From positions 62,001-126,000 of the forward strand of contig JAJPJQ010000010.1 in the NCBI GenBank assembly GCA_021324155.1: DNA of 64,000 bases, written 5' to 3'. Below are positions 1-64,000 of this stretch, piece after piece. Positions within the stretch are counted from its first letter, which is position 1; every line of letters begins with the position of its first letter. Source of the stretch: Pseudomonadota bacterium (GTDB lineage Bacteria > Desulfobacterota > Binatia > UBA9968). A model generated the notes under the pieces. It had not been told where the DNA came from. It saw only the letters and a list, made by a program, of their open reading frames with translations, and did no database searches. The position numbers and the translations under genes were made by a program.

Positions 1-2
1 AT

Positions 3-920
3 CCGAAGGTCTTCATCCTCGGCGAGGATGTCGCCGAAGCAGGCACGCCGTTCAAGGTCCTCTCGGGTCTGGTGAAAGAATTCGGCAAGGAGCGCGTGAT
101 CGATTCGCCGATCTCCGAGGCCGGCATCGCCGGCATTTGCGTCGGGGCGGCGATGACCGGCATGCGTCCGGTCGTTGACATCATGTTCGGCGACTTCGCC
201 ACGCTGGTCATGGATCAGATGGTAAACCAGGCCGCGAAGACGCATTACATGTCCGGCGGGAAGCTCACGGTCCCGATGGTGATGCGCACGACGCTCGGAG
301 CGACGCGCCGCTCCGCCGCGCAGCACAGTCAGAGCCTGCACGCCTGGTTCAGCCATATTCCGGGACTCAAAGTCGTCCTGCCCGCGACCCCGTACGACGC
401 CAAAGGCCTGCTGAAGACCGCGATCCGCGACGACAACCCCGTCGTCTTTTTCGAAGACAAGATGATGTACCAGCAGAAGGGCGTCGTGCCGGCGCAAGAC
501 TACACGATCCCCTTCGGCGTCGCCGACGTGAAGCGCGCGGGCAAGGACATCACGCTGGTGGCGACGAGCAGCATGGTCGAGGTGTCGTTGAAGGCGGCGG
601 AGATTTTACAGGCGTCCAACATCTCCGCGGAAGTCGTCGATGTGCGCACGACCGTGCCGCTCGACAAGGAGACATTGATCGCGTCGGCGCAGAAGACGAC
701 GCGCGCGCTCGTCGTCGACGAGGGCTACGAGCGCTACGGCGTCACCGCCGAGATCGCGTCGGTCATTGCCGACGGCGCTTTCTATTATCTCGACGCGCCG
801 GTCAAGCGCATGGGCGCGATGGACGTCCCGGTGCCGTTCTCGCCGGTGCTGGAGGATCAGACCGTGCCTACGCCGGAGAGCGTAGCGGAAACGGCGAGAA
901 AACTTTGCGGGAAAATGTAG
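3..920 (+). CDS. 2-oxoacid (pyruvate/acetoin) dehydrogenase E1 beta subunit, 5'-truncated
   Basis: Beta subunit of the thiamine diphosphate-dependent E1 component, which decarboxylates a 2-oxoacid and passes the acyl group to the lipoyl arm of E2. The frame is open from base 3 (PKVFILGEDVAEAGTPFK) to the TAG at 918-920, so 305 residues are present and roughly 20-30 N-terminal residues lie outside the window. The GEDV start region, the DIMFGDF segment and the C-terminal transketolase-like domain (VDVRTTVPLDKETL, then VDEGYERYG) are typical of the family. The E1 alpha gene is presumably upstream, and E2 follows at 2356. Substrate (pyruvate, acetoin or branched chain) cannot be decided from sequence. 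Confidence 0.93.
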   Translation, partial: PKVFILGEDVAEAGTPFKVLSGLVKEFGKERVIDSPISEAGIAGICVGAAMTGMRPVVDIMFGDFATLVMDQMVNQAAKTHYMSGGKLTVPMVMRTTLGATRRSAAQHSQSLHAWFSHIPGLKVVLPATPYDAKGLLKTAIRDDNPVVFFEDKMMYQQKGVVPAQDYTIPFGVADVKRAGKDITLVATSSMVEVSLKAAEILQASNISAEVVDVRTTVPLDKETLIASAQKTTRALVVDEGYERYGVTAEIASVIADGAFYYLDAPVKRMGAMDVPVPFSPVLEDQTVPTPESVAETARKLCGKM

Positions 921-944
921 GGCGGGTTTTAAACCCGACCCTAC
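917..944. repeat. Inverted repeat between E1 beta and M24 gene
   Basis: Arms GTAGGG-GGGTTT and AAACCC-CCCTAC are near-perfect around an AT centre and overlap the E1 beta stop codon. There is no T-tract, so this looks like a dispersed palindrome or attenuator rather than a classical terminator. Confidence 0.6.
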
Positions 945-962
945 GCGTTCAGGAGAACGATC

Positions 963-2282
963 ATGGCTCTAAAAACCTTCGGTTTGATGGGCGTTGATTG
1001 GGAGGAGCGTGTCAACATCGAGCGCCTGCGCACTGAGCGCCTCGCGCGCGTGAAGGCGGCGCTGAAACAATCCGACATGGGCTCGCTCCTCTGCTTCGAC
1101 ATGAACAATATCCGCTACATCACCGCGACGCACATCGGCACGTGGGCGATGGATAAGCTCGTGCGCTTCTCGCTGCTGCCGCAGGACGACGAGCCGATCC
1201 TGTGGGATTTCGGATCGGCGGCGCGCCATCATCAGATCTATTGCCCGTGGCTCGGCGAGCGCTCGCGCGCCGGAATCTCGACGCTCCGCGGCGCGACGCA
1301 TCCCGGCTCGGGTCTCGCCGACGACGTCGCGAAGAAGATCAAAGTCGAATTGGAAAAACGGAAATTAGATAAGGAGCCCGTCGGCGTCGACGTGATCGAA
1401 TTGCCCGTTTTATTCGCGCTCCAGGCGCAGGGGATCAAGGTCGTCGACGGCCAGCAACTCATGCACCAGGTAAGAAAGATCAAAACGCAGGACGAGATCA
1501 CGCTCTTGAATACCGCGTGCATGATGGTCGACGCGGCGTATGAAGAGTTGTATCGCTTCATGCGTCCCGGCGTAAAAGAGAACGAATGCGTCGGCGTCGT
1601 CAGCAAAGTGCTCTACGATCTCGGCTCCGAGCATGTCGAAGGCGTGAACGCGATCTCCGGTGAGCGCTGCAGCCCGCACCCGCACGTCTACACCGACCGC
1701 GTGCTGCGCCCCGGCGACCCGGCATTCTTCGACATACTCCACAGCTACAACGGCTATCGCACGTGCTATTACCGCACGTTCGCCGTCGGCAGCGCCTCGC
1801 CGGCGATGGCCGACGCCTACAAGCGCTGCCGCGACTACATGGACGCTGCGATCTCGATCGTGAAGCCTGGCATCACGACCGCCGATGTCGTGAAATTATG
1901 GCCCAAGGCGGAAGAGTTCGGCTTCGCCAACGAGGAGGCAGCGTTTGCACTGCAGTACGGCCACGGCGTCGGCTTATCGATCTGGGAAAAGCCGATCTTC
2001 AGCCGGCTCGTATCGCTCGACAATCCGGAGACGATCGAGGAGGGCATGGTCTTCGCGCTCGAGACCTACTGGCCAGCGAAGGACGGCTGGTCGGCCGCCC
2101 GCTTGGAAGAAGAAGTCGTCGTAACCAAGGACGGCTGCGAAGTCATCACGCGCTTTCCCTCGGAAAAGCTGCTCGTCGCCGGCACGCATTATTTCACCGC
2201 CGGCGGCGCGCTGCCGGAGACGCGCGAGACGCAGTCGAACTTGAACAATCCGGGATCGATCGACAGGATCAAGAAGGCGTAA
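963..2282 (+). CDS. M24 (creatinase/aminopeptidase P-like) family protein with an altered metal site
   Basis: 439-residue pita-bread-fold protein: an N-terminal creatinase-like domain (about 20-165) and a C-terminal M24 domain (about 175-400). AGGAG precedes the ATG by 7 bases. M24 peptidases bind two metals through Asp, Asp, His, Glu, Glu. Here D257, H334 (GHGVG), E367 and a Glu in LEEE (382-384) are present, but the second Asp, expected 11 residues after the first, is Cys268 (GYRTCYYRTF). Metal binding and peptidase activity are therefore doubtful. It could be a creatinase-like hydrolase or lyase; no substrate can be named. It sits between E1 beta and E2, which suggests a role linked to that complex's substrate. 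Confidence 0.85.
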   Translation: MALKTFGLMGVDWEERVNIERLRTERLARVKAALKQSDMGSLLCFDMNNIRYITATHIGTWAMDKLVRFSLLPQDDEPILWDFGSAARHHQIYCPWLGERSRAGISTLRGATHPGSGLADDVAKKIKVELEKRKLDKEPVGVDVIELPVLFALQAQGIKVVDGQQLMHQVRKIKTQDEITLLNTACMMVDAAYEELYRFMRPGVKENECVGVVSKVLYDLGSEHVEGVNAISGERCSPHPHVYTDRVLRPGDPAFFDILHSYNGYRTCYYRTFAVGSASPAMADAYKRCRDYMDAAISIVKPGITTADVVKLWPKAEEFGFANEEAAFALQYGHGVGLSIWEKPIFSRLVSLDNPETIEEGMVFALETYWPAKDGWSAARLEEEVVVTKDGCEVITRFPSEKLLVAGTHYFTAGGALPETRETQSNLNNPGSIDRIKKA

Positions 2283-2355
2283 GGCGCGAGACTTGAAAAC
2301 CACCGCGTTTTTGTCTTTTATTCATCCCTCGCGGCTCGCGCCGCGTGTCTAATTT

Positions 2356-3546
2356 ATGGCAACCGACGTCATCATGCCCGCGCTCGGCATGGCGCAGGAG
2401 AAGGGCACGCTCCTCTCCTGGCTCAAAAAAGCCGGCGAGACGGTCAAGAAGGGCGAGCCGTTGATGGAGGTCGAGACCGACAAGGCGACCGTCGAGGTCG
2501 AGGCGCCGGCGTCCGGCGTGTTGCAGAATGTGACCGCGAAGGAAGGCGACGAGATCGCCGTCGGCAAAACGATCGCTATCATCGCCGCCGCGGGCGAAGC
2601 CGCCCCTCACCCTAGCCCTCTTCCACAGGGAGAGGGAAGTAAGAAGGCGGCGGCAAAATCAGCAACGCCGTCCAGGAAGACTACTCATCCTCTTCCATCG
2701 GGAGAAGGAAAGGATGAGGGCCGCGTTCTCGCTTCTCCCGCTGCGCGTCGCATCGCCAAGGAGAACAACGTCGATCTCGCCGTGCTCAAAGGCAGCGGAC
2801 CCGATGGCAGCGTCGTCGCCGAGGACGTGCTGCGCGCGGGCGGCGCAGTTAAGGAATCCGCGACCGGCGGACCGCCGCGCGTCAAGGAGACCGTGCCGCT
2901 CTCGGCGATGCGGCGCATCGTCGCCCAGCGCATGACGGCGAGCAAACAGGCCGCGCCGCATTTTTACGTCGGTATCGACGTCGACATGAGCGCGGTCGAG
3001 AAGCGCCGCGGCGAGTTGAAGCAGAAAGGCGCGGCGCCGTCGATCAACGATTTCATTCTATCGGCGGTCGCGAAAACGCTGCGCGATTTCCCTTCGCTGA
3101 ACGCCTCGTTCGCCGCGGACGGCGTCGAGATTTACTCCGACGTCAATCTCGGTGTCGCGGTCGCGCTCGAAGAAGGCTTGGTCGTGCCGGTGATTCGCAA
3201 CGCCGACAAGCTCTCGCTCGAAGAGCTGGCGCGGCAGAGCCGTGCGCTCGCGGAGAGAGCGCAGAGGAAAAAACTGTTCCCTTTGGATTACGAGGGCGGA
3301 ACGTTCACGGTCTCCAACCTGGGCATGCTCGGCGTCGACAGCTTCACCGCGATCATCAACCCGCCGCAGGCGGCGATCCTCGCGGTCGGCCGCGTCGCGG
3401 CGCGCGTCGTCGCCGTCGACGGCGGGATCGCCCAGCGGCCGACGATGACGATGAATCTCTCCGCCGACCACCGCGTCGTCGACGGCGCGCTCGCCGCGCG
3501 CTTTATCGCCGAGGTGAAGCGGCGCCTCGAACTCCTCGAACTCTAA
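2356..3546 (+). CDS. Dihydrolipoamide acyltransferase (E2) of a 2-oxoacid dehydrogenase complex
   Basis: Core E2 enzyme, 396 aa, moving the acyl group from lipoamide to CoA. Layout: a single lipoyl domain (1-78, lipoylated Lys43 in ETDKATVE), a linker (about 81-123), a peripheral subunit-binding domain (about 125-160, LASPAARRIAKEN) and the catalytic acyltransferase domain (about 178-396). The catalytic His372 and Asp376 lie in the HRVVDG motif. The linker is odd: it translates two copies of a palindromic repeat found elsewhere between genes (see 2602-2718), giving PHPSPLPQGEG and HPLPSGEG, where Ala/Pro-rich sequence is usual. The reading frame stays intact. No E3 gene lies in the window. 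Confidence 0.95.
   Translation: MATDVIMPALGMAQEKGTLLSWLKKAGETVKKGEPLMEVETDKATVEVEAPASGVLQNVTAKEGDEIAVGKTIAIIAAAGEAAPHPSPLPQGEGSKKAAAKSATPSRKTTHPLPSGEGKDEGRVLASPAARRIAKENNVDLAVLKGSGPDGSVVAEDVLRAGGAVKESATGGPPRVKETVPLSAMRRIVAQRMTASKQAAPHFYVGIDVDMSAVEKRRGELKQKGAAPSINDFILSAVAKTLRDFPSLNASFAADGVEIYSDVNLGVAVALEEGLVVPVIRNADKLSLEELARQSRALAERAQRKKLFPLDYEGGTFTVSNLGMLGVDSFTAIINPPQAAILAVGRVAARVVAVDGGIAQRPTMTMNLSADHRVVDGALAARFIAEVKRRLELLEL
2602..2718. repeat. Two palindromic CCCTC/GAGGG repeats inside the E2 coding sequence
   Basis: Copy one (about 2604-2636) runs from CCCTCACC to GGGAGAGGG. Copy two (2683-2718) has CTCATCCT and AGGATGAG arms around a GGGAGAAGG core. Closely similar copies lie between genes at 40771-40802 and 20411-20465, which identifies these as dispersed elements captured by the reading frame. 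Confidence 0.75.
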
Positions 3547-3549
3547 GCG

Positions 3550-4335
3550 ATGGCGAAAATCTGCATCCGCAACCTGACGAAGACCTACAGCGGCGGCCGC
3601 GTCGTGGCGCTGAGCGACATCTGCCTCGACATCGAGCCGTTCGAGAGCATCTGCATCCTCGGCCCCTCCGGCTGCGGCAAGACGACGCTGCTCCGCATCG
3701 TCGACTGCCTGATCCCGCGCGACGGGGGCGAGATTACCTTCGACGGCCAAGCCGTATACGAGCCGCGGCCGGACATCGCCGTCGTCTTCCAGCATTTCGG
3801 CCTGTTTCCCTGGAAGCGCCTGGACGAGAATATCGCCTACGGCCTGGAGATTCGCGGCCGGCCGCGGCAGGAGACCGCGGCGACTGTCGCGCGCTACATC
3901 GAGCTCATGGGACTCAAAGGCTTCGAAAAAGCTTACCCGCACCAGCTCTCCGGCGGCATGCAGCAGCGCGCCGGCCTCGCGCGCGCGCTCGCGATCAATC
4001 CCGCGCTGCTCCTGATGGACGAGCCGTTCGGCTCGCTCGACGCGCAGACCCGCGAACTGATGCAGGAAGAGCTGCTGCGCATCCTCACCACCGAGAAAAA
4101 GACGATGCTCTTCGTGACCCACAGCATCGACGAGGCTATCCTCCTCGGCGACCGCATCGTCGTCATGTCGCGCCGGCCGGGACGCATCCGCGAGATCATC
4201 TCCGTCGGCGTTCCCCGGCCGCGCAAGATCATCTCGGTACGCGCGCATCCGCGCTACATCGAGCTGCGGGCGCGATTGTGGGAGATGCTCAAACAAGAGC
4301 AGGACGACCGGATTCCGGCGGAGACGAACGCATGA
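3550..4335 (+). CDS. ABC transporter ATPase, nitrate/sulfonate/taurine (SsuB/TauB) type
   Basis: 261-aa nucleotide-binding subunit energising an importer with the permease at 4332 and the binding protein at 5104. Walker A is GPSGCGKTT (38-46), the Q-loop VFQHFG (79-84), signature LSGGMQQR (133-140), Walker B LLLMDE (153-158) and H-loop His191. It starts 4 bases after the E2 stop and overlaps the permease start as ATGA, so it is cotranscribed and translationally coupled. The substrate is unknown. The link to the dehydrogenase genes suggests a small organic acid, as an inference only. Confidence 0.92.
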   Translation: MAKICIRNLTKTYSGGRVVALSDICLDIEPFESICILGPSGCGKTTLLRIVDCLIPRDGGEITFDGQAVYEPRPDIAVVFQHFGLFPWKRLDENIAYGLEIRGRPRQETAATVARYIELMGLKGFEKAYPHQLSGGMQQRAGLARALAINPALLLMDEPFGSLDAQTRELMQEELLRILTTEKKTMLFVTHSIDEAILLGDRIVVMSRRPGRIREIISVGVPRPRKIISVRAHPRYIELRARLWEMLKQEQDDRIPAETNA

Positions 4336-5087
4336 GCAAAAAAACGCTCGTCCGCCTCGCCTCGCTCGCCGTCGTGCTGATTCTGTGGGAGTTCTACGGC
4401 CGGCGTGTGAACCCGATCCTCTTTACCTATCCGACCGCGGTTGCGCGCGCGTTCTTCGAGCTCGCCGCCTCGGGCGAGCTCGCGAGCTACATGCGCGAGA
4501 GCCTGATGGTGCTGGCGTACGCGACCGTGGCCTCGATCGTCGCGGGCGTGCTTTTCGGCGTCCTGATGGGGCGCTTTGCGACCATCGAATGGGCGACCGA
4601 CATGTACGTGAGCGCGCTCTACTCGATGCCAATGGTCGCGGTCGTGCCGCTGATCGTGCTGTGGTTCGGCTTCAAGGTGCCGGCGAAGGTCATCATCGTT
4701 TTTCTCTTCATGGTCTTTCCGGTTCTGCTGAACACGTTCGAAGGCGTCAAGAACGTCGACCGTAATCTCCAGGAGGTCGCGCGCTCGTTCTGCTCGAGCG
4801 AGCGGCAGCTCTGGCGGCATCTGATCATCCCGTCGGCGGTCCCGTTTATCGTCGCCGGCATCCGGCTCGCGATCGGCCGCGGCCTGGTCGGCATGATCAT
4901 CGCGGAATTCTATACGTCGATCACCGGCCTCGGGTACATGATCGTCCGCTACGCCAACGCCTTCGAGACCGACAAGCTCTTTGTGCCGATTGTAGTCGTT
5001 ATGATATTGGGGATAGGCTTGATGTGGCTCGCCAAATGGATCGAGGTGCGCATCGCGCCCTGGCGGCGTTTCGACGAGCGTGAATAG
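4332..5087 (+). CDS. ABC transporter permease, SsuC/TauC type
   Basis: 251-aa inner-membrane subunit with about six hydrophobic helices. The conserved EAA cytoplasmic loop (EVARSFCSSERQLWRHLIIPSAVPF, in part) docks the ATPase. A longer reading frame begins at 4278, but the ATG at 4332 overlaps the ATPase stop as ATGA and gives the usual family N-terminus MSKKTLVRL, so it is preferred. It forms an operon with the ATPase before it and the binding protein 16 bases after it. Confidence 0.92.
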   Translation: MSKKTLVRLASLAVVLILWEFYGRRVNPILFTYPTAVARAFFELAASGELASYMRESLMVLAYATVASIVAGVLFGVLMGRFATIEWATDMYVSALYSMPMVAVVPLIVLWFGFKVPAKVIIVFLFMVFPVLLNTFEGVKNVDRNLQEVARSFCSSERQLWRHLIIPSAVPFIVAGIRLAIGRGLVGMIIAEFYTSITGLGYMIVRYANAFETDKLFVPIVVVMILGIGLMWLAKWIEVRIAPWRRFDERE

Positions 5088-5103
5088 CTGACAAGGAGGT
5101 CGT

Positions 5104-6120
5104 ATGAAAAAGACCGTCTTTTTGATCGCGGCGTGGCTCGGCTTCGCGCTGCTCGCGCATCCGGCCGAGGCGCAGAATAAACGCAAGGTGGTCTTCGGAG
5201 TCCCCGTCACGCCGCCGAATGTCGTGCACATCCCGCCGTACATTGCGAAGGAGATGGGCTTTTTCGCCGAAGTTAACATAGAGCCCGAGTTCGTGAATTT
5301 CGAGGGCGGGACGCAGACGCTTCGTGGCAGCGTTTCCGGCGGCCTCGACATCACGGGCACGAGCTCCGATCCGGCGATCATCGCCGCCGCGCGCGGCGCC
5401 GGCACGAAAGTGCTCGGCACCTATTCGCATAAGCTCTCGCAATCGATGGCCGTGCAGGGCGATATCAAGAGCTGCAAGGATTTGAAGGGCCGGAAAATCG
5501 GCATCCAGGAGGTCGGCGCGTTCAACGAAGTCATGAGCCGCGCGGTGCTCGCCTCCTGCGGCCTCACGCCGAAAGACGTGCAGTACGTCAACGTCAGCAC
5601 CAAGGGGCGCGTCGCCGGGCTGCTCGCGAATCAGATCGACACGGCGATCCTGCATGTCGACCAGGCGCTGGTCGCGAAGAAGAAAAAACCGGATTTGAAT
5701 ATCCTCGTGAATCTCTGGGAGCCGCTGCCCAAGTGGCTCTACGCCGCATACATCGCGCCGGAAAAGGAGATCGCGTCGAACAAACAGCTCTACGTCGACA
5801 TCATGACCGCGCTCGTGAAGGCGAACCGCTTCATCTATAAGGACAAGGCGAAGACGGTCGAGATCGCGACCAAGTACACGCAGCAGGACGCCGATGTCGT
5901 CGGCCAGACATACGATATTCTCGCCAACGTCGGGGCCTGGCCGGTAAACGAGGGCCTGCCGAAAGATATGGTCGACTGGACGATCAACCGCCAGGTGGAA
6001 TTGGGTTCGATCAAGGCCGCAGAGAAGCCCAGCTACGATAAATTGATCGACATCTCGGTCATCCAGGCGGCGATCGCCAAGCTCGGCGGGCGCATGAGCG
6101 GCGACAAGCGCTGGGATTGA
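5104..6120 (+). CDS. ABC transporter substrate-binding protein, NMT1/TauA type
   Basis: 338-aa periplasmic binding protein. A signal peptide (1-23) has a basic start, hydrophobic core and AEAQ cleavage region. The body follows the NMT1 pattern: PPYIAKEMGFF near the N-terminus, then a GTSSDPAII ligand-pocket segment and KGRKIGIQEVGA. It has a strong ribosome-binding site (AAGGAGG, 5 bases before the ATG) and completes the ATPase-permease-binding protein operon, followed by a strong terminator. NMT1-like folds bind sulfonates, pyrimidine precursors or aromatic acids; the ligand here is unknown. Confidence 0.92.
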   Translation: MKKTVFLIAAWLGFALLAHPAEAQNKRKVVFGVPVTPPNVVHIPPYIAKEMGFFAEVNIEPEFVNFEGGTQTLRGSVSGGLDITGTSSDPAIIAAARGAGTKVLGTYSHKLSQSMAVQGDIKSCKDLKGRKIGIQEVGAFNEVMSRAVLASCGLTPKDVQYVNVSTKGRVAGLLANQIDTAILHVDQALVAKKKKPDLNILVNLWEPLPKWLYAAYIAPEKEIASNKQLYVDIMTALVKANRFIYKDKAKTVEIATKYTQQDADVVGQTYDILANVGAWPVNEGLPKDMVDWTINRQVELGSIKAAEKPSYDKLIDISVIQAAIAKLGGRMSGDKRWD

Positions 6121-6142
6121 TACGCTGGAATATCCGTTTCTG

Positions 6143-6172
6143 GGGCGGGGAAGAAATTCCCCGCCCTTTTTT
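6143..6172 (+). terminator. Rho-independent terminator after the ABC operon
   Basis: A perfect 10-bp stem (GGGCGGGGAA / TTCCCCGCCC) with a GAAA loop, followed directly by six T. It separates the dehydrogenase/ABC operon from the TctCBA genes. Confidence 0.92.
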
Positions 6173-6266
6173 ATTGCCGGCTGCTGCCGCTGCTCCCAGG
6201 AAGCTCCCATTGACATTGCGCCTCGCGCGGCATTATTTATGCTCGGCACGAAAATGGAGGTGCGGA

Positions 6267-7244
6267 ATGGGTAAGTTCTTGGTCCGAGTCACCCTATGTG
6301 CGTTGGTGATCGCCGCGTCCGCCGCGGCGTACGCCCAGCAATACCCGTCCAAAGTCATCACGCTGGTGGTTCCCTACGCCGCCGGCGGGCCGACCGACAC
6401 CGTCGCCCGGCTGGTCGCCAATTCGATGGGTGCGACCCTGAAGCAGCAGATGATCGTCGAGAACACCGTCGGCGCCGGCGGCACGATCGCCGGCAACCGC
6501 GTGGCGCACGCGGCGCCGGACGGGTACACGCTCTTCATCCATCACGTCGGCCACTCGACGGCGCCGGCGCTCTATCGCAAGCTCCCCTACGATCCGATCA
6601 ATGACTTCGAGCCGATCGGTCTCATCAATGAAGCGCCGATGACGCTGCTGTCCAAAAAGGATTTATCGCCGAAGAATTTGAAAGAGCTCATCGCCTATAT
6701 CAAAGCCAACAAAGAAAAGATGACGCTCGCCAATGCGGGCCTCGGCTCGGCGTCCCATCTCTGCGGCATGCTCTTCATGTCGGCGATTCAGACCGATGTG
6801 ACGACGGTGCCGTACGAGGGCGCCGGCCCGGCGATGAACGATCTTCTCGGCGGCCAGATCGATCTCCTCTGCGATCAGACCACGAATACGACAAGCCAGA
6901 TCAAGGCGGGGCGGGTAAAGGTCTACGGGATCACGTCGAACAAGCGCGTCGCGTCGCTGCCGGACGTGCCGACGATGGATGAGGCGGGGCTCAAGGGCTT
7001 CGAGGTGAATGTCTGGCACGCGCTCTACGCGCCCAAGGGAACGCCGAAGGCGGTGATCGACAAGCTCGTCCCCGCGCTTCAGGCGGCGATCAAGGAGCCG
7101 AACGTCAAGCAGCGCTTCAACGAGCTCGGCGCCGAATCGGTCGCGGATAACCGTGCGACGCCGGCGGCGCTGCGCGCGCATCTGAAGGCCGAGATCGACC
7201 GCTGGGGCCCGATCATCAAGAAGGCCGGCGTATACGCCGACTGA
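6267..7244 (+). CDS. Tripartite tricarboxylate transporter receptor (TctC/Bug family)
   Basis: 325-aa periplasmic receptor of a TTT transporter. The frame is open from 6117, but the ATG at 6267 has GGAGG 6 bases upstream and begins a proper signal peptide (MGKFLVRVTLCALVIAASAA). Bug hallmarks: YPSKVITLVVPYAAGG after the signal, then GAGGTIAGNRVAHAAPDGYTL and the VPYEGAGPAMNDLLGGQ ligand segment. TctB and TctA follow in order, so this is a complete TTT unit. Ligands of the family are carboxylates held through two water-mediated contacts; the actual ligand is not predictable. Confidence 0.93.
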   Translation: MGKFLVRVTLCALVIAASAAAYAQQYPSKVITLVVPYAAGGPTDTVARLVANSMGATLKQQMIVENTVGAGGTIAGNRVAHAAPDGYTLFIHHVGHSTAPALYRKLPYDPINDFEPIGLINEAPMTLLSKKDLSPKNLKELIAYIKANKEKMTLANAGLGSASHLCGMLFMSAIQTDVTTVPYEGAGPAMNDLLGGQIDLLCDQTTNTTSQIKAGRVKVYGITSNKRVASLPDVPTMDEAGLKGFEVNVWHALYAPKGTPKAVIDKLVPALQAAIKEPNVKQRFNELGAESVADNRATPAALRAHLKAEIDRWGPIIKKAGVYAD

Positions 7245-7250
7245 TCGAAT

Positions 7251-7715
7251 TTGGCCTCTCCCGCACAGAATCCGAAAGACTTCTGGACCGGCCTGATCTA
7301 CGTCGCGTTCGGTGCGGCGTTCATTTGGATTGCTCAGGACTACGGCATGGGCACGGCCTTCCGGATGGGCCCGGCCTATTTCCCGACGGTCCTCGCCGGG
7401 ATTCTCATCCTCATCGGCCTCATGTCGCTCGGGCGCTCTTTTTTCCGGCCGGGCGCGCCGATCACGAGCTTTACGGTTAAAGGGCTGCTGATCGTCGTCC
7501 TCTCGACGGCGCTCTTCGGCGTGATCGTGCGCGGCGCCGGCCTCGCCGTCGCGCTGCCCATTTTAGTCATCGTCAGCGGCTACGCGAGCGTCGATTTCCG
7601 CTGGGGGCGCATGCTCGCGCTCGCCGCCGGCATCACGGTTTTTTGCGTGCTGGTTTTCTTAAAAGGTCTCGGCGTGCCGCTGCCGGTCGTCGGGCCGTGG
7701 CTCGGCGGCGGATAA
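7251..7715 (+). CDS. TctB-family small membrane subunit
   Basis: 154-aa small membrane subunit of the TTT transporter, with about four hydrophobic helices and the family pattern of a short N-terminus (NPKDFWTGLIYVAFG) and the GPAYFPTVLAG segment. The likely start is TTG at 7251, 6 bases after the tctC stop; no better ATG lies near. It ends 2 bases before tctA. Together with TctA it forms the membrane part of the transporter. Confidence 0.88.
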   Translation: MASPAQNPKDFWTGLIYVAFGAAFIWIAQDYGMGTAFRMGPAYFPTVLAGILILIGLMSLGRSFFRPGAPITSFTVKGLLIVVLSTALFGVIVRGAGLAVALPILVIVSGYASVDFRWGRMLALAAGITVFCVLVFLKGLGVPLPVVGPWLGGG

Positions 7716-7717
7716 TC

Positions 7718-9223
7718 ATGGAACTGCTCGGTAATCTCGCCCTCGGCCTCGGTACGGCGGTCACTCCGTGGAACCTGGTATATTGCCTAATCGGTGTGTT
7801 TCTCGGCACGCTGATCGGCGTGCTGCCCGGTCTCGGCCCGACGGCGACGATCGCCATGCTGCTGCCGGTAACGTTCGTCCTGCCGCCGGTTTCGGCGCTC
7901 ATCATGCTCGCCGGCATCTACTACGGCTCGCAATACGGCGGCTCGACGACGTCGATCCTCGTGAATCTGCCCGGCGAAGCCGCCTCGGTCGTAACGACGC
8001 TCGATGGTTACCAAATGGCGCGCAAGGGCCGCGCGGGGGCGGCGCTCGCGGCCGCCGCGATCGGCTCGTTTTTCGCCGGCACGGTCGCGACATTTATCCT
8101 GGCGTTGTTCGCGCCGCCGCTCGCGGAGGTCGCGCTCAAGTTCGGCCCAGCGGATTATTTCTCGCTCATGGTGCTGGGGCTCGTCGCGTCGATCGTGCTC
8201 GCGCAGGGCTCGCTGCTGCACGCCTTCGGCATGGTCGTGCTCGGACTGCTTCTGGGGCTCGTCGGCACCGATGTGACTTCCGGCACGCAGCGCTTCACCT
8301 TCGGCATTCCGCAGCTCGCCGACGGCGTCGGCTTCGTCGTCGTCGCGATGGGCATGTTCGGCCTCACGGAGATCATCCGCAATCTCGAGCAGGAGGAGCA
8401 CCGCTCGGCGCTGGCGAAGATCACGAGCCTGTGGCCGACGAAGGAAGACTGGAAGCGCATGATTCCGTCGATCCTCCGCGGCACGCTGATCGGCTCGGCA
8501 GTCGGCATCCTTCCGGGCAGCGGCTCGATCCTGGGATCGTTCGCCGCCTACTCGATCGAAAAGAAAGTCTCCAAACACCGCGCGGAGTTCGGCAAAGGAG
8601 CGATCGAAGGGGTCGCCGCGCCGGAATCGGCGAACAACGCCGGCGCGCAGACGTCGTTCATCCCGATGCTGACACTCGGCATTCCGTCGAATCCCGTCTC
8701 GGCGCTGATGATCGGCGCGATGATCATCCACGGCATCCAGCCCGGCCCGTCGGTGATCCGCGACCAGCCGGCGCTTTTCTGGGGCATGATCGCCTCGATG
8801 TGGGTCGGCAACCTGTTTCTGATCATCCTCAACCTGCCGTTGATCGGCATGTGGGTGCGCCTCGTTATGGTGCCGTATCAGTATCTCTTTCCAGCGATCC
8901 TCGTCTTTTGCGGCATCGGCGTCTTCAGCCTCAGCAACAGCGAGTTCGACATCTACTTGATGGCGCTGTTCGGCGCGCTCGGCTACCTCTTCTCCAAGCT
9001 CGGCTGCGAGCCGGCGCCGATGCTGCTAGCGTTTATTCTGGGTCCGATGATGGAGAAGTATCTCCGGCGCGCGATGCTGATATCGCGCGGCGACTGGACG
9101 GTCTTTTTCACGCGGCCGATCAGCCTGACGCTGCTCGTCCTGGCGGTAGTCGCGATGGTGCTCGTGCTGATCCCCGAGTTCTCAAAAACCCGCGAAGAGG
9201 CGTTCCGCGAGGAAGCGGAATAA
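7718..9223 (+). CDS. TctA-family large membrane subunit
   Basis: 501-aa polytopic permease (about 11-12 helices) of the TTT transporter. The N-terminal GVLPGLGPTATIAMLLP motif and the second-half EGVAAPESANNAGAQTS motif are the two family signatures, from the internal repeat of the fold. The frame is open from 7643 inside tctB, but the ATG at 7718 (MELLGNLALGLG) matches the family start and lies just after the tctB stop. Transport is presumably sodium- or proton-driven, as known for the family. Confidence 0.94.
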   Translation: MELLGNLALGLGTAVTPWNLVYCLIGVFLGTLIGVLPGLGPTATIAMLLPVTFVLPPVSALIMLAGIYYGSQYGGSTTSILVNLPGEAASVVTTLDGYQMARKGRAGAALAAAAIGSFFAGTVATFILALFAPPLAEVALKFGPADYFSLMVLGLVASIVLAQGSLLHAFGMVVLGLLLGLVGTDVTSGTQRFTFGIPQLADGVGFVVVAMGMFGLTEIIRNLEQEEHRSALAKITSLWPTKEDWKRMIPSILRGTLIGSAVGILPGSGSILGSFAAYSIEKKVSKHRAEFGKGAIEGVAAPESANNAGAQTSFIPMLTLGIPSNPVSALMIGAMIIHGIQPGPSVIRDQPALFWGMIASMWVGNLFLIILNLPLIGMWVRLVMVPYQYLFPAILVFCGIGVFSLSNSEFDIYLMALFGALGYLFSKLGCEPAPMLLAFILGPMMEKYLRRAMLISRGDWTVFFTRPISLTLLVLAVVAMVLVLIPEFSKTREEAFREEAE

Positions 9224-9237
9224 ACCGAACCGCGGAG

Positions 9238-9263
9238 CCCTTCGACAGGCTCAGGCCGAACGG
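9238..9263. repeat. Dispersed CTTCGACAGGCTCAGG repeat
   Basis: Short repeat with core TTCGACAGGCTCAGG and GAACGG, related to copies at 32150-32185, 47210-47245 and 49440-49475. It lies just after tctA. Confidence 0.6.
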
Positions 9264-9300
9264 ATAAATACTAATTTTACACAATTTGAAGAATGGCATT

Positions 9301-9412
9301 TTGTCATTCTGAGTGCAGCGAAGAATTTCTGCGGGAAAAATCGTACCGAAGAGAGATTCTTCGCGGCTATGCTTGAGCCCGCTGCCATCGGCAGTAGCGC
9401 TCGGGATGACAA
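9301..9412. repeat. 112-bp nested inverted-repeat element
   Basis: The outer ends TTGTCATTCTGAG and CTCGGGATGACAA are complementary at 11 of 13 positions. Inside is a second inverted repeat, GCGAAGAAT with ATTCTTCGC. This nested structure resembles a non-coding REPIN or MITE-like element. No reading frame is supported in it. Confidence 0.65.
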
Positions 9413-9428
9413 CGTATGACCCCTCTGA

Positions 9429-9453
9429 GTCATTTCCGCGCAAGCGGGAATCG
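9429..9453. repeat. Palindrome of the TTCCCGC-GCGGGAA type
   Basis: Contains TTTCCGCGCAAGCGGGAAT, a hairpin of a type widely dispersed in proteobacterial genomes. It lies immediately before the Smr gene. Confidence 0.55.
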
Positions 9454-9466
9454 AGTATTTTTAGCT

Positions 9467-9790
9467 ATGGCGCGACGGCGGAAAGAGCCGGACGAATCCA
9501 TCGAGAAAGACTCGCCGTTTCCGGATCCCGTCGTCCTGCCGATCGAGGATTCAATCGACCTTCATCCGTTTGCACCTAAAGATATTCCAAGCGTGGTCGA
9601 GGAATATCTCGCGCAGTGTCTTGAGGCGGAGATTTACGAGGTGCGGATCATCCACGGCCGCGGCGCCGGCGTGCAGCGGAAGATCGTACACTCCCTCCTG
9701 GCAAAGCACCCGCGGGTCGCGTCCTGCAAAGACGCGCCCGCGGAAGCGGGAGGATGGGGCGCGACGTTGGTTGTGTTGAAGAAGTCTTAA
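9467..9790 (+). CDS. Smr-domain protein
   Basis: 107-aa protein, almost entirely an Smr domain. The DLH motif (DLHPFAPKDIPSVVEEYL) is followed by HGRGAGVQRKIVHSLL, the HGxGxGxLR-type motif of Smr nucleases (MutS2 C-terminus-like). The domain is known to nick DNA or cleave RNA, but free-standing forms are mostly uncharacterised. The ATG at 9467 is preferred to the upstream frame opening at 9416 because the extra residues are translated from a repeat. It converges with the aldolase gene, leaving one base between the stops. Confidence 0.85.
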   Translation: MARRRKEPDESIEKDSPFPDPVVLPIEDSIDLHPFAPKDIPSVVEEYLAQCLEAEIYEVRIIHGRGAGVQRKIVHSLLAKHPRVASCKDAPAEAGGWGATLVVLKKS

Positions 9791-9791
9791 G

Positions 9792-10748
9792 CTACGCGGC
9801 GGCCTTCTTCGGCGGATATTTCTCGCAGAGCTTCTTCCAGCCCTCGGCCAGTTTCTTGGCGTCTTCCACGACCTCGGGCGGGATGTTGCGGAACGGCGGA
9901 CGCAGCGGTCCGGGCGAGCAGTAGCCGGCGTAGTTCATCGCGATCTTGGCGTGGTTCTCGCGCCAGTTGAGACCGCTGCCGCTCTTCGTCCTGCCGTGGG
10001 CTTCGAGATCGATGCAAATCTCCTTGACGGTTTCCCAATCGCCCGCGCGCCACGCGTCGCGCAAACGGAGCACCGGCCACGGCCCGAGCCACGCGTTGAT
10101 CGACCAGCAGCCGGCGGCGCCCATCTGGACGAACGGATAGGCCTGGCTCTGGTTGCAGAGCACGCTGATCTTTCCCTTGATGACCTTCATGAGCTGCATG
10201 AATTCGAGCGGCGTGCGGTGGCTGTCCTTCATCGCGACGATGTTCGGGCGCGTGACGAGCTTCTCGAAGATCGAGACCGGCAGCTTTACGTGGTGCAGCG
10301 CCGGATTGTGATAGATCACGATACCGAGCTGCGGGAAGGCGTCGGCAATGTCGAGGTAAAACTGCGCCGCGTTGTCGGCCGTCGCCGGGAAGTAAAACGG
10401 CACGCCGCAGAGCACGCCGTCGGCGCCCGCGTCGGCGGCGAACTGCATCTTTTCCAGCGTCTCACGCGTGTTGAGGCTCGTGCAGCCGATAATCACCGGC
10501 ACGCGCTTCTTCGCCGCGGCGATCGTCGCCTGGGCGAGCGTCTCCTGCTCCTTGCGCAGCAGCGTGTGGCACTCGCCGAAGCTCCCCATGGTCGCGATCA
10601 CGTCGACGCCGTCGCGGATGATCTGATCGACCGCGCGCGTAAGCTCGGCGGTGTTGATCGTGTCCTTGGCCCCGAGCTTGTCGCCGTCAGGCGTCGTGAA
10701 CGCCGGCATCATTCCCATCACGCCCTGCATGTCCTGAGCTCTCAACAT
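9792..10748 (-). CDS. Dihydrodipicolinate synthase superfamily aldolase, hydroxybenzylidenepyruvate hydratase-aldolase-like
   Basis: 318-aa class I (Schiff base) aldolase. The lysine is Lys174 (IVAMKDSH), the helper tyrosine Tyr146 (IVIYHNP), and GSFGEC (55-60) replaces the usual GTTGE. GMMPAFTTPD at the N-terminus, GSFGECHTL, SLNTRE and LRPPF..P near the C-terminus match the trans-o-hydroxybenzylidenepyruvate hydratase-aldolase subfamily (NahE-like) better than true DapA. That subfamily splits aryl side-chain aldol adducts to an aldehyde and pyruvate. It has a strong ribosome-binding site (AAGGAGGT). It may act in aromatic catabolism with the UbiD-family enzyme at 16644, which is an inference. 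Confidence 0.83.
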   Translation of the reverse strand: MLRAQDMQGVMGMMPAFTTPDGDKLGAKDTINTAELTRAVDQIIRDGVDVIATMGSFGECHTLLRKEQETLAQATIAAAKKRVPVIIGCTSLNTRETLEKMQFAADAGADGVLCGVPFYFPATADNAAQFYLDIADAFPQLGIVIYHNPALHHVKLPVSIFEKLVTRPNIVAMKDSHRTPLEFMQLMKVIKGKISVLCNQSQAYPFVQMGAAGCWSINAWLGPWPVLRLRDAWRAGDWETVKEICIDLEAHGRTKSGSGLNWRENHAKIAMNYAGYCSPGPLRPPFRNIPPEVVEDAKKLAEGWKKLCEKYPPKKAAA

Positions 10749-10793
10749 AAGACCTCCTTTGACTCCGAGACGGTGTGTCTAACAAATCGCTTC

Positions 10794-11303
10794 CTAGCCG
10801 ATTCCCTCGCGCCGCGCAAACGGGTCTTCGCCTTTGGCGGCGAGCAGCCGCAGCAGTATCGTCACGACGCCGATCGTGATGAAGCTGTCGGCGACGTTGA
10901 ACGCCGGCCAGTGATGGCCTGACCAGTAAAAATCGAGAAAGTCGATCACCTCGCCGTAGATGAGCCGGTCGATGAGGTTGCCGAACGCGCCGCCCAGGAT
11001 GAACGCGAGCGCGACGGTGAGCAGCTTCTCGTCGGAGGGCAGACGCCGCAGCATCGCGATGATGAAGCCGATCGCGACGACCGAGAACCCTATGAGGAAC
11101 GTCCGGCGGAACGCCTCCCCGCTCTGGGCGAGAATGCCGAACGCCGCGCCGGTGTTCCGGATGTAAGTGATGCTGAAAAAGTTTTCGATGACCAGGATCG
11201 ACTGGTAGATCGCCATGTTGCGGTCGATAATCGCCTTGGTCGCCTGATCGAGCACGACGATCGCGGCGACGACAAGCAGCACGAGCCGGAGCCTAGGAGG
11301 CAA
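10794..11303 (-). CDS. lspA: Lipoprotein signal peptidase II
   Basis: 169-aa inner-membrane aspartic protease that removes the signal peptide from diacylated prolipoproteins. It has four hydrophobic helices. The catalytic aspartates are Asp112 (GNLIDR) and Asp139 (FNVADS), with the conserved IRNTGAAFG segment at 49-57. Length is normal. It starts 11 bases before the end of ileS, the classic ileS-lspA arrangement, so translation is coupled. Confidence 0.97.
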
Positions 11304-14151
11304 AGCCGAGCTCCGTCAGAACGCGCGCGCAGCGCGCGCAGACGGTCGGATGCGCGGGATCGCGCCCGACGTCTTCCGAATACTTCCAGCAGCGCTCGCA
11401 CTTCTTGCCGGTCGCCTTGGCGACCTCGATCATGCAGTTGAGCAGCTGGCTCTGATAGAGAAAGCGTCCGTCGACGTCCTGCGACTCGCTCGCGCGCTGC
11501 ATCGCAGTCGTAACGGCGGCGTCGGAGCTGTTCTTCACGACGGCGCCCTGCGAGACGATGAGAATATCTTCGGCCCGCTGCTCGTCCTGCTGGAGCATCT
11601 CGGCCAGCCGCGGCATGGTTCCGTTCAGCGTGTGCAACAGCACTTTCGCGTCGAGCGAGTGGCCGATGATGTTGCGGCTCCGCGCCGCTTCGAGCGCCTT
11701 CAACACTTCGCTCCGCTCCTTGAATATCTGCTCCCAGTGGGCGCTCAGTTTCTCGTCGACCGGCGCCTCGTCGGGCATGTGCGACATGAAAACGCTCTCG
11801 GCGGCGCCGCGCTTTTTCGGCATATACTGCCAGATCTCCTCCGCGGTGAAAGAGAGAATCGGCGCCATCAGATGCACGAGGACGTCGAGAATGTGGTGGA
11901 GTGCCGTTTGCGCCGAGCGCCGCTCGTGCGAGCGCGCCGCCTCGCAGTAAAGGCGGTCTTTCACGATGTCGAGGTAGAGGGCGCTCAAATCCACGCTGCA
12001 GAAGTTGAGCGCGTGATACACCGCGTGAAACTCGAATTTCTCGTACGCATCGAGGCAGCGCGCGAGCAGCGCGTTCGTGCGCCCGAGGATCCACCGGTCG
12101 AGCTCGTCGAGCCGGTCGGTCGCGACGGTGTCTTTATCGGGATCAAAATCGTAGAGATTGCTGATCAGAAAGCGCGCGGTGTTGCGGAGCTTGCGGTACG
12201 CCTCGACAAGCCGGTTCAATATCTCATCCGAGATGCGCACGTCCTCGCGGTAATCTTCCGCCGCCGCCCAGAGACGGATGATCTCCGCGCCGTGCTTTTT
12301 CATTATCTCCTGCGGCGCGATGACGTTGCCGAGCGACTTCGACATCTTCCGGCCTTTGCCGTCGAGCGTGAAGCCGTGCGTCAGCGCGCTCGCATACGGC
12401 GCGCGCCCGCGCGTCTCGACCGAGGTTAGGAGCGAGGTATGAAACCAGCCGCGGTGCTGATCGCTGCCTTCGAGATACATGTCGGCGCGGCCGCCGAGGC
12501 GCGGATCGGCCTCGACCACGGCCGCATGGCTCACGCCGGAGTCGAACCAGACGTCCAGGATATCTTCTTCCTTGGAGAACTCCGTGCCGCCGCAGCCGGC
12601 GCACTTGAGTCCCGGGGGCGCAAGCTCGGTCGCCGGGCGGATAAACCAGGCGTCCGACCCTTCGCGCTCGAAGATCGCGGCGACGTGTTCGCAGATCTCC
12701 CGGCTCACCGTCGCGCGCTTACAGTTGTTGCAATAGAAGACCGGAATCGGCACACCCCAGGCACGCTGGCGCGAGATGCACCAGTCGGGCCGGCTCTCCA
12801 GCATGCCGCGGATGCGCTCGCGTCCCCACGGCGGAATCCACTGCACCTGATCGATGGCTTCCAGCGCGCGGCGGCGCAGCTCGTTTTTCCCCATCGAGAC
12901 GAACCACTGCTCGGTGGCGCGAAAGATCACCGGCCGTTTGCAGCGCCAGCAGTGCGGATAGCTGTGCGCGAGCTTGTCTTCTTTTAAGAGCGCGTGACTG
13001 TCGTTGAGTTTTTTGAAGATCGCGGCATCGGCCTTGAAGACGCTCTCGCCCGCGAGGTCGCCGGCTTCGGCGGTGAATCTGCCCTCATCGTCGACCGGCG
13101 CGAGCACGTCCAGGTTATAGCGCTGGCCGGCGACGTAGTCCTCCATGCCGTGGCCGGGCGCGATATGGACGGCGCCCGTGCCCTGATCCTGCGTGACGAA
13201 GTCGCCGAGGATCACTTTCACGTCGCGATCGATCCACGGGTGGCGTGTGATGATGCCCTCCAGCTCCGCGCCGCTCCAGGCGCCGTCGAGCACCGTATAG
13301 TCCTTCGCGCCGAATCCCGCGGCGGCCATGACTTTCTCGATCAGTTCTTGATTAAGCATCAGCTCGCCTGCCGGCGTTTTCACGCGCCGGTAGACGAACG
13401 ACGGATTGAGCGCGATCGCCTGATTGGCGGGGAGCGTCCAGGGCGTCGTCGTCCAGATGACGAAATAGAGATTGTCGCCCGCAAGCTTCCCCTTGCCGTC
13501 CTTCACGGCGAATTTCACGTAAATCGACGCGGAGGTGTGATCTTCGTACTCGACCTCCGCCTCCGCGAGCGCGGTGACACAGGAGGCGCACCAGTACACC
13601 GGTTTTTTCTGTCGATAAAGCGAGCCTGCGTCGATGAATTTTCCCAGCTCGCGGACTTCCACCGCTTCGTACTTGGGATTCAACGTAAGATAGGGGTTCT
13701 GCCAGTCGCCGAAGACCCCGAGGCGCTTGAACTCCTCGCGCTGTATCGAGACGTATTTCTCCGCGTACTCCTTGCACAGGCGGCGGATCTCCGCCTTGCC
13801 TAAAGCCAGCTTCTTCTGCCGGCCGATATTTTTTTCGACCTGGAGCTCGATCGGCAGCCCGTGACAGTCCCAGCCGGGAACATACGGCGACTCGAATCCC
13901 CGCATGCCCTTCGACTTGACGATGATGTCCTTCAGAATCTTGTTGAGCGCGTGGCCGATATGAATATTGCCGTTTGCGTACGGCGGTCCGTCGTGGAGAA
14001 TGTATTTCGTTTTACCGCGGTTGACTTCGAGGATTTTAAAATAGGTTCCTTCCCGGCCCCATTTTTCCACCTGCGCCGGCTCGTTTTGCGGCAGGTTCGC
14101 GCGCATGGGAAAGCCGGTCTTTGGCAGATTGAGCGTGTTTTTATAATCCAT
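11293..14151 (-). CDS. ileS: Isoleucyl-tRNA synthetase
   Basis: 952-aa class I aminoacyl-tRNA synthetase charging tRNA-Ile in the cytoplasm. HIGH is at 64-67 and KMSKS at 602-606. The editing domain (CP1, with [11 protein letters not shown]) lies between them, and a C-terminal zinc-binding segment (CERCWKY ... CARC) ends the protein, as in the bacterial type with normal length. lspA overlaps its 3' end. The gene upstream on the same strand encodes the HELGH protein. Confidence 0.98.
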
Positions 14152-14210
14152 CTTCGGAGACGGGAAGCGGAAAAAAAAGATTTAGCACACCGCGCGGGGA
14201 GAATCGACCC

Positions 14211-14621
14211 TTACCGGCCGTGACCGTTCCTGTGATTGCCGTTCCGGTGGTTGCCGTTCACGCCGCGGACCATGCGAAAGGCGAAATTGTCGGCCTTGTT
14301 CTCGGCGTCGGCCCAGAAAATATAATGGCCGAGCTCGTGATACACGGTGTTGATCCACTTACGCTCGGACTTGTATTTCCGGCCGCGCTTCCAGTTTTCC
14401 GGGTGGACGAGATAAATCTGTCCGTCTTCGTAGGTCTTGCCCGCCGTCTTGCCCCAGTCGATATACTCGTACCATTCGATCCGGGGCAGCTTAAGGTGGT
14501 AATAGCGGCAGAGCGACGCGATCGCCTTCTTAAAGTCCGAAGGACGATACTCCTCGAAGAAATGCCGCAGATGCCTGTCGACCAGGCGGCGTTGTCGGAG
14601 GGGTGGCAGGATCATTCGCAT
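14211..14621 (-). CDS. Small HELGH putative zinc metalloprotease with His/Asn-rich tail
   Basis: 136-aa protein with no signal peptide. The zinc motif HELGH is at 95-99, followed by AENKADNFAF (106-115), where Glu107 could be the third ligand. The spacing recalls minimal ImmA/IrrE-like or mini-gluzincin domains. The last 15 residues are tandem NGNHR units from a repeated 15-base DNA block, giving a His-rich, possibly metal-binding tail. The basic N-terminus (PPLRQRRLVDRHLRHFF) is not recognised. It lies upstream of ileS on the same strand, with a 59-base gap. Function unknown. Confidence 0.75.
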   Translation of the reverse strand: MRMILPPLRQRRLVDRHLRHFFEEYRPSDFKKAIASLCRYYHLKLPRIEWYEYIDWGKTAGKTYEDGQIYLVHPENWKRGRKYKSERKWINTVYHELGHYIFWADAENKADNFAFRMVRGVNGNHRNGNHRNGHGR

Positions 14622-14792
14622 ATAGTTTCCCCGGGCTCATCGACGGCACTAAATTTACCATAAAGGCCGGCGAAACGAAAAGGACGAGGCCGCATTGCAC
14701 AGACAAGACTCGGCATAAACTATTGATTTGCCTAGAGAATCTCAGCAACCCGCCGCGTTTGTCAAAGGCCCGCCGACTATGGTAGAGCCAAG

Positions 14793-15830
14793 GTGCCGGA
14801 GCTTTCGGCGCCGGTGTTAGATTTCTCTCTGGCTGGCTACGGAAACATGCCCCCGGTTCGTGCGATGCTCGCCTATTTCGGCCTGGTGGTCGGCATCTGG
14901 AGCGGCAGGCTGCTGGTGCGGCTGCTGCCGCGAAAGCTCCTGCTGAGGCTTTTCGAGACGCTCGCGGATCTGACGTTTCGCCTGTTTCGCCGCTATCGCG
15001 AGCGGTCGGCGCGCAATGTCGAGACCGCGCTCGGGGAACGCGCGACGGGTGGCAGCGTCGCGGTTGTCCGGAGCTCTTTGAGGAACTTTTTTCGCAGCTT
15101 GGCCGAACTGGGACTCGCCGTTGAGAGTGATCTGCCGGCGATCCGCGCCGAAATCCCCGCGTTCGGCCTCGAGTATTTGCATGCCGCGCTTGCGAGAAAA
15201 CAGGGCGTCATAATCCTCACCGGGCACATCGGGAATTTTTTATTGCTCGGCACCCGCCTCGCGGCGGAAGGACTGGCGATTCATGCTTTGATCAACCATC
15301 CGCGCAGCGGCCCCGTCGGCGAGCTGGCCGACCGGTATCGCGAGAAAGTGGGGCTGAAGACGATTCACGCGCGGCCCCGAAGAGACGCGTTTCGCGAGCT
15401 GACCGAAGTCTTGCGGCAGAACGGCATTGCGATCGTGATTGCCGACGAATTCCGCTCGGGCAGCGGTGTGCGAGTGAAGTTTTTTGGACACGGCGTTACC
15501 GCGCGGCGCGGGCCGGCGACGCTGGCGCTCAGGACCGGCGCGGCGGTCGTGCCGGCATCGGTGCTCCGCGGCGAAGACGGCGCGCTCGCATTGCAGGTCG
15601 AGCCTGAGATGGATCTTTGCCGCACCGGCGACGTCAAAGCCGATGTCGCGGAGAACACCCGGAGGATTACGCGCTGGCTGGAAAAGACCGTCGCCGCGCA
15701 TCCGGATCAGTGGAATTGGTTCACCGTGCACTGGCAAGAAGTGAACGCGGCCGCGCGGTCGCGAGAAGATTTTTACCCTGCGCCGGCGGCAAAGGCCGGC
15801 CGCAACAAACCCGAGGAGGAGACGAGGTGA
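14793..15830 (+). CDS. LpxL/HtrB-like lysophospholipid acyltransferase family protein
   Basis: 345-aa membrane-associated protein of the lipid A acyltransferase (LPLAT) superfamily, with an N-terminal hydrophobic segment (about 25-60). The family HX4(D/E) active-site motif appears as HIGNFL (145-150): His145 is present but the acidic residue is Leu150. The downstream FGHGVTARRGPATLALRTGAAVVP segment is family-typical. The loss of the acidic residue questions activity. The start is GTG at 14793, or ATG at 14847 with a better family fit. The stop overlaps the GTG of the next gene (GTGA), so the two are coupled, an unusual partnership with an aldolase. Confidence 0.85.
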   Translation: MPELSAPVLDFSLAGYGNMPPVRAMLAYFGLVVGIWSGRLLVRLLPRKLLLRLFETLADLTFRLFRRYRERSARNVETALGERATGGSVAVVRSSLRNFFRSLAELGLAVESDLPAIRAEIPAFGLEYLHAALARKQGVIILTGHIGNFLLLGTRLAAEGLAIHALINHPRSGPVGELADRYREKVGLKTIHARPRRDAFRELTEVLRQNGIAIVIADEFRSGSGVRVKFFGHGVTARRGPATLALRTGAAVVPASVLRGEDGALALQVEPEMDLCRTGDVKADVAENTRRITRWLEKTVAAHPDQWNWFTVHWQEVNAAARSREDFYPAPAAKAGRNKPEEETR

Positions 15831-16558
15831 AAGCAAAAGACATCAACGATTTGAAGAAAAAGGTCGCGCTCGGAAACCGCATCCTGTTCCACCAGGGGCT
15901 GGCCGACTATCACGGTCACCAGAGCGCCCGCATTCCAGGCACGCGGAAGTTCCTGATCAAGCCGGTGCTTGCGCCGCTCGGGCGCATCGCGGCGAGCGAC
16001 ATCATCACTGTGGACATCGATGAATATAAAGCCGTGTGCGAGCAGAACGCGGCGAAGGTCGCCGGCAAGCGCCAGGTGACGAAGGTCAAGGCGCCGCCGC
16101 GCGAGACGATGCTCCACGCATCGATCTACGAAGCCCGGCCGGACGTCAACTCTGTCGTGCATACGCACCAGCCGCTTGCGACCGCGTTTTCCGTCGCCGG
16201 CGTCCCGCTCTTGCCGATCTACAACCAGGCGGCGCCGTTCGCGCCCGAGACGCCGATCTTCCCGAGCCCGCGGCTCATCACCACAATTCAGGACGGTACG
16301 GAGGTGGCGCAGACGCTCGGCGACCGCATGGCGATGCTGCTGCAAGGTCACGGCATCATCATGGTCGGCGATAGTCTGGAGTACGCCACTGTGCACGCGA
16401 TCTACCTCGAGCGCACCGCGTATATGCAATGGATCGCGAGCTCCGTCGGCAAGCCGGTCACGATGCCGCAAAAAGAGATCGACATCATGCGCGAGAATAT
16501 GATCTACCGCGCGTACGACGCGTTCAGTTACTTCACCTCGCTGCTGCCGGGGCGGTGA
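15827..16558 (+). CDS. Class II aldolase/adducin family protein
   Basis: 243-aa cytoplasmic protein of the FucA/AraD zinc aldolase family. Zinc ligands are visible in the HTHQP motif and the later GHGIIMVG histidine. HGHQSARIPG near the N-terminus corresponds to the phosphate/substrate loop but lacks the usual GNxS form, so the substrate may not be a sugar phosphate. The frame runs further upstream, but GTG at 15827, after GAGGAGGAGACGAG, overlaps the acyltransferase stop and gives the right N-terminus. Relatives often sit next to UbiD-like decarboxylases, as here. Confidence 0.85.
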   Translation: MKAKDINDLKKKVALGNRILFHQGLADYHGHQSARIPGTRKFLIKPVLAPLGRIAASDIITVDIDEYKAVCEQNAAKVAGKRQVTKVKAPPRETMLHASIYEARPDVNSVVHTHQPLATAFSVAGVPLLPIYNQAAPFAPETPIFPSPRLITTIQDGTEVAQTLGDRMAMLLQGHGIIMVGDSLEYATVHAIYLERTAYMQWIASSVGKPVTMPQKEIDIMRENMIYRAYDAFSYFTSLLPGR

Positions 16559-16643
16559 CAACCGCTTGAATCCCGGTGCATTTTCAAGCAAGGTGAAGAG
16601 TCTAATTTAGCTGACATTACGCTCTTATTCCGGAGGAATCCGC

Positions 16644-18257
16644 ATGGCCAAAGCCGAAAAACGCTCCTCGCACGCGGCGTCGATCAAGGAGCCGCCGCAC
16701 GAACCGATCCAGGACCTGCGCGATTGGCTCGAGCGGGTCGACGAGATCGGCGAGCTCATCCGCATCAAAGAGCCGCTCGACGCGACCGAGCAGATGAGCG
16801 CGATTGGCTACCTCGTCGCCAAGCAAAATCCGTCGCCGGCGATCTTGATGGAGAAGACCAAGGGCTTCGAGCAGAGCCCGATCGGCGCGCGCCATCTGTG
16901 GAACATCCTCGGACCTAGCTTCAAGCGGATCGCGCTCACGCTCGAAGAGCCGCCCGATACGCCGACGCTGGAGCTCATCCGCCGCGTCAAGGACAAGCTC
17001 AAGCGCCGCATCCCGCCGCGCGAGGTGCAGAAAAGCGACGCGGCTTTCTACGAGAACAGCAAGACCGGCGACCAGGTCGACCTCGAAGCGCTGCCGATCG
17101 CCAAGCACTGGCCGCTCGACGGCGGCCGCTACGCCGGCACCGCCGACGCGGTCATCACCCGCGATCCGGATACCGGCTATCTCAACATAGGCACCTATCG
17201 CATGATGCTCCAGGGAAAGAAGGAGGCGGGACTCTATCTCTCGCCCGGCAAAGACGCGCGCCTTCACATCACGCGCGCCTGGCAGAAGGGCGAGGCGATT
17301 CCCGTTGCAGCGTGCTGGGGCATCGATCCGCTCTTCATGGTGATCGGCTCGCAGACGTTCGCGAAGAACGTCTCCGAGTACGAGTTCGCCGGCGGCGTCA
17401 AAGGCCAGCCGATTCCTGTCGTGCGCGGCGCGACGACCGACTTGCTGATCCCTGCTAACGCCGAGATCGTGATCGAGGGCATCATTAAACCGAACTCTGT
17501 CAAGACCGAAGGTCCGTTCGGCGAGTTCCCCGGCTACTACGGCCGGCCGGAGGCCGGCTGCCCGCTCGTCGAAGTGACCGCGATGCACTATCGCAACAAG
17601 CCGATTCTTACGAACGCACTGATGGCGGACTATCCCTCGAACGAGCAGAGCGGATTTTTCTCGATCATCCGCTCCGCGCGCATCTGGGACGACTTCGACA
17701 AGCTCGGCATCCCCGGCATCCAGGGCGTCTACTGCCATCCGGCGGGCGCCGGCGGCTTCGGCATGACGATCTTGAGCTTGGAGCAGCGCTACGCCGGACA
17801 CGCGGCGCAGGCGCTCGCGCTCGCCGCGCAGGTTCCCGGCGGCGCTTACTACACGAAATGGATCATCGCGGTCGACGAAGACGTCGACCCGACCGACATG
17901 GACCAGGTCATCTGGGCGATGAGCAGCCGCTCCAATCCGATCGAGGACATCGACGTCCTGCGCAACACCTGGAGCACATGGCTCGATCCGACGCAGAACC
18001 CTCCGGAGGAGCGGCCGTACGGCTCGAAAGCATTGATCAACGCGTGCAAGGAGCATCGCTATCTGCCGGTTTTCTCCAAGCGCACCGCGCTGAGAAAAGA
18101 AGTGTACGATCAGGTCGCCGGCATGTGGAAGAAGCTGGGCCTCCCCGGCGAGACGCCGAAAGTGCGCGCGTTCGAGCAGGAGAGCAAGGTCGTCTACCAC
18201 GAGGTCGGCGGTTTCGAGCCCGGCAAACAGCCCGGCGAAGACAAGGGCAAGAAGTAA
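16644..18257 (+). CDS. UbiD-family (prenylated-FMN) decarboxylase
   Basis: 537-aa member of the UbiD/ferulic acid decarboxylase family, which uses prenylated FMN to carboxylate or decarboxylate aromatic or unsaturated acids. It matches over its whole length: a mixed N-terminal domain, an FMN-binding split barrel containing EGPFGEFPGYYG (the family's catalytic Glu-rich loop), and a C-terminal helix domain with VDEDVDPTD. GGAGG precedes the ATG. No ubiX (prenyltransferase) is in the window, so cofactor supply comes from elsewhere. The neighbouring class II aldolase suggests a catabolic pathway. Substrate unknown. Confidence 0.92.
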   Translation: MAKAEKRSSHAASIKEPPHEPIQDLRDWLERVDEIGELIRIKEPLDATEQMSAIGYLVAKQNPSPAILMEKTKGFEQSPIGARHLWNILGPSFKRIALTLEEPPDTPTLELIRRVKDKLKRRIPPREVQKSDAAFYENSKTGDQVDLEALPIAKHWPLDGGRYAGTADAVITRDPDTGYLNIGTYRMMLQGKKEAGLYLSPGKDARLHITRAWQKGEAIPVAACWGIDPLFMVIGSQTFAKNVSEYEFAGGVKGQPIPVVRGATTDLLIPANAEIVIEGIIKPNSVKTEGPFGEFPGYYGRPEAGCPLVEVTAMHYRNKPILTNALMADYPSNEQSGFFSIIRSARIWDDFDKLGIPGIQGVYCHPAGAGGFGMTILSLEQRYAGHAAQALALAAQVPGGAYYTKWIIAVDEDVDPTDMDQVIWAMSSRSNPIEDIDVLRNTWSTWLDPTQNPPEERPYGSKALINACKEHRYLPVFSKRTALRKEVYDQVAGMWKKLGLPGETPKVRAFEQESKVVYHEVGGFEPGKQPGEDKGKK

Positions 18258-18278
18258 CGTCTCTAAGGAGACGGCACG

Positions 18279-18476
18279 ATGCGCTCACAAATCTTCGGCC
18301 TCCGCGTGGCGAGCATCATCTTCGGCCTGATCGCGCTCGCGCAATTGACGCGTGTTGTGGTCCAGGCGAGCGTGATGGTGGCGAGCCACTGGCTGCCGCT
18401 TTGGGCCAGCGCGATCGCTTTTTTCATCTTCGCCGCCTTGAGCTTGTGGATGTGGCAGCTGAGCCGGCTGAAATAA
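18279..18476 (+). CDS. Small two-helix membrane protein
   Basis: 65-aa protein with two predicted transmembrane segments (about 9-30 and 38-60). It starts 21 bases after the UbiD-family stop, with AAGGAG placed 9 bases before the ATG, so it is probably translated from the same transcript. No family is recognised. It could be an accessory of the following MFS exporter or an unrelated small membrane protein. Confidence 0.6.
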   Translation: MRSQIFGLRVASIIFGLIALAQLTRVVVQASVMVASHWLPLWASAIAFFIFAALSLWMWQLSRLK

Positions 18477-18552
18477 TTTCATAAGTAACCGGATCATTCG
18501 TCCGACGCCGGTTTTACCGCGTCTTAATCGTCTTCCTGTAGTCATCGCCCGC

Positions 18553-20046
18553 ATGCCCGTAGAATCGGAGCCGTTCAGCCGCGCGTCGAAGCGCGCCGCG
18601 CTCGCCGTCGCTACCTTCGGCGCGTTCATGACGCCGTTCGACGGCAGTGTCGTCAACTTGGCGCTGCCGACGATCGGCAAGGAGTTCCATAGCGACGTCG
18701 TCGCCCTCGGCTGGATCGTCACGGCTTACGTTCTCGGTCTCACAATCTGCGTGATCCCCTTCGGGCGCCTGGCGGATATCCGCGGCCGGCGGCTGATTTA
18801 TGTCATCGGCGTGACGCTGTTCACCGCGGCGTCGGCGTTCTGCGGCCTGGCGTTCTCGCTCGCGAGCCTGATCGCCGCGCGCTTCGTCCAGGGCGTCGCC
18901 GCGGCGATGATGGCCGGCAATTCGATCGCGCTGCTGACATCGATCTTTCCCCAGGAAGAGCGCGGCAAGGCGCTCGGCATCCAGACCGCCGCGGTCTATG
19001 TCGGCCTCTCGCTCGGACCGTCGGTGGGCGGATTTCTCGTCGAAGGCCTCGGCTGGCGCTCGATCTTTTACGTCAATGTGCCGATCGGCATCGGCGTGAT
19101 CGCGCTCGCGCTCACGAAAGTGCCGCGCGACACGGCGCACGAGCGCGGCGCGAAGCTCGACGTCTTCGGCATGGTGGTCTGGGCGCTCGTGCTTACCCTC
19201 GTGCTGCTCGGCCTCACTTTATCCGAGCAGCACGGCGCGCCGTTCGCGCGCACGCTCGTCGCATCGGGACTCGCGCTGCTCGCGCTGTTCATCTTCTACG
19301 AGACGCGTGTCGATTCACCGCTTCTCGACGTCGGGCTTTTCAAAAACATCGCGTTCGCCTGCTCGACATTGACGGCGTTGCTCAACTACAGCGCGGTCTT
19401 CGGCGTTTCGTTCATCATGTCGCTCTATCTGCAGATCGTCTCCGGCTTTCCGCCGCAGCACGCGGGCTTGATCATGCTGGCGCAGCCGGTGACGATGGCG
19501 GCGCTCTCGCCGCTGAGCGGCCGGCTGTCGGATAAAATTCAGCCGAGAATTCTCTCGTCGATCGGCATGGCGCTGGTCGCGACGTCGATCTTCTCGCTCT
19601 CGCGCCTCGCCGCCGACGCGGGCGCGGTGACGATCGCCGAGCGCCTCATGCTGCTCGGCGTCGGCCACGCCTTCTTCAGCTCGCCGAACGTCAACGCGAC
19701 CGTGAGCTCGGTCGAGAAGCGCCGCTACGGCGTCGCCGCCGCCCTACTTTCGACCTTCCGCTTCACCGGCCAGGCGATCAGCATCGCCGTCGCCACGTCC
19801 GTCCTCTCGGCGTACGTCGGCGGCGTCGCGGTTTCGACGGCTGCGGCTTCGCGCATTCCGGTCCCGGCGTTCATGGCCGGCATGAAGATCGCGCTCGAGA
19901 TCCTCGCCGCGATCTGCGCGATGGGAGTCGTCACGTCGCTGGTGAGGGGGAGGATCAGAACAGCAGGAAAAGCCGATGCGCGGAAAATCGCTTCAGCAGC
20001 AGGGGGCGCCGAGGCGCCCCCTGAAAAGTCCGATCAGAAAAAATAG
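18553..20046 (+). CDS. MFS drug/metabolite exporter, DHA2 (EmrB/QacA) type
   Basis: 497-aa major facilitator with 14 likely helices. The first helix carries the DHA2 signature (FGAFMTPFDGSVVNLALPTI), motif A is seen as GRLADIRGRRLIY, and motif C-like glycines as LGPSVGGFLVE. It exports hydrophobic compounds by proton antiport in studied members. It follows the UbiD-family/small membrane protein pair on the same strand. A strong hairpin (20000-20023) lies inside its 3' end. Confidence 0.9.
   Translation: MPVESEPFSRASKRAALAVATFGAFMTPFDGSVVNLALPTIGKEFHSDVVALGWIVTAYVLGLTICVIPFGRLADIRGRRLIYVIGVTLFTAASAFCGLAFSLASLIAARFVQGVAAAMMAGNSIALLTSIFPQEERGKALGIQTAAVYVGLSLGPSVGGFLVEGLGWRSIFYVNVPIGIGVIALALTKVPRDTAHERGAKLDVFGMVVWALVLTLVLLGLTLSEQHGAPFARTLVASGLALLALFIFYETRVDSPLLDVGLFKNIAFACSTLTALLNYSAVFGVSFIMSLYLQIVSGFPPQHAGLIMLAQPVTMAALSPLSGRLSDKIQPRILSSIGMALVATSIFSLSRLAADAGAVTIAERLMLLGVGHAFFSSPNVNATVSSVEKRRYGVAAALLSTFRFTGQAISIAVATSVLSAYVGGVAVSTAAASRIPVPAFMAGMKIALEILAAICAMGVVTSLVRGRIRTAGKADARKIASAAGGAEAPPEKSDQKK
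20000..20023. repeat. GC hairpin in the 3' end of the MFS gene
   Basis: 10-bp perfect arms CAGGGGGCGC and GCGCCCCCTG with a 4-base loop. It lies between the converging MFS and glnB genes. It lacks a T-tract on either side, so it is at most a weak or processing signal. Confidence 0.55.
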
Positions 20047-20061
20047 ACGGGAAAAGGGAGA

Positions 20062-20466
<405 letters not shown>

Positions 20467-21891
20467 TTAGATGTCGAAATAGAGCGCGAACTCATACGGA
20501 TGCGGTCTGAGCCGGATCGCGTCGACTTCCTTCTTCCGCTTGTACTCGAGCCACGTCTCGATCACGTCCTTGGTAAAGACGTCTCCCTTGAGCAGGAAGT
20601 CGTGGTCCTTCTCCAGGGCGTCCAAGGCCTGATCTAAGGATCCCGGCATGGATTTTACCTTGGCGGCTTCCGCGGGCTCTAATTCGTAGAGGTCCTTGTC
20701 GATCGGCTTGGGCGGCTCGAGTTTGTTCTTGACGCCATCGAGGCCGGCCATCAGCATCGCCGGGAAGGCGTAGTACGGGTTGCAGCTGGGATCCGGGGTT
20801 CTGAACTCGAGCCGCTTGGCCTTCTCGCTGGTGGAGTACATGGGGATGCGGTCGCAGGCGCTTCGGTTTCGGGCCGAGTAGACCAAGTTGATCGGCGCCT
20901 CGTAACCCGGAACCAGTCTCCGGTAGGAGTTGGTCGTGGGGGCGATGAAGGCGCAGAGCGCGTGGGCGTGTTTGATCAGTCCGCCGATGTAGTGCCGGGC
21001 GGTCTCGGAGATAAGTCCGTAGCCCTTCTTGTCGTAGAAGATGTTCTTGCCGTTCTTCCATAGGCTCTGGTGGGTGTGCATGCCGGAGCCGTTGTCCTGG
21101 AACAAGGGCTTGGGCATGACGGTGACGGTCTTGCCTCTCTGCCGGGCGGTGTTCTTGATGATGTATTTGTAGAGCAAGACCTGGTCGGCCATCTTGGTTA
21201 GCGTGCCGTAGCGCATGTCGATCTCGGTCTGTCCGGCGGTGCCGACTTCGTGGTGGTGGACTTCGATCTTGATGCCGCATTTCTCCAGGTTCCTTACCAT
21301 CTCGGATCTAAGGTCCTGGTATTGGTCCATGGGGGGAACCGGGAAGTAGCCTTCTTTGTAGCGGATCTTGTAGCCCAGGTTGCCGTTGCCGTTCTTTCCG
21401 GGTTGCCCGGCGTTCCAGAAGCCTTCTTCACTGTCGATGTGGTAGTAGCCTTCGTTCGGTCCCTGGCCGAATCTAATGGAGTCGAAGATGAAGAATTCGA
21501 TCTCGGGACCCCAGTAGCTGATGTCGGCGATGCCGGTGGTCTTTAAGTAGTTCTCGGCTTTCTGGGCGAGGTATCTCGGGTCTCTGCTGTAGGGCTCTCT
21601 CGTGAGCGGGTCTTTGATGTTGCAGAGCATGCTTAACGTTACGTGCTCGGTGAACGGGTCGATGAGGGCGGTCTCGGGATCGGGGAACAGCAGCATGTCG
21701 GATTCGTTGATGGCTTGAAAGCCTCTGATGCTGCTGCCGTCAAACCCGATGCCGTTCTCGAAGAGATCTTCGGTCAGCTCGGCCGCCGGGATGGAGAAGT
21801 GCTGCCACAGGCCCGGCATGTCGACGAACTTTAAATCGATGATCTCCGCTTTGTTTTTCTTCGCTAGGTCCAATACGTCCTTGACTGGCAT
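20467..21891 (-). CDS. glnA: Glutamine synthetase type I
   Basis: 474-aa dodecameric GSI-beta enzyme making glutamine from glutamate, ammonia and ATP. Typical segments: [29 protein letters not shown], and [13 protein letters not shown] at the active site. The adenylylation site Tyr402 is kept ([11 protein letters not shown]), implying control by GlnE-type adenylyltransferase. It lies between amtB and glnB in one operon. Its GC and codon pattern (AAC/AAG, CTT/CTC mixes) is a little less GC-extreme than its neighbours. Confidence 0.97.
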
Positions 21892-21979
21892 TTTTCTTTT
21901 TACCTTCCTCTCTTAGGGGTTAAGATCGAAAATAATCTAAGATCGATCCGTTATCACATTCAACCGCGAAGGGCTAGCT

Positions 21980-23371
21980 TCACATCGAATAGCCTCTTTC
22001 ATTGTGCTGGCTCAGGTCGAGGCCCATGAGCTCCTCCTCCTCGGTGACTCTGAGACCCATCATTGCCTTGAGAATAGACAGGATGATCACCGTGCCGAGC
22101 GCCGCGAAGATCCACGTCGCGAGCACCGCAATCACCTGGACGAGCAGCTGATGCGGGTTGCCGAAGAAAAGACCGTCGTTGCCGGCGGGATTGATCAGCT
22201 TCGAGGCGAAGAGCCCGGTCGCGATCGCGCCCCACGTGCCGCCGACGCCGTGGACGCCCACGACGTCGAGCGAGTCGTCGTAGCCGAGTTTCGTTTTCAA
22301 GTTGCACGCGCTGGAGCACAGCACGCCGGCGACGAGGCCGATGATGATCGCGGGCATCGGCCCGACGAAGCCCGACGCCGGCGTGATCGCGACGAGTCCC
22401 GCCACCGCGCCGCTCGCCGCGCCGAGCACGGTCGGCTTTCCGCGCGTGATCCAATCCATCATCATCCACGAGAGCGCCGCCGCGGCGGTCGCCGTATTCG
22501 TCACGACGAAGGCGCTCGTGGCGAGCCCGTCGGCCGCGAGCGCGCTGCCCGCGTTGAAGCCGAACCAGCCGACCCACAGGAGCGAGGCGCCGATCACGCT
22601 GAACGGAAGATTGTGCGGCATCATCGGTTCCTGCGGAAAACCGATGCGCTTGCCGAACATGCAGCAGGCGACGAGCGCCGAGATGCCGGAGCTGATATGA
22701 ACGACCGTGCCGCCGGCGAAATCGAGCGCGCCCATGCCGCCGTTGGTCCCCATCCAGCCGCCTTTGCCCCAGACCCAGTGCGCGAGCGGATCGTAGATAA
22801 ATGTGGCCCACAGTAGCATGAAGAGGACGAACGTGCCGAACTTCGCGCGCTCGGCGATCGCGCCGGTGATGAGCGCCGGCGTGATGATCGCGAACATCAT
22901 CTGATAGGCCATGAAAGTCTGGTGCGGAATCGTCGCGGCGTAATCGGGATTCGGGTCGGCGCCGACGCCGCTCAAGCCGAGCCAGTCGAGGCCGCCGATG
23001 ATGCCGCCGTGGTCGGGACCGAAGGCGAGCGAGTAGCCCCACAAGACCCATTGGATGCTGATCAGCGCGACGATGATGAAGCTTTGCATGATGGTCCCGA
23101 GCGCGTTCTTCCCGCGCACGAGGCCGCCATAGAAAAGAAACAGCCCGGGAATCGTCATCATCAAGACGAGCGCTGCGGAAGTGAGCATCCACGCATTATC
23201 GCCCTTGTCGATCTTCGGCGCGGCCGCAGCGGCAGCGGCGGGCGCAGCCGGAGCCGCGGGAGCGGCCGCCGAGGGTGCTTGGTCGGCGGAGAAAACTGGC
23301 GTGTCCACAGTTACAATGAAGGTCGAGCAGAGAAAGAGCAAAAGCGCGGCGAGCTTTAGATACTTTGCCAC
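21980..23371 (-). CDS. amtB: Ammonium transporter
   Basis: 463-aa trimeric ammonium channel with 11 helices. There is a signal-like N-terminal helix, then an unusually long Ala/Pro spacer (about 31-53) before the first channel helix. The twin-histidine pore residues are visible in GGTVVHISSG and VVGVHGVGG, and the phenylalanine gate region in YGGLVRGKN. The C-terminal tail (VTEEEELMGLDLSQHNERGYSM) is the P-II-binding type. A sigma-54 promoter about 115 bases upstream indicates expression in nitrogen starvation. Confidence 0.96.
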   Translation of the reverse strand: MAKYLKLAALLLFLCSTFIVTVDTPVFSADQAPSAAAPAAPAAPAAAAAAAPKIDKGDNAWMLTSAALVLMMTIPGLFLFYGGLVRGKNALGTIMQSFIIVALISIQWVLWGYSLAFGPDHGGIIGGLDWLGLSGVGADPNPDYAATIPHQTFMAYQMMFAIITPALITGAIAERAKFGTFVLFMLLWATFIYDPLAHWVWGKGGWMGTNGGMGALDFAGGTVVHISSGISALVACCMFGKRIGFPQEPMMPHNLPFSVIGASLLWVGWFGFNAGSALAADGLATSAFVVTNTATAAAALSWMMMDWITRGKPTVLGAASGAVAGLVAITPASGFVGPMPAIIIGLVAGVLCSSACNLKTKLGYDDSLDVVGVHGVGGTWGAIATGLFASKLINPAGNDGLFFGNPHQLLVQVIAVLATWIFAALGTVIILSILKAMMGLRVTEEEELMGLDLSQHNERGYSM

Positions 23372-23487
23372 AGACAGTCCTCCTTGACTGATGTGCTTCA
23401 GCGCTGAAGCTGAGCACGCCTAACACGAATTTTACGGCCAACGCAAGTAAATTTATGACTAATGTTAAGCGCTACAACGTAGGTCCT

Positions 23488-23505
23488 AGCAACGCCTGTG
23501 CCGCG
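23488..23505 (-). promoter_or_regulatory. Sigma-54 (-24/-12) promoter for amtB-glnA-glnB
   Basis: Read on the minus strand the site is CGGCACAGGCGTTGCT. Against the consensus TGGCACG-N4-TTGC it keeps GG at -24, GC at -12, the exact spacing, and all but two flanking bases. It lies about 115 bases upstream of the amtB start. This fits NtrC-type control of ammonium uptake and assimilation. Confidence 0.8.
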
Positions 23506-23607
23506 CGTGTGGATTTTATTTTTTCTTTATAATCAGAGACCTACAGGAATCAACGTAAGACGGGCAGGGTGGGAATCGGCGCTGTTTGCTTAAGTTTAAA
23601 GCACCGT

Positions 23608-23622
23608 GCCTAAGTCTTAGGC
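23608..23622. promoter_or_regulatory. 15-bp perfect palindrome upstream of the amtB promoter
   Basis: GCCTAAGTCTTAGGC has 7-bp arms around a central T. It sits about 105-120 bases upstream of the sigma-54 site, a typical place for an activator site, but it does not match the NtrC consensus. It also lies just before the stop codon of the neighbouring gene. Confidence 0.4.
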
Positions 23623-23630
23623 GCGAGGAC

Positions 23631-24383
23631 TCACCAAAGGCTTTCCGGCATCGGGATGCCGCGAAAATCTTCAGCGGCGAGCGGCTCGGCGGGCTTCACG
23701 CCGATTCTTCCGAGCATGTCGTATAGCTGGCGCAGGTGATGCGCGGTATGGCTCAAGACCAGATGGAACAGCTCGTGGCCGTCGGTCTTGCCCATGTAGC
23801 CGTCGATCTCGCGGTCGAGGTCGGCGCGCTTGAGGTCGATGCCCGCGCGCCTGACGCGATCGCGGCACTGCTCGCCAAAGTTCGCGACCTCTTCCATCGA
23901 ATCGAAGAGCGCGGCCTTTTCATTATACGTGAGCTTGAAGCCGCCGTCGTATTTGCCGTCGGCGATGGCGTCGAGGACATGAATCGGATCGACGAGTATA
24001 TGGTAGCAAAAAACCTTGAAGGGCCGGTCGCGGTCGGGCGTCGCCCACATCGCCCTCTCCGGCGGCACCTGACGCGTCGCGCGGATTACCGCGCCCATGA
24101 TTTTGTCGAGGCGCTCGAAGAGCTCGGTGTCGGCGAGCGGCTTTTCTTTTTCTGCTTGGAGCTTGAAGACGCGGGTAAGCTCGCGCCGGTCGAAACCGAC
24201 GACCGCGCGCCCGTCGACAACGGTGACGGGAACGTTCTTGATGCCGAGCGCCTGAAGCTCGGCGAGCGCGGCGGCGTCGTTCTCGACGTCGCGCGGCTCG
24301 AATGGAATCCCGTTCTGCGAAAGAAACTCTTTCGTGCTGGCGCAGGTGAATCAGCCGGGGCGGTAGTAGACCTTGGCGACCAT
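23631..24383 (-). CDS. Selenocysteine-glutaredoxin fused to a DinB-like domain (in-frame TGA read as Sec)
   Basis: 250-aa reading frame from ATG 24383 if the TGA at 24353-24351 (codon 11) is selenocysteine. Residues 1-80 form a glutaredoxin: VYYRPG-U-FTC with UxxC replacing CxxC, then KEFLSQNGIPFEPRDV, the cis-Pro loop KNVPVTVV, and VVGFDRREL. Residues about 95-250 resemble DinB/thiol-transferase-like helical bundles with histidines in CYHILVD and SHTAHHLRQL. The ATG has GGAG 6 bases upstream, and the preceding VOC stop is 2 bases away. The internal ATG at 24098 that would give only the DinB part has no ribosome-binding site. A hairpin follows the TGA. The alternatives are a nonsense-mutated gene or a separate DinB protein. 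Confidence 0.75.
24315..24350 (-). promoter_or_regulatory. Candidate SECIS hairpin after the in-frame TGA
   Basis: On the minus strand the mRNA can form CGAAAG/CUUUCG (6 bp) closed by loop AGUUU, extended by CUG/CAG below a bulge. The loop begins 22 bases after the UGA. Bacterial SECIS elements lie directly downstream of UGA with a G/U-bearing apical loop at about this distance. Confidence 0.6.
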
Positions 24384-24385
24384 CG

Positions 24386-24778
24386 TCACTCCGTGGCGGC
24401 TTTCTTATAGCGCTGGCGCGGCACGATCTCCAGGATCGTCCCGCCGGGCGCGCGGAATTTGACCGGAATCACGCCCGGGTCGCTGACGATTTCGCAGCCG
24501 TGTTTCTTGATCTGCTCGGTGTAGGCCTTCATGTCGTCGACCTCGATGCCGATGTGGTGGATGCACGGCCCGAGGCCGGCGGCCTTGGACTCCGCCGACT
24601 GCTCGCTGTCGTACTTGATGAGCGCGAGATCGATCGTGCCGTCGCTCAGGTGGAGCGATGTGTGGTCGCGCACCTTGGCGTTGTCCATTTCCTTGAAGCC
24701 GAAAACATTCCGATAGAATTCGCCGGTCGATTCGAGGTCCTCGACCTTGACGGCGATATGGACGATGCGGTTGCTCAT
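24386..24778 (-). CDS. VOC (glyoxalase/dioxygenase superfamily) protein
   Basis: 130-aa protein of two beta-alpha-beta-beta-beta units. A metal-site histidine is visible in VHIAVKVEDL (residue 7), another in HHIGIEVDD, and a glutamate in GTILEIVPR, the methylmalonyl-CoA epimerase/glyoxalase I pattern. A longer frame opens at 25066, but the ATG at 24778 gives the proper N-terminus MSNRIVHIAVKV and has AAGGGAG upstream. The stop is 2 bases before the selenocysteine-glutaredoxin start, so both belong to one operon. The substrate is unknown, but a thiol adduct is plausible from context. Confidence 0.87.
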   Translation of the reverse strand: MSNRIVHIAVKVEDLESTGEFYRNVFGFKEMDNAKVRDHTSLHLSDGTIDLALIKYDSEQSAESKAAGLGPCIHHIGIEVDDMKAYTEQIKKHGCEIVSDPGVIPVKFRAPGGTILEIVPRQRYKKAATE

Positions 24779-24822
24779 CGGGGCTCCCTTCCGACTGATC
24801 TTTATCAGCCCGTGCGGAACGA

Positions 24823-25761
24823 TCAAGACGCGTCGACGATCTCGGCAGGCAGCGCGAAGTGGATGTTTTCCTCGACGAAGCCGGTTTTCGTGATCGCCGC
24901 GCCGTGCCGCTGGAAAAAATTCACGGCTTCGTCCACCAGCCGCTCGGGCGCGGACGCGCCGGAGGTGACGCCGACGCGCTCGACGCCTTCGAGCCATTTG
25001 GGGTCGAGCTCGCGAATGTCGTTGATGAGGTAGGCCGGCACGCCTTGGGCGCGCGCGACCTTGCAAAGCTGGTTCGAGTTCTCGCTGTTGCGCGAGCCGA
25101 CCACGAGGACGAGATCGACCGCGCGCGCGAGCTCTTTGACCGCGTCCTGGCGGTTTTGCGTCGCGTAGCAGATGTCCTCTTTCGCTGGCGCGACGATTTT
25201 AGGGAAGCGGCGCTTCAGCGCGTCGATAATTTCCCTGGTATCGTCCACGCTGAGCGTCGTCTGCGTCAGCACGGCGACTTTGTCCGGGTCGGGAATCGCG
25301 ACCTTTTCCGCTTCGGCGACGCTATCGACGACCTTGATGAGCTCGGGCGCCTCGCCGCTTGTGCCGACGATCTCGTCGTGCGTCTCGTGTCCGACCAGCA
25401 CGATCCAGTAGCCTTTCTCGGCGAATTTTTTGACTTCGCGGTGGACCTTCTCGACCAGCGGGCAGGTCGCGTCGATGACGACTTGGAGGCCGCGCTCGCG
25501 CGCTTTGCGCCAGACTTCCGGCGCGACGCCGTGCGCGCTGAAGACCAGCCGCGCGCCGGCGGGCACCTCCTCGACCGAGTTGACGAAGACGACGCCGCGG
25601 CGCGTGAAGTCCTCGACTACGTGGCGGTTGTGAACGATCTCGTGAAAGACGTAGACCGGCGCGCCGTACTTTCTCAGCGCGCGCTCGACGGTCTCGATCG
25701 CCATCTCGACGCCGGCGCAGAAACCGCGCGGCTCGGCGACGACCACCTGTTTTACCGGCAT
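24823..25761 (-). CDS. ispH: 4-hydroxy-3-methylbut-2-enyl diphosphate reductase
   Basis: 312-aa iron-sulfur enzyme making IPP and DMAPP in the last step of the MEP isoprenoid pathway. The three cluster cysteines are in GFCAGV, DATCPLV and DICYATQNRQ, and the catalytic glutamate lies in TTLSVDDT-type context, with HEIVHN and SAHGV histidines. The frame extends to a TTG at 25785, but the ATG at 25761 (MPVKQVVVAEPRGFC) matches the family start. It is upstream of the VOC gene on the same strand, 44 bases apart. Confidence 0.96.
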   Translation of the reverse strand: MPVKQVVVAEPRGFCAGVEMAIETVERALRKYGAPVYVFHEIVHNRHVVEDFTRRGVVFVNSVEEVPAGARLVFSAHGVAPEVWRKARERGLQVVIDATCPLVEKVHREVKKFAEKGYWIVLVGHETHDEIVGTSGEAPELIKVVDSVAEAEKVAIPDPDKVAVLTQTTLSVDDTREIIDALKRRFPKIVAPAKEDICYATQNRQDAVKELARAVDLVLVVGSRNSENSNQLCKVARAQGVPAYLINDIRELDPKWLEGVERVGVTSGASAPERLVDEAVNFFQRHGAAITKTGFVEENIHFALPAEIVDAS

Positions 25762-25942
25762 ATTTGCAGTGTGGATGAAGCCCAATTTTCTGTCAAGGAC
25801 ACCGAGTTGCTTGGGTTAGTAGGGTTGCTGGGCGTCTGAGTTCCTTGCATACCTCGAATTAACCCAGTCAACCCAACAAACTCAAAAAATGCACGAAACC
25901 AGACCCTTAGACGGCGGAGCCGAAATTTGCTATATTATTCGC

Positions 25943-26797
25943 ATGGCGCTCAGGTCCATCGGAGCTGCGACGATCTCCTTCGGGCTGGTCTCGATCCCGG
26001 TCGAGCTCTATACCGCGACGTCGTCGCAGCGCGTGTCGTTCAATCTTCTCCACGCCAAGTGCGGCTCGCGCATCAAGCAGCAGAACTTCTGCCCGACGTG
26101 CAACCTGGTGGTCGAGCGCAGCGACCTCGTGCGCGGCTACCAGCACGCGAAGGGCGAATACGTGCAGATCACCGAGGACGAGCTCGCGGCGATGGAGGAG
26201 GAGTCGTCCAAGGTCATCGACATCGCCGAGTTCGTGCCGTTGCCGAAAGTCGACCCGATTTATTTCGAGAACACCTATTATCTCGGCCCGGACAAGGCCG
26301 GCGAGAAGCCCTACCGGCTGCTCGCCGACGCCATGGCGAAGACCGACCGCGTCGCGCTCGCGAAATATGTCATGCGCGGCAAGGAGAACCTGGTTCTCAT
26401 CCGTCCGGCGGGCGACGGCCTCATGCTGCATGTGATGCGCTACGCCGACGAGATCCGCGACTTCGGCGAGGTCGACAAGGGCAACAAGGCGGCGGTTAAA
26501 GAAGCCGAGCTCAAGCTCGCGATCCATCTCATCGACCAGTTGACGAACAAAGAGTTTCACCCCGAGCAGTATCACGATCAGTACCGCGAGCGGGTGATGG
26601 AGCTGGTGAACCAGAAGCTCGAGGGCAGGAAGGTCGTGCGGCCCCCGGCCGCGCCCGCGCGTGGACAGGTCATCGATCTCATGGAGGCTTTGAAGCAGAG
26701 TCTCAGCGCGGAGACGCCGGCCAAGAAAGCCGTGCGCGCGCGCCGCGCCGAGCCGGCGGCGACGCCGGCGAAAAAGGCCCGAGCCAGCCGTAAATGA
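25943..26797 (+). CDS. ku: Non-homologous end-joining protein Ku
   Basis: 284-aa bacterial Ku homodimer subunit that rings broken DNA ends and recruits LigD. The core (SIGAATISFGLVSIPVELYTA, then KCGSRIKQQNFCPTC, with an apparent Cys pair) ends near residue 240. The Lys/Ala-rich tail (AKKAVRARR, AKKARASRK) resembles DNA-binding C-terminal extensions. The ATG at 25943 is preferred over an upstream frame opening because it begins the conserved MALRSIG. TATATT lies just before it as a possible -10. No ligD is in the window. The stop overlaps the next start (ATGA). Confidence 0.95.
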   Translation: MALRSIGAATISFGLVSIPVELYTATSSQRVSFNLLHAKCGSRIKQQNFCPTCNLVVERSDLVRGYQHAKGEYVQITEDELAAMEEESSKVIDIAEFVPLPKVDPIYFENTYYLGPDKAGEKPYRLLADAMAKTDRVALAKYVMRGKENLVLIRPAGDGLMLHVMRYADEIRDFGEVDKGNKAAVKEAELKLAIHLIDQLTNKEFHPEQYHDQYRERVMELVNQKLEGRKVVRPPAAPARGQVIDLMEALKQSLSAETPAKKAVRARRAEPAATPAKKARASRK

Positions 26798-27618
26798 AGC
26801 AACACTTCACCACCCGCGAGGTGGCGAAGATATTATCCCTTCCGGAATGGCGCATTCGATCCTGCGTCCGCGCCGGTTTTCTCGCACCGGAGCGCGGCCC
26901 CGATCACCGCAACGTTTTTTCCTTTCACGATCTGCTGCTGCTAAGGACGACCAAGGGTCTTCTGAACGCGCGGGTGCCGCTCCAGCGCATTCGCCGGATT
27001 CTTCAGTCGCTCAAGAAGCAGCTGCCGGCAGATACGAATCTCTGGAACGTGAGCGTCTACGCCGACGGCAAGCGCGTGGTCGTGAAAAACGGCGACGCGC
27101 GCTGGCAGCCGGACTCCGGGCAGTTCCTGTTTAATTTCGCTGCGCGCGAGTTGGCGAAAAAGATGCATCTGCCGGTGAAAAAGAAAATGCCGCCGCCGCA
27201 GCGGAGCGCGGACGAGTGGTTCGATTTCGCAAGCGAGATCGAGCAAAGCGCGCCGAAAGACGCGATGCGCGGCTACGAAGAGGCGCTGAATTTAGATCCC
27301 GGCTTAGCCGAGGCCCACGTCAATCTCGGGCGGCTCTATCACGAAGAAGGGAAGTACGATCGGGCCGAAGGCCACTACCGCGCCGCGATCGAGAAAGACC
27401 CCGAATACGCGCTCGCGCATTTCAATCTCGGCGTGCTGCTCGAAGACGCCGAGCGCCCGAAAGAAGCGGCCGCCGCGTACCGCAAGGCGCTGGAGTTCGA
27501 TCCCGCCTTCGCCGACGCGCACTACAACCTCGCCCTTATCTACGAAGCCGAAGGCAATCGCGCCGAGGCGTTCAAGCACCTCTGGACCGCGAAGAAGATT
27601 TACCGGGGAAAAAGATAA
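26794..27618 (+). CDS. MerR-type HTH protein with TPR repeats
   Basis: 274-aa protein. Residues 1-70 are a MerR-like winged helix (FTTREVAKILSLPEWRIRSCVRAGF ... FSFHDLLLLR), residues about 50-125 include the dimer-type region, and from about 165 there are three TPR units (AHVNLGRLYHEEGKYDRAEGHY-type). It overlaps the ku stop as ATGA, so both are translated together. The pairing suggests a regulator or scaffold connected to Ku, but no direct function is known to me. Confidence 0.85.
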   Translation: MKQHFTTREVAKILSLPEWRIRSCVRAGFLAPERGPDHRNVFSFHDLLLLRTTKGLLNARVPLQRIRRILQSLKKQLPADTNLWNVSVYADGKRVVVKNGDARWQPDSGQFLFNFAARELAKKMHLPVKKKMPPPQRSADEWFDFASEIEQSAPKDAMRGYEEALNLDPGLAEAHVNLGRLYHEEGKYDRAEGHYRAAIEKDPEYALAHFNLGVLLEDAERPKEAAAAYRKALEFDPAFADAHYNLALIYEAEGNRAEAFKHLWTAKKIYRGKR

Positions 27619-27748
27619 TTCTTCGGAATTACCCGCATTTCTCCGCGATATAACGCTCGTCAAATTCAGCTTGACAACGTTGTTGAAGCGCAACACAATT
27701 GCGCGGAAATGGCTCTGATAGACCTTTGGCGCAACGACAAAACGCAGC

Positions 27749-28420
27749 TTGTTGACCATCCGCGGTTCGCGAAACGCATGGGAGATGCGGATTATCAGCA
27801 TTGAAGCATTGCTTCGAATGCTCAAGCTGAAGGAACAAGTCCAGGACCCTTCACTACTGAGGCGGATTCACGAAATTCTTGTTCCACATGAATTCACACG
27901 ACTTGATCCAATTGTAGAAATTGCCTTCGCAGCCGGCGAGGATGTTCAACAGGAACCTGAAGGCGCACCGGCGACTGATGAGGAGGAATCAGACGAAAAG
28001 AAGTTTACTCCTGTCGCTTTTCATGATGAATGCATCTCTCGCATTGAAAAACACCTTAATACTAGCCTTGTAAAGTTATCGCGCGCCTCGTTTACGACTG
28101 CGGATGAAAAAACGCGAATCTTATGCGCCGTTTCCCGATTTCATGCAAGGGCAAAGATGTACTGGTTTGCTTTTCATCCTCATCAAGACGAATTTCTGAC
28201 TACGGGAAAAAATTCTTTCGTCGCTTTCGGTCGCGGTGGCGCGAGACGCTTTTTCTAATTCCATTTCCGGAATTCAGGCGGTGGTTGACCTACTTTAACA
28301 AAACAGAGAAAACAGACAGGTCGTATTGGCACATTAAAATTCGTGAGACAAAAAAAAGAGTACTGGATCGTTGGTCGAGCGGGGACGAAAGATTTCAACA
28401 TCACGAAATACAAAATTTAA
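27749..28420 (+). pseudogene. Uncharacterised gene with two compensating frameshifts
   Basis: The frame from 27749 (TTG) or 27785 (ATG) stops at 28256-28258. Coding similarity in style continues one frame over (FLIPFPEFRRWLTYF), then returns to the first frame (EYWIVGRAGTKDFNITKYKI) up to the TAA at 28418-28420. The shifts fall at a T5 run (28250-28254) and an A8 run (28350-28357). Restored, it would be about 211-223 residues, acidic in the middle (DEEESDEKK), with no recognised family. Base composition is much less GC-rich than its surroundings, so transfer is likely. Sequencing error at homopolymers is an equal explanation. Confidence 0.6.
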
Positions 28421-28455
28421 CGCGATAAATTTAGTAGACATATGTAGAATATGAT

Positions 28456-28488
28456 GGGGCCAAGCGCACGCTGGCCCCTTCATTTTTT
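28456..28488 (+). terminator. Rho-independent terminator
   Basis: The stem GGGGCC-AGC / GCT-GGCCCC has one bulged A and loop GCAC, followed by TTCATTTTTT. It ends the transcript of the frame-disrupted gene and precedes the DUF3800 gene. Confidence 0.8.
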
Positions 28489-28514
28489 GCGCACCTTTCT
28501 CAACTGAGAATGTT

Positions 28515-29609
28515 ATGCCGAACGAAGACACACCTGAAGAACAACAATCCCAGAACGCGGCCTTAGAAATAGAACGTCAGGGACTCCTTGCGGCGTTGGC
28601 GGCGTCCAGACCGGACACTGTAACGCATAAGGTCGCATGGATTTTAAACAACTATCCTGAAGCAAGAAATTCGGACATTACACTCCAGCTAAGATATTGG
28701 GAAACCTTTTGCCCGGAATATCACCCCGGCGCGATTATTCCGCAAGATCTTTACAGACTGCCACGACTAACTTCGCTCGCGCGCGCACGGGCTCGCGTGC
28801 AAAATACACTCAAGCTATTTTTAGCCGATTCTGCGGTACGAAGACACCGCGGCACTTTATCGGAGGAAGAGCGAGACGGTGCAGTTGAAGCAAGACGCTC
28901 TTCGGCGCCACTATATGCTGTTTACGTTGATGAAAGTGGAAAGACTCAGCGCAATCTCCTTGTCGGAAGCTTGTGGATATTACAAGGGCCGGAAACTTTA
29001 CGTATCGCATCAAAGCTCATCGAATGGCGAGATGATACGGACTTTAAAAAAGAACTCCATTTTTCGGAACTCGACGGAAGATCACTGCCGTATTTCAAAC
29101 AGGCAATCGATATTGTCGTAGAAAATGCTTCGGCACTGAGTTTGAAGTACATCGCTATGCCCAGAGTTGGTATTTCTGACATCCAACAGGTCGTTCCGAA
29201 ACTCATTTATCATCTCGTGGTGCGAGGCGTTACACACGAGCACGAAAGTGGGCGAGCACCTTTGCCTAGAAATTTAATGCTTTGGAAAGACGCGGATGAG
29301 GTCGGTTACGACCGCATTGTCATAGCTGAGCTTACCGATCGCATTAATACAGCTGCCGCGGTGCAATTTAGCGGACAGCTATTCGTTGACGTTGTCGAGG
29401 CTGTGGACTCGAAAAGCAATGATTTGCTACAGATCGCAGATGTTTTCACCGCCTCGATTAATCGAATTATTAATCCACCTGACCCCGCTCCGCGGACTCC
29501 TGGCCCGAAAGACGAACTAGCCCATTACGTTATTGACCGAACACGACTTGCACTCGAAGCTGAAGCTGCCGAGGATTACGAGGATCTTGCTGTTAAAATA
29601 AACCTGTGA
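28515..29609 (+). CDS. DUF3800-domain protein
   Basis: 364-aa protein. The C-terminal two-thirds (from about 133) is a DUF3800 domain, predicted RNase H-like: YAVYVDESGK with Asp139, then LHFSEL and LLQIADVFTASINRI. The N-terminal 110 residues (VTHKVAWILNNYPEARNSDITL, then an Arg-rich stretch) look helical and are often seen ahead of DUF3800, possibly DNA-binding. The gene is less GC-rich than the chromosome around it and stands alone between terminator and csp. DUF3800 proteins are common in mobile and defence regions; no activity can be assigned. Confidence 0.8.
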   Translation: MPNEDTPEEQQSQNAALEIERQGLLAALAASRPDTVTHKVAWILNNYPEARNSDITLQLRYWETFCPEYHPGAIIPQDLYRLPRLTSLARARARVQNTLKLFLADSAVRRHRGTLSEEERDGAVEARRSSAPLYAVYVDESGKTQRNLLVGSLWILQGPETLRIASKLIEWRDDTDFKKELHFSELDGRSLPYFKQAIDIVVENASALSLKYIAMPRVGISDIQQVVPKLIYHLVVRGVTHEHESGRAPLPRNLMLWKDADEVGYDRIVIAELTDRINTAAAVQFSGQLFVDVVEAVDSKSNDLLQIADVFTASINRIINPPDPAPRTPGPKDELAHYVIDRTRLALEAEAAEDYEDLAVKINL

Positions 29610-29683
29610 AAACAGACCCGTCTTGCGCACCCATCCAAAACAGGCTAGTTAACCCTCATTCCGGACCTGCGAAGGAGGCGGAT

Positions 29684-29887
29684 ATGACGGGGACGGTCAA
29701 GAAGGTGATGCGGCAGAAGGGCTTCGGCTTCATTACGCCGGACGACGGCAGCGACGACGTGTTTTTTCACCGCGGCAGCATGGCGCCGCGCGTGCAGATC
29801 GAGGACATTAACGAGGGCGACTCGGTCCAGTTCCAGTCGCGCAAGGGCGACAAAGGCCCCGTGGCCTTCGATCTGAAGCTTCGCTAG
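29684..29887 (+). CDS. csp: Cold-shock domain protein
   Basis: 67-aa single OB-fold nucleic-acid chaperone. RNP1 appears as KGFGFI and RNP2 as VFFH. The ATG at 29684 has AAGGAGG 7 bases upstream; a longer frame from 29606 would add unrelated residues. C-terminal PVAFDLKLR is family-typical. It begins 74 bases after the DUF3800 stop. Confidence 0.93.
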   Translation: MTGTVKKVMRQKGFGFITPDDGSDDVFFHRGSMAPRVQIEDINEGDSVQFQSRKGDKGPVAFDLKLR

Positions 29888-30028
29888 CGCCGCCGCACGA
29901 AACAGGTCGCAGGCAAATAACCCTCTTTCCGAAACGAGCGCCGTTTGCCAAGCTAGTCCTGAGCCGGTCGTCGGCTACGAAACTTGACACTGGGACGGCA
30001 CGGCAATGCAGGTCTTTGCCATTATTCG

Positions 30029-32074
30029 ATGCACACCAACCGCCTGATCAAAGAAACCAGCCCGTATCTCCAACAGCACGCGCACAATCCCGTCGATTGG
30101 TACCCGTGGGGGGACGAGGCGCTCGCCAAAGCGAAGGCCGAGAATAAGCCGGTGCTCTTGAGCATCGGCTACTCCGCCTGCCACTGGTGCCACGTGATGG
30201 AGAAGGAGTCGTTCGAGAACGAGGCGATCGCGGCGCTCATGAACGAGAAGTTCGTCAGCATCAAGGTCGACCGCGAGGAGCGGCCCGACCTCGATGAGAT
30301 CTACATGAACGCGGTGCAGATGCTCACCGGCCGCGGCGGCTGGCCGATGACGGTGTTCTTGACGCCGGAAGGGAAGCCGTTTTTCGGCGGCACCTATTTT
30401 CCGCCGGAGGACCGCCACGGCATGCCGGGCTTTCCGAAAATTCTGAACGCGGTCGCCGAGGCGTATCACAACCGCAAAGCCGACGTCGATCAGAGCGTCG
30501 AGCAGATTCACGCGGCGATGAATCGCCTCGCGCGCGTCGGCGAGAGCGGGCGATCGTTCGATCCGAACATTATCGTCGAAAGCGCCGAGAAGCTCGCGCA
30601 GGCCTACGACCCCGAGCACGGCGGCTTTGGTCAGGCGCCGAAATTCCCCAACGCCGGCGTGTACGAGCTCTATCTGCGCGCGCACCGCCGCTCGAAGCAG
30701 CCGCGCTTCCTCGATATGATCGATCACACGCTGCGGTCGATGGCCGAAGGCGGCATTTATGACCATCTCGGCGGCGGCTTTCACCGCTATTCCGTCGACG
30801 AGAAGTGGCTCGTGCCGCACTTCGAGAAGATGCTCTACGACAACGCGCAGCTGCTCCGCATCTATGCCGACGCGCACACGATCAAGCCCGATCCGCTCTA
30901 CAAGAAAGTCGTCGAGGAGACCGGCTGCTATCTCGTGCGCGAGATGCTGAATCCGGAGGGCGGCTTTTATTCGACCCAGGACGCCGACAGCGAGGGGGAG
31001 GAGGGGAAGTTCTTCGTCTGGACCGAGGACGAGGTGAATAAGATTCTGGGCGAAGAGGCGGGCGCGATCTTCTCACGCATGTACGACGTCACGGAGTTCG
31101 GCAACTTTGAGGAAAAAAACATTCTCCATCCGGTCCTGACAACGCAGCAGGTCGCGGCGCTGTTCAAGAAAGATGTCGCCGACATCGAGCGCGTTCTCGA
31201 AGACGCGCGCAAAAAATTATTCGCCGAGCGCGAGAAGCGCGTAAAGCCGTTCCGCGACGAGAAGATCATCGCGTCGTGGAACGGCCTCGCATTATCGGGC
31301 CTCGCCGCCGCCGGTAAGATCTCCGATGAGCCGGCTTTCCTCGACGCCGCGCGCATGACCGTGGGCTTCGTGCTGCGCGAGATGAGCCGCGACGGCATGC
31401 TGCTGCACGTCTACAAGGACGGGCAGGCGAAGCTGCTCGGCTATCTCGACGACTACGCGAACATGGCCGCCGGCCTGCTCGATCTCTACGAGGCGACGCT
31501 CGAGCGCGTCTACCTCGAAGACGCGGGCCGCCTCGCCGCGACGATGGTGCGGGAGTTCTGGGACGAAGACACGGGCGGCTTTTTCTACACCGGCAAATCG
31601 CACGAGACGCTGATCAGCCGCACCAAGCCCGCGTTCGACGGCTCGGTGCCGTCGGGCAACGCGGTCGCGGCGCAGGTGCTGCTCAGGCTCTATTACTACG
31701 AGGGCAACGAAGATTATTTGACGAAGGCCGAAAAGGTGCTGCGCATCTACTACGACGCGATGGAGCAGCAGCCGTTCGGCTTCGCTCACATGCTCGCCGC
31801 GCTTGATTTTTATCTGGAGAAGCCGAAGGAGATCGTGCTGGTCGGCAGGGAAGAGGACGCCGCGATGCAGGATTTTCTAAACGCGGTCGACGCGCTCTAC
31901 CTGCCGAACAAGACGCTCGAGCTGCTCGCGCCCGACACTCCGGCCGACAAAATCCCGCCGCTGCTCGAAGGCAAAGGGCAGATCGGCGGCAAGGCGACCG
32001 CCTACGTGTGCCACAACTATACCTGCTCGCCGCCGGCGACGGACGCGGCGAAGCTGCAAGATTTACTGAAATAG
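30029..32074 (+). CDS. DUF255 thioredoxin-like/six-hairpin protein (YyaL/SPATA20 family)
   Basis: 681-aa cytoplasmic protein. The N-terminal thioredoxin-fold domain has CHWC at 51-54 ([14 protein letters not shown]), followed by [11 protein letters not shown]. The remaining 500 residues form an (alpha/alpha)6 barrel like N-acylglucosamine epimerases ([29 protein letters not shown]). Near the C-terminus is [11 protein letters not shown]. Full family length. The frame opens at 29984, but the ATG at 30029 gives the conserved start [24 protein letters not shown]. Biochemical role of the family is unsettled. Confidence 0.93.
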
Positions 32075-32124
32075 CCCGAAGGCACTTTCGTCAACCTGCG
32101 GGTAGTTTTGTCGCGAACAAAATT

Positions 32125-32208
32125 TCAGCTCGGCTCGAAGAGCGCTTCGACAGAGCCTGGCCTGAGCCTGTCGAAGAGCTCCGATCCTGAAACCTGAAAC
32201 TTGAAACA
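32125..32208. repeat. Mixed repeats downstream of the DUF255 gene
   Basis: A palindrome with GCTTCGACAG and CTGTCGAAG arms (about 32144-32178) is followed by tandem CTGAAAC units (32187-32205) related to the CGAAAC family of the atp region. Confidence 0.6.
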
Positions 32209-32210
32209 CG

Positions 32211-34205
32211 TTAGCCCAGCAGCACGCCCACCGGCCATTTGATCTCGAGGGTATATTCGAAAACGCCCCAGATGAGCAGGAACGCCGCCGCCGAGAGCGG
32301 CACGGCGGTCTTCCAGTTTTCCCGGCCTTCGACCCACGCGTAAAGCAGCACGAGCAGGGGCAGCGTAACGACGATGCCGAGGAGCCACACGCTCAGCGCG
32401 CCGCCGCCGAACCATGCGAAAAAGCCGAGCGTGCGGCGCGCTTCGGTGCGGCGGTCGAGTTCGGTCGAGAAGACCTCGTCCATGTCCGCGGCGGCTTGAG
32501 CCTTTTCGCCTTCCTCCTGGCCGTCACGGTAGAGCTGCACGGCAGCAAGGACGAGACCGGGGAGGGCGACGAGATACACCGGCATCAACTTCGCGATCAT
32601 CGGCCATTCCTGACCGAACCACAGCGCGCCGACAAAGAGTGCGAAAAAAAACAGCGTCAGAAAAAATTGCGGCTTGAGGCGGAAGCCGCCGGCCTTCGCC
32701 GGCGGCGCATCAGTTTTTTTATCGCTGCGCGCGCGCCGGCTCCAAAGGGTCTGCGCGAGCGTACCGACGGCGAGGACCGCGAGCACGATCACGGCAGGGC
32801 GGTAGAGCCATGTGTAGCCATAGCTCGCGACCGACCGGTAGAGATAGCGCTCCATCAGATCGCCGAGCACGAGGCCCAAAATCAGCGGCGGGCGCGGATA
32901 GCCGAGCCGCTTCATCGCGTAGCCGAGCAGGCCGAAGCCCACCAGCACCACGAGATCGAGCGGATCGCGCGTCGCGCTGAGCGCGCCCATCAGAAGAAAA
33001 ACGAAGATCACCGGCACCATGACCGAGTAGCGCACCTGCGCGAGCTTGGCGAGATGGTTGGCGAGAATGAAGCCGACCAACGTGCCGAGAATGCCGGCGA
33101 TCCCCTGGATCCAGACGATGCTGAAAATCACGTCGGCATTTTTCCGCACCATCTCCGGGCCGGGCAGAAAGCCGAGCGAGAGCAGGGCAACGATGAAGAG
33201 CGCCGTCGTCGTACCCTGCGGAAATCCTAAAAGGAGCGTCGTGATCAGGTCGCCGCCGTCCTTCGCGTCGTTGGCCGACTCGGGCGCGATCACCCCGCGC
33301 ACGTCGCCCTTGCCGAAGCTTTGGTTCGCGCCCTTGCAGCTCTGCGCCGCGTGCCCGTAGGCGAGCCAGTCGACCGTTTGCGCGCCGATGCCGGGCACGA
33401 TGCCGACCCAGATGCCGACGAAGCTGCAGCGCACGACGAGCCACCATTCGCGCAGCGTGTCCTTAACGCCTTCGAAGAGGCTGCCTTTGAGCGGCGCCGG
33501 CTGCTGCTCGACGCCGAGGCGCGAGAGCGCAAGGTCGAGCGCAGAAGGAACGCCGAAGAGCGCGAGCGCGACGATGCTGAGCGGAAAGCCGTCGAGCAGA
33601 TAAACCTGGTCGAAGACGAAGCGCATCGTTCCGCTCTGCGCCTGCTGTCCGACCGTGGCGATGAGCAGCCCAACGGCGGCGGCGACGAGTCCTTTGATCG
33701 GCCGCCGGCCCGCGAGCACCGAGACCATGCTCAGCCCCCAGAGCACGACGACGAACAGTTCGGGCGAGCCCATGAGATAGATCAGCGGCTTCGCCACGGG
33801 AATCGCGAGCGCGAGCGTGAAGGTGCCGATGAGGCAGCCGAGACCGCCGGCCATGAAGGAGGCGCCGAGCGCGCGGCGCGCCTCGCCGCGTCGGCCCATC
33901 GGATAGCCGTCGAGCACCGTCGCCTGCGAACCCGAGCCGCCGGGAATGCCGAAGAGCACCGGCAGGTAGGCGGCGCAGATCGCGCTCACCGAGCTCGCGC
34001 CGATCAGCAGTGCGATCGCGCGGATCGGCGGCCAGCGCACGACGACCGGCACCATCATGCCGTACACGAGCGGCATGCCGATGCCCTGCGGCGCGACGGC
34101 CGTGAACGTGCCGATCGCCACGCCAGCGGTTAGCGCGAGGACGACGAACGGATCGAAGAGATTGTTGAATCCCTGGAGCGCGGCGGTGAAAAGCGATGCT
34201 TCCAT
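32211..34205 (-). CDS. TctA-TctB fusion membrane protein (TTT transporter)
   Basis: 664-aa membrane protein. Residues 1-about 500 are TctA: an N-terminal half with PGGSGSQATVLDGYPMGRRGEA and a central VIAPESANDAKDGGDL motif, two signatures from the duplicated fold. After a short charged linker (SRRARSDKKTDAPPAK) residues about 515-664 contain four helices like TctB, so both membrane subunits are one chain. It starts directly after the stop of the receptor at 34206 and forms an operon with two TctC-like receptors. Confidence 0.88.
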   Translation of the reverse strand: MEASLFTAALQGFNNLFDPFVVLALTAGVAIGTFTAVAPQGIGMPLVYGMMVPVVVRWPPIRAIALLIGASSVSAICAAYLPVLFGIPGGSGSQATVLDGYPMGRRGEARRALGASFMAGGLGCLIGTFTLALAIPVAKPLIYLMGSPELFVVVLWGLSMVSVLAGRRPIKGLVAAAVGLLIATVGQQAQSGTMRFVFDQVYLLDGFPLSIVALALFGVPSALDLALSRLGVEQQPAPLKGSLFEGVKDTLREWWLVVRCSFVGIWVGIVPGIGAQTVDWLAYGHAAQSCKGANQSFGKGDVRGVIAPESANDAKDGGDLITTLLLGFPQGTTTALFIVALLSLGFLPGPEMVRKNADVIFSIVWIQGIAGILGTLVGFILANHLAKLAQVRYSVMVPVIFVFLLMGALSATRDPLDLVVLVGFGLLGYAMKRLGYPRPPLILGLVLGDLMERYLYRSVASYGYTWLYRPAVIVLAVLAVGTLAQTLWSRRARSDKKTDAPPAKAGGFRLKPQFFLTLFFFALFVGALWFGQEWPMIAKLMPVYLVALPGLVLAAVQLYRDGQEEGEKAQAAADMDEVFSTELDRRTEARRTLGFFAWFGGGALSVWLLGIVVTLPLLVLLYAWVEGRENWKTAVPLSAAAFLLIWGVFEYTLEIKWPVGVLLG

Positions 34206-35252
34206 TTAATGCTGCGGCAGCGGACCGGCGCCGACGATCTGCTTTACCAGCTCGACCGTGTCGGCGTCGCGCGGAATCTCGCGGATCGTCTTCTCATGCG
34301 CTTCCGGCATCAGCGGAGAGGGATCGTCCCCCGTAAGTTTTTTGTATTCTTTGTGAAACTCCGGATCTCTGAACGCCTTGCGGAACGCCTCTTGGAGAAT
34401 CTCGACGCGGTCCTTCGGCGTGTTCGGCGGCAGGATGAACGGGGCGCCGGCCACCCTGAAGGCGCGCTGCATCGTCAGCATTTTGCGGTCGCGCTCGCTC
34501 TTCGCGAAGCTTTCGAGCTCCGGCAAATTGGCGAACAGCGGGTGTTTGTCGCCTTTGGGCACTTCCATGATGGCGTGGAAATCGACCAGCTTCTTCTCGT
34601 ACCATTCTCGATTGCGCTGTACGATGCTATCCGCGCCGGTCGCCCGCGCGTCGACCTCGCCGCGCATCACCGCCGGGTCGAGCTCCGCTCCCGAATACGA
34701 CGGGATGAATTTCGGCTCCTTTAGACGCAGCAGATAGGCGAACAGCCGCGCCTCGTTGTAGGTCGAGAATCCGACCGACTGCGCGCCGATCCTCACGCCG
34801 GTGGCCGACTGGAGCTTGGCGAGACTGGTGAAACCAGCCTCTTTGCGGGTGAGAAACACCGAGTGATACTGACTGTACGGCGAACCGAGATAGATGAATT
34901 TGTCGATATCGTAGAGCACGCCGGACTCGCCGAGGATCGCGAGCGAGATCATGCCCGAGCTCATGTTGCCGATCGTAAGCCCGTCGGGCCGCGACGTGCG
35001 GAAGAGATAGTTGGTCGCTTTCCGCCCGCCGCCGCCCGCCATGTACTCGTGGATGATCGTCGGGTGTCCGGGGATGTATTTCTGCAGGAATGCGATCACC
35101 GCCTTGACGCGCAGATCGCCGGAGCCGCCCGGGTCGCGCCCGTGCAGGATGGTGATCGTCTTACCCTGATAGAAGGGCGCCTGCGCACGAGCCGCGCGCG
35201 GCAGAAAAAGTAGCAAGAGAGCGGCGGAGAGAAGCAGTCGCCATGCCAACAT
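34206..35252 (-). CDS. TctC-like receptor, copy 2 of a tandem pair
   Basis: 348-aa periplasmic receptor with signal peptide (LAWRLLLSAALLLLFLPRAARAQ, in part). The body resembles Bug proteins, but the first loop is HGRDPGGSGDLR and the pocket region YSGAELDPAVMRGEVDA, distinct from the classic receptor at 6267. The upstream frame opening at 35348 is rejected in favour of the ATG at 35252 with GAGGAG. It is close to the copy at 35266 along its length, 13 bases apart, indicating tandem duplication. Partner of the TctA-TctB fusion. Confidence 0.85.
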   Translation of the reverse strand: MLAWRLLLSAALLLLFLPRAARAQAPFYQGKTITILHGRDPGGSGDLRVKAVIAFLQKYIPGHPTIIHEYMAGGGGRKATNYLFRTSRPDGLTIGNMSSGMISLAILGESGVLYDIDKFIYLGSPYSQYHSVFLTRKEAGFTSLAKLQSATGVRIGAQSVGFSTYNEARLFAYLLRLKEPKFIPSYSGAELDPAVMRGEVDARATGADSIVQRNREWYEKKLVDFHAIMEVPKGDKHPLFANLPELESFAKSERDRKMLTMQRAFRVAGAPFILPPNTPKDRVEILQEAFRKAFRDPEFHKEYKKLTGDDPSPLMPEAHEKTIREIPRDADTVELVKQIVGAGPLPQH

Positions 35253-35265
35253 AAACTCTCCTCGC

Positions 35266-36333
35266 CTAGCGCGCCGGCAGCGGGTCGGCGCCCGCCAGTT
35301 TTTTGAACAGCTCAACGGTCTCGGCATCGCGCGGAATCTCGCGAACATATTTTTCCAGCGCCTCGGGGGTCAGCGGCGTCGCGTCGTCGCCGGTGAGTTT
35401 CCTGAATTCCTTGTGAAACTCCGCGTCTTTGAAAGTTTTCCGCATCGCCTCGCGCAGCGTCTCGGCTACCTCTTTCGGCGTCCCCGGCGGCAGGATGAAC
35501 GGCGAGCCCGCCAGGCGGAAGGCGCGGTGCATCACGAGCACCTTGCGCTCGCGGTCGCTCTTGGCGAAAGATTCGAGCTCCGGGAGCTTACCGAACAGCG
35601 GGTGCGTATGCTTTTCCCCTTTGGGAATCTCGACGATCGCATGGAAGTCGACCAGCTTCTTATCGATCCATTCAGGCGTGCGCTGCGCGACGGTGTCGGC
35701 GATGTTCGCGCGCGCGTCGACTTCGCCGCGCAGCAGCGCCGCGTCGATCTCCGGGCCGGAATAGCCGGTGACGAAGCGCGGCTCCTTGAGTCCCAAAACC
35801 CAGGAGAAGAGCCGTCCGGTCGTGTAGATGTCGTGGCCGACGGATTGCGCGCCGACGCGCACGCCGGTCGCGGCGCGGAGCTTGTCGAGGTTGGATAAGC
35901 CAGCCTCGTGCCGCGTCGCGAAGACATAGTGCGAGGCGCTGTTCGGCGTGCCTAGATAAATGAACTTATCGAGGTCGTACTGCACGCCGGGTTCGCGCAG
36001 CATCGCGTTCGAGATCAGTCCCGCGCCGACGCTGCCGATCGTGAAGCCGTCGGCCTTGGCCCCCTTGAAGATATGGTTCGCCGCCTTGCGACCGCCGGCG
36101 CCGGGGATGAATTCGGTGATGATCGTGGGATTGCCGGGAATGTACTTTCGCAGGAACGCGAAGACCGAGCGCGCGCGCATGTCGCCGGTGCCGCCGGGCT
36201 CGCGGCCTTGTATGATCGTGATCGTCTTGCCCTGGTAGTAGGGAGTCTGTGCGGATGCGGACGAGAATGCGAAAACCGCTAAAAATGCGAGGACCGGCGA
36301 CGCGAGAGTTCGGCTCAAACGTTTGCAAGCCAT
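35266..36333 (-). CDS. TctC-like receptor, copy 1 of a tandem pair
   Basis: 355-aa periplasmic receptor with a signal peptide ending SSASAQ. It aligns throughout with the downstream copy (TPYYQGKTITIIQGREPGGTGDMR; FRLAGSPFILPPGTPKEV; DATPLTPEALEKYVREIPRD). ATG 36333 has GGAGG at a good distance; the longer frame to 36387 lacks support. Two receptors for one fused permease could widen ligand range. First gene of the operon, diverging from the antiporter. Confidence 0.85.
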   Translation of the reverse strand: MACKRLSRTLASPVLAFLAVFAFSSASAQTPYYQGKTITIIQGREPGGTGDMRARSVFAFLRKYIPGNPTIITEFIPGAGGRKAANHIFKGAKADGFTIGSVGAGLISNAMLREPGVQYDLDKFIYLGTPNSASHYVFATRHEAGLSNLDKLRAATGVRVGAQSVGHDIYTTGRLFSWVLGLKEPRFVTGYSGPEIDAALLRGEVDARANIADTVAQRTPEWIDKKLVDFHAIVEIPKGEKHTHPLFGKLPELESFAKSDRERKVLVMHRAFRLAGSPFILPPGTPKEVAETLREAMRKTFKDAEFHKEFRKLTGDDATPLTPEALEKYVREIPRDAETVELFKKLAGADPLPAR

Positions 36334-36435
36334 AGGACCTCCGTTTTGCGCGCTTCGCTCTTTATAGAAATGGCGCGTGGAGGTCAAGAAGGCGGCGGTA
36401 TTTGCTTTCGAGTTGACGCAGGTTGCTTGCGTGCC

Positions 36436-37755
36436 GTGAAACTTGTAGTGAAGGGCATCGAACGAAGACCTGAAAAATACCTCCTGCCTCTCGCGCTCGC
36501 CGCGGCGCCCATGCTCATCGGCGCGGCCGAAAGCGGCAGCGCCGGGGTGCTGCTTGCGCTCGCCGTGTTGCTGCCGGCGGCGAAGCTGGCCGGGTGGCTC
36601 GCCGAGCGCGTCGGTCAGCCGGCAGTGCTGGGCGAACTGCTGGCCGGGATCGCGATCGGCAACCTGGGGCTATTCGGCTACGACGGATTGGAGTACCTGA
36701 AAAAGGATTCGGCGCTGGAAACGCTCGCGACGCTCGGCGTCATCCTGCTCCTCTTCGAAGTCGGCCTCGAATCGAGTCTGGCGGACCTGATCAAAGTCGG
36801 CGTCTCGTCGCTGTTCGTAGCGATCGTCGGCGTCGCGCTGCCGTTCGTGCTCGGCTGGGCGGTGTCCGCCTGGCTCCTGCCGGAGCATTCCCGCTATGTT
36901 CATGCATTTATCGGGGCCGCGCTCAGCGCGACGAGCGTCGGCATCACGGCGCGCGTGCTGCGCGACATGGGCCGGATCAAAAGCCGTGAGGCGAGCATCA
37001 TCCTCGGCGCGGCGGTGATCGACGACGTGCTGGGGCTCGTCATCCTCGCCGTCGTAACCGGCATGATCGCGGGCGCCGGAGCCGGAGAACCGTTCACGGC
37101 GGGATCGATCGCGTGGCTCGTCGCGAAGGTGACCGTCTTTCTCGCCGCCTCGCTCACGCTCGGGCTGTTTTTCGCGCCGCGGCTGATGGCGCATGCAGCG
37201 CGGGCGAAGATCAAAGGGCTGATGTTCGTGCTGTCGCTGTCGTTCTGCTTCGTGCTCGCCTACATCGCCGCGCTGATCGGCCTCGCGGCGATCGTCGGCG
37301 CTTTCGCCGCGGGCCTCGTTCTGCAGGGCGTCCCTTGGGGCGAGCACGCGGCGGAAGGCGAGCGCTCGATGGAAGACCTGCTCCACCCGGTCTCGGCATT
37401 CCTCGTGCCGCTCTTCTTTGCCCACACTGGTTTGCAGATGAACGTGACGTGGCTTGCCCGCCCCGACGTTCTCGTTTTATCGCTGGCGCTGACTGCGGCG
37501 GCGATTGCCGGCAAGCAGGCCTGCGGCCTCGCCGTCGTCGAGCGCGGCCTTAACCGCATCGCGATCGGCGTCGGCATGATTCCGCGCGGCGAAGTGGGCC
37601 TCATCTTCGCCGGCATCGGGCTGACATTATCCGTCGGCGGCGAGCGCATCGTCGACGACGCAACCTTCGCCGCCGTCGTCGTCATGGTCATGCTGACCAC
37701 GCTCGTGAGCCCGCCGCTGCTCCAGTGGAGCTTCGGGAGGAAAAAAGAAAACTAG
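36436..37755 (+). CDS. Cation:proton antiporter, CPA2 family
   Basis: About 439-aa membrane protein with 12-13 helices of the KefB/GerN/NapA type. The conserved ion-site aspartates appear in VIDDVLG, and GELLAGIAIGN, LLLFEVGLES and SVGITARVL are family segments. There is no TrkA-N nucleotide-binding domain after the membrane part. The start is uncertain: GTG 36436 is chosen because earlier codons (from 36346) are non-hydrophobic and overlap the divergent promoter region. It ends overlapping the stop of the methyltransferase on the other strand. Confidence 0.85.
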   Translation: MKLVVKGIERRPEKYLLPLALAAAPMLIGAAESGSAGVLLALAVLLPAAKLAGWLAERVGQPAVLGELLAGIAIGNLGLFGYDGLEYLKKDSALETLATLGVILLLFEVGLESSLADLIKVGVSSLFVAIVGVALPFVLGWAVSAWLLPEHSRYVHAFIGAALSATSVGITARVLRDMGRIKSREASIILGAAVIDDVLGLVILAVVTGMIAGAGAGEPFTAGSIAWLVAKVTVFLAASLTLGLFFAPRLMAHAARAKIKGLMFVLSLSFCFVLAYIAALIGLAAIVGAFAAGLVLQGVPWGEHAAEGERSMEDLLHPVSAFLVPLFFAHTGLQMNVTWLARPDVLVLSLALTAAAIAGKQACGLAVVERGLNRIAIGVGMIPRGEVGLIFAGIGLTLSVGGERIVDDATFAAVVVMVMLTTLVSPPLLQWSFGRKKEN

Positions 37756-38542
37756 GATGCCGTCTTACGAGCAAACACGTGAACTGCGATCTGGTGCAAG
37801 ACCGTAAAAGTATCCGGCGCGACTCGATCAAGTAACTTCTTATGCTCGGCGTCGAAAGCCGCGATCGTTTCCGGCGACAGCGCCGCCCCGACGCCGCGGC
37901 AGGCGCGGATGCGTCCGCGCCATGATTCGCGCGTAAACGGAATGGCTTCGTCCATGAGGTGAAGGGTCTTGAGGTCGAAGTTCTCCTTCAGCGAGTGTAC
38001 TTCGGCGGATCGCCTTTATATCCGCCGCCGGTCCATTGAGGATTGTACTTCAGCACCAGCTCTTCCATCCGCCCGGCGATCTCATCCTTATCCGCCAGCC
38101 AGGAGACGAGCGTTAAAACCAGGCGGCCTTCCTTAACCAAAACGCGCAATATCTTGGGAATGGCGCGTGGCGCGTCGAAGTAGATCCAGGCTTGCGCTGC
38201 TGTAACAATGTCAAAGCTGGAATCGGCGAACTCGATATCCTCCGCGGCTCCGACGGAAAACTTTATTTTAAGATTTCGCCCTTCCGCAAGCTTCTTCGCT
38301 TCGCCGATTTGATTCGGCGAGATATCGACGCCGGTAACTATCGCGCCGCGCTCGGCCAAGCCCCGCGCCAGTGTACCCGTTCCCGTGCCAAGATCGAGCA
38401 ATCTCTGGCCGGGAAGTCCGATTCCGAGACCATTCAGGGCATCGAAAAGACTCTTGGGATACTCCGTCCGATAAGCAGAGTAGTCGGCGCTCGTTTTGCC
38501 CCAGTCGAATTCGCGCCCGCGGTCGATTTTTTGGACTCGCAT
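37752..38542 (-). pseudogene. Class I SAM-dependent methyltransferase, frameshifted
   Basis: The first 184 residues carry a complete methyltransferase core: motif I LLDLGTGTGTLARGLAERG, VTGVDIS, and AAQAWIYFD. The frame then ends at TGA 37990-37988, but in another frame the expected C-terminal half continues (HSLKENFDLKTLHLMDEAIPFTRESW ... TVLHQIAVHVFARKTAS) to 37752. One base is missing near 37996-38003, outside any homopolymer. It is therefore either a recent pseudogene or an assembly error. Substrate unknown. Confidence 0.75.
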
Positions 38543-38604
38543 TAATTTCTCGTCGACCAGTTACGATGAGCGCCGGTAGCAATAACGTGATTGGACGTTT
38601 TCTC

Positions 38605-39099
38605 TTATTTCCTAGAATGCTCCACCATCTCGAATTTTTCAGAGCTTTCAGGGGGCATGAAGTACTTCGTAATCTCGTCGAAGTCTGCATCGCTGGTCGG
38701 TTGACTGCCGAGCGGAAGCTCCTCGTTTCCCTCTTGCAGCTGTTTTTTGCAAAACTCATCCGTTGCTTTCACGTGGTGCAACACGATCCGGGCTTCGTAC
38801 GGCTTGCATAGCGATCGGACCCACGTGCGTTCTTTCGGAGCGTTTCCTCCGAAATCGAGCACGACCGATGTACCGTTCTGTAGCAACCTGGTTATGTGGG
38901 GTGCGATCGCTTTTCTGAAATGCGCTGAGCGGTCGAGATATTCAGCGAAGCTGGTAATCTCTCCGGGAAATAAAGTGGCCAGCCAAGCGTCTTCTGATAC
39001 CAAAACGGCATTAGCCTTCTTCGCTATTTGACCGGCCAGCGTCGTCTTTCCGGAACCAAGTTTCCCGCAAAAGAAATGCAAGGTGGGTTTTCGAGCCAT
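38605..39099 (-). CDS. P-loop AAA_33-type kinase-like ATPase
   Basis: 164-aa cytoplasmic protein with Walker A GKLGSGKTT (12-20) and a later VVLDFGGN strand, matching small kinases of the zeta toxin/chloramphenicol phosphotransferase-like AAA_33 group. LHHVKATDEFCKKQL resembles the family's nucleoside-kinase-like segment. It lies 62 bases upstream of the broken methyltransferase on the same strand. Substrate unknown; no antitoxin-like partner is seen. Confidence 0.78.
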   Translation of the reverse strand: MARKPTLHFFCGKLGSGKTTLAGQIAKKANAVLVSEDAWLATLFPGEITSFAEYLDRSAHFRKAIAPHITRLLQNGTSVVLDFGGNAPKERTWVRSLCKPYEARIVLHHVKATDEFCKKQLQEGNEELPLGSQPTSDADFDEITKYFMPPESSEKFEMVEHSRK

Positions 39100-39439
39100 C
39101 AGCTTCGTTCGTTACGCGTTCTCTTTGCTTTCGACGACGGCGCCTATGGCATTATCGATGAGCAGTCAGTCGGCATGTTTCGACGCCTCGCCCAACTAAA
39201 AAGAGGGGTAACTACCGGCATTACTACTGGCAAAGATAGGCCCAGCTATATTACAGTTGCGAATCTGAGTCCATCAGTTTTTTGCCCTCGCATATGCAAA
39301 CCGAGCCAAACGATGAAACTTCGTCGGCAACGATTGTTATGAGGCGTTTAGTCGATGCGTCGCGCATGTGCTTATCGGATTGACGGAAACGCTCAGGAAA
39401 TCTCAATGAACGCGAAATATATTGGGGCCTAGTCAACTC
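39100..39439. other. 340-base divergent intergenic region, no gene seen
   Basis: Lies between the AAA_33 ATPase (minus) and pdxJ (plus). It is less GC-rich than the flanks. No tRNA, hairpin terminator or convincing promoter is recognised, and the short frames lack coding character. Confidence 0.5.
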
Positions 39440-40174
39440 ATGACCAACCTCAGCGTCAATCTCAACAAGATCGCTCTGCTGCGGAACGCGCGCAACGCCG
39501 GGATCCCGAGCGTCGTCGACGCCGCGCGGGTCTGCATCGAGGCCGGCGCGCAGGGCATCACCGTGCATCCGCGGCCGGATGGCCGGCACATCCGGTATTC
39601 GGACGTCTATGAGATCGCCGATCTATTGAAGAATTATCCCGGCATCGACTTCAACATCGAAGGCAATCCGTTTCCGGATTTTCTAGAGATGGTAAGGATG
39701 CTAAAACCGCATCAATGCACGCTCGTGCCCGACGCGCCGGAAGCGTTCACGTCAGATCACGGATGGAATCTCGAAGAAGACGCCGAGGGGCTGCGGCCGA
39801 TCATCGAGGAACTGAGACAGCGCGGCATTCGCGTGGCGCTGTTCATGGACGGCGACAGTGCGCAGTGGCCCCAAGCCCGTGCGCTCGGCGCCGATCGCGT
39901 CGAGCTCTACACCGAGCCATACGCGCGCGCTTTCGAGCGCGACGATTTTCAGCGGACGTTGACGAGATTCGCGTCCGCCGCCGGAGCGGCGCAGGCGGCG
40001 GGGCTAGGCGTCAACGCGGGGCACGATCTGAATTTAAACAATCTCGGACCGTTCTGCCGTATTGCGGGGATTCTCGAAGTGTCGATCGGCCATGCGCTTA
40101 TATCGGATGCTTTCCAAATAGGCTTGAGAAACGCCGTCGGCGCTTACTTGCGTGTGCTGGCCGCGAGCTCGTAG
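39440..40174 (+). CDS. pdxJ: Pyridoxine 5'-phosphate synthase
   Basis: 244-aa TIM-barrel enzyme closing the pyridoxine ring in DXP-dependent vitamin B6 synthesis. GITVHPRPDGRHIRYSDV, NIEGNP, LVPDAPEAFTSDHGW and NAGHDLN are PdxJ segments. The N-terminus reads LSVNLNKIALLRNAR where the E. coli enzyme has NIDHIATLRNAR; this N-K form with ITVHPRPD is known from Bacteroidetes-type PdxJ. The ATG at 39440 is used, 6 codons inside the open frame. It is followed closely by two small genes. Confidence 0.93.
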   Translation: MTNLSVNLNKIALLRNARNAGIPSVVDAARVCIEAGAQGITVHPRPDGRHIRYSDVYEIADLLKNYPGIDFNIEGNPFPDFLEMVRMLKPHQCTLVPDAPEAFTSDHGWNLEEDAEGLRPIIEELRQRGIRVALFMDGDSAQWPQARALGADRVELYTEPYARAFERDDFQRTLTRFASAAGAAQAAGLGVNAGHDLNLNNLGPFCRIAGILEVSIGHALISDAFQIGLRNAVGAYLRVLAASS

Positions 40175-40181
40175 GCGGACG

Positions 40182-40505
40182 ATGCAAACTTCACCGGTCG
40201 AAACGCTCAAGCTCGCCATCGTGGCGGTCACCGGGCTGTCGAAAGACACGCTTCACGTTTATGTCGGTCTTGCGACGTTCGTCCTCGCCGCGCTGCTTCT
40301 GCGCAAGCCGGCGCGCTCCATAGTGCCGTGGCTGTTTGTGCTGGCCATTGCCATCTTAGGTGAAATCGTCGACATGCATGAAGACCTACGGATTTTAGCC
40401 TACTGGCGTTGGCTGGACAGCTTGCACGATATCGTCAATACGCTCTTCTGGCCGACGGTTTTGCTGCTGCTTGCGCGCTTCAGCAAAATTTTTGAGCGTG
40501 TGTGA
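40182..40505 (+). CDS. Small membrane protein
   Basis: 107-aa protein with three likely transmembrane helices (about 28-40, 46-62, 82-100) and acidic residues between helices 2 and 3 (GEIVDMHEDLR). It begins 7 bases after the pdxJ stop (ATG 40182), in probable cotranscription. It has no recognised family; a VanZ-like origin is possible but not shown. Confidence 0.65.
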   Translation: MQTSPVETLKLAIVAVTGLSKDTLHVYVGLATFVLAALLLRKPARSIVPWLFVLAIAILGEIVDMHEDLRILAYWRWLDSLHDIVNTLFWPTVLLLLARFSKIFERV

Positions 40506-40515
40506 ACTTCGTTCG

Positions 40516-40764
40516 ATGAAGCACGCCTCGGCGAAAAGCCTCGACGGCCTCGAATCTCTGCTCAAGGCGATGCGCGCCGCCGGTTTATTGAATGAAAAGA
40601 GTCGAGGGATTTTCTATCTCGCGTCGAAGGCTTTTCTACATTTCCACGAAGATCCGAGCGGCATGTATGCGGATCTCAAAGTAGGCGCTGCGTTCCGACG
40701 CTTCCGCGTCGAGACGAAAGCGGACCAAAAAGCGCTGCTTCAGGCGCTCCGGAAACAGCTCTAA
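40516..40764 (+). CDS. Conserved-looking small hypothetical protein
   Basis: 82-aa soluble protein, mostly helical (LESLLKAMRAAGLLNEKSRGIFY, in part; then FHEDPSGMYADLK and FRRFRVET). The ATG at 40516 lies 10 bases after the previous stop. No family recognised. It reads as a single compact domain with typical chromosomal codon use, so it is probably real. Confidence 0.6.
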   Translation: MKHASAKSLDGLESLLKAMRAAGLLNEKSRGIFYLASKAFLHFHEDPSGMYADLKVGAAFRRFRVETKADQKALLQALRKQL

Positions 40765-40770
40765 ATTTTG

Positions 40771-40860
40771 CCCTCACCTCGCCCTCTCGCAAAGGGAGAG
40801 GGATAAGAAGAAGCGGTGCTCATCTGTCTCCCTCTCCCGTCGGGGCAGGGATGGGGTCGA
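40771..40860. repeat. Two CCCTC/GAGGG palindromic repeats
   Basis: Copy at 40771-40802 (CCCTCACC ... GGGAGAGGG) closely matches the copy inside the E2 gene at 2604-2636. A second, diverged copy follows at about 40830-40860. They separate two converging genes. Confidence 0.75.
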
Positions 40861-40870
40861 GAGGTTGCTT

Positions 40871-41839
40871 TCACTGCTTCAATTCCTTCTTCACCTGCTC
40901 CAGCAAAGTAAAATCCAACACGTCCGCGGAGGTGATCGCCTTGGAGCCGGCGCCGCGGTGCTGGTTCAATTGGTTGATCGAGCCCTGGAGCGACGCCGGG
41001 TCGATGCGTCCGTCGAGCGCGTAGTTGGGCAGCATGACATCGTAGGAGCGCTCGGCCAATTCCTTGTCGAGCCCGAGCCATTCCATCGCAACCGTAACCG
41101 CCTCGTTGCGCCGCTCCTTCATCTGGCGCATCCCCTTGAGCAGCGCGCGCAGAACCTTCTTCACCTCTTCGGGCTTTTCTTTCAGTCGCCGCTCGAGCGT
41201 CGTGACACCGATCGCGGGGAGCGGCAGCAGGTCGGAGGACGAGCCCAGGCTCCTGAAGCCCGCGCGCTCGGCGATGAAATTGTTCGGCGGGGTGAGCACC
41301 GTCGCGTCGATCGAGCCGGCGCGGAGCTGCTCGAGCCGAAGCCGCGCATCGCCGACCGACAGGATCGTCACATCGGTCGACGGATTGATGCCGTTCTTCG
41401 TGAGGACGATGAGCATCCGTTGGTGCGAAGCGCCGCCGAAGCCGCTGACGGCGAGCTTCTTGCCTTTCAAGTCGGCGAATGAGCGGATCTCCGGCCGCAC
41501 CATGAGAAAATCGGGGTTGTTCTTGGTCACGCCCGCGATGATCTTGGCCGGCAGCCCGCCCATGATGCCCCCGAGCGTCGTCGTAACCGAGCTGATATAG
41601 CCCATGCTGCCCGACGCCAGCGCCGCGGCAAGGATGTTCGAACGCGCTTGCACGAGCTTGACGTCGAGCCCTTCGTTGCGGAAGAAGCCATTTTTCAACG
41701 CGACGTGCGTCGGGAGCTCGGTAAGGGCCCGGCTCGGATAGCCCATAATGACTTCTTCGAGGCCCGCCTGCGCGGCGAGGGCGGTTATCGAATGAAGTCC
41801 GATTAGTCCTATAAAAAGGAGACCAAAAAGCTGTTTCAT
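40871..41839 (-). CDS. NMT1/TauA-like substrate-binding protein (orphan)
   Basis: 322-aa periplasmic binding protein with a signal peptide (MKQLFGLLFIGLIGLHSITALAAQ, in part). It shows NMT1-like features: LPTHVALKNGFFRNEGLDVKLVQ, SSVTTTLGGIMGG and DLKGKKLAVSGFGG. No permease or ATPase is near. It starts 22 bases after the parB stop with AGGAG upstream, so it appears to be read with parAB. Ligand unknown. Confidence 0.88.
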   Translation of the reverse strand: MKQLFGLLFIGLIGLHSITALAAQAGLEEVIMGYPSRALTELPTHVALKNGFFRNEGLDVKLVQARSNILAAALASGSMGYISSVTTTLGGIMGGLPAKIIAGVTKNNPDFLMVRPEIRSFADLKGKKLAVSGFGGASHQRMLIVLTKNGINPSTDVTILSVGDARLRLEQLRAGSIDATVLTPPNNFIAERAGFRSLGSSSDLLPLPAIGVTTLERRLKEKPEEVKKVLRALLKGMRQMKERRNEAVTVAMEWLGLDKELAERSYDVMLPNYALDGRIDPASLQGSINQLNQHRGAGSKAITSADVLDFTLLEQVKKELKQ

Positions 41840-41861
41840 CCCGGTGCTCCTGCGCGGTGGT

Positions 41862-42707
41862 TTAGTTCGCGGCCAAGCGCTCGATCAAGCGGTCGAGCTC
41901 GGCCGCGGAATAATATTCGATCTCGATTTTTCCGCGGCCGCCGCGCGCAGGGACGAAGCGGACCCTGGTGCCGAGCGCGCGCTGGATGCGCTCGATAATC
42001 ATCCGCACGTCGGCGTCGAGCGCCGCCGGCTGGCGCTTGCGGCCGCCGGTCTTCAGGCGCGCGGCAAGCTTCTCCGCTGCGCGGGTCGTCAGCCCCTTGG
42101 CGATGACCTCCCGCGCCGCGGCGAGGATCGCCGCTTCGCTCGCGAGCGCGAGCAGAGCGCGCGCCTGGCCGGCGGCGAGCCGTCCGGCGGCGACGTCGTC
42201 GCGCACCTGCTTGGGGAGATTGAGCAGCCTGAGCGCGTTGGCGACCGCCGGGCGGCTTTTGCCGACTTTGTCGGCGATCTCCTCCTGGCTCAGGGCGAAA
42301 TCCTCCTGTAATCGCTTATAGCCTTCGGCCTCCTCGATCGCGTTCAGGTCCTCGCGCTGGAGATTTTCGATCAGCGCGAGCGCGAGCGCCGCTTCATCCT
42401 CCGCTTCGCGGACGATGACCGGCACCTGCTGCAGCCCCGCCTGCTTCGCCGCGCGCAGGCGCCGCTCGCCGGCGACCAGCTCGTAGTCGCCGGAGCCGTT
42501 TCGCCTCACGAGGAGCGGCTGGATCACTCCGTGCTCGCGGATCGACGCGGCGAGCTCGGCGATTTTCTCCGCGTCGAAGACCCGCCGCGGCTGGAACGGG
42601 TTCGGCACGATGCGATCGATATCGACGGCGCTCTCCGCCGGCTCCTGCGGGCTCTCGGCGGCGGAGATGAGCGCGCCGAGCCCTCTACCCAACCCCTTTT
42701 TCTGCAC
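41862..42707 (-). CDS. parB: Chromosome partitioning protein ParB
   Basis: 281-aa parS-binding CTPase and DNA clamp. An N-terminal GLGRGLGALI tag binds ParA. The N-domain with GERRLRAAKQAG is the CTP motif, the central HTH reads LSQEEIADKVGKSRPAVANALRLL, and a C-terminal dimer domain ends YYSAAELDRLIERL. It overlaps parA by 23 bases. Two parS sites are close by (43560-43575, 45470-45485). Confidence 0.97.
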   Translation of the reverse strand: MQKKGLGRGLGALISAAESPQEPAESAVDIDRIVPNPFQPRRVFDAEKIAELAASIREHGVIQPLLVRRNGSGDYELVAGERRLRAAKQAGLQQVPVIVREAEDEAALALALIENLQREDLNAIEEAEGYKRLQEDFALSQEEIADKVGKSRPAVANALRLLNLPKQVRDDVAAGRLAAGQARALLALASEAAILAAAREVIAKGLTTRAAEKLAARLKTGGRKRQPAALDADVRMIIERIQRALGTRVRFVPARGGRGKIEIEYYSAAELDRLIERLAAN

Positions 42708-43479
42708 GACGGCCCTCCTCTGCGTTAATGATGACTTCCTTGGCGAGCGCGAGATAATTCTGCGCCCCGCTCGAGTTGACGTCGTAGAGCAGCGCGGGCT
42801 TTCCGTGGCTCGGGCTCTCGCTCAAGCGCACGTTGCGCGCGATCACGGTGTGAAACAGCAATTCGGGAAAATGCGCGCGGATCTCGTCCGCCACCTGGTG
42901 CGCGAGATTGTTCCGGACATCGAACATCGTGAGCAATATGCCTTCGAGATGCAGCCCGGGGTTGAGCTGGCGCTGGACGAGCTTGATCGTCTCGAGCAGC
43001 GACGTGAGCCCTTCGAGCGCATAATATTCGCATTGCAGCGGCACGAGGACGGAATCGGCCGCGGTGAGCGCGTTGAGCGTGAGCAGGCCGAGCGACGGCG
43101 GGCAGTCGAGCAATACGAAATCGAATTTTTCCTCGACGCCGCGCAGGACGTCCTTGAGACGCGATTCGCGCTTCTGGAAGGCGACGAGCTCGATCTCGGC
43201 GCCGGTGAGATCGCGGGTCGACGGCGCGACGAAAAGAAACGGCAGCTCCGACTGGCGCAGGACGTCGGCGAGCGCCGTCTCGCCGATGAGCGCATGATAG
43301 AGGCTCTTGCCGCCGCCTCCGCGCTCGAAGCCCAGACCCGTGGTCGCGTTGCCCTGCGGGTCGATGTCGATCAACAGCGTGCGCTTTTCGGCCACCGCCA
43401 GCGAGGCTGCCAGATTAACCGAGGTCGTTGTCTTGCCGACGCCGCCCTTCTGATTAGCGACGGCGATGATATTAGCCAT
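42685..43479 (-). CDS. parA: Chromosome partitioning ATPase ParA
   Basis: 264-aa deviant Walker ATPase (KGGVGKTT at 11-18; LLIDIDPQGN; FVLLDCPPSLGLL) that moves ParB-parS complexes. No N-terminal HTH, so it is the chromosomal Soj type. It directly precedes parB, and mnmG lies upstream with only a parS-bearing gap between them. Confidence 0.97.
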   Translation of the reverse strand: MANIIAVANQKGGVGKTTTSVNLAASLAVAEKRTLLIDIDPQGNATTGLGFERGGGGKSLYHALIGETALADVLRQSELPFLFVAPSTRDLTGAEIELVAFQKRESRLKDVLRGVEEKFDFVLLDCPPSLGLLTLNALTAADSVLVPLQCEYYALEGLTSLLETIKLVQRQLNPGLHLEGILLTMFDVRNNLAHQVADEIRAHFPELLFHTVIARNVRLSESPSHGKPALLYDVNSSGAQNYLALAKEVIINAEEGRRAEKGVG

Positions 43480-43559
43480 TTACAAGCAAAATCAGCTATT
43501 TGCGATTAGTCAAAAGACCGCCAAGCTTTATCACAGGGTAGGAAAATTTGGAAGAAAAA

Positions 43560-43575
43560 AGTTTCACGTGAAACC
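43560..43575. promoter_or_regulatory. parS: parS site (14 of 16 match)
   Basis: The core GTTTCACGTGAAAC is perfect; only the two outermost bases differ from the consensus palindrome. It lies in the gap between mnmG and parA. Confidence 0.93.
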
Positions 43576-43592
43576 GTCTTAATGAGACCGCG

Positions 43593-45470
43593 CTAGGAGG
43601 CGGATGCTTGTTTTCTTTTGTGCAGATAAACCGACAGCAGCGAGATCGCTGCGGGCGTGATGCCGGCGATGCGCGAGGCCTGCCCCAGTGAGCGCGGGCG
43701 GATGCGCGCGAGCTTCTCCCGCGCCTCGCGCGAAAGCCCGGTGACGGCGGCGTAGTCGAGGTCTTCCGGCAATCGCATCGACTCGAAGTTCTTCGCGCGC
43801 TTGACGGCTTCGAGCTGGCGATCGATGTAGCCGGCGTACTTGATTTCGACCTCCGCCTGAAGCGCGATGTCCAGGGGTGTATCTTTGAGACTGGGCGCGA
43901 ATTGGCGCAGCTCGGCGAAGCCGATCTCCGGCCGCTTGAGCAATTGCGCGAGCGTCGTTCCGCTTCGAATCGGGGCGGTGCACAGCGCTTCGATCTTGCC
44001 GCTCGCTTCATCTGGACTTACCGCGGTCTGCTCTAATAGCCTAAGCAAAGCCGCGACCCCGTCGCGTTTGCGCTCCAAGCGCGCATAGGCTTTCTCACCG
44101 ACCGCGCCGATCTTATGGCCGATCTCGGTGAGGCGTAGGTCGGCGTTGTCCTCGCGCAGGAGCAAGCGATATTCGGCCCTGGAAGTGAACATCCGATAGG
44201 GCTCGCCGTCAGTGCCCTTGGTTACCAAATCATCAATTAATACACCTATGTATGCCTCATCGCGCTTGAATATCAGCGGCTCCTCGCCGCGCAGGCTGAG
44301 CGCCGCGTTGAGCCCCGCCATGAGCCCTTGCGCCGCCGCCTCTTCGTAGCCGGTCGTGCCGTTGATCTGCCCGGCGTGATAGAGATTTTTTATGGCCTTG
44401 GTCTCGAGCGACGGGTAGAGCTGTGTCGGCTCGGCGTAGTCGTACTCGATCGCATAGCCCGGGCGCATGATCTCCGCGCGCTCGAGCCCCTCGATCGAAT
44501 GCACCATCGCGATCTGCGCGTCGAGCGGCAGGCTGGTGGATAAGCCGTTGGGATAGATCTCGACGGTGTCGAGCCCTTCTGGCTCGAGGAAAATCTGATG
44601 GCGCTCCTTATCGGCGAAGCGCACGATCTTATCCTCGATCGATGGGCAATAGCGCGGCCCGCGGCTGTGGATGATCCCGGAATAAATCGGCGAGCGGTGC
44701 AGCGAAGCGCGGATCGCCTCGTGCGTTTTGTGATTGGTGTACGTGATGTGACACGGCACCTGCTTCTGCGCGATCTTCTCGGTCGCGAACGAGAACGGCG
44801 CGGGCGGATCGTCGCCGTGCTGGACCTGGAGCCGCTCAAAGTCGATCGTGCGCGCGTCGAGACGCGGGCATGTGCCCGTCTTTAAGCGCCCGATCTTGAA
44901 GCCCAGCTCGATCAGCGAGGCGCTGAGGCCCTGGGCGGCGAAGTCGCCGGCCCGGCCGGCGGAATAGTTCTTGTCGCCCACGTGGATGAGCCCGCGGAGA
45001 AACGTCCCGGTCGTGAGAATCACCTTGCGGCCGCGGAAAACCTCGCCGATTTGAGTTTCCAAGGCTGAGACCACACTTCCATCGACGATAAGCCGCTCAA
45101 CGCTCGCCTGGCGCAGCGTCAAATTCTCTGTATTCTCCAGCACGCGCTTCATGCGTTGCCGGTAGAGCGCCTTATCCGCCTGCGCGCGCGAGGCGCGCAC
45201 CGCCGGCCCCTTCTTCGTATTCAGCATCCTGAACTGGATGCCGGTCTCGTCGATCGCTTTCGCCATCTCGCCGCCGAGCGCGTCAATCTCTTTGACCAGA
45301 TGCCCCTTGCCGATGCCGCCGATGGCAGGATTGCAGGACATCTGGCCGATATGGTCGAGGTTCAGCGTCAGCATGAGCGTCGAACAGCCCATGCGCGCGC
45401 TGGCGAGCGCGGCTTCGATGCCGGCGTGGCCCGCGCCGACGACGATAATGTCGTAGATCTTTTCAGTCAT
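43593..45470 (-). CDS. mnmG: tRNA uridine-5-carboxymethylaminomethyl modification enzyme
   Basis: 625-aa FAD enzyme working with MnmE on the wobble uridine (U34) of certain tRNAs. The FAD Rossmann motif VGAGHAGIEAALASARMG is at the N-terminus. GFNGxTGYEEAAAQGLMAG-type sequence appears as GTTGYEEAAAQGLMAG, and CNPAIGGIGKGHLVKE is conserved. Normal length. A perfect parS abuts its start codon. The usual downstream neighbour rsmG (gidB) is absent; parA follows instead. Confidence 0.97.
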   Translation of the reverse strand: MTEKIYDIIVVGAGHAGIEAALASARMGCSTLMLTLNLDHIGQMSCNPAIGGIGKGHLVKEIDALGGEMAKAIDETGIQFRMLNTKKGPAVRASRAQADKALYRQRMKRVLENTENLTLRQASVERLIVDGSVVSALETQIGEVFRGRKVILTTGTFLRGLIHVGDKNYSAGRAGDFAAQGLSASLIELGFKIGRLKTGTCPRLDARTIDFERLQVQHGDDPPAPFSFATEKIAQKQVPCHITYTNHKTHEAIRASLHRSPIYSGIIHSRGPRYCPSIEDKIVRFADKERHQIFLEPEGLDTVEIYPNGLSTSLPLDAQIAMVHSIEGLERAEIMRPGYAIEYDYAEPTQLYPSLETKAIKNLYHAGQINGTTGYEEAAAQGLMAGLNAALSLRGEEPLIFKRDEAYIGVLIDDLVTKGTDGEPYRMFTSRAEYRLLLREDNADLRLTEIGHKIGAVGEKAYARLERKRDGVAALLRLLEQTAVSPDEASGKIEALCTAPIRSGTTLAQLLKRPEIGFAELRQFAPSLKDTPLDIALQAEVEIKYAGYIDRQLEAVKRAKNFESMRLPEDLDYAAVTGLSREAREKLARIRPRSLGQASRIAGITPAAISLLSVYLHKRKQASAS

Positions 45471-45485
45471 GTTTCACGTGAAACA
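45470..45485. promoter_or_regulatory. parS: parS site (perfect 16-mer)
   Basis: TGTTTCACGTGAAACA, an exact consensus parS palindrome. Its left base is the first base of the mnmG start codon. Confidence 0.97.
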
Positions 45486-45567
45486 GTTGGGTGGACAAAG
45501 TAGAGATACAGGCAGAAAATCTTTCGCCGCCTTTTCTCTGCTCTGTATCAATTGTATGTGTATTCTA

Positions 45568-46944
45568 TTATTTTCCAATGCAGAACTTAGTAAAAATATG
45601 TTCTAAAATTGACTCATTGTTGACCGCCCCCACGATCTCTTCGAGACCTTCTTTCGCATGCAGGAGCTCGATTCCGACGAGTTCCGGCGATATGCCCTGC
45701 TCGATTCCCGCCGCCGCGGCCGTCAGAGCTTCGGCGCTTCTTTCCAGTGCCGCCTTGTGCCGGACGTTGGTCAAGATGATTTGCGGTTCCGTCGGCGCGG
45801 CGAGCAGAAGATCGCGCAATGCCGCTTTCAGCGCGTCGAGGCCGGCACCGCTTTTAGCCGATATCGAGACGATCGCCTTATCCGGCGCGACTTCCGCCAG
45901 CCACGAGCGGTCGACCCGCTCGGGCAGATCGTTCTTATTCAGCACCAGCAGACCCTTTTTGCCGCGCACGGCGCGCATCAGCGCCTCGTCTTCCCGCGCG
46001 TGCGGCTCGGAAGCGTCGAGCACGACGAGGGCGGCGTCGGCGGCGTCGAGGTGCCTGCGCGTGAAATCGATGCCGGCGCGCTCGATCGGATTATCCGTAT
46101 CGCGGATCCCCGCCGTATCCCAGAGCGCGACGGGCAGACCGCCGAGTTTGACGCTCTCCTCGATCACGTCGCGCGTCGTGCCGGGCACGGGCGTCACGAT
46201 CACGCGCTCGGCGCCGAGCAGCGCGTTCAACAGGCTCGATTTACCGACGTTCGGCCGCCCGGCGATGCAAACGCGCGCGCCCTCGCGATGGAGCCGCCCC
46301 CATTCGTAGCTCGCGAGGATGCCGGCGATGCGATTTTTAAGAGCGTCGACCTTCGCGAGCAAATTCTGCTGCGGCAGGTGATCGATCTCCTCCTCGGAAA
46401 AGTCGATCGCCGCCTCGACCTCGGCGAGAATATCGAGCAACTCCTCCCGCAGCGTCGCGACCCACTGCGACAGCCCGCCGTGCATCTGCTCGAGCGCGAG
46501 CCGCATGCCGGTCTCGGTCCGCGCCTGCGTCAGATCGAGCACGGCTTCCGCCTGCGCGAGGTCGATGCGGCCGTTTAAAAACGCCCGCTTGGTGAATTCG
46601 CCTGGCTCGGCCTGGCGCGCGCCGCGCGCCAGCGCCAACTCGAGCACGCGGCGCGTGACGAGCTGCCCGCCGTGGCAGTGAAACTCAATGACGTCCTCGC
46701 CGGTATAGCTCTTAGGCCGGCGCATGAGCACGGCGAGACATTCGTCGACGCGCGCGCCGTTCCGTGGATCTTTAAGCGATCCGCGATGCAGCGTGTGCGA
46801 GCGCAGCGCGCCGTTCTTCCCCCCGGCGCGAAAAAAAATTTCTTTCGCGATGCGCTCGGCGTCGGGGCCGGACAGCCGCACGATCGCGACTCCGCCTTCG
46901 CCCGGCGGCGTGGCGACCGCGGCGATGGTATCTTCGCGGTACAT
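45568..46944 (-). CDS. mnmE: tRNA modification GTPase MnmE
   Basis: 458-aa GTPase partner of MnmG. The N-terminal folate-binding domain reads YREDTIAAVATPPGEGGVAIVRLSG (in part), the inserted G domain has GRPNVGKSS (G1), DTAGIR (G3) and NKNDLP (G4), and the C-terminus ends FCIGK, the catalytic cysteine motif. The frame extends to a TTG at 46986 but ATG 46944 gives the standard start. First gene of the mnmE-mnmG-parA-parB block. Confidence 0.96.
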   Translation of the reverse strand: MYREDTIAAVATPPGEGGVAIVRLSGPDAERIAKEIFFRAGGKNGALRSHTLHRGSLKDPRNGARVDECLAVLMRRPKSYTGEDVIEFHCHGGQLVTRRVLELALARGARQAEPGEFTKRAFLNGRIDLAQAEAVLDLTQARTETGMRLALEQMHGGLSQWVATLREELLDILAEVEAAIDFSEEEIDHLPQQNLLAKVDALKNRIAGILASYEWGRLHREGARVCIAGRPNVGKSSLLNALLGAERVIVTPVPGTTRDVIEESVKLGGLPVALWDTAGIRDTDNPIERAGIDFTRRHLDAADAALVVLDASEPHAREDEALMRAVRGKKGLLVLNKNDLPERVDRSWLAEVAPDKAIVSISAKSGAGLDALKAALRDLLLAAPTEPQIILTNVRHKAALERSAEALTAAAAGIEQGISPELVGIELLHAKEGLEEIVGAVNNESILEHIFTKFCIGK

Positions 46945-46978
46945 GGAAAACCCGAAACATCTTATCAAGTCGGGAATT

Positions 46979-47402
46979 GAAGACAACGGCGCGAATACGG
47001 GGCACGGCGTGCCGTGCCCTTACATGACATCGGAAATGAAACAAAATTTCGTTACCCCGAAAGCATGCCCTGAGCTGAGTCGAGGGCTGAGGTTCAGCGT
47101 CCGAAAAAAAGACTGGATTTCCTTTTTCGAGGGAACGACTCGGAAGCGAGTACGATTTTATAGGGGCACGGCGTGCCGTGCCCCTTAGCTTACAGATATG
47201 AAAAAGAGCGCTTCGACAAAGCTCGCCCTGAGCCCCTCGAAGGCTCAGCACGAACGGCAATAAAATTCGTTATCGAATTAACAATTCCGTTCGTTCAAGG
47301 GCTCGCTTACCCCTCCCTGGAAAGGAGAGAAATAACATAGTTCGTCACATGATGTGCCATGCTGTTGGTTCCGCTGTGATTTACATGTGTATGTGTATTT
47401 TC
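46979..47402. repeat. Repeat module A beside the TMTC-like gene (no gene in 46945-47402)
   Basis: Starts GAAGACAACGGCGCGAATAC and includes a GGGGCACGGC/GCCGTGCCCC palindrome (46999-47019), AAACAAAATTTCGTTACCCC (about 47040-47058), a second GGGGCACGGC palindrome (47163-47184), and CTCGAAGGCTCAGCACGAAC (about 47237-47256). Most units recur in the same order in module B (49332-49515); here about 150 bases are inserted midway. No gene is seen. The stretch 47300-47402 is AT-richer without a recognised signal. Confidence 0.75.
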
Positions 47403-49250
47403 TCACCGCCTCATTATCTTCAGGGCTTCCTCATACTGTCTCATCGCCTCTTCTTTTCTTCCCTGCGCCGCGAGGGCGCGGGCGAGCTGCTCGTGGATCT
47501 CGGCGACATCGGGCTGGAGGTGCAATGCTCGTTTGAAATAATCCTCGGCCTCTTTTGGCCGGCCTTGCTGAAGCATCACTTGGCCTATGTTGAAATAAGC
47601 CTTGGCATAGCCGGGGTCGATCCGCAGCGCCTCGTTGAAGTGGACGACGGCTTGCGGGATGTCGCCGCGGCGGGCGAGCAGGAGGCCCAGATTGTTGTGG
47701 CTGCCGGCGTCTTTCGGATCGGCCTTGAGAGCTTCCCGATATTCGTCGATCGCCTCGTCGATTTTTCCTTGCCGCGCGAGCAGACGCGCCAAATTATAGC
47801 GCGCCTCGGCGTACGCCGGATCGCGCGCGATCGCGGCGCGATACTCAGTCATCGCGCCATCGAAATCGCGCTCGGCTTCGAGGACGTTCCCCAGGTTGTA
47901 GCGTGCGATGCTCGATTCGGGAGTGATCGCGATCGTATGTCTCCACAGCGTTCCTGAATCCTGCCAAATAAAGGTCTGCTGCCAGGTCTTAAGACCGACG
48001 ATCAGCAGCAGTACCGAGCCGGAGACGAAGATTAAGTAAGGTTTGTGAATTTTTAGAATAAGCTTGTCGCAGTAAGCTCCGGCAACAAGCGCCCATGCCA
48101 GGCACGAGAGATAACTGTATCTATCGGCGACGAATTGAACGCCGCTCTGAGCTAAACCTGAGACAGGCGCCAGAAGCGCCAGATAGCATAACCATGCGGC
48201 GAAAAGGCCGGCGGCTCTTTTCCTCATCGCAAAAAGAATAGCGGTGATCGCAGCGAGCGCCATGCCACACATTGTAAATACCCAAATCCAACCGCCGGAC
48301 TGAAAGGGTACTTGATACAACGGCGATAGGTGGAACGGCGCGATCGTCTTCGAGATATAAAACATCGCAGAGTACATGGCCTGTCCGAAGCGCCGACCGA
48401 TACTGTATGCACTGACAGAAACGTACGCGCCGGCTTGTTTTTGTGCTGTTAACGCGACGGCACCGGCGATCAGGCCGAGGATTAAAAACGGTAGTTTTTC
48501 CAGCCAGACGGCACGATCACGGCGCGCGAGCCACTGCGACGTGGAAGACTGCAATCTTCGCAGCGGATAAACGTCCAGCACAACGAGAACGAAAACCAAT
48601 GTCATGCCGCTCGCCTTGGAAAGCAGCGACAGGGCGTAAAGAAATACCGACCCGATTATTTCCCGGCGTCTAGCTGCTCCGCCTTCCGTTGCGCGCAGAT
48701 AAAGTAAAATCGAAGCGAATAACAATACTCCGGAGAGCACGTCGCGGCGCTCCGTTATCCAAGCGACGGACTCGACCCGGAGCGGATGAATCGCGAAGAA
48801 GAGAGCGGCGAACGCCGCGCTCCAGGGAGAAGCAGCAGGATCGGGTCTAACAGACGATAGCCGCAGCAGACGTCGGCACACAAAGTAAAAAATAACCGAG
48901 CCGACCGCATGCAGCAGGAGATTCGTTAAATGATAGCCGAAGGGATTTAGCCCCCAGATCGAATAATCGATGCCCAATGTCAGCCAGCTGAGCGGCTGGT
49001 AGTGGCCTAGATGAAATGTCGTGAACATCCACATGATTTGATTCCAACCTAGGCCTCGATAGTTGGGATTTAGTAGGAAATTTTGCTCGTCGTCCCAATT
49101 GACGAAATTGTTTTGTAGCGCGGGGAGAAAAACTACAAAGGTAACCGCAGCGATTATGGCGGGGATTAGCAGTCTAATGCACGATCCGGCTGGAATCGGA
49201 TGGCTGACGGGCGACTTATCTTGCGCGGCTTTTTTACCTGCGGCTTTCAC
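47403..49250 (-). CDS. Polytopic membrane protein with C-terminal TPRs (TMTC-like)
   Basis: 615-aa protein: about 11-12 membrane helices (residues 25-430), then five TPR units (about 445-610: SSIARYNLGNVLEAERDFDGA-type). The first external loop contains FVNWDDEQNFLLNPNYRG, and HPLRVESVAWITERRDVLS follows helix 3. Both are hallmarks of the TMTC/GT-C-like family, related to O-mannosyltransferases. A glycosyl transfer role on periplasmic proteins is plausible, not shown. The start is GTG with no clear ribosome site. It is flanked by directly repeated modules A and B. Confidence 0.83.
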   Translation of the reverse strand: MKAAGKKAAQDKSPVSHPIPAGSCIRLLIPAIIAAVTFVVFLPALQNNFVNWDDEQNFLLNPNYRGLGWNQIMWMFTTFHLGHYQPLSWLTLGIDYSIWGLNPFGYHLTNLLLHAVGSVIFYFVCRRLLRLSSVRPDPAASPWSAAFAALFFAIHPLRVESVAWITERRDVLSGVLLFASILLYLRATEGGAARRREIIGSVFLYALSLLSKASGMTLVFVLVVLDVYPLRRLQSSTSQWLARRDRAVWLEKLPFLILGLIAGAVALTAQKQAGAYVSVSAYSIGRRFGQAMYSAMFYISKTIAPFHLSPLYQVPFQSGGWIWVFTMCGMALAAITAILFAMRKRAAGLFAAWLCYLALLAPVSGLAQSGVQFVADRYSYLSCLAWALVAGAYCDKLILKIHKPYLIFVSGSVLLLIVGLKTWQQTFIWQDSGTLWRHTIAITPESSIARYNLGNVLEAERDFDGAMTEYRAAIARDPAYAEARYNLARLLARQGKIDEAIDEYREALKADPKDAGSHNNLGLLLARRGDIPQAVVHFNEALRIDPGYAKAYFNIGQVMLQQGRPKEAEDYFKRALHLQPDVAEIHEQLARALAAQGRKEEAMRQYEEALKIMRR

Positions 49251-49331
49251 GAGCAGATAGAAAGCTGAAGCTACTATAAATTGGGAGCGTCAGACAACCC
49301 GCGGCTCTTTCGAGGATGCCGGTGGCTTGGA

Positions 49332-49515
49332 GAAGACAACGGCGCGAATACGGGTCACGGCACGCCGTGTCCTTACCTTACATGACATCGGATGGCGATG
49401 CGGGAAATGAAACAAAATTTCGTTACCCCGAAAGCCCGCCCCGAGCCTCCTCGAAGGCTCAGCACGAACGGCAATAAACTTCGTTATAGAATTGACAATT
49501 CCATTCGCCCTGAGC
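49332..49515. repeat. Repeat module B beside the TMTC-like gene
   Basis: Direct copy of module A: GAAGACAACGGCGCGAATAC, a diverged GGTCACGGCACGCCGTGTCC palindrome, AAACAAAATTTCGTTACCCC, CTCGAAGGCTCAGCACGAAC, then ATTGACAATTCCATTCG. It lies about 2.35 kb from module A in the same orientation. The whole gap 49251-49704 holds no gene. Confidence 0.75.
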
Positions 49516-49649
49516 ATGTCGAGGGCTCTGTGACCATTCTTTATCGCCCAGGAAAACGCTGCCTGCTTTACCCCCTCATTAGAAATGAGGGGAGCACAAG
49601 GACAGGAGGGGAATAGAGGGAGGCGAATTTCTCGATGGGACGTAGGTAT

Positions 49650-49675
49650 CCCCTGGGGCCTCTCGGCCCCAGGGG
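49650..49675. terminator. Strong hairpin downstream of the secreted protein gene
   Basis: 11-bp perfect arms CCCCTGGGGCC / GGCCCCAGGGG around a TCTC loop. It lies 30 bases beyond the stop of the gene at 49705. No T-tract follows on the minus strand, so it is only a possible terminator or processing signal. Confidence 0.5.
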
Positions 49676-49704
49676 TCGGGCTAACTTACTCCGTCGATCG
49701 GGAG

Positions 49705-50124
49705 TTATCTGGTAGCGGCGGTATCGATTTCGCGATGCTGGGTGACGGAGCCGAACTGATCGACCGTAAGGATGCGCATCGAACCCTTGGCGTTTTTCGC
49801 CTCGAAAGAATATGCGACCGAAGTGTAGGCGTCGCCGTCCTTGTTATAACACATCGTGTTATAGCCGCCCGTTAGAACAGGCCCCCGAGCCTTGCCCGAA
49901 CCAGCGACCGGCTGAATGACTTTATATCCGCCCTTGAGGTTTTGGTCGGCGTACTTCTGCGCCAAGCTCAGCGCTTCGGTCTCGGTTATTTTGTGTCCCG
50001 CAACATTCGCCGGCGGACAGCTTATTCCCGCTACCTGTTTGCTTTGCGCCGATGCCACACCGGACAGCGCGAAGAACACCGCTGCGACGACGACCGGCGA
50101 TAACGCTATAATTAATTTTTTCAT
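49705..50124 (-). CDS. Small secreted protein of unknown function
   Basis: 139-aa protein with a clear signal peptide (MKKLIIALSPVVVAAVFFALS, in part, cleaved near SAQS). The mature part has two cysteines (ISCPP; YNTMCYN) that could pair, and ends in a beta-rich segment (SVAYSFEAKNAKGSMRILTVDQFGSVTQHREI). ATG 50124 is chosen because GAGGAG lies 10 bases upstream; a frame from 50139 adds 5 residues. No family recognised. Confidence 0.75.
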   Translation of the reverse strand: MKKLIIALSPVVVAAVFFALSGVASAQSKQVAGISCPPANVAGHKITETEALSLAQKYADQNLKGGYKVIQPVAGSGKARGPVLTGGYNTMCYNKDGDAYTSVAYSFEAKNAKGSMRILTVDQFGSVTQHREIDTAATR

Positions 50125-50659
50125 TTCTTTTCTCCTCATAAAATTTTTTATATTCCGTTCACGTCATCTCTGCCCATCCCGGTGCCGCAATTTACGAACT
50201 GTCATTGAATCTCGGCGGACCTCTTTTTAGCGTCGCTGTATAGGTACTTTTATCGGCAGGGCCTGTGCTCCTTAATCTTTTTGGCAGCGCAGCCGCGGCG
50301 GTGCCAGCCGTATCCTGGCGTAACCGGCGCAGCTGCCGCTCAAGGCGGTCTCGTTCTGCTTGCCTGGAAGCCAATTCGCTATCCGTACATCTAAAGTCTT
50401 AGACTAAGGTCGTAGATTACGGTCATATTAGGTCGTTCCTGGGTAGAAAGTCTTAGTACGTAAATCAGCCTCCGTCAAGTGGTCATCCGAAATTAATTTT
50501 CAACGAGCAGAAGGTGGTGCCGGGGGTCGGCCGAGGGGGGACGGATGGTTTCGACGGAAAAAAGCTACCTCCGCTAACCCCCCTTATTAAGGAGGGGAAT
50601 AAGAGCAAGACACTGCTGCGAGTCCGATCCTCTCCTTACGAAGGAGGGGAAGGGGGAGG
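50125..50659. other. 535-base region without a supported gene
   Basis: Contains a palindrome CTTAGACTAAG (50398-50408) and nearby AAGTCTTAG words, then GC-poor repeats with CCCCCCTTATTAAGGAGGGG (about 50577-50597) and a second pair near 50633-50658. A 60-codon TTG-started frame (50374-50192, minus; ERDRLERQLRRLRQD) is Arg-rich and unsupported. Confidence 0.5.
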
Positions 50660-51640
50660 TCACCGACCGTACAATTTCTTCACGAACCCGCTTTGTTCGA
50701 TCTCACGCAGCAGCGACGGGTCGATGAAGTCGTTGGGATTCAGGCCCTTAGCCTGCGCGCGGCTTTTGGCGAGCTGGTCGATGATGATCTGAATCCCTTC
50801 GGGGTTGGGATAGGGCACCTCGCGGATCAGGCGCTTGGAATATTCCTCGTAGGCGGTGTTCATGATCGACACGTCGTCGAGGCGCGCGACCTTCTGCATC
50901 GTCTTGAGGCTCAACTCCTTGTTCGTCTTGAAGATGTAAATGCCTTCGAGATACGCCTTCAAAAATTTGATCGTCGCGTCGCGGTGCTCGCGCACGAAGC
51001 TCTTGCGCGAGCCGAGGCCGTGCAGCGTATAGGTCACGCCGAGATTGCTGAGATCGTAGAGTAGGTGGCCGCCCGCCTTTATCGCGAGTGTCGCGAACGG
51101 CTCGGAGATCACTGCCGCGTCGATCGCTTTTCCCTGGAGTGACGCGGCCAGCTCCGGCTCGCCGCCGATCTGGAGGATCGCCACGTCGCGGTCCGGCACG
51201 AGCCCCCAGCGCTCGAGCGCGTAGCGGATGGAGAAATCGCTCGCGCCGCCGAGCCGCGAGATGCCGACGCGCTTGCCCTTGAGCTGCGCGACCTCGCGTA
51301 GGTCGGGGGTCGAGACGATCTTGAACGTGAAGGTATTCAGCGTCGAGGTAAGGCCGACGAAGTCGGCGCCCGACATGTTCGCATTGATGTTGGCAACGCC
51401 GCCGCTGGTGAGAAAATGGATCTCGCCGGCGAGCGCTGCCTGCACGGCGCGCGAGCTGACGGGGACGTAGAGCATGTCGAGGTTGAGGCCCTGCTTTTTC
51501 CCCAAATTCAGCTCTTTCATGAGATAGAGCGGCGTCATCTGGATCGCGATCGAGGTGTAGGCGGCACGGATGCGCGCCGGCTCCTGCGCGGCGGCGGGCA
51601 GGGCGATGAGCAGCGCGATAACGATAAATAATTTTTTCAT
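50660..51640 (-). CDS. NMT1/TauA-like substrate-binding protein
   Basis: 326-aa periplasmic protein with a short signal peptide ending AAAQE. It has features like TauA/NMT1: TSIAIQMTPLYLMKELNLGKK, LTSGGVANINANMSG and LKGKRVGISRLGGASD. It is the last gene of the cupin/binding protein/enolase operon, starting 1 base after the enolase-superfamily stop. No transporter subunits are in the operon. The ligand may be the enzyme's substrate, as an inference. Confidence 0.9.
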   Translation of the reverse strand: MKKLFIVIALLIALPAAAQEPARIRAAYTSIAIQMTPLYLMKELNLGKKQGLNLDMLYVPVSSRAVQAALAGEIHFLTSGGVANINANMSGADFVGLTSTLNTFTFKIVSTPDLREVAQLKGKRVGISRLGGASDFSIRYALERWGLVPDRDVAILQIGGEPELAASLQGKAIDAAVISEPFATLAIKAGGHLLYDLSNLGVTYTLHGLGSRKSFVREHRDATIKFLKAYLEGIYIFKTNKELSLKTMQKVARLDDVSIMNTAYEEYSKRLIREVPYPNPEGIQIIIDQLAKSRAQAKGLNPNDFIDPSLLREIEQSGFVKKLYGR

Positions 51641-51641
51641 C

Positions 51642-52763
51642 TCACGCTTCTTGGCCGCTGAACGCGAAGCGCTCCAGCGCGCCTGGATCGACCTCGATGC
51701 CCAGGCCCGGCGCGTCCGGCGGCGCCATCAGGCCGTTTTTCGGCTCCAGCGGCGCGCGGAGGATCTCCGTGCGCAGCGGATTGTGCGTCATGTCGAGCTC
51801 CATGACGATCGCGTTCTTGAGCGCCGCCGAGAGGTGCAGGCTCGCGGCGAGCGCGACGCCGTCGCCCCAGGTATGCAACGAGACCGGCAGGCCGCGCGAG
51901 TCAGCCAGCGCGGCGATGCGCACGATCTCGCTGATCCCGCCGGCGCGCGCGACGTCGGGCTGTAGGATATCGACGGCCGGTCGGGCGATGAACTGCTCGA
52001 AGTCGTAGACGGTGTGGAGATTCTCGCCGAGAGCGATGGGAATTTTCGTGGACGCTTTCAGCTTCGCGTGGCTCGCGGCGTCGGCGAAGAATATCGGCTC
52101 CTCGAGCCAGCCGACGCCGAGATCGGCGAGCGCGATGGCCGCGCGCTGCGCCGTGGGCAGATCGTAACCCATGTTGGCGTCGCTCATCAGCGGGAAATTT
52201 GCGCCGACCTCCGCGCGCACCGCGCGCACGCGCTCGATGTCGCCCGCGACATCGAAACCGATCTTCATCTTGATGCCGCGGTAGCCTAATTCAGCGAGCC
52301 GCCGCGCACGCTCGACGACTTTCTTATTCTCGTCGGGATAGAGCGCGGTCGCGTAGACCTCGACGCGATCGCGCGGCTTATTCGATAGCAACTTATAGAT
52401 AGGAGCGCCTTCGACTTTGCCGCGGATGTCCCACAGCGCGACGTCGAGGCCGGAGAGCGCGACGAAGCCGATGCCGCGGAGCCCCAATTGCCGCGCGCGC
52501 GGGCCGAAGTACAGCTTCTGCCAGAGCGCGTCGATGTCGGTCGGGTCCATGCCGACGACGGCGGGTTTGACGACTTGTTCGAGTATGAAGTGGACGATTG
52601 CGCCGTTGCCCGAGCAGGAGCCGTAGCCGTGGATGCCGGCGTCGGTGTCGACCCGGACGAGCGCCGTCGTGCGCGCCTCCCGGACGCCGCTGCGGCTCGT
52701 CACCTGTCCTTCGGCAGGGATCGACGCGCGGAGGCGAATCGCCCGGACGTCGGTGATCTTCAC
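51642..52763 (-). CDS. Enolase superfamily (mandelate racemase/muconate lactonizing) enzyme
   Basis: 373-aa TIM-barrel enzyme abstracting a proton alpha to a carboxylate with Mg2+. Visible sites: KMK (K165, K167), metal ligands D195 (LMSDANMGY), E221 (WLEEP) and E247 (ALGENLH), and His297 (VSLHTWGDG) with Asp270 (LQPD) as a likely His-Asp dyad, the mandelate racemase pattern. The GTG at 52763, 5 bases after the upstream stop, is chosen; the open frame to 53042 overlaps the preceding gene and is Arg/Ala-rich. Substrate probably a hydroxy or sugar acid. Confidence 0.9.
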   Translation of the reverse strand: MKITDVRAIRLRASIPAEGQVTSRSGVREARTTALVRVDTDAGIHGYGSCSGNGAIVHFILEQVVKPAVVGMDPTDIDALWQKLYFGPRARQLGLRGIGFVALSGLDVALWDIRGKVEGAPIYKLLSNKPRDRVEVYATALYPDENKKVVERARRLAELGYRGIKMKIGFDVAGDIERVRAVRAEVGANFPLMSDANMGYDLPTAQRAAIALADLGVGWLEEPIFFADAASHAKLKASTKIPIALGENLHTVYDFEQFIARPAVDILQPDVARAGGISEIVRIAALADSRGLPVSLHTWGDGVALAASLHLSAALKNAIVMELDMTHNPLRTEILRAPLEPKNGLMAPPDAPGLGIEVDPGALERFAFSGQEA

Positions 52764-52768
52764 GGCTC

Positions 52769-53779
52769 TCAGCGGAAGTACTTGTGGTACTCGTTGTTGT
52801 AGCGGTTGTAGTCCTCGGCCGAAGCGGGCTTGACGACGAGGAGCTTCCGCCCCTCGATCAGCCGCGGCGGGTCCGGCGGCACGTCTTTGCGTACCGAGAT
52901 GCGGCTCAAGCTGCGCATCACCTTCTGCCCTTCCTGCGAGAGGACGAAATCGATGAAGAGCTTCCCGGCCGCCGGATGCGGCTGCTTGGCAGTGACGCCG
53001 ATCACGATCGAGTAGACGAAGTGCGGGTCGAGCGCGACCCACTCTATCGGCGCGCCGACTTTTTTATATTCCTCGACGCTCGTCGGATACTGCGAGACGA
53101 CCAGCGGAAACTCGCCCGCGACGAGGAGCTGGCCGGTGATCGTATTGCCGTCGCGCGCCTGCACGTCCTGTCGGCTCAGGGCTTCCATGTACTTCTTCCC
53201 CTTTTCCTCGCCCATCATCTGGAGCATCGCGACGTACCACTCGGTCTTGTTCAAGTCCATGCCCATCTTGCCCTTCCACTTGGGCTGGAGCAGCTCGTCG
53301 TAGCTCTTCGGCACCTCGGCCGGCTTCACCATGCGCGTGTTGTAGGCCATCGTCATGGCATTGACGTAGGCCGCGGTCCAGTAGCCGTCCTTGTCCTTGA
53401 AGTCGTTCCCGTAGATGCCGCGCTCGGGCGAGGCGTATTTGCCGATGAGCCCGCGCTGGATAAGCGTCATCATGGGAAAGATGCTCGACTGGTACACGTC
53501 GGGGAGGTACTGGCCGGCTTTGACTTCGGTCAAGTAGCGCGCGAGGAGCTTATCCTTGCCGGCGCGGAAGTATTCGAACTGAATGAAGGGATATTTTTTC
53601 TCGAATGCCGCTTTAAAGGCGTTCGCGTCCGCCGCCGAGTAAGCGGCGTAGACGACGAGCTTCCCTTCTTTCTTGGCTTCTTCGATCAGCTTCGGGTCCG
53701 GATGCGTCTGAGCGTTCAAAAGCGACGGCAGCAGAAGTCCGGCGCAGAGAAAAAACAGAATGTTGCGGCGCAGCCTCAT
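52769..53779 (-). CDS. Iron/spermidine-type extracellular binding protein (family 1)
   Basis: 336-aa periplasmic protein with signal peptide (MRLRRNILFFLCAGLLLPSLLNAQ, in part). It resembles Fe3+/AfuA-type SBPs: EAKKEGKLVVYAAYSAADANAF, LPDVYQSS, AYNTRMV and HPAAGKLFIDFVLS. The ATG overlaps the cupin stop as ATGA, so it is coupled. It is followed by the enolase-superfamily enzyme. No ABC permease or ATPase is present. Confidence 0.9.
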   Translation of the reverse strand: MRLRRNILFFLCAGLLLPSLLNAQTHPDPKLIEEAKKEGKLVVYAAYSAADANAFKAAFEKKYPFIQFEYFRAGKDKLLARYLTEVKAGQYLPDVYQSSIFPMMTLIQRGLIGKYASPERGIYGNDFKDKDGYWTAAYVNAMTMAYNTRMVKPAEVPKSYDELLQPKWKGKMGMDLNKTEWYVAMLQMMGEEKGKKYMEALSRQDVQARDGNTITGQLLVAGEFPLVVSQYPTSVEEYKKVGAPIEWVALDPHFVYSIVIGVTAKQPHPAAGKLFIDFVLSQEGQKVMRSLSRISVRKDVPPDPPRLIEGRKLLVVKPASAEDYNRYNNEYHKYFR

Positions 53780-54210
53780 CGTCCGAGCTTCCATGTTTTG
53801 CCGGGGATCGTCTCGCCGTCGACGTTGATGTATTCCGTCGAATCGTCGGAGCGCGTCCGGCCGTCCGCCTCGATGCGCGTGACTTTCGGCTTTCCCTTGC
53901 GCGCGGAGAAGCGCAGCAGCACGAGCGGACCGCTGCCGCTGTTCGCGAACCAATAATACCAGCCCTCGGGCAGCATGATGCCCTGGCCTTTTTTCAAGAC
54001 GGTCGGCTTCTCGTCCTTGTCGTAGAACGTCGCCTCGCCGTCCATGACGACGAACGTGTGGTCCTCGCCGGGATGCGTGTGCAGCTTGTTCTTTCTTCCC
54101 GGCGTGTAGTAGTTGAGCCCGACCGAGACGAGGTCGGTGCGCGAAAGCAACATGTGGCTCCGGCCGCCGGTCAGGTCCGGCGTCGACAATTCGAAGACGT
54201 GCGCGTCCAT
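53776..54210 (-). CDS. Small cupin-domain protein
   Basis: 144-aa single cupin barrel. Metal motif 1 reads TPGRKNKLHTHPGEDHTFVV, with two His and a Glu. Motif 2 is LPEGWYYWFANSGSGP, where the usual His is replaced, so only a partial site exists. Ribosome site AAGGAGG precedes the ATG. First gene of the four-gene operon running down to 50660. Confidence 0.88.
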   Translation of the reverse strand: MDAHVFELSTPDLTGGRSHMLLSRTDLVSVGLNYYTPGRKNKLHTHPGEDHTFVVMDGEATFYDKDEKPTVLKKGQGIMLPEGWYYWFANSGSGPLVLLRFSARKGKPKVTRIEADGRTRSDDSTEYINVDGETIPGKTWKLGR

Positions 54211-54330
54211 GGAAAGCCCTCCTTGTCAACAGTCCGTTTCGTCAATTAGATGAAGCACCGCCCGCTGTCAAGCAAGCGTTGCGCACGCCCGGCGAGCTGT
54301 GATTAGAGAAAAGAAAAAGGAGAGAACCTT

Positions 54331-55236
54331 ATGCCCAACGTCGGCTTCTGCATGGTGAACCCGCAGCCCGAGATCACGCCGGGCCACGTCGTCAACGTCG
54401 CCCGCAAATGCGAGGAAATCGGGCTCCACTCGATGTGGGCGCTCGACCGCGTGGTTTATGACAACCTCGAGCCGCTCACGCTGCTCGCCGCCGCGGCGGC
54501 GGTAACATCGAAGATTCGCCTCGGCACGTCGGTGCTGCTTGCCGCCTTGCGCTCGCCGGCGCTGCTCGCCAAGAGCGTCGCGACGCTCGATTTCATCTCT
54601 AACGGGCGCGTCACGCTCGGCATCGGCTTCGGCAGCCGCCAGAACGACTTCACCTCGGCGGCCATTCCGTGGGAGCACCGCGGCAGCCGCGCCGAGGAGC
54701 AGGTCGCGATCATGAAGCGGCTGTGGTCGGGCGAAAGCGTGACGCACAAAGGCAAATATTTTCAGCTCGAGGACGTGACTGTCGGACCGCGGCCGGTGCA
54801 GCAGCCCCACCCGCCGATCTGGACCGGCGGCAGCGCCGAAGCCGTACTCAAGCGCGCCGGGCGCATCGCCGACGGCTACATCTGCGGCAGTTCGGCGATC
54901 CCGCAGTTCCCCGCGATCTGGGAAAAGATCGCCGGCTACGCCAAGGCCGCGGGGCGCGACCCGAATAAAATCTCTAAGGCGGGCCTCACCTTCATGGCGA
55001 TCGACAACGACAAGCAGAAGGCGATCGACGCCTGCGCGGCGTATCTGAAGCGCTACTACGGCTCGGTGAGATTGGATATCGAGAAGACCTTCGTCGTCGG
55101 CCCGCCGGAAGCGTGCGCGGAGCGAATCCGCGCCGCGTTCGCCAACGGTTTGGAAACGCTGATCGTCGGCGGCGCGGTGCCCGATATCAGACAGCTGGAT
55201 TTGTTGGGCGAGAAGGTGCTGCCGCTGGTCAAGTAA
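54331..55236 (+). CDS. LLM-class flavin-dependent oxidoreductase
   Basis: 301-aa luciferase-like TIM-barrel (FMN or F420). RLGTSVLLAALRSPALLAKSVATLDF, GIGFGSRQNDF, and HPPIWTGGSAEAVLKRAG are family segments near the phosphate-binding and active-site regions. The ATG follows AAGGAGAG. It diverges from the cupin operon across a short gap. The reductase partner and substrate are unknown. Confidence 0.9.
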   Translation: MPNVGFCMVNPQPEITPGHVVNVARKCEEIGLHSMWALDRVVYDNLEPLTLLAAAAAVTSKIRLGTSVLLAALRSPALLAKSVATLDFISNGRVTLGIGFGSRQNDFTSAAIPWEHRGSRAEEQVAIMKRLWSGESVTHKGKYFQLEDVTVGPRPVQQPHPPIWTGGSAEAVLKRAGRIADGYICGSSAIPQFPAIWEKIAGYAKAAGRDPNKISKAGLTFMAIDNDKQKAIDACAAYLKRYYGSVRLDIEKTFVVGPPEACAERIRAAFANGLETLIVGGAVPDIRQLDLLGEKVLPLVK

Positions 55237-55239
55237 AAC

Positions 55240-55447
55240 AGTTTCAAGTTTCGGGTTTCGAGTGGACCTCCCCGTCGGCCTCTCATTTGCCCCCTTCAGT
55301 ACGGCCGCGCTTCGCGCCTTCTACTCAGGGCCAACGGATTGCAGGTGAGCGATCTCATCAAGTTCCGACCGTCCCGAGTAAGCCGAAGGCTGTATCGAGG
55401 GATATGGCCGCGCTTCCTGCCTCTAGCTGAAACTTGAAACCAGAAAC
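55240..55447. repeat. Paired GTTTCG/GAAAC repeat
   Basis: Left arm GTTTCAAGTTTCGGGTTTCG (55241-55260) and right arm GAAACTTGAAACCAGAAAC (55429-55447) flank about 165 bases between converging genes. Member of the atp-region repeat family. Confidence 0.65.
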
Positions 55448-55454
55448 TATTTTT

Positions 55455-56315
55455 TTACCGCGTCACCACCAAAATCGTCCCTACCACCGTACACAGCGCG
55501 CCGATGACGACGCGGCGCGTGATCGATTCGAGATCCCTCAAAAACAGCGCCGACATGATCAGCGAGAACACGGGGTTGCTCGACGTGAGCGGCTCGACGA
55601 CGACTACGTCGCCGTAGCTGAGCGCGTGAAAGACCGAGAGCGTGGCCGAGGTGTTCGCCAGGCCCGCGGCGAAGAACCACGGCGCGTTCGAGCGCTTGAG
55701 CTTGAGCGCCTTCGTCCCGCCTTGCGAGGCGAGCAGCGAGGCCGAGAAGAGAAACGCGGTCGAGGCCGTGAACGCGGCCGCCATGAACGGCCGGTTGACC
55801 TCCATCAGGCCGAGCTTGCGGAGGTTGGTCGAGATGCCGAAGGCGAGAGCCGCGATGACGGGAAAGACGATGTCGGCGCGCCGCCACTCCGTCTTGCCGC
55901 CGGCGCGGGAGGCCGAGAGGATGGCGATCCCCGCGATGACGAGCACCGTGCCGAGAAAATTCTGCGGCTTCCATTGCTCGCCTAAAATGAACACTGCGAG
56001 GATGGAGGCGAACATCGGCGACGCGTTGGAGATCGGCACCGAGCGCGCGACGCCGATCCTCTCGATGCCGACGTAGGTGAGCGTGCGCCCGATGCCCGGC
56101 GCGAAGATGCCGGCGGCGAGAAAATAAAAGACCGCCGGCTGCCAGAACGCGCCGGGCGGCGTCGTAAAGTAAGCCGACGCCGCCAGGATGCAGGCGGTCA
56201 TGCCGAGCGAGACGAACGAGCCGGTAACGGCGTTCGACGTCACGAGGCCGCGGCGGATCAGGATGTGCGAGGTGGCGAAAAAAAACGCCGCCTGCAGCGC
56301 GAAGTATTCGGCCAT
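55455..56315 (-). CDS. EamA/DMT-family transporter
   Basis: 286-aa inner-membrane protein with about ten helices in two EamA halves. Typical segments: LTYVGIERIGVARSVPISNASPMFASI and YGDVVVVEPLTSSNPVFSLIMSALFL, from the repeated halves. It follows a double-cupin gene by 33 bases on the same strand and ends the EutA/cupin cluster. It probably exports a small metabolite; substrate unknown. Confidence 0.88.
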   Translation of the reverse strand: MAEYFALQAAFFFATSHILIRRGLVTSNAVTGSFVSLGMTACILAASAYFTTPPGAFWQPAVFYFLAAGIFAPGIGRTLTYVGIERIGVARSVPISNASPMFASILAVFILGEQWKPQNFLGTVLVIAGIAILSASRAGGKTEWRRADIVFPVIAALAFGISTNLRKLGLMEVNRPFMAAAFTASTAFLFSASLLASQGGTKALKLKRSNAPWFFAAGLANTSATLSVFHALSYGDVVVVEPLTSSNPVFSLIMSALFLRDLESITRRVVIGALCTVVGTILVVTR

Positions 56316-56348
56316 ACAGGCGGCGTTAATCGTTGCCGAGCGCGGGAC

Positions 56349-57485
56349 CTATTGCTTGCCCATGCTCTTCGACCATTCGTAATCGCGGTTGGAGTAGGCC
56401 TCGGCGGGCATGATCGACTTGACCCCGCGTTTGGCGAGCTCTTCCTCGAACTTCTTCCGGATGAACGGATCCTCGTCCGGGTATTCGATCTGGTCTTTCG
56501 CGCGGTCCTCGATCTTTTCCGCGTGGCCGTGGAACTGCATCGGCGGATGGAGCGCCAGATAGCGCGCGGGGCCGCCGCCGGCGTTGAAGTGCTGGTGAAA
56601 CCACTTGTTCGGCGGCACGAGCATGCTGCACTCGTGCCACGGGCAGACGATCTTCTCCTTGCCTTCCTCCCACATGATCGAGTAGCCCTCGCCGGCCGGA
56701 ATGACGATCGCGCGGCCCGGGCCGTGGCGATGCGCCTTCTTATACGTAAGCGGCGAGAACACCGACATGTGCGCCGATACTTCGGAGTTGGGGAACTGGA
56801 TGTAGACGCTCTTGCCGCCGGCGCCGCGGCGCTCGTTGGCGTCGAGCTTCGACCACGCCTTCATGTCGGGGAAGAAGTTGCCGTACCAGTAGTAGCGGAG
56901 CCCGAGCGCCTCGTCGACCTGATCCATGTTGATCATCTTGGCTTCGGAGTAATACTCCTGCTGCTCGCTCATATCGCCGGGCGTCGAGAGCGGATTGTTG
57001 AAGAAATAGTCCGGGTCCGGCACCGCCGAGAGGCCGAGCGGGAGATAGCTGTAGTGGAGCAGGCGCACGTTCTTGTCGCCCTGCATGTTGCTGAAGGTGT
57101 GGTGCATGCCGTGCGGGATCACGAACATGCTGTGCTGCTGCCACTCGAAGCTCTTTTTCACGCTGCTGCCGTCGTACCAGACGGTCGTGAGGCCGCGGCC
57201 GTCGATCACGTAGACGACCTCGTCGAGCGCGAACTTGAGCGGCTTGGTCGTCTCGCCCGCGGGCACTTCGCTCAAGCGCGTCGAGCTGACGCCCTCCTGC
57301 CCCAACAACTGGATGAACGCGGTGTTGACGCCGCGCTCTTCCCACCAGCCCAGCTTCGCGGTGCGCAGGTCGTCGATGAAAAAGCCGGTGATGATCGGCA
57401 CGCCGGTCGATTCCATCCAGTAGTCGTAAGTGAACTTCTTGCTCCACATCTGGCGTGAGGGCTTGAAGGGTTTTTTCTCTGCCAT
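56349..57485 (-). CDS. Double-cupin protein, paralogue 1
   Basis: 378-aa bicupin. The first cupin (about 70-160) has EVPAGETTKPLKFALDEVVYVIDGRG and the His-rich QQHSMFVIPHGMHHTF; the second (about 235-330) has KKAHRHGPGRAIVIPAGEGYS and HECSMLVPPNKWFHQHF, with many potential metal ligands. The C-terminal tail (YPDEDPFIRKKFEEELAKRG) is charged. AAGGAGA precedes the ATG, 18 bases after the eutA-like stop. Its paralogue lies at 59132. Could be a dioxygenase or a sensor for a metal-bound ligand. Confidence 0.85.
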   Translation of the reverse strand: MAEKKPFKPSRQMWSKKFTYDYWMESTGVPIITGFFIDDLRTAKLGWWEERGVNTAFIQLLGQEGVSSTRLSEVPAGETTKPLKFALDEVVYVIDGRGLTTVWYDGSSVKKSFEWQQHSMFVIPHGMHHTFSNMQGDKNVRLLHYSYLPLGLSAVPDPDYFFNNPLSTPGDMSEQQEYYSEAKMINMDQVDEALGLRYYWYGNFFPDMKAWSKLDANERRGAGGKSVYIQFPNSEVSAHMSVFSPLTYKKAHRHGPGRAIVIPAGEGYSIMWEEGKEKIVCPWHECSMLVPPNKWFHQHFNAGGGPARYLALHPPMQFHGHAEKIEDRAKDQIEYPDEDPFIRKKFEEELAKRGVKSIMPAEAYSNRDYEWSKSMGKQ

Positions 57486-57503
57486 GGTCGTTCTCCTTAT
57501 GAA

Positions 57504-59015
57504 TCAGTCGAGCTTGGCGCCGGGAAACATCAGCGACTTGACGGTAACGGGAATGACTTCGGTGATGCCCATCGGCTCGCCGATGTCGATGTAGTCGGGG
57601 TCGCCGACCTCGATGCCGTCGATGGCGATGATCTCGCGGTCGAGCTTCAATTCCTCTTTGAGAATGCCGCCGAGCGACTTCGCCACGTCGAGGTCGAGCG
57701 CGAGGTAGAGCGGCGCGCGCTCGTTCGCCGTCGCCGCGCAGACCGCCGCGACGCCTTCGGCGATCGCGCGGATCGTCTTGTAGTCGAGCGCGCCTTCGAG
57801 CGAGAGCGAGAGCGCGAGCCCTTCGCCCCAGCAGGTCAGGTCGAACTTGGCGAGCGCCTGCTTGAGCGCTTCGAGCGCGGGCCGGTCTTCCTTGAGCGTC
57901 GCGCGGATGACTTTCAAGCCGTGCACCGGCAGCACCGACGCGTCGGAGATATAGCTCGTGTTGCCGCTCGCCTGGACGGTGTACTCACCGGCGCCGATGA
58001 CGGTCGCGCGAATGCCTTCGGCGGGCTCGCGCACGAGGTCTTTCTTCGTGAGCGTCTTCAGATACTCGCGCATGTGCTTGCCGAGAATCGGGCCGACGTC
58101 GCCGTAGGAGTTGCTGTCGCGGTCGTAGACGTGCTCGGAGACGCCGCCGGAGAAAACGATATGATCGATCTGCTGGAGGCCGCGGTAGTGCGTGAACGGC
58201 GGCGTGACCATCAATTGCTTCGCGAGCGGCGTTTTGGGCTCGCCCTCGATCAGCTCGGCCAGCACCTTCGCCATCAACCCGGCGAACTCTTCTTTCTGCT
58301 TGTTGGCGATCTTTTTCCCGAGCTCGACCTTGTGGCCGAGCTCGCCCATGAGAATATGGCCGGCGTCCTCGATGCGCGTGACGACATCTTTCTCATCGAA
58401 GGCGATGAGGCGCGCGCCGATATTGACCGAGGCGGTCTGCGTCACCGTGCCGCTCTCGACCAGCGAGAACTTCGTCGTGCCGCCGCCCATGTCGACGTTG
58501 AGCACGGTCTTGCGCTCTGTCTTCGAGAGATCGACCGCGCCGCAGCCGTAGGCGGCGAGCAGCGCCTCGTGGTTGTGGCCCGCGGCGGCGCAGATGAACT
58601 TGCCGGAGAATTTCGCGAAGTATTCGACGATCGGCTGCGCGTTCTCCTTCTTCAGCGCCTCGCCCGTGATGATCACGGCGCCGGTGTCGATCTCGTCGGG
58701 CCGGAGCCCGGCTTTTTGGTATGCGTCTTCGATGAAGCGCTTGACCTTCTCGACGTCGATCGACGTGCCCGAGAGGTACGGCGTGAGCATGATGTTGGAG
58801 CGAAAGATCACGCGCCGGTCGGTGACCTTGAAGCGGCCGGAGAGCGACGCGCCCTCGCGGCGCAGCGTCAGCTGGGAGAAAACCAGGTGCGAGGTCGAAG
58901 AGCCGATATCGATGCCCACGCTCTTCAGCGTGAACATCTCCAAACCTTCGATATCTTCGACTACCGCGTCGGGTGGTATCTCGAAATGCTCGTGGTCTTC
59001 GTCGAGGTCGTGCAT
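57504..59015 (-). CDS. EutA-like ethanolamine ammonia-lyase reactivating ATPase
   Basis: 503-aa protein of the EutA family, actin/Hsp70-type ATPases that reactivate B12-dependent ethanolamine ammonia-lyase by releasing damaged cofactor. Phosphate-1 loop VGIDIGSSTSHLVF (33-46) and phosphate-2 VDMGGGTTKFS (174-184) are intact, and VIITGEALKKENAQ and VFSGGVSEHVY are EutA-typical. No eutB, eutC or microcompartment gene is in the window. It lies between two double-cupin paralogues on the same strand, so it may serve another B12 enzyme. Confidence 0.85.
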   Translation of the reverse strand: MHDLDEDHEHFEIPPDAVVEDIEGLEMFTLKSVGIDIGSSTSHLVFSQLTLRREGASLSGRFKVTDRRVIFRSNIMLTPYLSGTSIDVEKVKRFIEDAYQKAGLRPDEIDTGAVIITGEALKKENAQPIVEYFAKFSGKFICAAAGHNHEALLAAYGCGAVDLSKTERKTVLNVDMGGGTTKFSLVESGTVTQTASVNIGARLIAFDEKDVVTRIEDAGHILMGELGHKVELGKKIANKQKEEFAGLMAKVLAELIEGEPKTPLAKQLMVTPPFTHYRGLQQIDHIVFSGGVSEHVYDRDSNSYGDVGPILGKHMREYLKTLTKKDLVREPAEGIRATVIGAGEYTVQASGNTSYISDASVLPVHGLKVIRATLKEDRPALEALKQALAKFDLTCWGEGLALSLSLEGALDYKTIRAIAEGVAAVCAATANERAPLYLALDLDVAKSLGGILKEELKLDREIIAIDGIEVGDPDYIDIGEPMGITEVIPVTVKSLMFPGAKLD

Positions 59016-59020
59016 AAAAT

Positions 59021-59128
59021 AAGTTTCGGGTTGCTAGTTTCGGGTTGCGAGTCCGGAGGCCGACGGTATCAATAATCGGTTCATCTCGAGTCCGCTCTTC
59101 TTACTCGAAACTCGGAACTCGAAACTCT
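59021..59128. repeat. Paired GTTTCG/CGAAAC repeat in the eutA-cupin gap
   Basis: Left arm GTTTCGGGTTGCTAGTTTCG (from about 59023), right arm CTCGAAACTCGGAACTCG (59104-59121), with a 40-base centre. It fills the gap between the double-cupin gene at 59132 and the EutA-like gene. Confidence 0.75.
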
Positions 59129-59131
59129 TTC

Positions 59132-60262
59132 TCATTGTTTACCCATCGCCTTCGACCACTCGAAGTTTCTATCCTTATAAGCCTGATCGGGCATGAGCGA
59201 GGTGAGGCCGCGCTTGCCGAGCTCCTCCTCGAATTTGTTGCGGATGAAAGGATCCTCGTCGGGATACTCGATCTGGTCCTTGGCGCGGTCTTCGACCTTT
59301 TCCGCGTGGCCGTAGAACTGCATCGGCGAGTGGAGCGCCAAGTAGCGCGCGGGCGTCGCGCCGGCGTTGAAGTGCTGGTGGAACCACTTGTTCGGCGGCA
59401 CGAGCATGCTGCACTCGTGCCACGGCGCGACGACTTTTTCCTTGCCCTCTTCCCACATGATCGAATAGCCCTCGCCGGCCGGGATGACGATCACGCGCCC
59501 CGGACCGTGGCGGTGGGCTTTCTTATAGGTGCGGGAGTCGAATACCGACATGTGCGCGAAGACTTCGCAGTTGGGAAAAAGAATGTAGACGCTGCGCCCG
59601 CCGGCGCCGCGCTTCGCGTTGGCGTCGAGCTTGTCCCACGCGCGCATGTCGGGAAAGAAGTTGCCGTACCAATAGACGCGCCGCCCTTTCGGGTCGGCGC
59701 CTTCGGGCAGATTAACCGCTTTGGCTTCCGAGTAATAGGTCTCGTGCTCGGCGAGCTCGTTCGGGCTCTCGTACGGGCTGTTGAAGAAAAATTCCGGGTC
59801 GGAGACCGCCGAGAGCGCGAGCGGCAGGTAGCTGTAATGGAGCAGCCGCACCGGCTTGTCGCCCTGCATGTTGCTGAACTGATGGTGCGTGCCGCGCGGC
59901 ACGAGGAACATGCTGTGCTGCTGCCACTCGAAGCTCTTCTTGCCGCTGCGCTCGTACCAGATATTGGTGACGCCGCGTCCGGAGACGACGTAGACGACCT
60001 CGTCGAGCGCGAACTTGAACGGCTTGGTCGTCCCGCCCGGGGGGATCTCGCTCACGCGCGCCGAAGTGACGCCCTCCTGCCCGGCGAGCTGGATGAAGGC
60101 GCTCATGCACTGGCGCTCTTCCCACCAGCCGAGCTCGACGGTGCGCAGGTCTGGGATGAAGTAGCCGCGATGGATCGGGATGCCCGTGCTCTCCATCCAG
60201 TAGTCGTAGGAGAAGAGCTTGCTCCACATCTGCCTTTGCGGCTTGAAGGCGGGCTTGGCCAT
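59132..60262 (-). CDS. Double-cupin protein, paralogue 2
   Basis: 376-aa bicupin closely similar to the one at 56349 over its length (MWSKLFSYDYWMESTGIPI; KKAHRHGPGRVIVIPAGEGYS; HECSMLVPPNKWFHQHF; YPDEDPFIRNKFEEELGKRG). It begins 9 bases after the atpC stop and has no obvious ribosome-binding site, so it may depend on transcript and translation from the atp operon. Same catalytic uncertainty as its paralogue. Confidence 0.85.
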   Translation of the reverse strand: MAKPAFKPQRQMWSKLFSYDYWMESTGIPIHRGYFIPDLRTVELGWWEERQCMSAFIQLAGQEGVTSARVSEIPPGGTTKPFKFALDEVVYVVSGRGVTNIWYERSGKKSFEWQQHSMFLVPRGTHHQFSNMQGDKPVRLLHYSYLPLALSAVSDPEFFFNSPYESPNELAEHETYYSEAKAVNLPEGADPKGRRVYWYGNFFPDMRAWDKLDANAKRGAGGRSVYILFPNCEVFAHMSVFDSRTYKKAHRHGPGRVIVIPAGEGYSIMWEEGKEKVVAPWHECSMLVPPNKWFHQHFNAGATPARYLALHSPMQFYGHAEKVEDRAKDQIEYPDEDPFIRNKFEEELGKRGLTSLMPDQAYKDRNFEWSKAMGKQ

Positions 60263-60271
60263 ACTACTTTG

Positions 60272-60688
60272 TTATCTTCTCGTTTCCGGCCTTGCAACCT
60301 CGATGCGCGCCGTCGCGCGGTGGAGAGCCGCCTCGCACAGCGCGAATTCGCGGTCGTCGATGTTGAGCGCGGCCATGTTCTTCTCGGCCTGCTCTTTGGC
60401 GCGCTGCGCGCGCGCGACGTCGATCTCTTCGGCGAACTCGGCCGCGTCGGCGAGCACCGTCATGACGTTGTCGAGCACCTCGGCGTAGCCGCCGGCGATG
60501 GCGAGGCGCGTCACGCGCCCGCCCTGCTTGTACGAGAGCTCGCCGGGCTGCAGCAGCGTGAGAAAAGCGATGTGGTTCGGCAAGACGCCGAACTGCCCGA
60601 GCACGCCCGGCGCGGTCACCTCATCGACCTCCTCGTCGACGACGAGACGGGTCGGCGTTACGATGCGGAGTTGGATTTTGTCAGCCAT
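60272..60688 (-). CDS. atpC: ATP synthase epsilon subunit
   Basis: 138-aa F1 central-stalk subunit. The N-terminal beta-sandwich (KIQLRIVTPTRLVVDEEVDEVTAPGVLGQFGVLPNH, in part) and C-terminal two-helix hairpin (EEIDVARAQRAKEQAEK) are both present, so it is the full inhibitory form. Last of the atpA-G-D-C run, as usual. Confidence 0.95.
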   Translation of the reverse strand: MADKIQLRIVTPTRLVVDEEVDEVTAPGVLGQFGVLPNHIAFLTLLQPGELSYKQGGRVTRLAIAGGYAEVLDNVMTVLADAAEFAEEIDVARAQRAKEQAEKNMAALNIDDREFALCEAALHRATARIEVARPETRR

Positions 60689-60698
60689 GCTTCAAAAT

Positions 60699-60798
60699 AG
60701 TTCGGGTTCCGGGTTTCGAGTTTCGGACGATTTTATAATCAGTTACGGCTGATTGATGTCGCTCCGTCGCGAACGCCGAAACTAGAAACGCTCAAACT
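60699..60798. repeat. Paired repeat between atpD and atpC
   Basis: Arms TTCGGGTTCCGGGTTTCGAG (60700-60720) and GCCGAAACTAGAAACGCTC (60776-60794). Same family as the other atp-region gaps. Confidence 0.75.
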
Positions 60799-60801
60799 TT
60801 T

Positions 60802-62247
<1,446 letters not shown>

Positions 62248-62250
62248 CTA

Positions 62251-62357
62251 CAGTTTCGATTTTTAGTTTCGCGTTTCGAGAAAGAGCGCCGGTACTTCTT
62301 TCCGTCGACGAGCCTCAGACCTCCGGGCTCGAAACTCGCAACCCGCAACTCGAAACT
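62251..62357. repeat. Paired repeat between atpG and atpD
   Basis: Left arm CAGTTTCGATTTTTAGTTTCG (62251-62271), continued by CGTTTCGAG; right arm CTCGAAACTCGCAACCCGC (62328-62346), then AACTCGAAAC. It fills nearly the whole gap. Confidence 0.75.
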
Positions 62358-62359
62358 TT

Positions 62360-63220
62360 TTACTTCAACGCCTCCGCCGTGCCGACGATTTCCATCAGCT
62401 CGCGCGTGATCGACGCCTGGCGCGCGCGGTTCATCTGCAGCGTCAGGCTGCCCATCATCTTCGACGCGTTCGACGTCGCCGAATCCATCGCGGTCATGCG
62501 CGCGCCGTGCTCGCTCGCCGCGGCTTCGAGCACCGCGCGGTGGATCGCGACCTGCACGACCCGCGGCAAAAGTCCCGCGAGCAGCGCTTCGACGTTGGGC
62601 TCGATGAGAAATTCCGTCATCTGCTCGGGCTTTCGCTCCTCCGGGAGCGCGACGGGCAGCAGCTTCTCAACCGTCGGCACCTGCGACAGCGCCGAGCGAA
62701 AGCGGCTGTAAATCAAATAGACCGCGTCGGTCTCGCCGCGGATGAACCGGCCGATCGCCTTTTCGGCGATCTCGCCCGCCAGTTCGTCGCCGGCGCGCGC
62801 GAGAAAATTGAGATAGCGTTCGCCGATCGTCGCGCGCCGGCGGCGGAAATAATCCACGCCCTTGCGCCCGACCAGAATCAGGTTGATCTCCTTGCCGCCG
62901 CCTTCGCGGCGGATGAACGCCTCGGTCGCCCGGATCAAATTCGCGTTGTAGCCGCCGGCGAGGCCGCGGTCGGACGTGAGCAGGATGAGATCGATTTTCT
63001 TCTCGTCCCGGACCCCGAGCAGCGGGTGCGCCTCGCGCGCGACGCGCGCGACCAGATTCTTGAACAGTTCCGACATCTTCTCGGCGTAAGGGCGCGCCGC
63101 GACCGCCGCCTCCTGCGCGCGGCGGAGCTTCGCCGCCGCCACCATCTTCATCGCCTTGGTGATCTGCTGCGTGTTGCGGATCGAGCTGATGCGCTTTCTT
63201 ATCGCCTTGAGCGTCGCCAT
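62360..63220 (-). CDS. atpG: ATP synthase gamma subunit
   Basis: 286-aa rotor shaft subunit. N-terminal RISSIRNTQQITKAMKMVAAAKLRRAQ (in part) and C-terminal SEHGARMTAMDSATSNASKM are the coiled-coil ends that turn in the alpha/beta ring; TSDRGLAGGYNANL is family-typical. Normal length. Confidence 0.97.
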   Translation of the reverse strand: MATLKAIRKRISSIRNTQQITKAMKMVAAAKLRRAQEAAVAARPYAEKMSELFKNLVARVAREAHPLLGVRDEKKIDLILLTSDRGLAGGYNANLIRATEAFIRREGGGKEINLILVGRKGVDYFRRRRATIGERYLNFLARAGDELAGEIAEKAIGRFIRGETDAVYLIYSRFRSALSQVPTVEKLLPVALPEERKPEQMTEFLIEPNVEALLAGLLPRVVQVAIHRAVLEAAASEHGARMTAMDSATSNASKMMGSLTLQMNRARQASITRELMEIVGTAEALK

Positions 63221-63233
63221 TTAAATGAAATAA

Positions 63234-63338
63234 AGTTTCGCGTTTCTAGTTTCGGGTTTCGAGACAGAGCGTCCGGTTATTCTCGCGTCCCTTCACTAAA
63301 TCCCGGTCATCCGAACTCGGAACCCGAAACTCGAAACT
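63234..63338. repeat. Paired repeat between atpA and atpG
   Basis: Left arm AGTTTCGCGTTTCTAGTTTCG (from about 63234), right arm ACTCGGAACCCGAAACTCG (63315-63333). It reaches the last bases of atpA. Confidence 0.75.
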
Positions 63339-64000
63339 AAGCCTTAAACGTCCCTTTGAATTCTTCCAGCACCTTTTTGATCCGCTCGCGCAGCTCGTTG
63401 TCGAGCTCACGCTTCTTCAAGATGTCCGCGAAGAGCTGCGCGTGGCGCGATTCGACGAACGCGTAAAGCTCCTGCTCGTATTTCTTGAGCGCGGCCGCCG
63501 GCAGATCGTCGACAAAGCCGTTCGTGCCGGCGAAGATGATCAGGATCTGCTTCTCGACCGGCAGCGGCTCGTACTGTCCCTGCTTCAATAGTTCGACCAG
63601 CCGGCTGCCGCGGTTGAGCTGCCGCTGCGTCGCCTGGTCCAAATCGGATCCGAACTGCGCGAACGCCGCCATCTCGCGGTATTGCGCGAGCTCCAGTCGG
63701 AGCGTGCCGGCGACCTGCTTCATCGCCTTGATCTGCGCGTTGCCGCCGACGCGCGAGACCGAGATGCCGACGTTGATCGCGGGCCGCACGCCGGAATAAA
63801 AGAGATCGCTTTCGAGAAAGATCTGCCCGTCCGTGATCGAGATGACGTTGGTCGGGATATACGCCGAGACGTCGCCCGCCTGCGTCTCGATGATCGGCAG
63901 CGCGGTCAACGAGCCGCCGCCGCGCGCGTCGGACATCTTGGCCGCGCGCTCAAGCAGGCGCGAATGGAGATAAAAGACGTCGCCGGGATACGCCTCGCGG
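63337..64000 (-). CDS. atpA: ATP synthase alpha subunit, 5' part outside the window
   Basis: C-terminal 220 residues of the F1 alpha subunit; the frame is open to base 64000 ([27 protein letters not shown], in part), which shows the gene continues beyond the window. [11 protein letters not shown] and [18 protein letters not shown] are alpha-specific. Its upstream neighbours atpH/atpF would lie beyond the edge. Confidence 0.97.

Follow-up and report, generated by a model that had tools for sequence, protein, structure and literature searches.

A separate branch of the EutA family, found here and in many unrelated bacteria, partnered with a bicupin (double-cupin protein) and bearing tails that resemble those of nickel chaperones, may represent an undescribed ATP-driven partner for metal loading or repair. 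We put at roughly 45% the probability that this EutA-like protein is an ATPase of the actin fold whose task is to load or restore the metal ion of the bicupin; both the partnership and the metal-binding appearance of the ATPase are evident from sequence.

Genomic context and pairing with bicupins

The window (the whole stretch of 64,000 nucleotides analyzed here) contains a run of five near-abutting genes, all on the minus strand (60688-55455), with intergenic gaps of 9 bp (atpC/bicupin A), 116 bp (bicupin A/EutA-like), 18 bp (EutA-like/bicupin B), and 33 bp (bicupin B/EamA):

60272..60688, minus strand: atpC (ATP synthase epsilon), the gene directly upstream of bicupin A
59132..60262, minus strand: bicupin A, a predicted metalloprotein of 376 aa with a gentisate dioxygenase-like fold (model pLDDT 90.7; best PDB match 3bu7, Z 21.2)
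59372..59515, minus strand: His site of the C-terminal cupin of bicupin A (His250, His252, His295, His297; codons checked)
57504..59015, minus strand: EutA-like ASKHA ATPase, 503 aa (PF06277, E 7e-124)
58986..59015, minus strand: N-terminal tail of the EutA-like protein, MHDLDEDHEH, a candidate metal-binding motif (HypA-like MH[DE] plus HxH)
58470..58472, minus strand: Lys182 of the EutA-like protein, in the phosphate-2 motif and subfamily-diagnostic (Lys in 96/96 EutA-like, Asn in 8/8 canonical sequences)
56349..57485, minus strand: bicupin B, paralogue of A, 378 aa, with His252, His254, His297, and His299 present
55455..56315, minus strand: EamA/DMT-family transporter, the last gene of the run (PF00892, E 4e-29)

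These coordinates, along with the 74% identity between bicupins A and B, bear out an earlier sequence-only reading of the window, which had described an EutA-like gene between two close bicupin paralogues, followed by EamA and downstream of atpC. Across loci, the atpC family (cluster 14) lies directly upstream of a bicupin or EutA-like gene in nine, window counted, and the EamA family (cluster 22) occurs in five further loci, four of which (L036, L039, L042, and L043) belong to the window's subclade; adjoining EamA and atpC genes were found in that subclade only. No promoter-like sites were found in 55000-61000, and a terminator scan pointed to no clear terminator, with 10 candidates against a shuffle mean of 5.5.

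Pairing was surveyed over 96 EutA-like genes, made up of those at 80 loci for which EutA was the sole search criterion and those of the window's genome, with genes near contig ends counted. A bicupin lay on the same strand within 400 bp of 59 of these genes, on the opposite strand for four more, and within 10 kb of a further 13 (76/96 in total within 10 kb), and no EutB or EutC was found beside any of the 96. The neighborhood recurs in several phyla. Twenty genes had no bicupin in the DNA scanned; ten of them form one clade, with six adjoining a metallo-beta-lactamase-fold gene, and the ATPase is therefore not tied to bicupins alone. Since the window's genome holds more than 20 bicupin matches versus four EutA-like genes (the window copy and three more), most bicupins must also manage without an adjacent ATPase. 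A fifth EutA match in this genome (G000:C34; short, 33 bits) was taken as FtsA because its neighbors looked, by eye, like ftsZ and mur genes, and was not counted.

Among 99 genomes of the window's own phylum, EutA-like and bicupin genes were both present in the window's genome only, a patchy distribution; EutA-profile matches occurred in 84 of the 99, those outside the window's genome being short, below 35 bits, of the FtsA/MreB kind, and left uncounted. In 61 genomes of one family, both genes occurred in the same two genomes, and the one further EutA adjoined EutH, its genome having no bicupin; in 150 genomes of one order, both were likewise in the same two, the other two EutA genes lying beside EutB in genomes without bicupins. 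Distances among EutA-like proteins and among their bicupins were correlated over 54 pairs (r 0.757; 0 of 2000 permutations). The suggestion that a cupin protein is partnered with a reactivating-type ATPase is thus strongly supported as a conserved partnership, by neighborhood in several phyla, co-presence, and correlated divergence, with direct contact predicted; in the co-occurrence survey that the same reading had proposed, the cupin link was conserved and eutBC was not found beside this kind of EutA. No paper describing the pair was found among the titles and abstract openings of an open-access library with few subscription papers and no bioRxiv preprints.

The EutA-like branch and candidate metal sites

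Homology of the window protein to PF06277 is full-length (positions 3-474 of 475), and it failed to reach the curated NCBIfam equivalog thresholds for "EutA" (368 bits vs 598; 282 vs 769; 259 vs 952; 229 vs 799). In a quick tree with long branches flagged, which omitted L063 and included an added Phyllobacterium row, the 96 EutA-like sequences formed one clade apart from five canonical EutA (SH-aLRT 100). Besides Lys182, the branch differs from canonical EutA in carrying Gln348 rather than Ser/Glu/Asp and Cys142 (93% conserved) rather than Val/Ile. In a public record, a Phyllobacterium gene of this clade carries the name "ethanolamine ammonia-lyase reactivating factor", which suggests a B12 pathway; no sign of one was found in the stretch shown there.

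Structurally, the EutA-like model (pLDDT 86.5) adopts the ASKHA fold and matches Ppx/GppA, HgdC-type activators, and FtsA, and the family's nucleotide motifs are invariant or near-invariant in the alignment. A nucleotide-hydrolase fold thus appears present from sequence and model, with hydrolysis predicted. Only EutA and ASKHA families matched the protein, with no match to the P-loop GTPase domain PF02492. Searching PDB sequences with the EutA-like protein or the bicupin returned nothing close, and a profile search of PDB gave weak matches only, the best being gentisate dioxygenase 3bu7 (E 1e-8).

The bicupins appear to form a large, functionally blank family, with weak Cupin_2 matches (35.3 bits for A and 26.4 for B; cut-off 27.2). 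The four C-terminal cupin histidines are invariant across 41 aligned bicupins, and a wider count found His250, His252, and His295 in 100% of both 59 EutA-adjacent and 20 other bicupins, and His297 in 98% and 100%, respectively; the N-terminal cupin of the aligned sequences had no invariant His and no conserved HxH. Nor is the bicupin EutQ, the cupin that canonical eut operons encode, since a search of the scanned loci at E 1e-3 returned no EutQ match.

The His/Asp-rich tails and the start-His-Asp/Glu motif of the EutA-like proteins are newly noted features of this branch. Of the EutA-like proteins, 89/100 have at least three His among the 45 residues preceding the core, compared with 0/8 canonical EutA and a background of 11% of 827 other proteins. 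The two counts are not fully alike: the EutA-like residues were chosen by their position next to the core, regardless of where the true start falls, and the background ones were the first 45 of called proteins of at least 200 aa. A start codon followed by His-Asp/Glu was found in 55/100 EutA-like, 0/8 canonical, and 5/817 other genes. The 100 derive from 104 EutA-like rows, less three failing the pattern and one at a contig end, with L063 (cut) and L127 (the L097 gene) excluded beforehand; the 11 tails with fewer than three His comprise the clade around the genome's own copy C42, which has no His tail, and a few others. These tails look metal-binding, and binding is predicted, although His-rich tails can buffer zinc or other metals too. 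The start motif resembles that of HypA, which binds nickel via an N-terminal MHE (PMC7055735). Among loci L016-L122, a scan that does not take in the window, NicO occurred in 8/15 loci of one subclade versus 2/68 others (Fisher p 6e-6, with rows that share ancestry), and NikR and CobW, in four loci each, were all in this NicO-rich subclade; no members of these clusters were found in the window's 46000-64000. Confined as they are to one subclade, the nickel genes could serve another enzyme there.

Proposed mechanism and competing explanations

In the mechanism we propose, the partners would be a bicupin metalloprotein, whose working site would be the C-terminal His cluster, and a dedicated EutA-like ASKHA (actin/Hsp70 fold) ATPase. 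The His/Asp-rich tail would capture a divalent metal ion, possibly nickel in at least one subclade and nickel, cobalt, or another first-row metal in the window, after which the ATPase would dock onto apo- or mis-metalated bicupin, and ATP binding and hydrolysis would open the site, expel the wrong or oxidized ion, and insert the right one. By analogy, canonical EutA opening ethanolamine ammonia-lyase to exchange a damaged cofactor may serve as a model for this cycle. A physical complex, the identity of the metal, ATP-driven transfer, and the bicupin reaction are the parts that we infer; fold and neighbors suggest, as the likeliest reaction, a decarboxylation or an oxygen-dependent conversion whose substrate would be an organic acid, perhaps an aromatic one.

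The pair could instead perform two-component catalysis, with the EutA-like protein using ATP to phosphorylate or otherwise activate a substrate and the bicupin finishing the reaction, which is how hydantoinase/oxoprolinase-type ASKHA subunits work with their partners. Two genomes with equally many copies of both genes (3 and 3, 4 and 4), a weak PF01968 Hydantoinase_A similarity just under the cut-off (E 9e-5), and Lys182 in place of Asn, which could mean a different phosphoryl chemistry, are consistent with this, but it leaves the His-rich tails and nickel genes unexplained, and neither the many bicupins of the window's genome without an adjacent ATPase nor the metallo-beta-lactamase-fold gene that replaces the bicupin beside six genes of one clade fits it well; we consider it unlikely. 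Linkage without direct functional contact, both genes being parts of one mobile catabolic pathway, would suit the patchy distribution and the locus-variable neighbors (including Rieske oxygenases, UbiD decarboxylases, and solute-binding proteins), yet the pair is retained as other neighbors change, including beside ATP synthase genes, and its members diverge together, so that we regard this as unlikely.

Two further readings concern cofactors. An HgdC/BcrAD-type activator, reducing an oxidized metal centre in the bicupin by ATP-driven electron transfer, is suggested by model matches to the 2-hydroxyisocaproyl-CoA dehydratase activator 4ehu (Z 14.9) and to component A 1hux (Z 14.3), and by the conserved Cys142. 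Known activators of this type carry a 4Fe-4S cluster and two Cys per subunit, unlike the single near-invariant Cys here, and many neighbors (Rieske, LigB) point to oxygen-using metabolism, which together make the reading very unlikely. The sequence-only reading had also raised repair of another B12 enzyme. In that case the protein would reactivate some B12-dependent enzyme, mostly one other than ethanolamine ammonia-lyase, and the bicupins would be pathway neighbors. In its favor are the full-length EutA homology, removal of damaged cobalamin by canonical EutA (PMC5821096), and B12-binding domains above cut-off at four places in the window's genome; service to EutB is also possible in the two EutB-bearing genomes, since no EutA was found in the DNA around EutB (13 kb in one; 8 kb, at a contig end, in the other). 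Against it, EutB was missing from 48 of the 50 genomes with a gene of this clade and had no match in the window's genome (rated 98% complete), which together with its absence and that of EutC from every scanned locus upholds the claim that EutBC is not here. Of the enzymes to be sought elsewhere in the genome, then, EutB did not appear and B12-binding proteins did, with no link to the EutA-like genes emerging from the EutB, EutC, or B12-binding searches. The separate clade, the altered nucleotide motif, and divergence correlated with that of the bicupin likewise argue against B12 repair, which has little support and which we judge highly improbable.

Returning to metal loading, a still more tentative proposal is that these proteins form a new class of metallochaperone: ASKHA ATPases misannotated as EutA that would load or repair single metal ions in bicupins, with an MH[DE]...HxH nickel-type hook independent of HypA, and with related copies serving other metalloproteins, e.g., of the metallo-beta-lactamase fold. 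If so, a further ATPase fold would join the proteins that insert metal ions into enzymes, the client would be a bicupin family with over 20 matches in a single genome, and how cupins obtain the right metal would become testable with a two-gene system.

Comparison with known systems

With canonical EutA (PF06277), the window protein shares whole-length homology and retained ASKHA-type nucleotide motifs, and it differs in its separate clade, in Lys182, Gln348, and mostly Cys142, in its His-rich tails, and in having a bicupin in place of EutBC. Nickel metallochaperones (HypB, UreG, and CooC, with HypA) likewise combine an NTPase, a metal-binding motif, and a dedicated client enzyme, as set out in an excerpt of the review PMC9164220, metal binding and delivery by the EutA-like protein being predicted; their NTPases are P-loop proteins, whereas the EutA-like protein has an actin/Hsp70 fold, and the same excerpt gives heat-shock-fold ATPases for Fe-S clusters only, e.g., HscA. 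For the bicupin, gentisate and salicylate 1,2-dioxygenases share the double-cupin fold (3bu7, over 272 residues with rmsd 4.4; 2phd, Z 20.6) at 11-15% identity in structural alignments. Their three-His iron site lies in the N-terminal cupin, whereas the His cluster of the window's bicupin is C-terminal. The top Foldseek match, 2vqa (11-12% identity), is MncA, a cyanobacterial Mn cupin used for protein metalation studies, for which neither the 2vqa title nor an excerpt of PMC11742986 names an ATPase partner; by these same sources, the metal of MncA is set by where MncA folds, and the choice of metal is therefore a known problem for cupins.

The gene run and its genome

The window carries a EutA-like gene between two double-cupin (bicupin) paralogues of 74% identity, with atpC upstream and an EamA transporter gene after, the gene order that the sequence-only reading described. 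All five genes form one minus-strand run (60688–55455), and the intergenic gaps, from atpC through to EamA, are 9, 116, 18 and 33 bp.

60272–60688, minus: atpC, upstream of the run
59132–60262, minus: bicupin A
57504–59015, minus: EutA-like gene, between bicupins A and B
56349–57485, minus: bicupin B
55455–56315, minus: EamA transporter

PF06277 covers the EutA-like protein end to end (E 7e-124), and the protein falls below all four listed NCBIfam EutA equivalog cut-offs. A single-cupin gene (Cupin_2; 53776–54210, minus) stands apart from the run by a few kb, next to a solute-binding protein gene.

The window's own genome (4.8 Mb, 53 contigs, completeness rated 98%) gave no EutB match. It encodes four full EutA-like genes, and a bicupin adjoins two of the three outside the window (contigs C42 and C12), with a metallo-beta-lactamase-fold cluster gene taking the bicupin's place on C8. 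On C42, the pair follows apparent coenzyme F420 biosynthesis genes (L017, 4472–13038; by eye, plus a CofD profile match), and CofD also lies near EutA-like genes at loci L093 and L106. One bicupin family is greatly expanded in this genome, with 27 matches, a few being short pieces, and at least 20 matches to a strict profile (20 of 69 candidates scored). Solute-binding proteins adjoin several of the EutA-less bicupins (judged by eye), and Pfam assigned eight bicupin neighbours to Rieske oxygenases (two), UbiD decarboxylases (four), a LigB-type dioxygenase and a TENA/haem-oxygenase-type protein.

Conservation of the EutA-like/bicupin link

Reference genomes were scanned with an alignment of this genome's four EutA-like proteins alone, hence without selection by cupins, and the best 80 of 478 loci, plus the window and the three further loci of its genome, gave 96 EutA-like genes. 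Titles and tree labels place the 80 in Binatota/'Deltaproteobacteria', Chloroflexota, Alpha- and Betaproteobacteria, Actinomycetota, Bacillota (Alicyclobacillus), Armatimonadota and others. A same-strand bicupin lies within 400 bp of 59 of the 96; for the remainder it is on the opposite strand (4), within 5 kb (8), within 10 kb (5) or absent from the locus DNA examined (20). EutB or EutC adjoins none of the 96. The cupin link noticed in the window is therefore conserved. In a plasmid collection, the four records with a bicupin were the same four that topped the EutA-like list (Sinorhizobium, Phyllobacterium), while EutB and EutC adjoin the canonical EutA on three other annotated plasmids inspected.

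Co-presence was scored with a stringent cut-off (E 1e-15 or 1e-20), at which distant bicupins could be missed. Both genes occurred in the window's genome only among 99 genomes of its phylum, and in the same two of 61 genomes from the family of Aromatoleum toluclasticum (copy numbers 3 + 3 and 4 + 4, a contig end truncating one bicupin); another genome of the 61 had no bicupin and one EutA, next to EutH. Among 150 genomes from one order, that of a Comamonadaceae genome, the two with EutA-like genes were also the two with bicupins (each with two EutA-like genes and three bicupin matches), and the remaining two EutA adjoin EutB in genomes without bicupins. The three sample centres were picked for carrying the pair, leaving G154 and G349 as the only independent positives, and the 61- and 150-genome samples overlap in one genome or more; the weight of this evidence lies more in the absences. 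Distance matrices for 54 adjacent pairs correlated at r 0.757, a value reached by 0 of 2000 permutations (maximum 0.13). At six loci with two pairs, the nearest relatives of each EutA-like protein and its bicupin came from the same locus or from others within that EutA-like subclade; L050 was the exception, and there a single bicupin between two EutA-like genes was counted twice.

Other families recur at these loci. Two shorter cupin genes adjoin the full bicupin at L132 (15531–18362), L074, L089, L097, L100, L105 and L111, mostly within the nickel-gene subclade described below, and possibly form a hetero-oligomeric cupin set. A small family of ~104 aa occurs near EutA-like genes at L049 (2847–3158), L050, L052, L089, L092, L117 and L118; the L052 member, from which alone a terminal CxCC was read, had no Pfam or NCBIfam match. 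Solute-binding-type proteins with no signal peptide by eye are frequent neighbours (one cluster, 19 loci, including L112, L071 and L049), and resemble 4,5-dihydroxyphthalate decarboxylase.

Subfamily features, tails and nickel genes

A quick maximum-likelihood tree set the 96 EutA-like proteins apart from five canonical EutA (SH-aLRT 100, with long branches flagged). Lys182, in the second phosphate motif, is present in 96/96 (Asn in 8/8 canonical), as is Gln348 (0/8 canonical), and Cys142 in 93% (0/8 canonical). By the tree and these residues, the EutA-like proteins form a separate subfamily. The model of the EutA-like protein (pLDDT 86.5) has the fold of ASKHA ATPases, with Ppx/GppA, HgdC-type activators and FtsA among its near matches. 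The bicupin model (pLDDT 90.7) is closest in fold to gentisate and salicylate 1,2-dioxygenases (3bu7, Z 21.2; 2phd, Z 20.6). Across 41 aligned bicupins, His250, His252, His295 and His297 of the C-terminal cupin (bicupin A numbering) are invariant, and the N-terminal cupin has no invariant His. The first three are at 100% in 59 EutA-adjacent and also in 20 other bicupins, so the site is not peculiar to paired bicupins.

EutA-like proteins typically start with a tail rich in His and Asp, which canonical EutA lack; in the window's protein it reads MHDLDEDHEH. At least three His in the 45 residues preceding the core were found in 89/100 EutA-like rows, which share kinship and are not independent events, in 0/8 canonical EutA, and in the first 45 residues of 11% of 827 other proteins from these loci; the 11 rows with fewer include the clade of the C42 copy. 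C-terminal ends with at least four His in 25 residues occur in 21/100 (0/8 canonical). His plus Asp/Glu directly after the start codon is seen in 55/100 (two using TTG, possibly not true starts), 0/8 canonical and 5/817 other genes (60-codon window). The N-terminal MHE of HypA is described as binding nickel via the terminal amine, His2 and Glu3 (PMC7055735).

Among the families flanking the loci are nickel/cobalt transporters (NicO), NikR and GTPases of CobW type. In one subclade, NicO is close to the EutA-like gene at 8 of 15 loci (three being close relatives, the rest from Alpha- and Betaproteobacteria and Bacillota), versus 2 of 68 loci outside it, one weak (Fisher p 6e-6). Background density is low: 50 genomes hold 43 NicO matches, and fewer than one would therefore be expected in 1.5 Mb of loci (an estimate). 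NikR (four loci) and CobW (four loci) occur in this subclade only, where long His tails are found in most members. The nickel link is restricted to it, and positions 46000–64000 of the window contain no member of these nickel gene clusters.

A candidate metal-supply role

We posit that a dedicated ATPase would keep the bicupin supplied with its metal, a role that would account at once for the pairing and co-divergence of the two proteins, for the His-rich tails and for the neighbouring nickel genes. The partnership of a cupin protein with a reactivating-type ATPase, proposed from the window, is strongly supported, as a conserved association, by neighbourhood, co-presence and co-divergence; the 20 of 96 genes without a bicupin count against it. 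Also counting against pairing, the bulk of the bicupins in the window's genome stand without a EutA-like neighbour. Ten of the 20 bicupin-free genes form one clade, which perhaps serves another metalloprotein client: a metallo-beta-lactamase-fold neighbour occurs in six of the ten (the C8 gene, L016 9403–11178; L056–L059; L061). In several, the C-terminus is His-rich. The other ten are scattered; among them, a second search again gave no bicupin at L037, L046, L047, L085, L096, L098 and L110, and one weak match at L067. EutB was unmatched in 48 of 50 genomes with such a EutA-like gene (completeness not stated); in the two that bear it, G012 and G027, the EutA-like protein might serve EutBC, since no EutA was found in the DNA around EutB (13 kb, and 8 kb at a contig end, respectively).

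Canonical EutA is described as removing damaged cofactor, letting a fresh one bind (PMC5821096). Redirecting this conformational work from cofactor release to a metal site would, by analogy, be the smallest fitting change of function. The NTPase metallochaperones named in one review belong to the P-loop proteins, the P1B transporters and proteins of heat-shock fold, the last including HscA, which acts for Fe-S clusters (PMC9164220); an ASKHA-type protein handling single metal ions would thus be a new addition to those named there.
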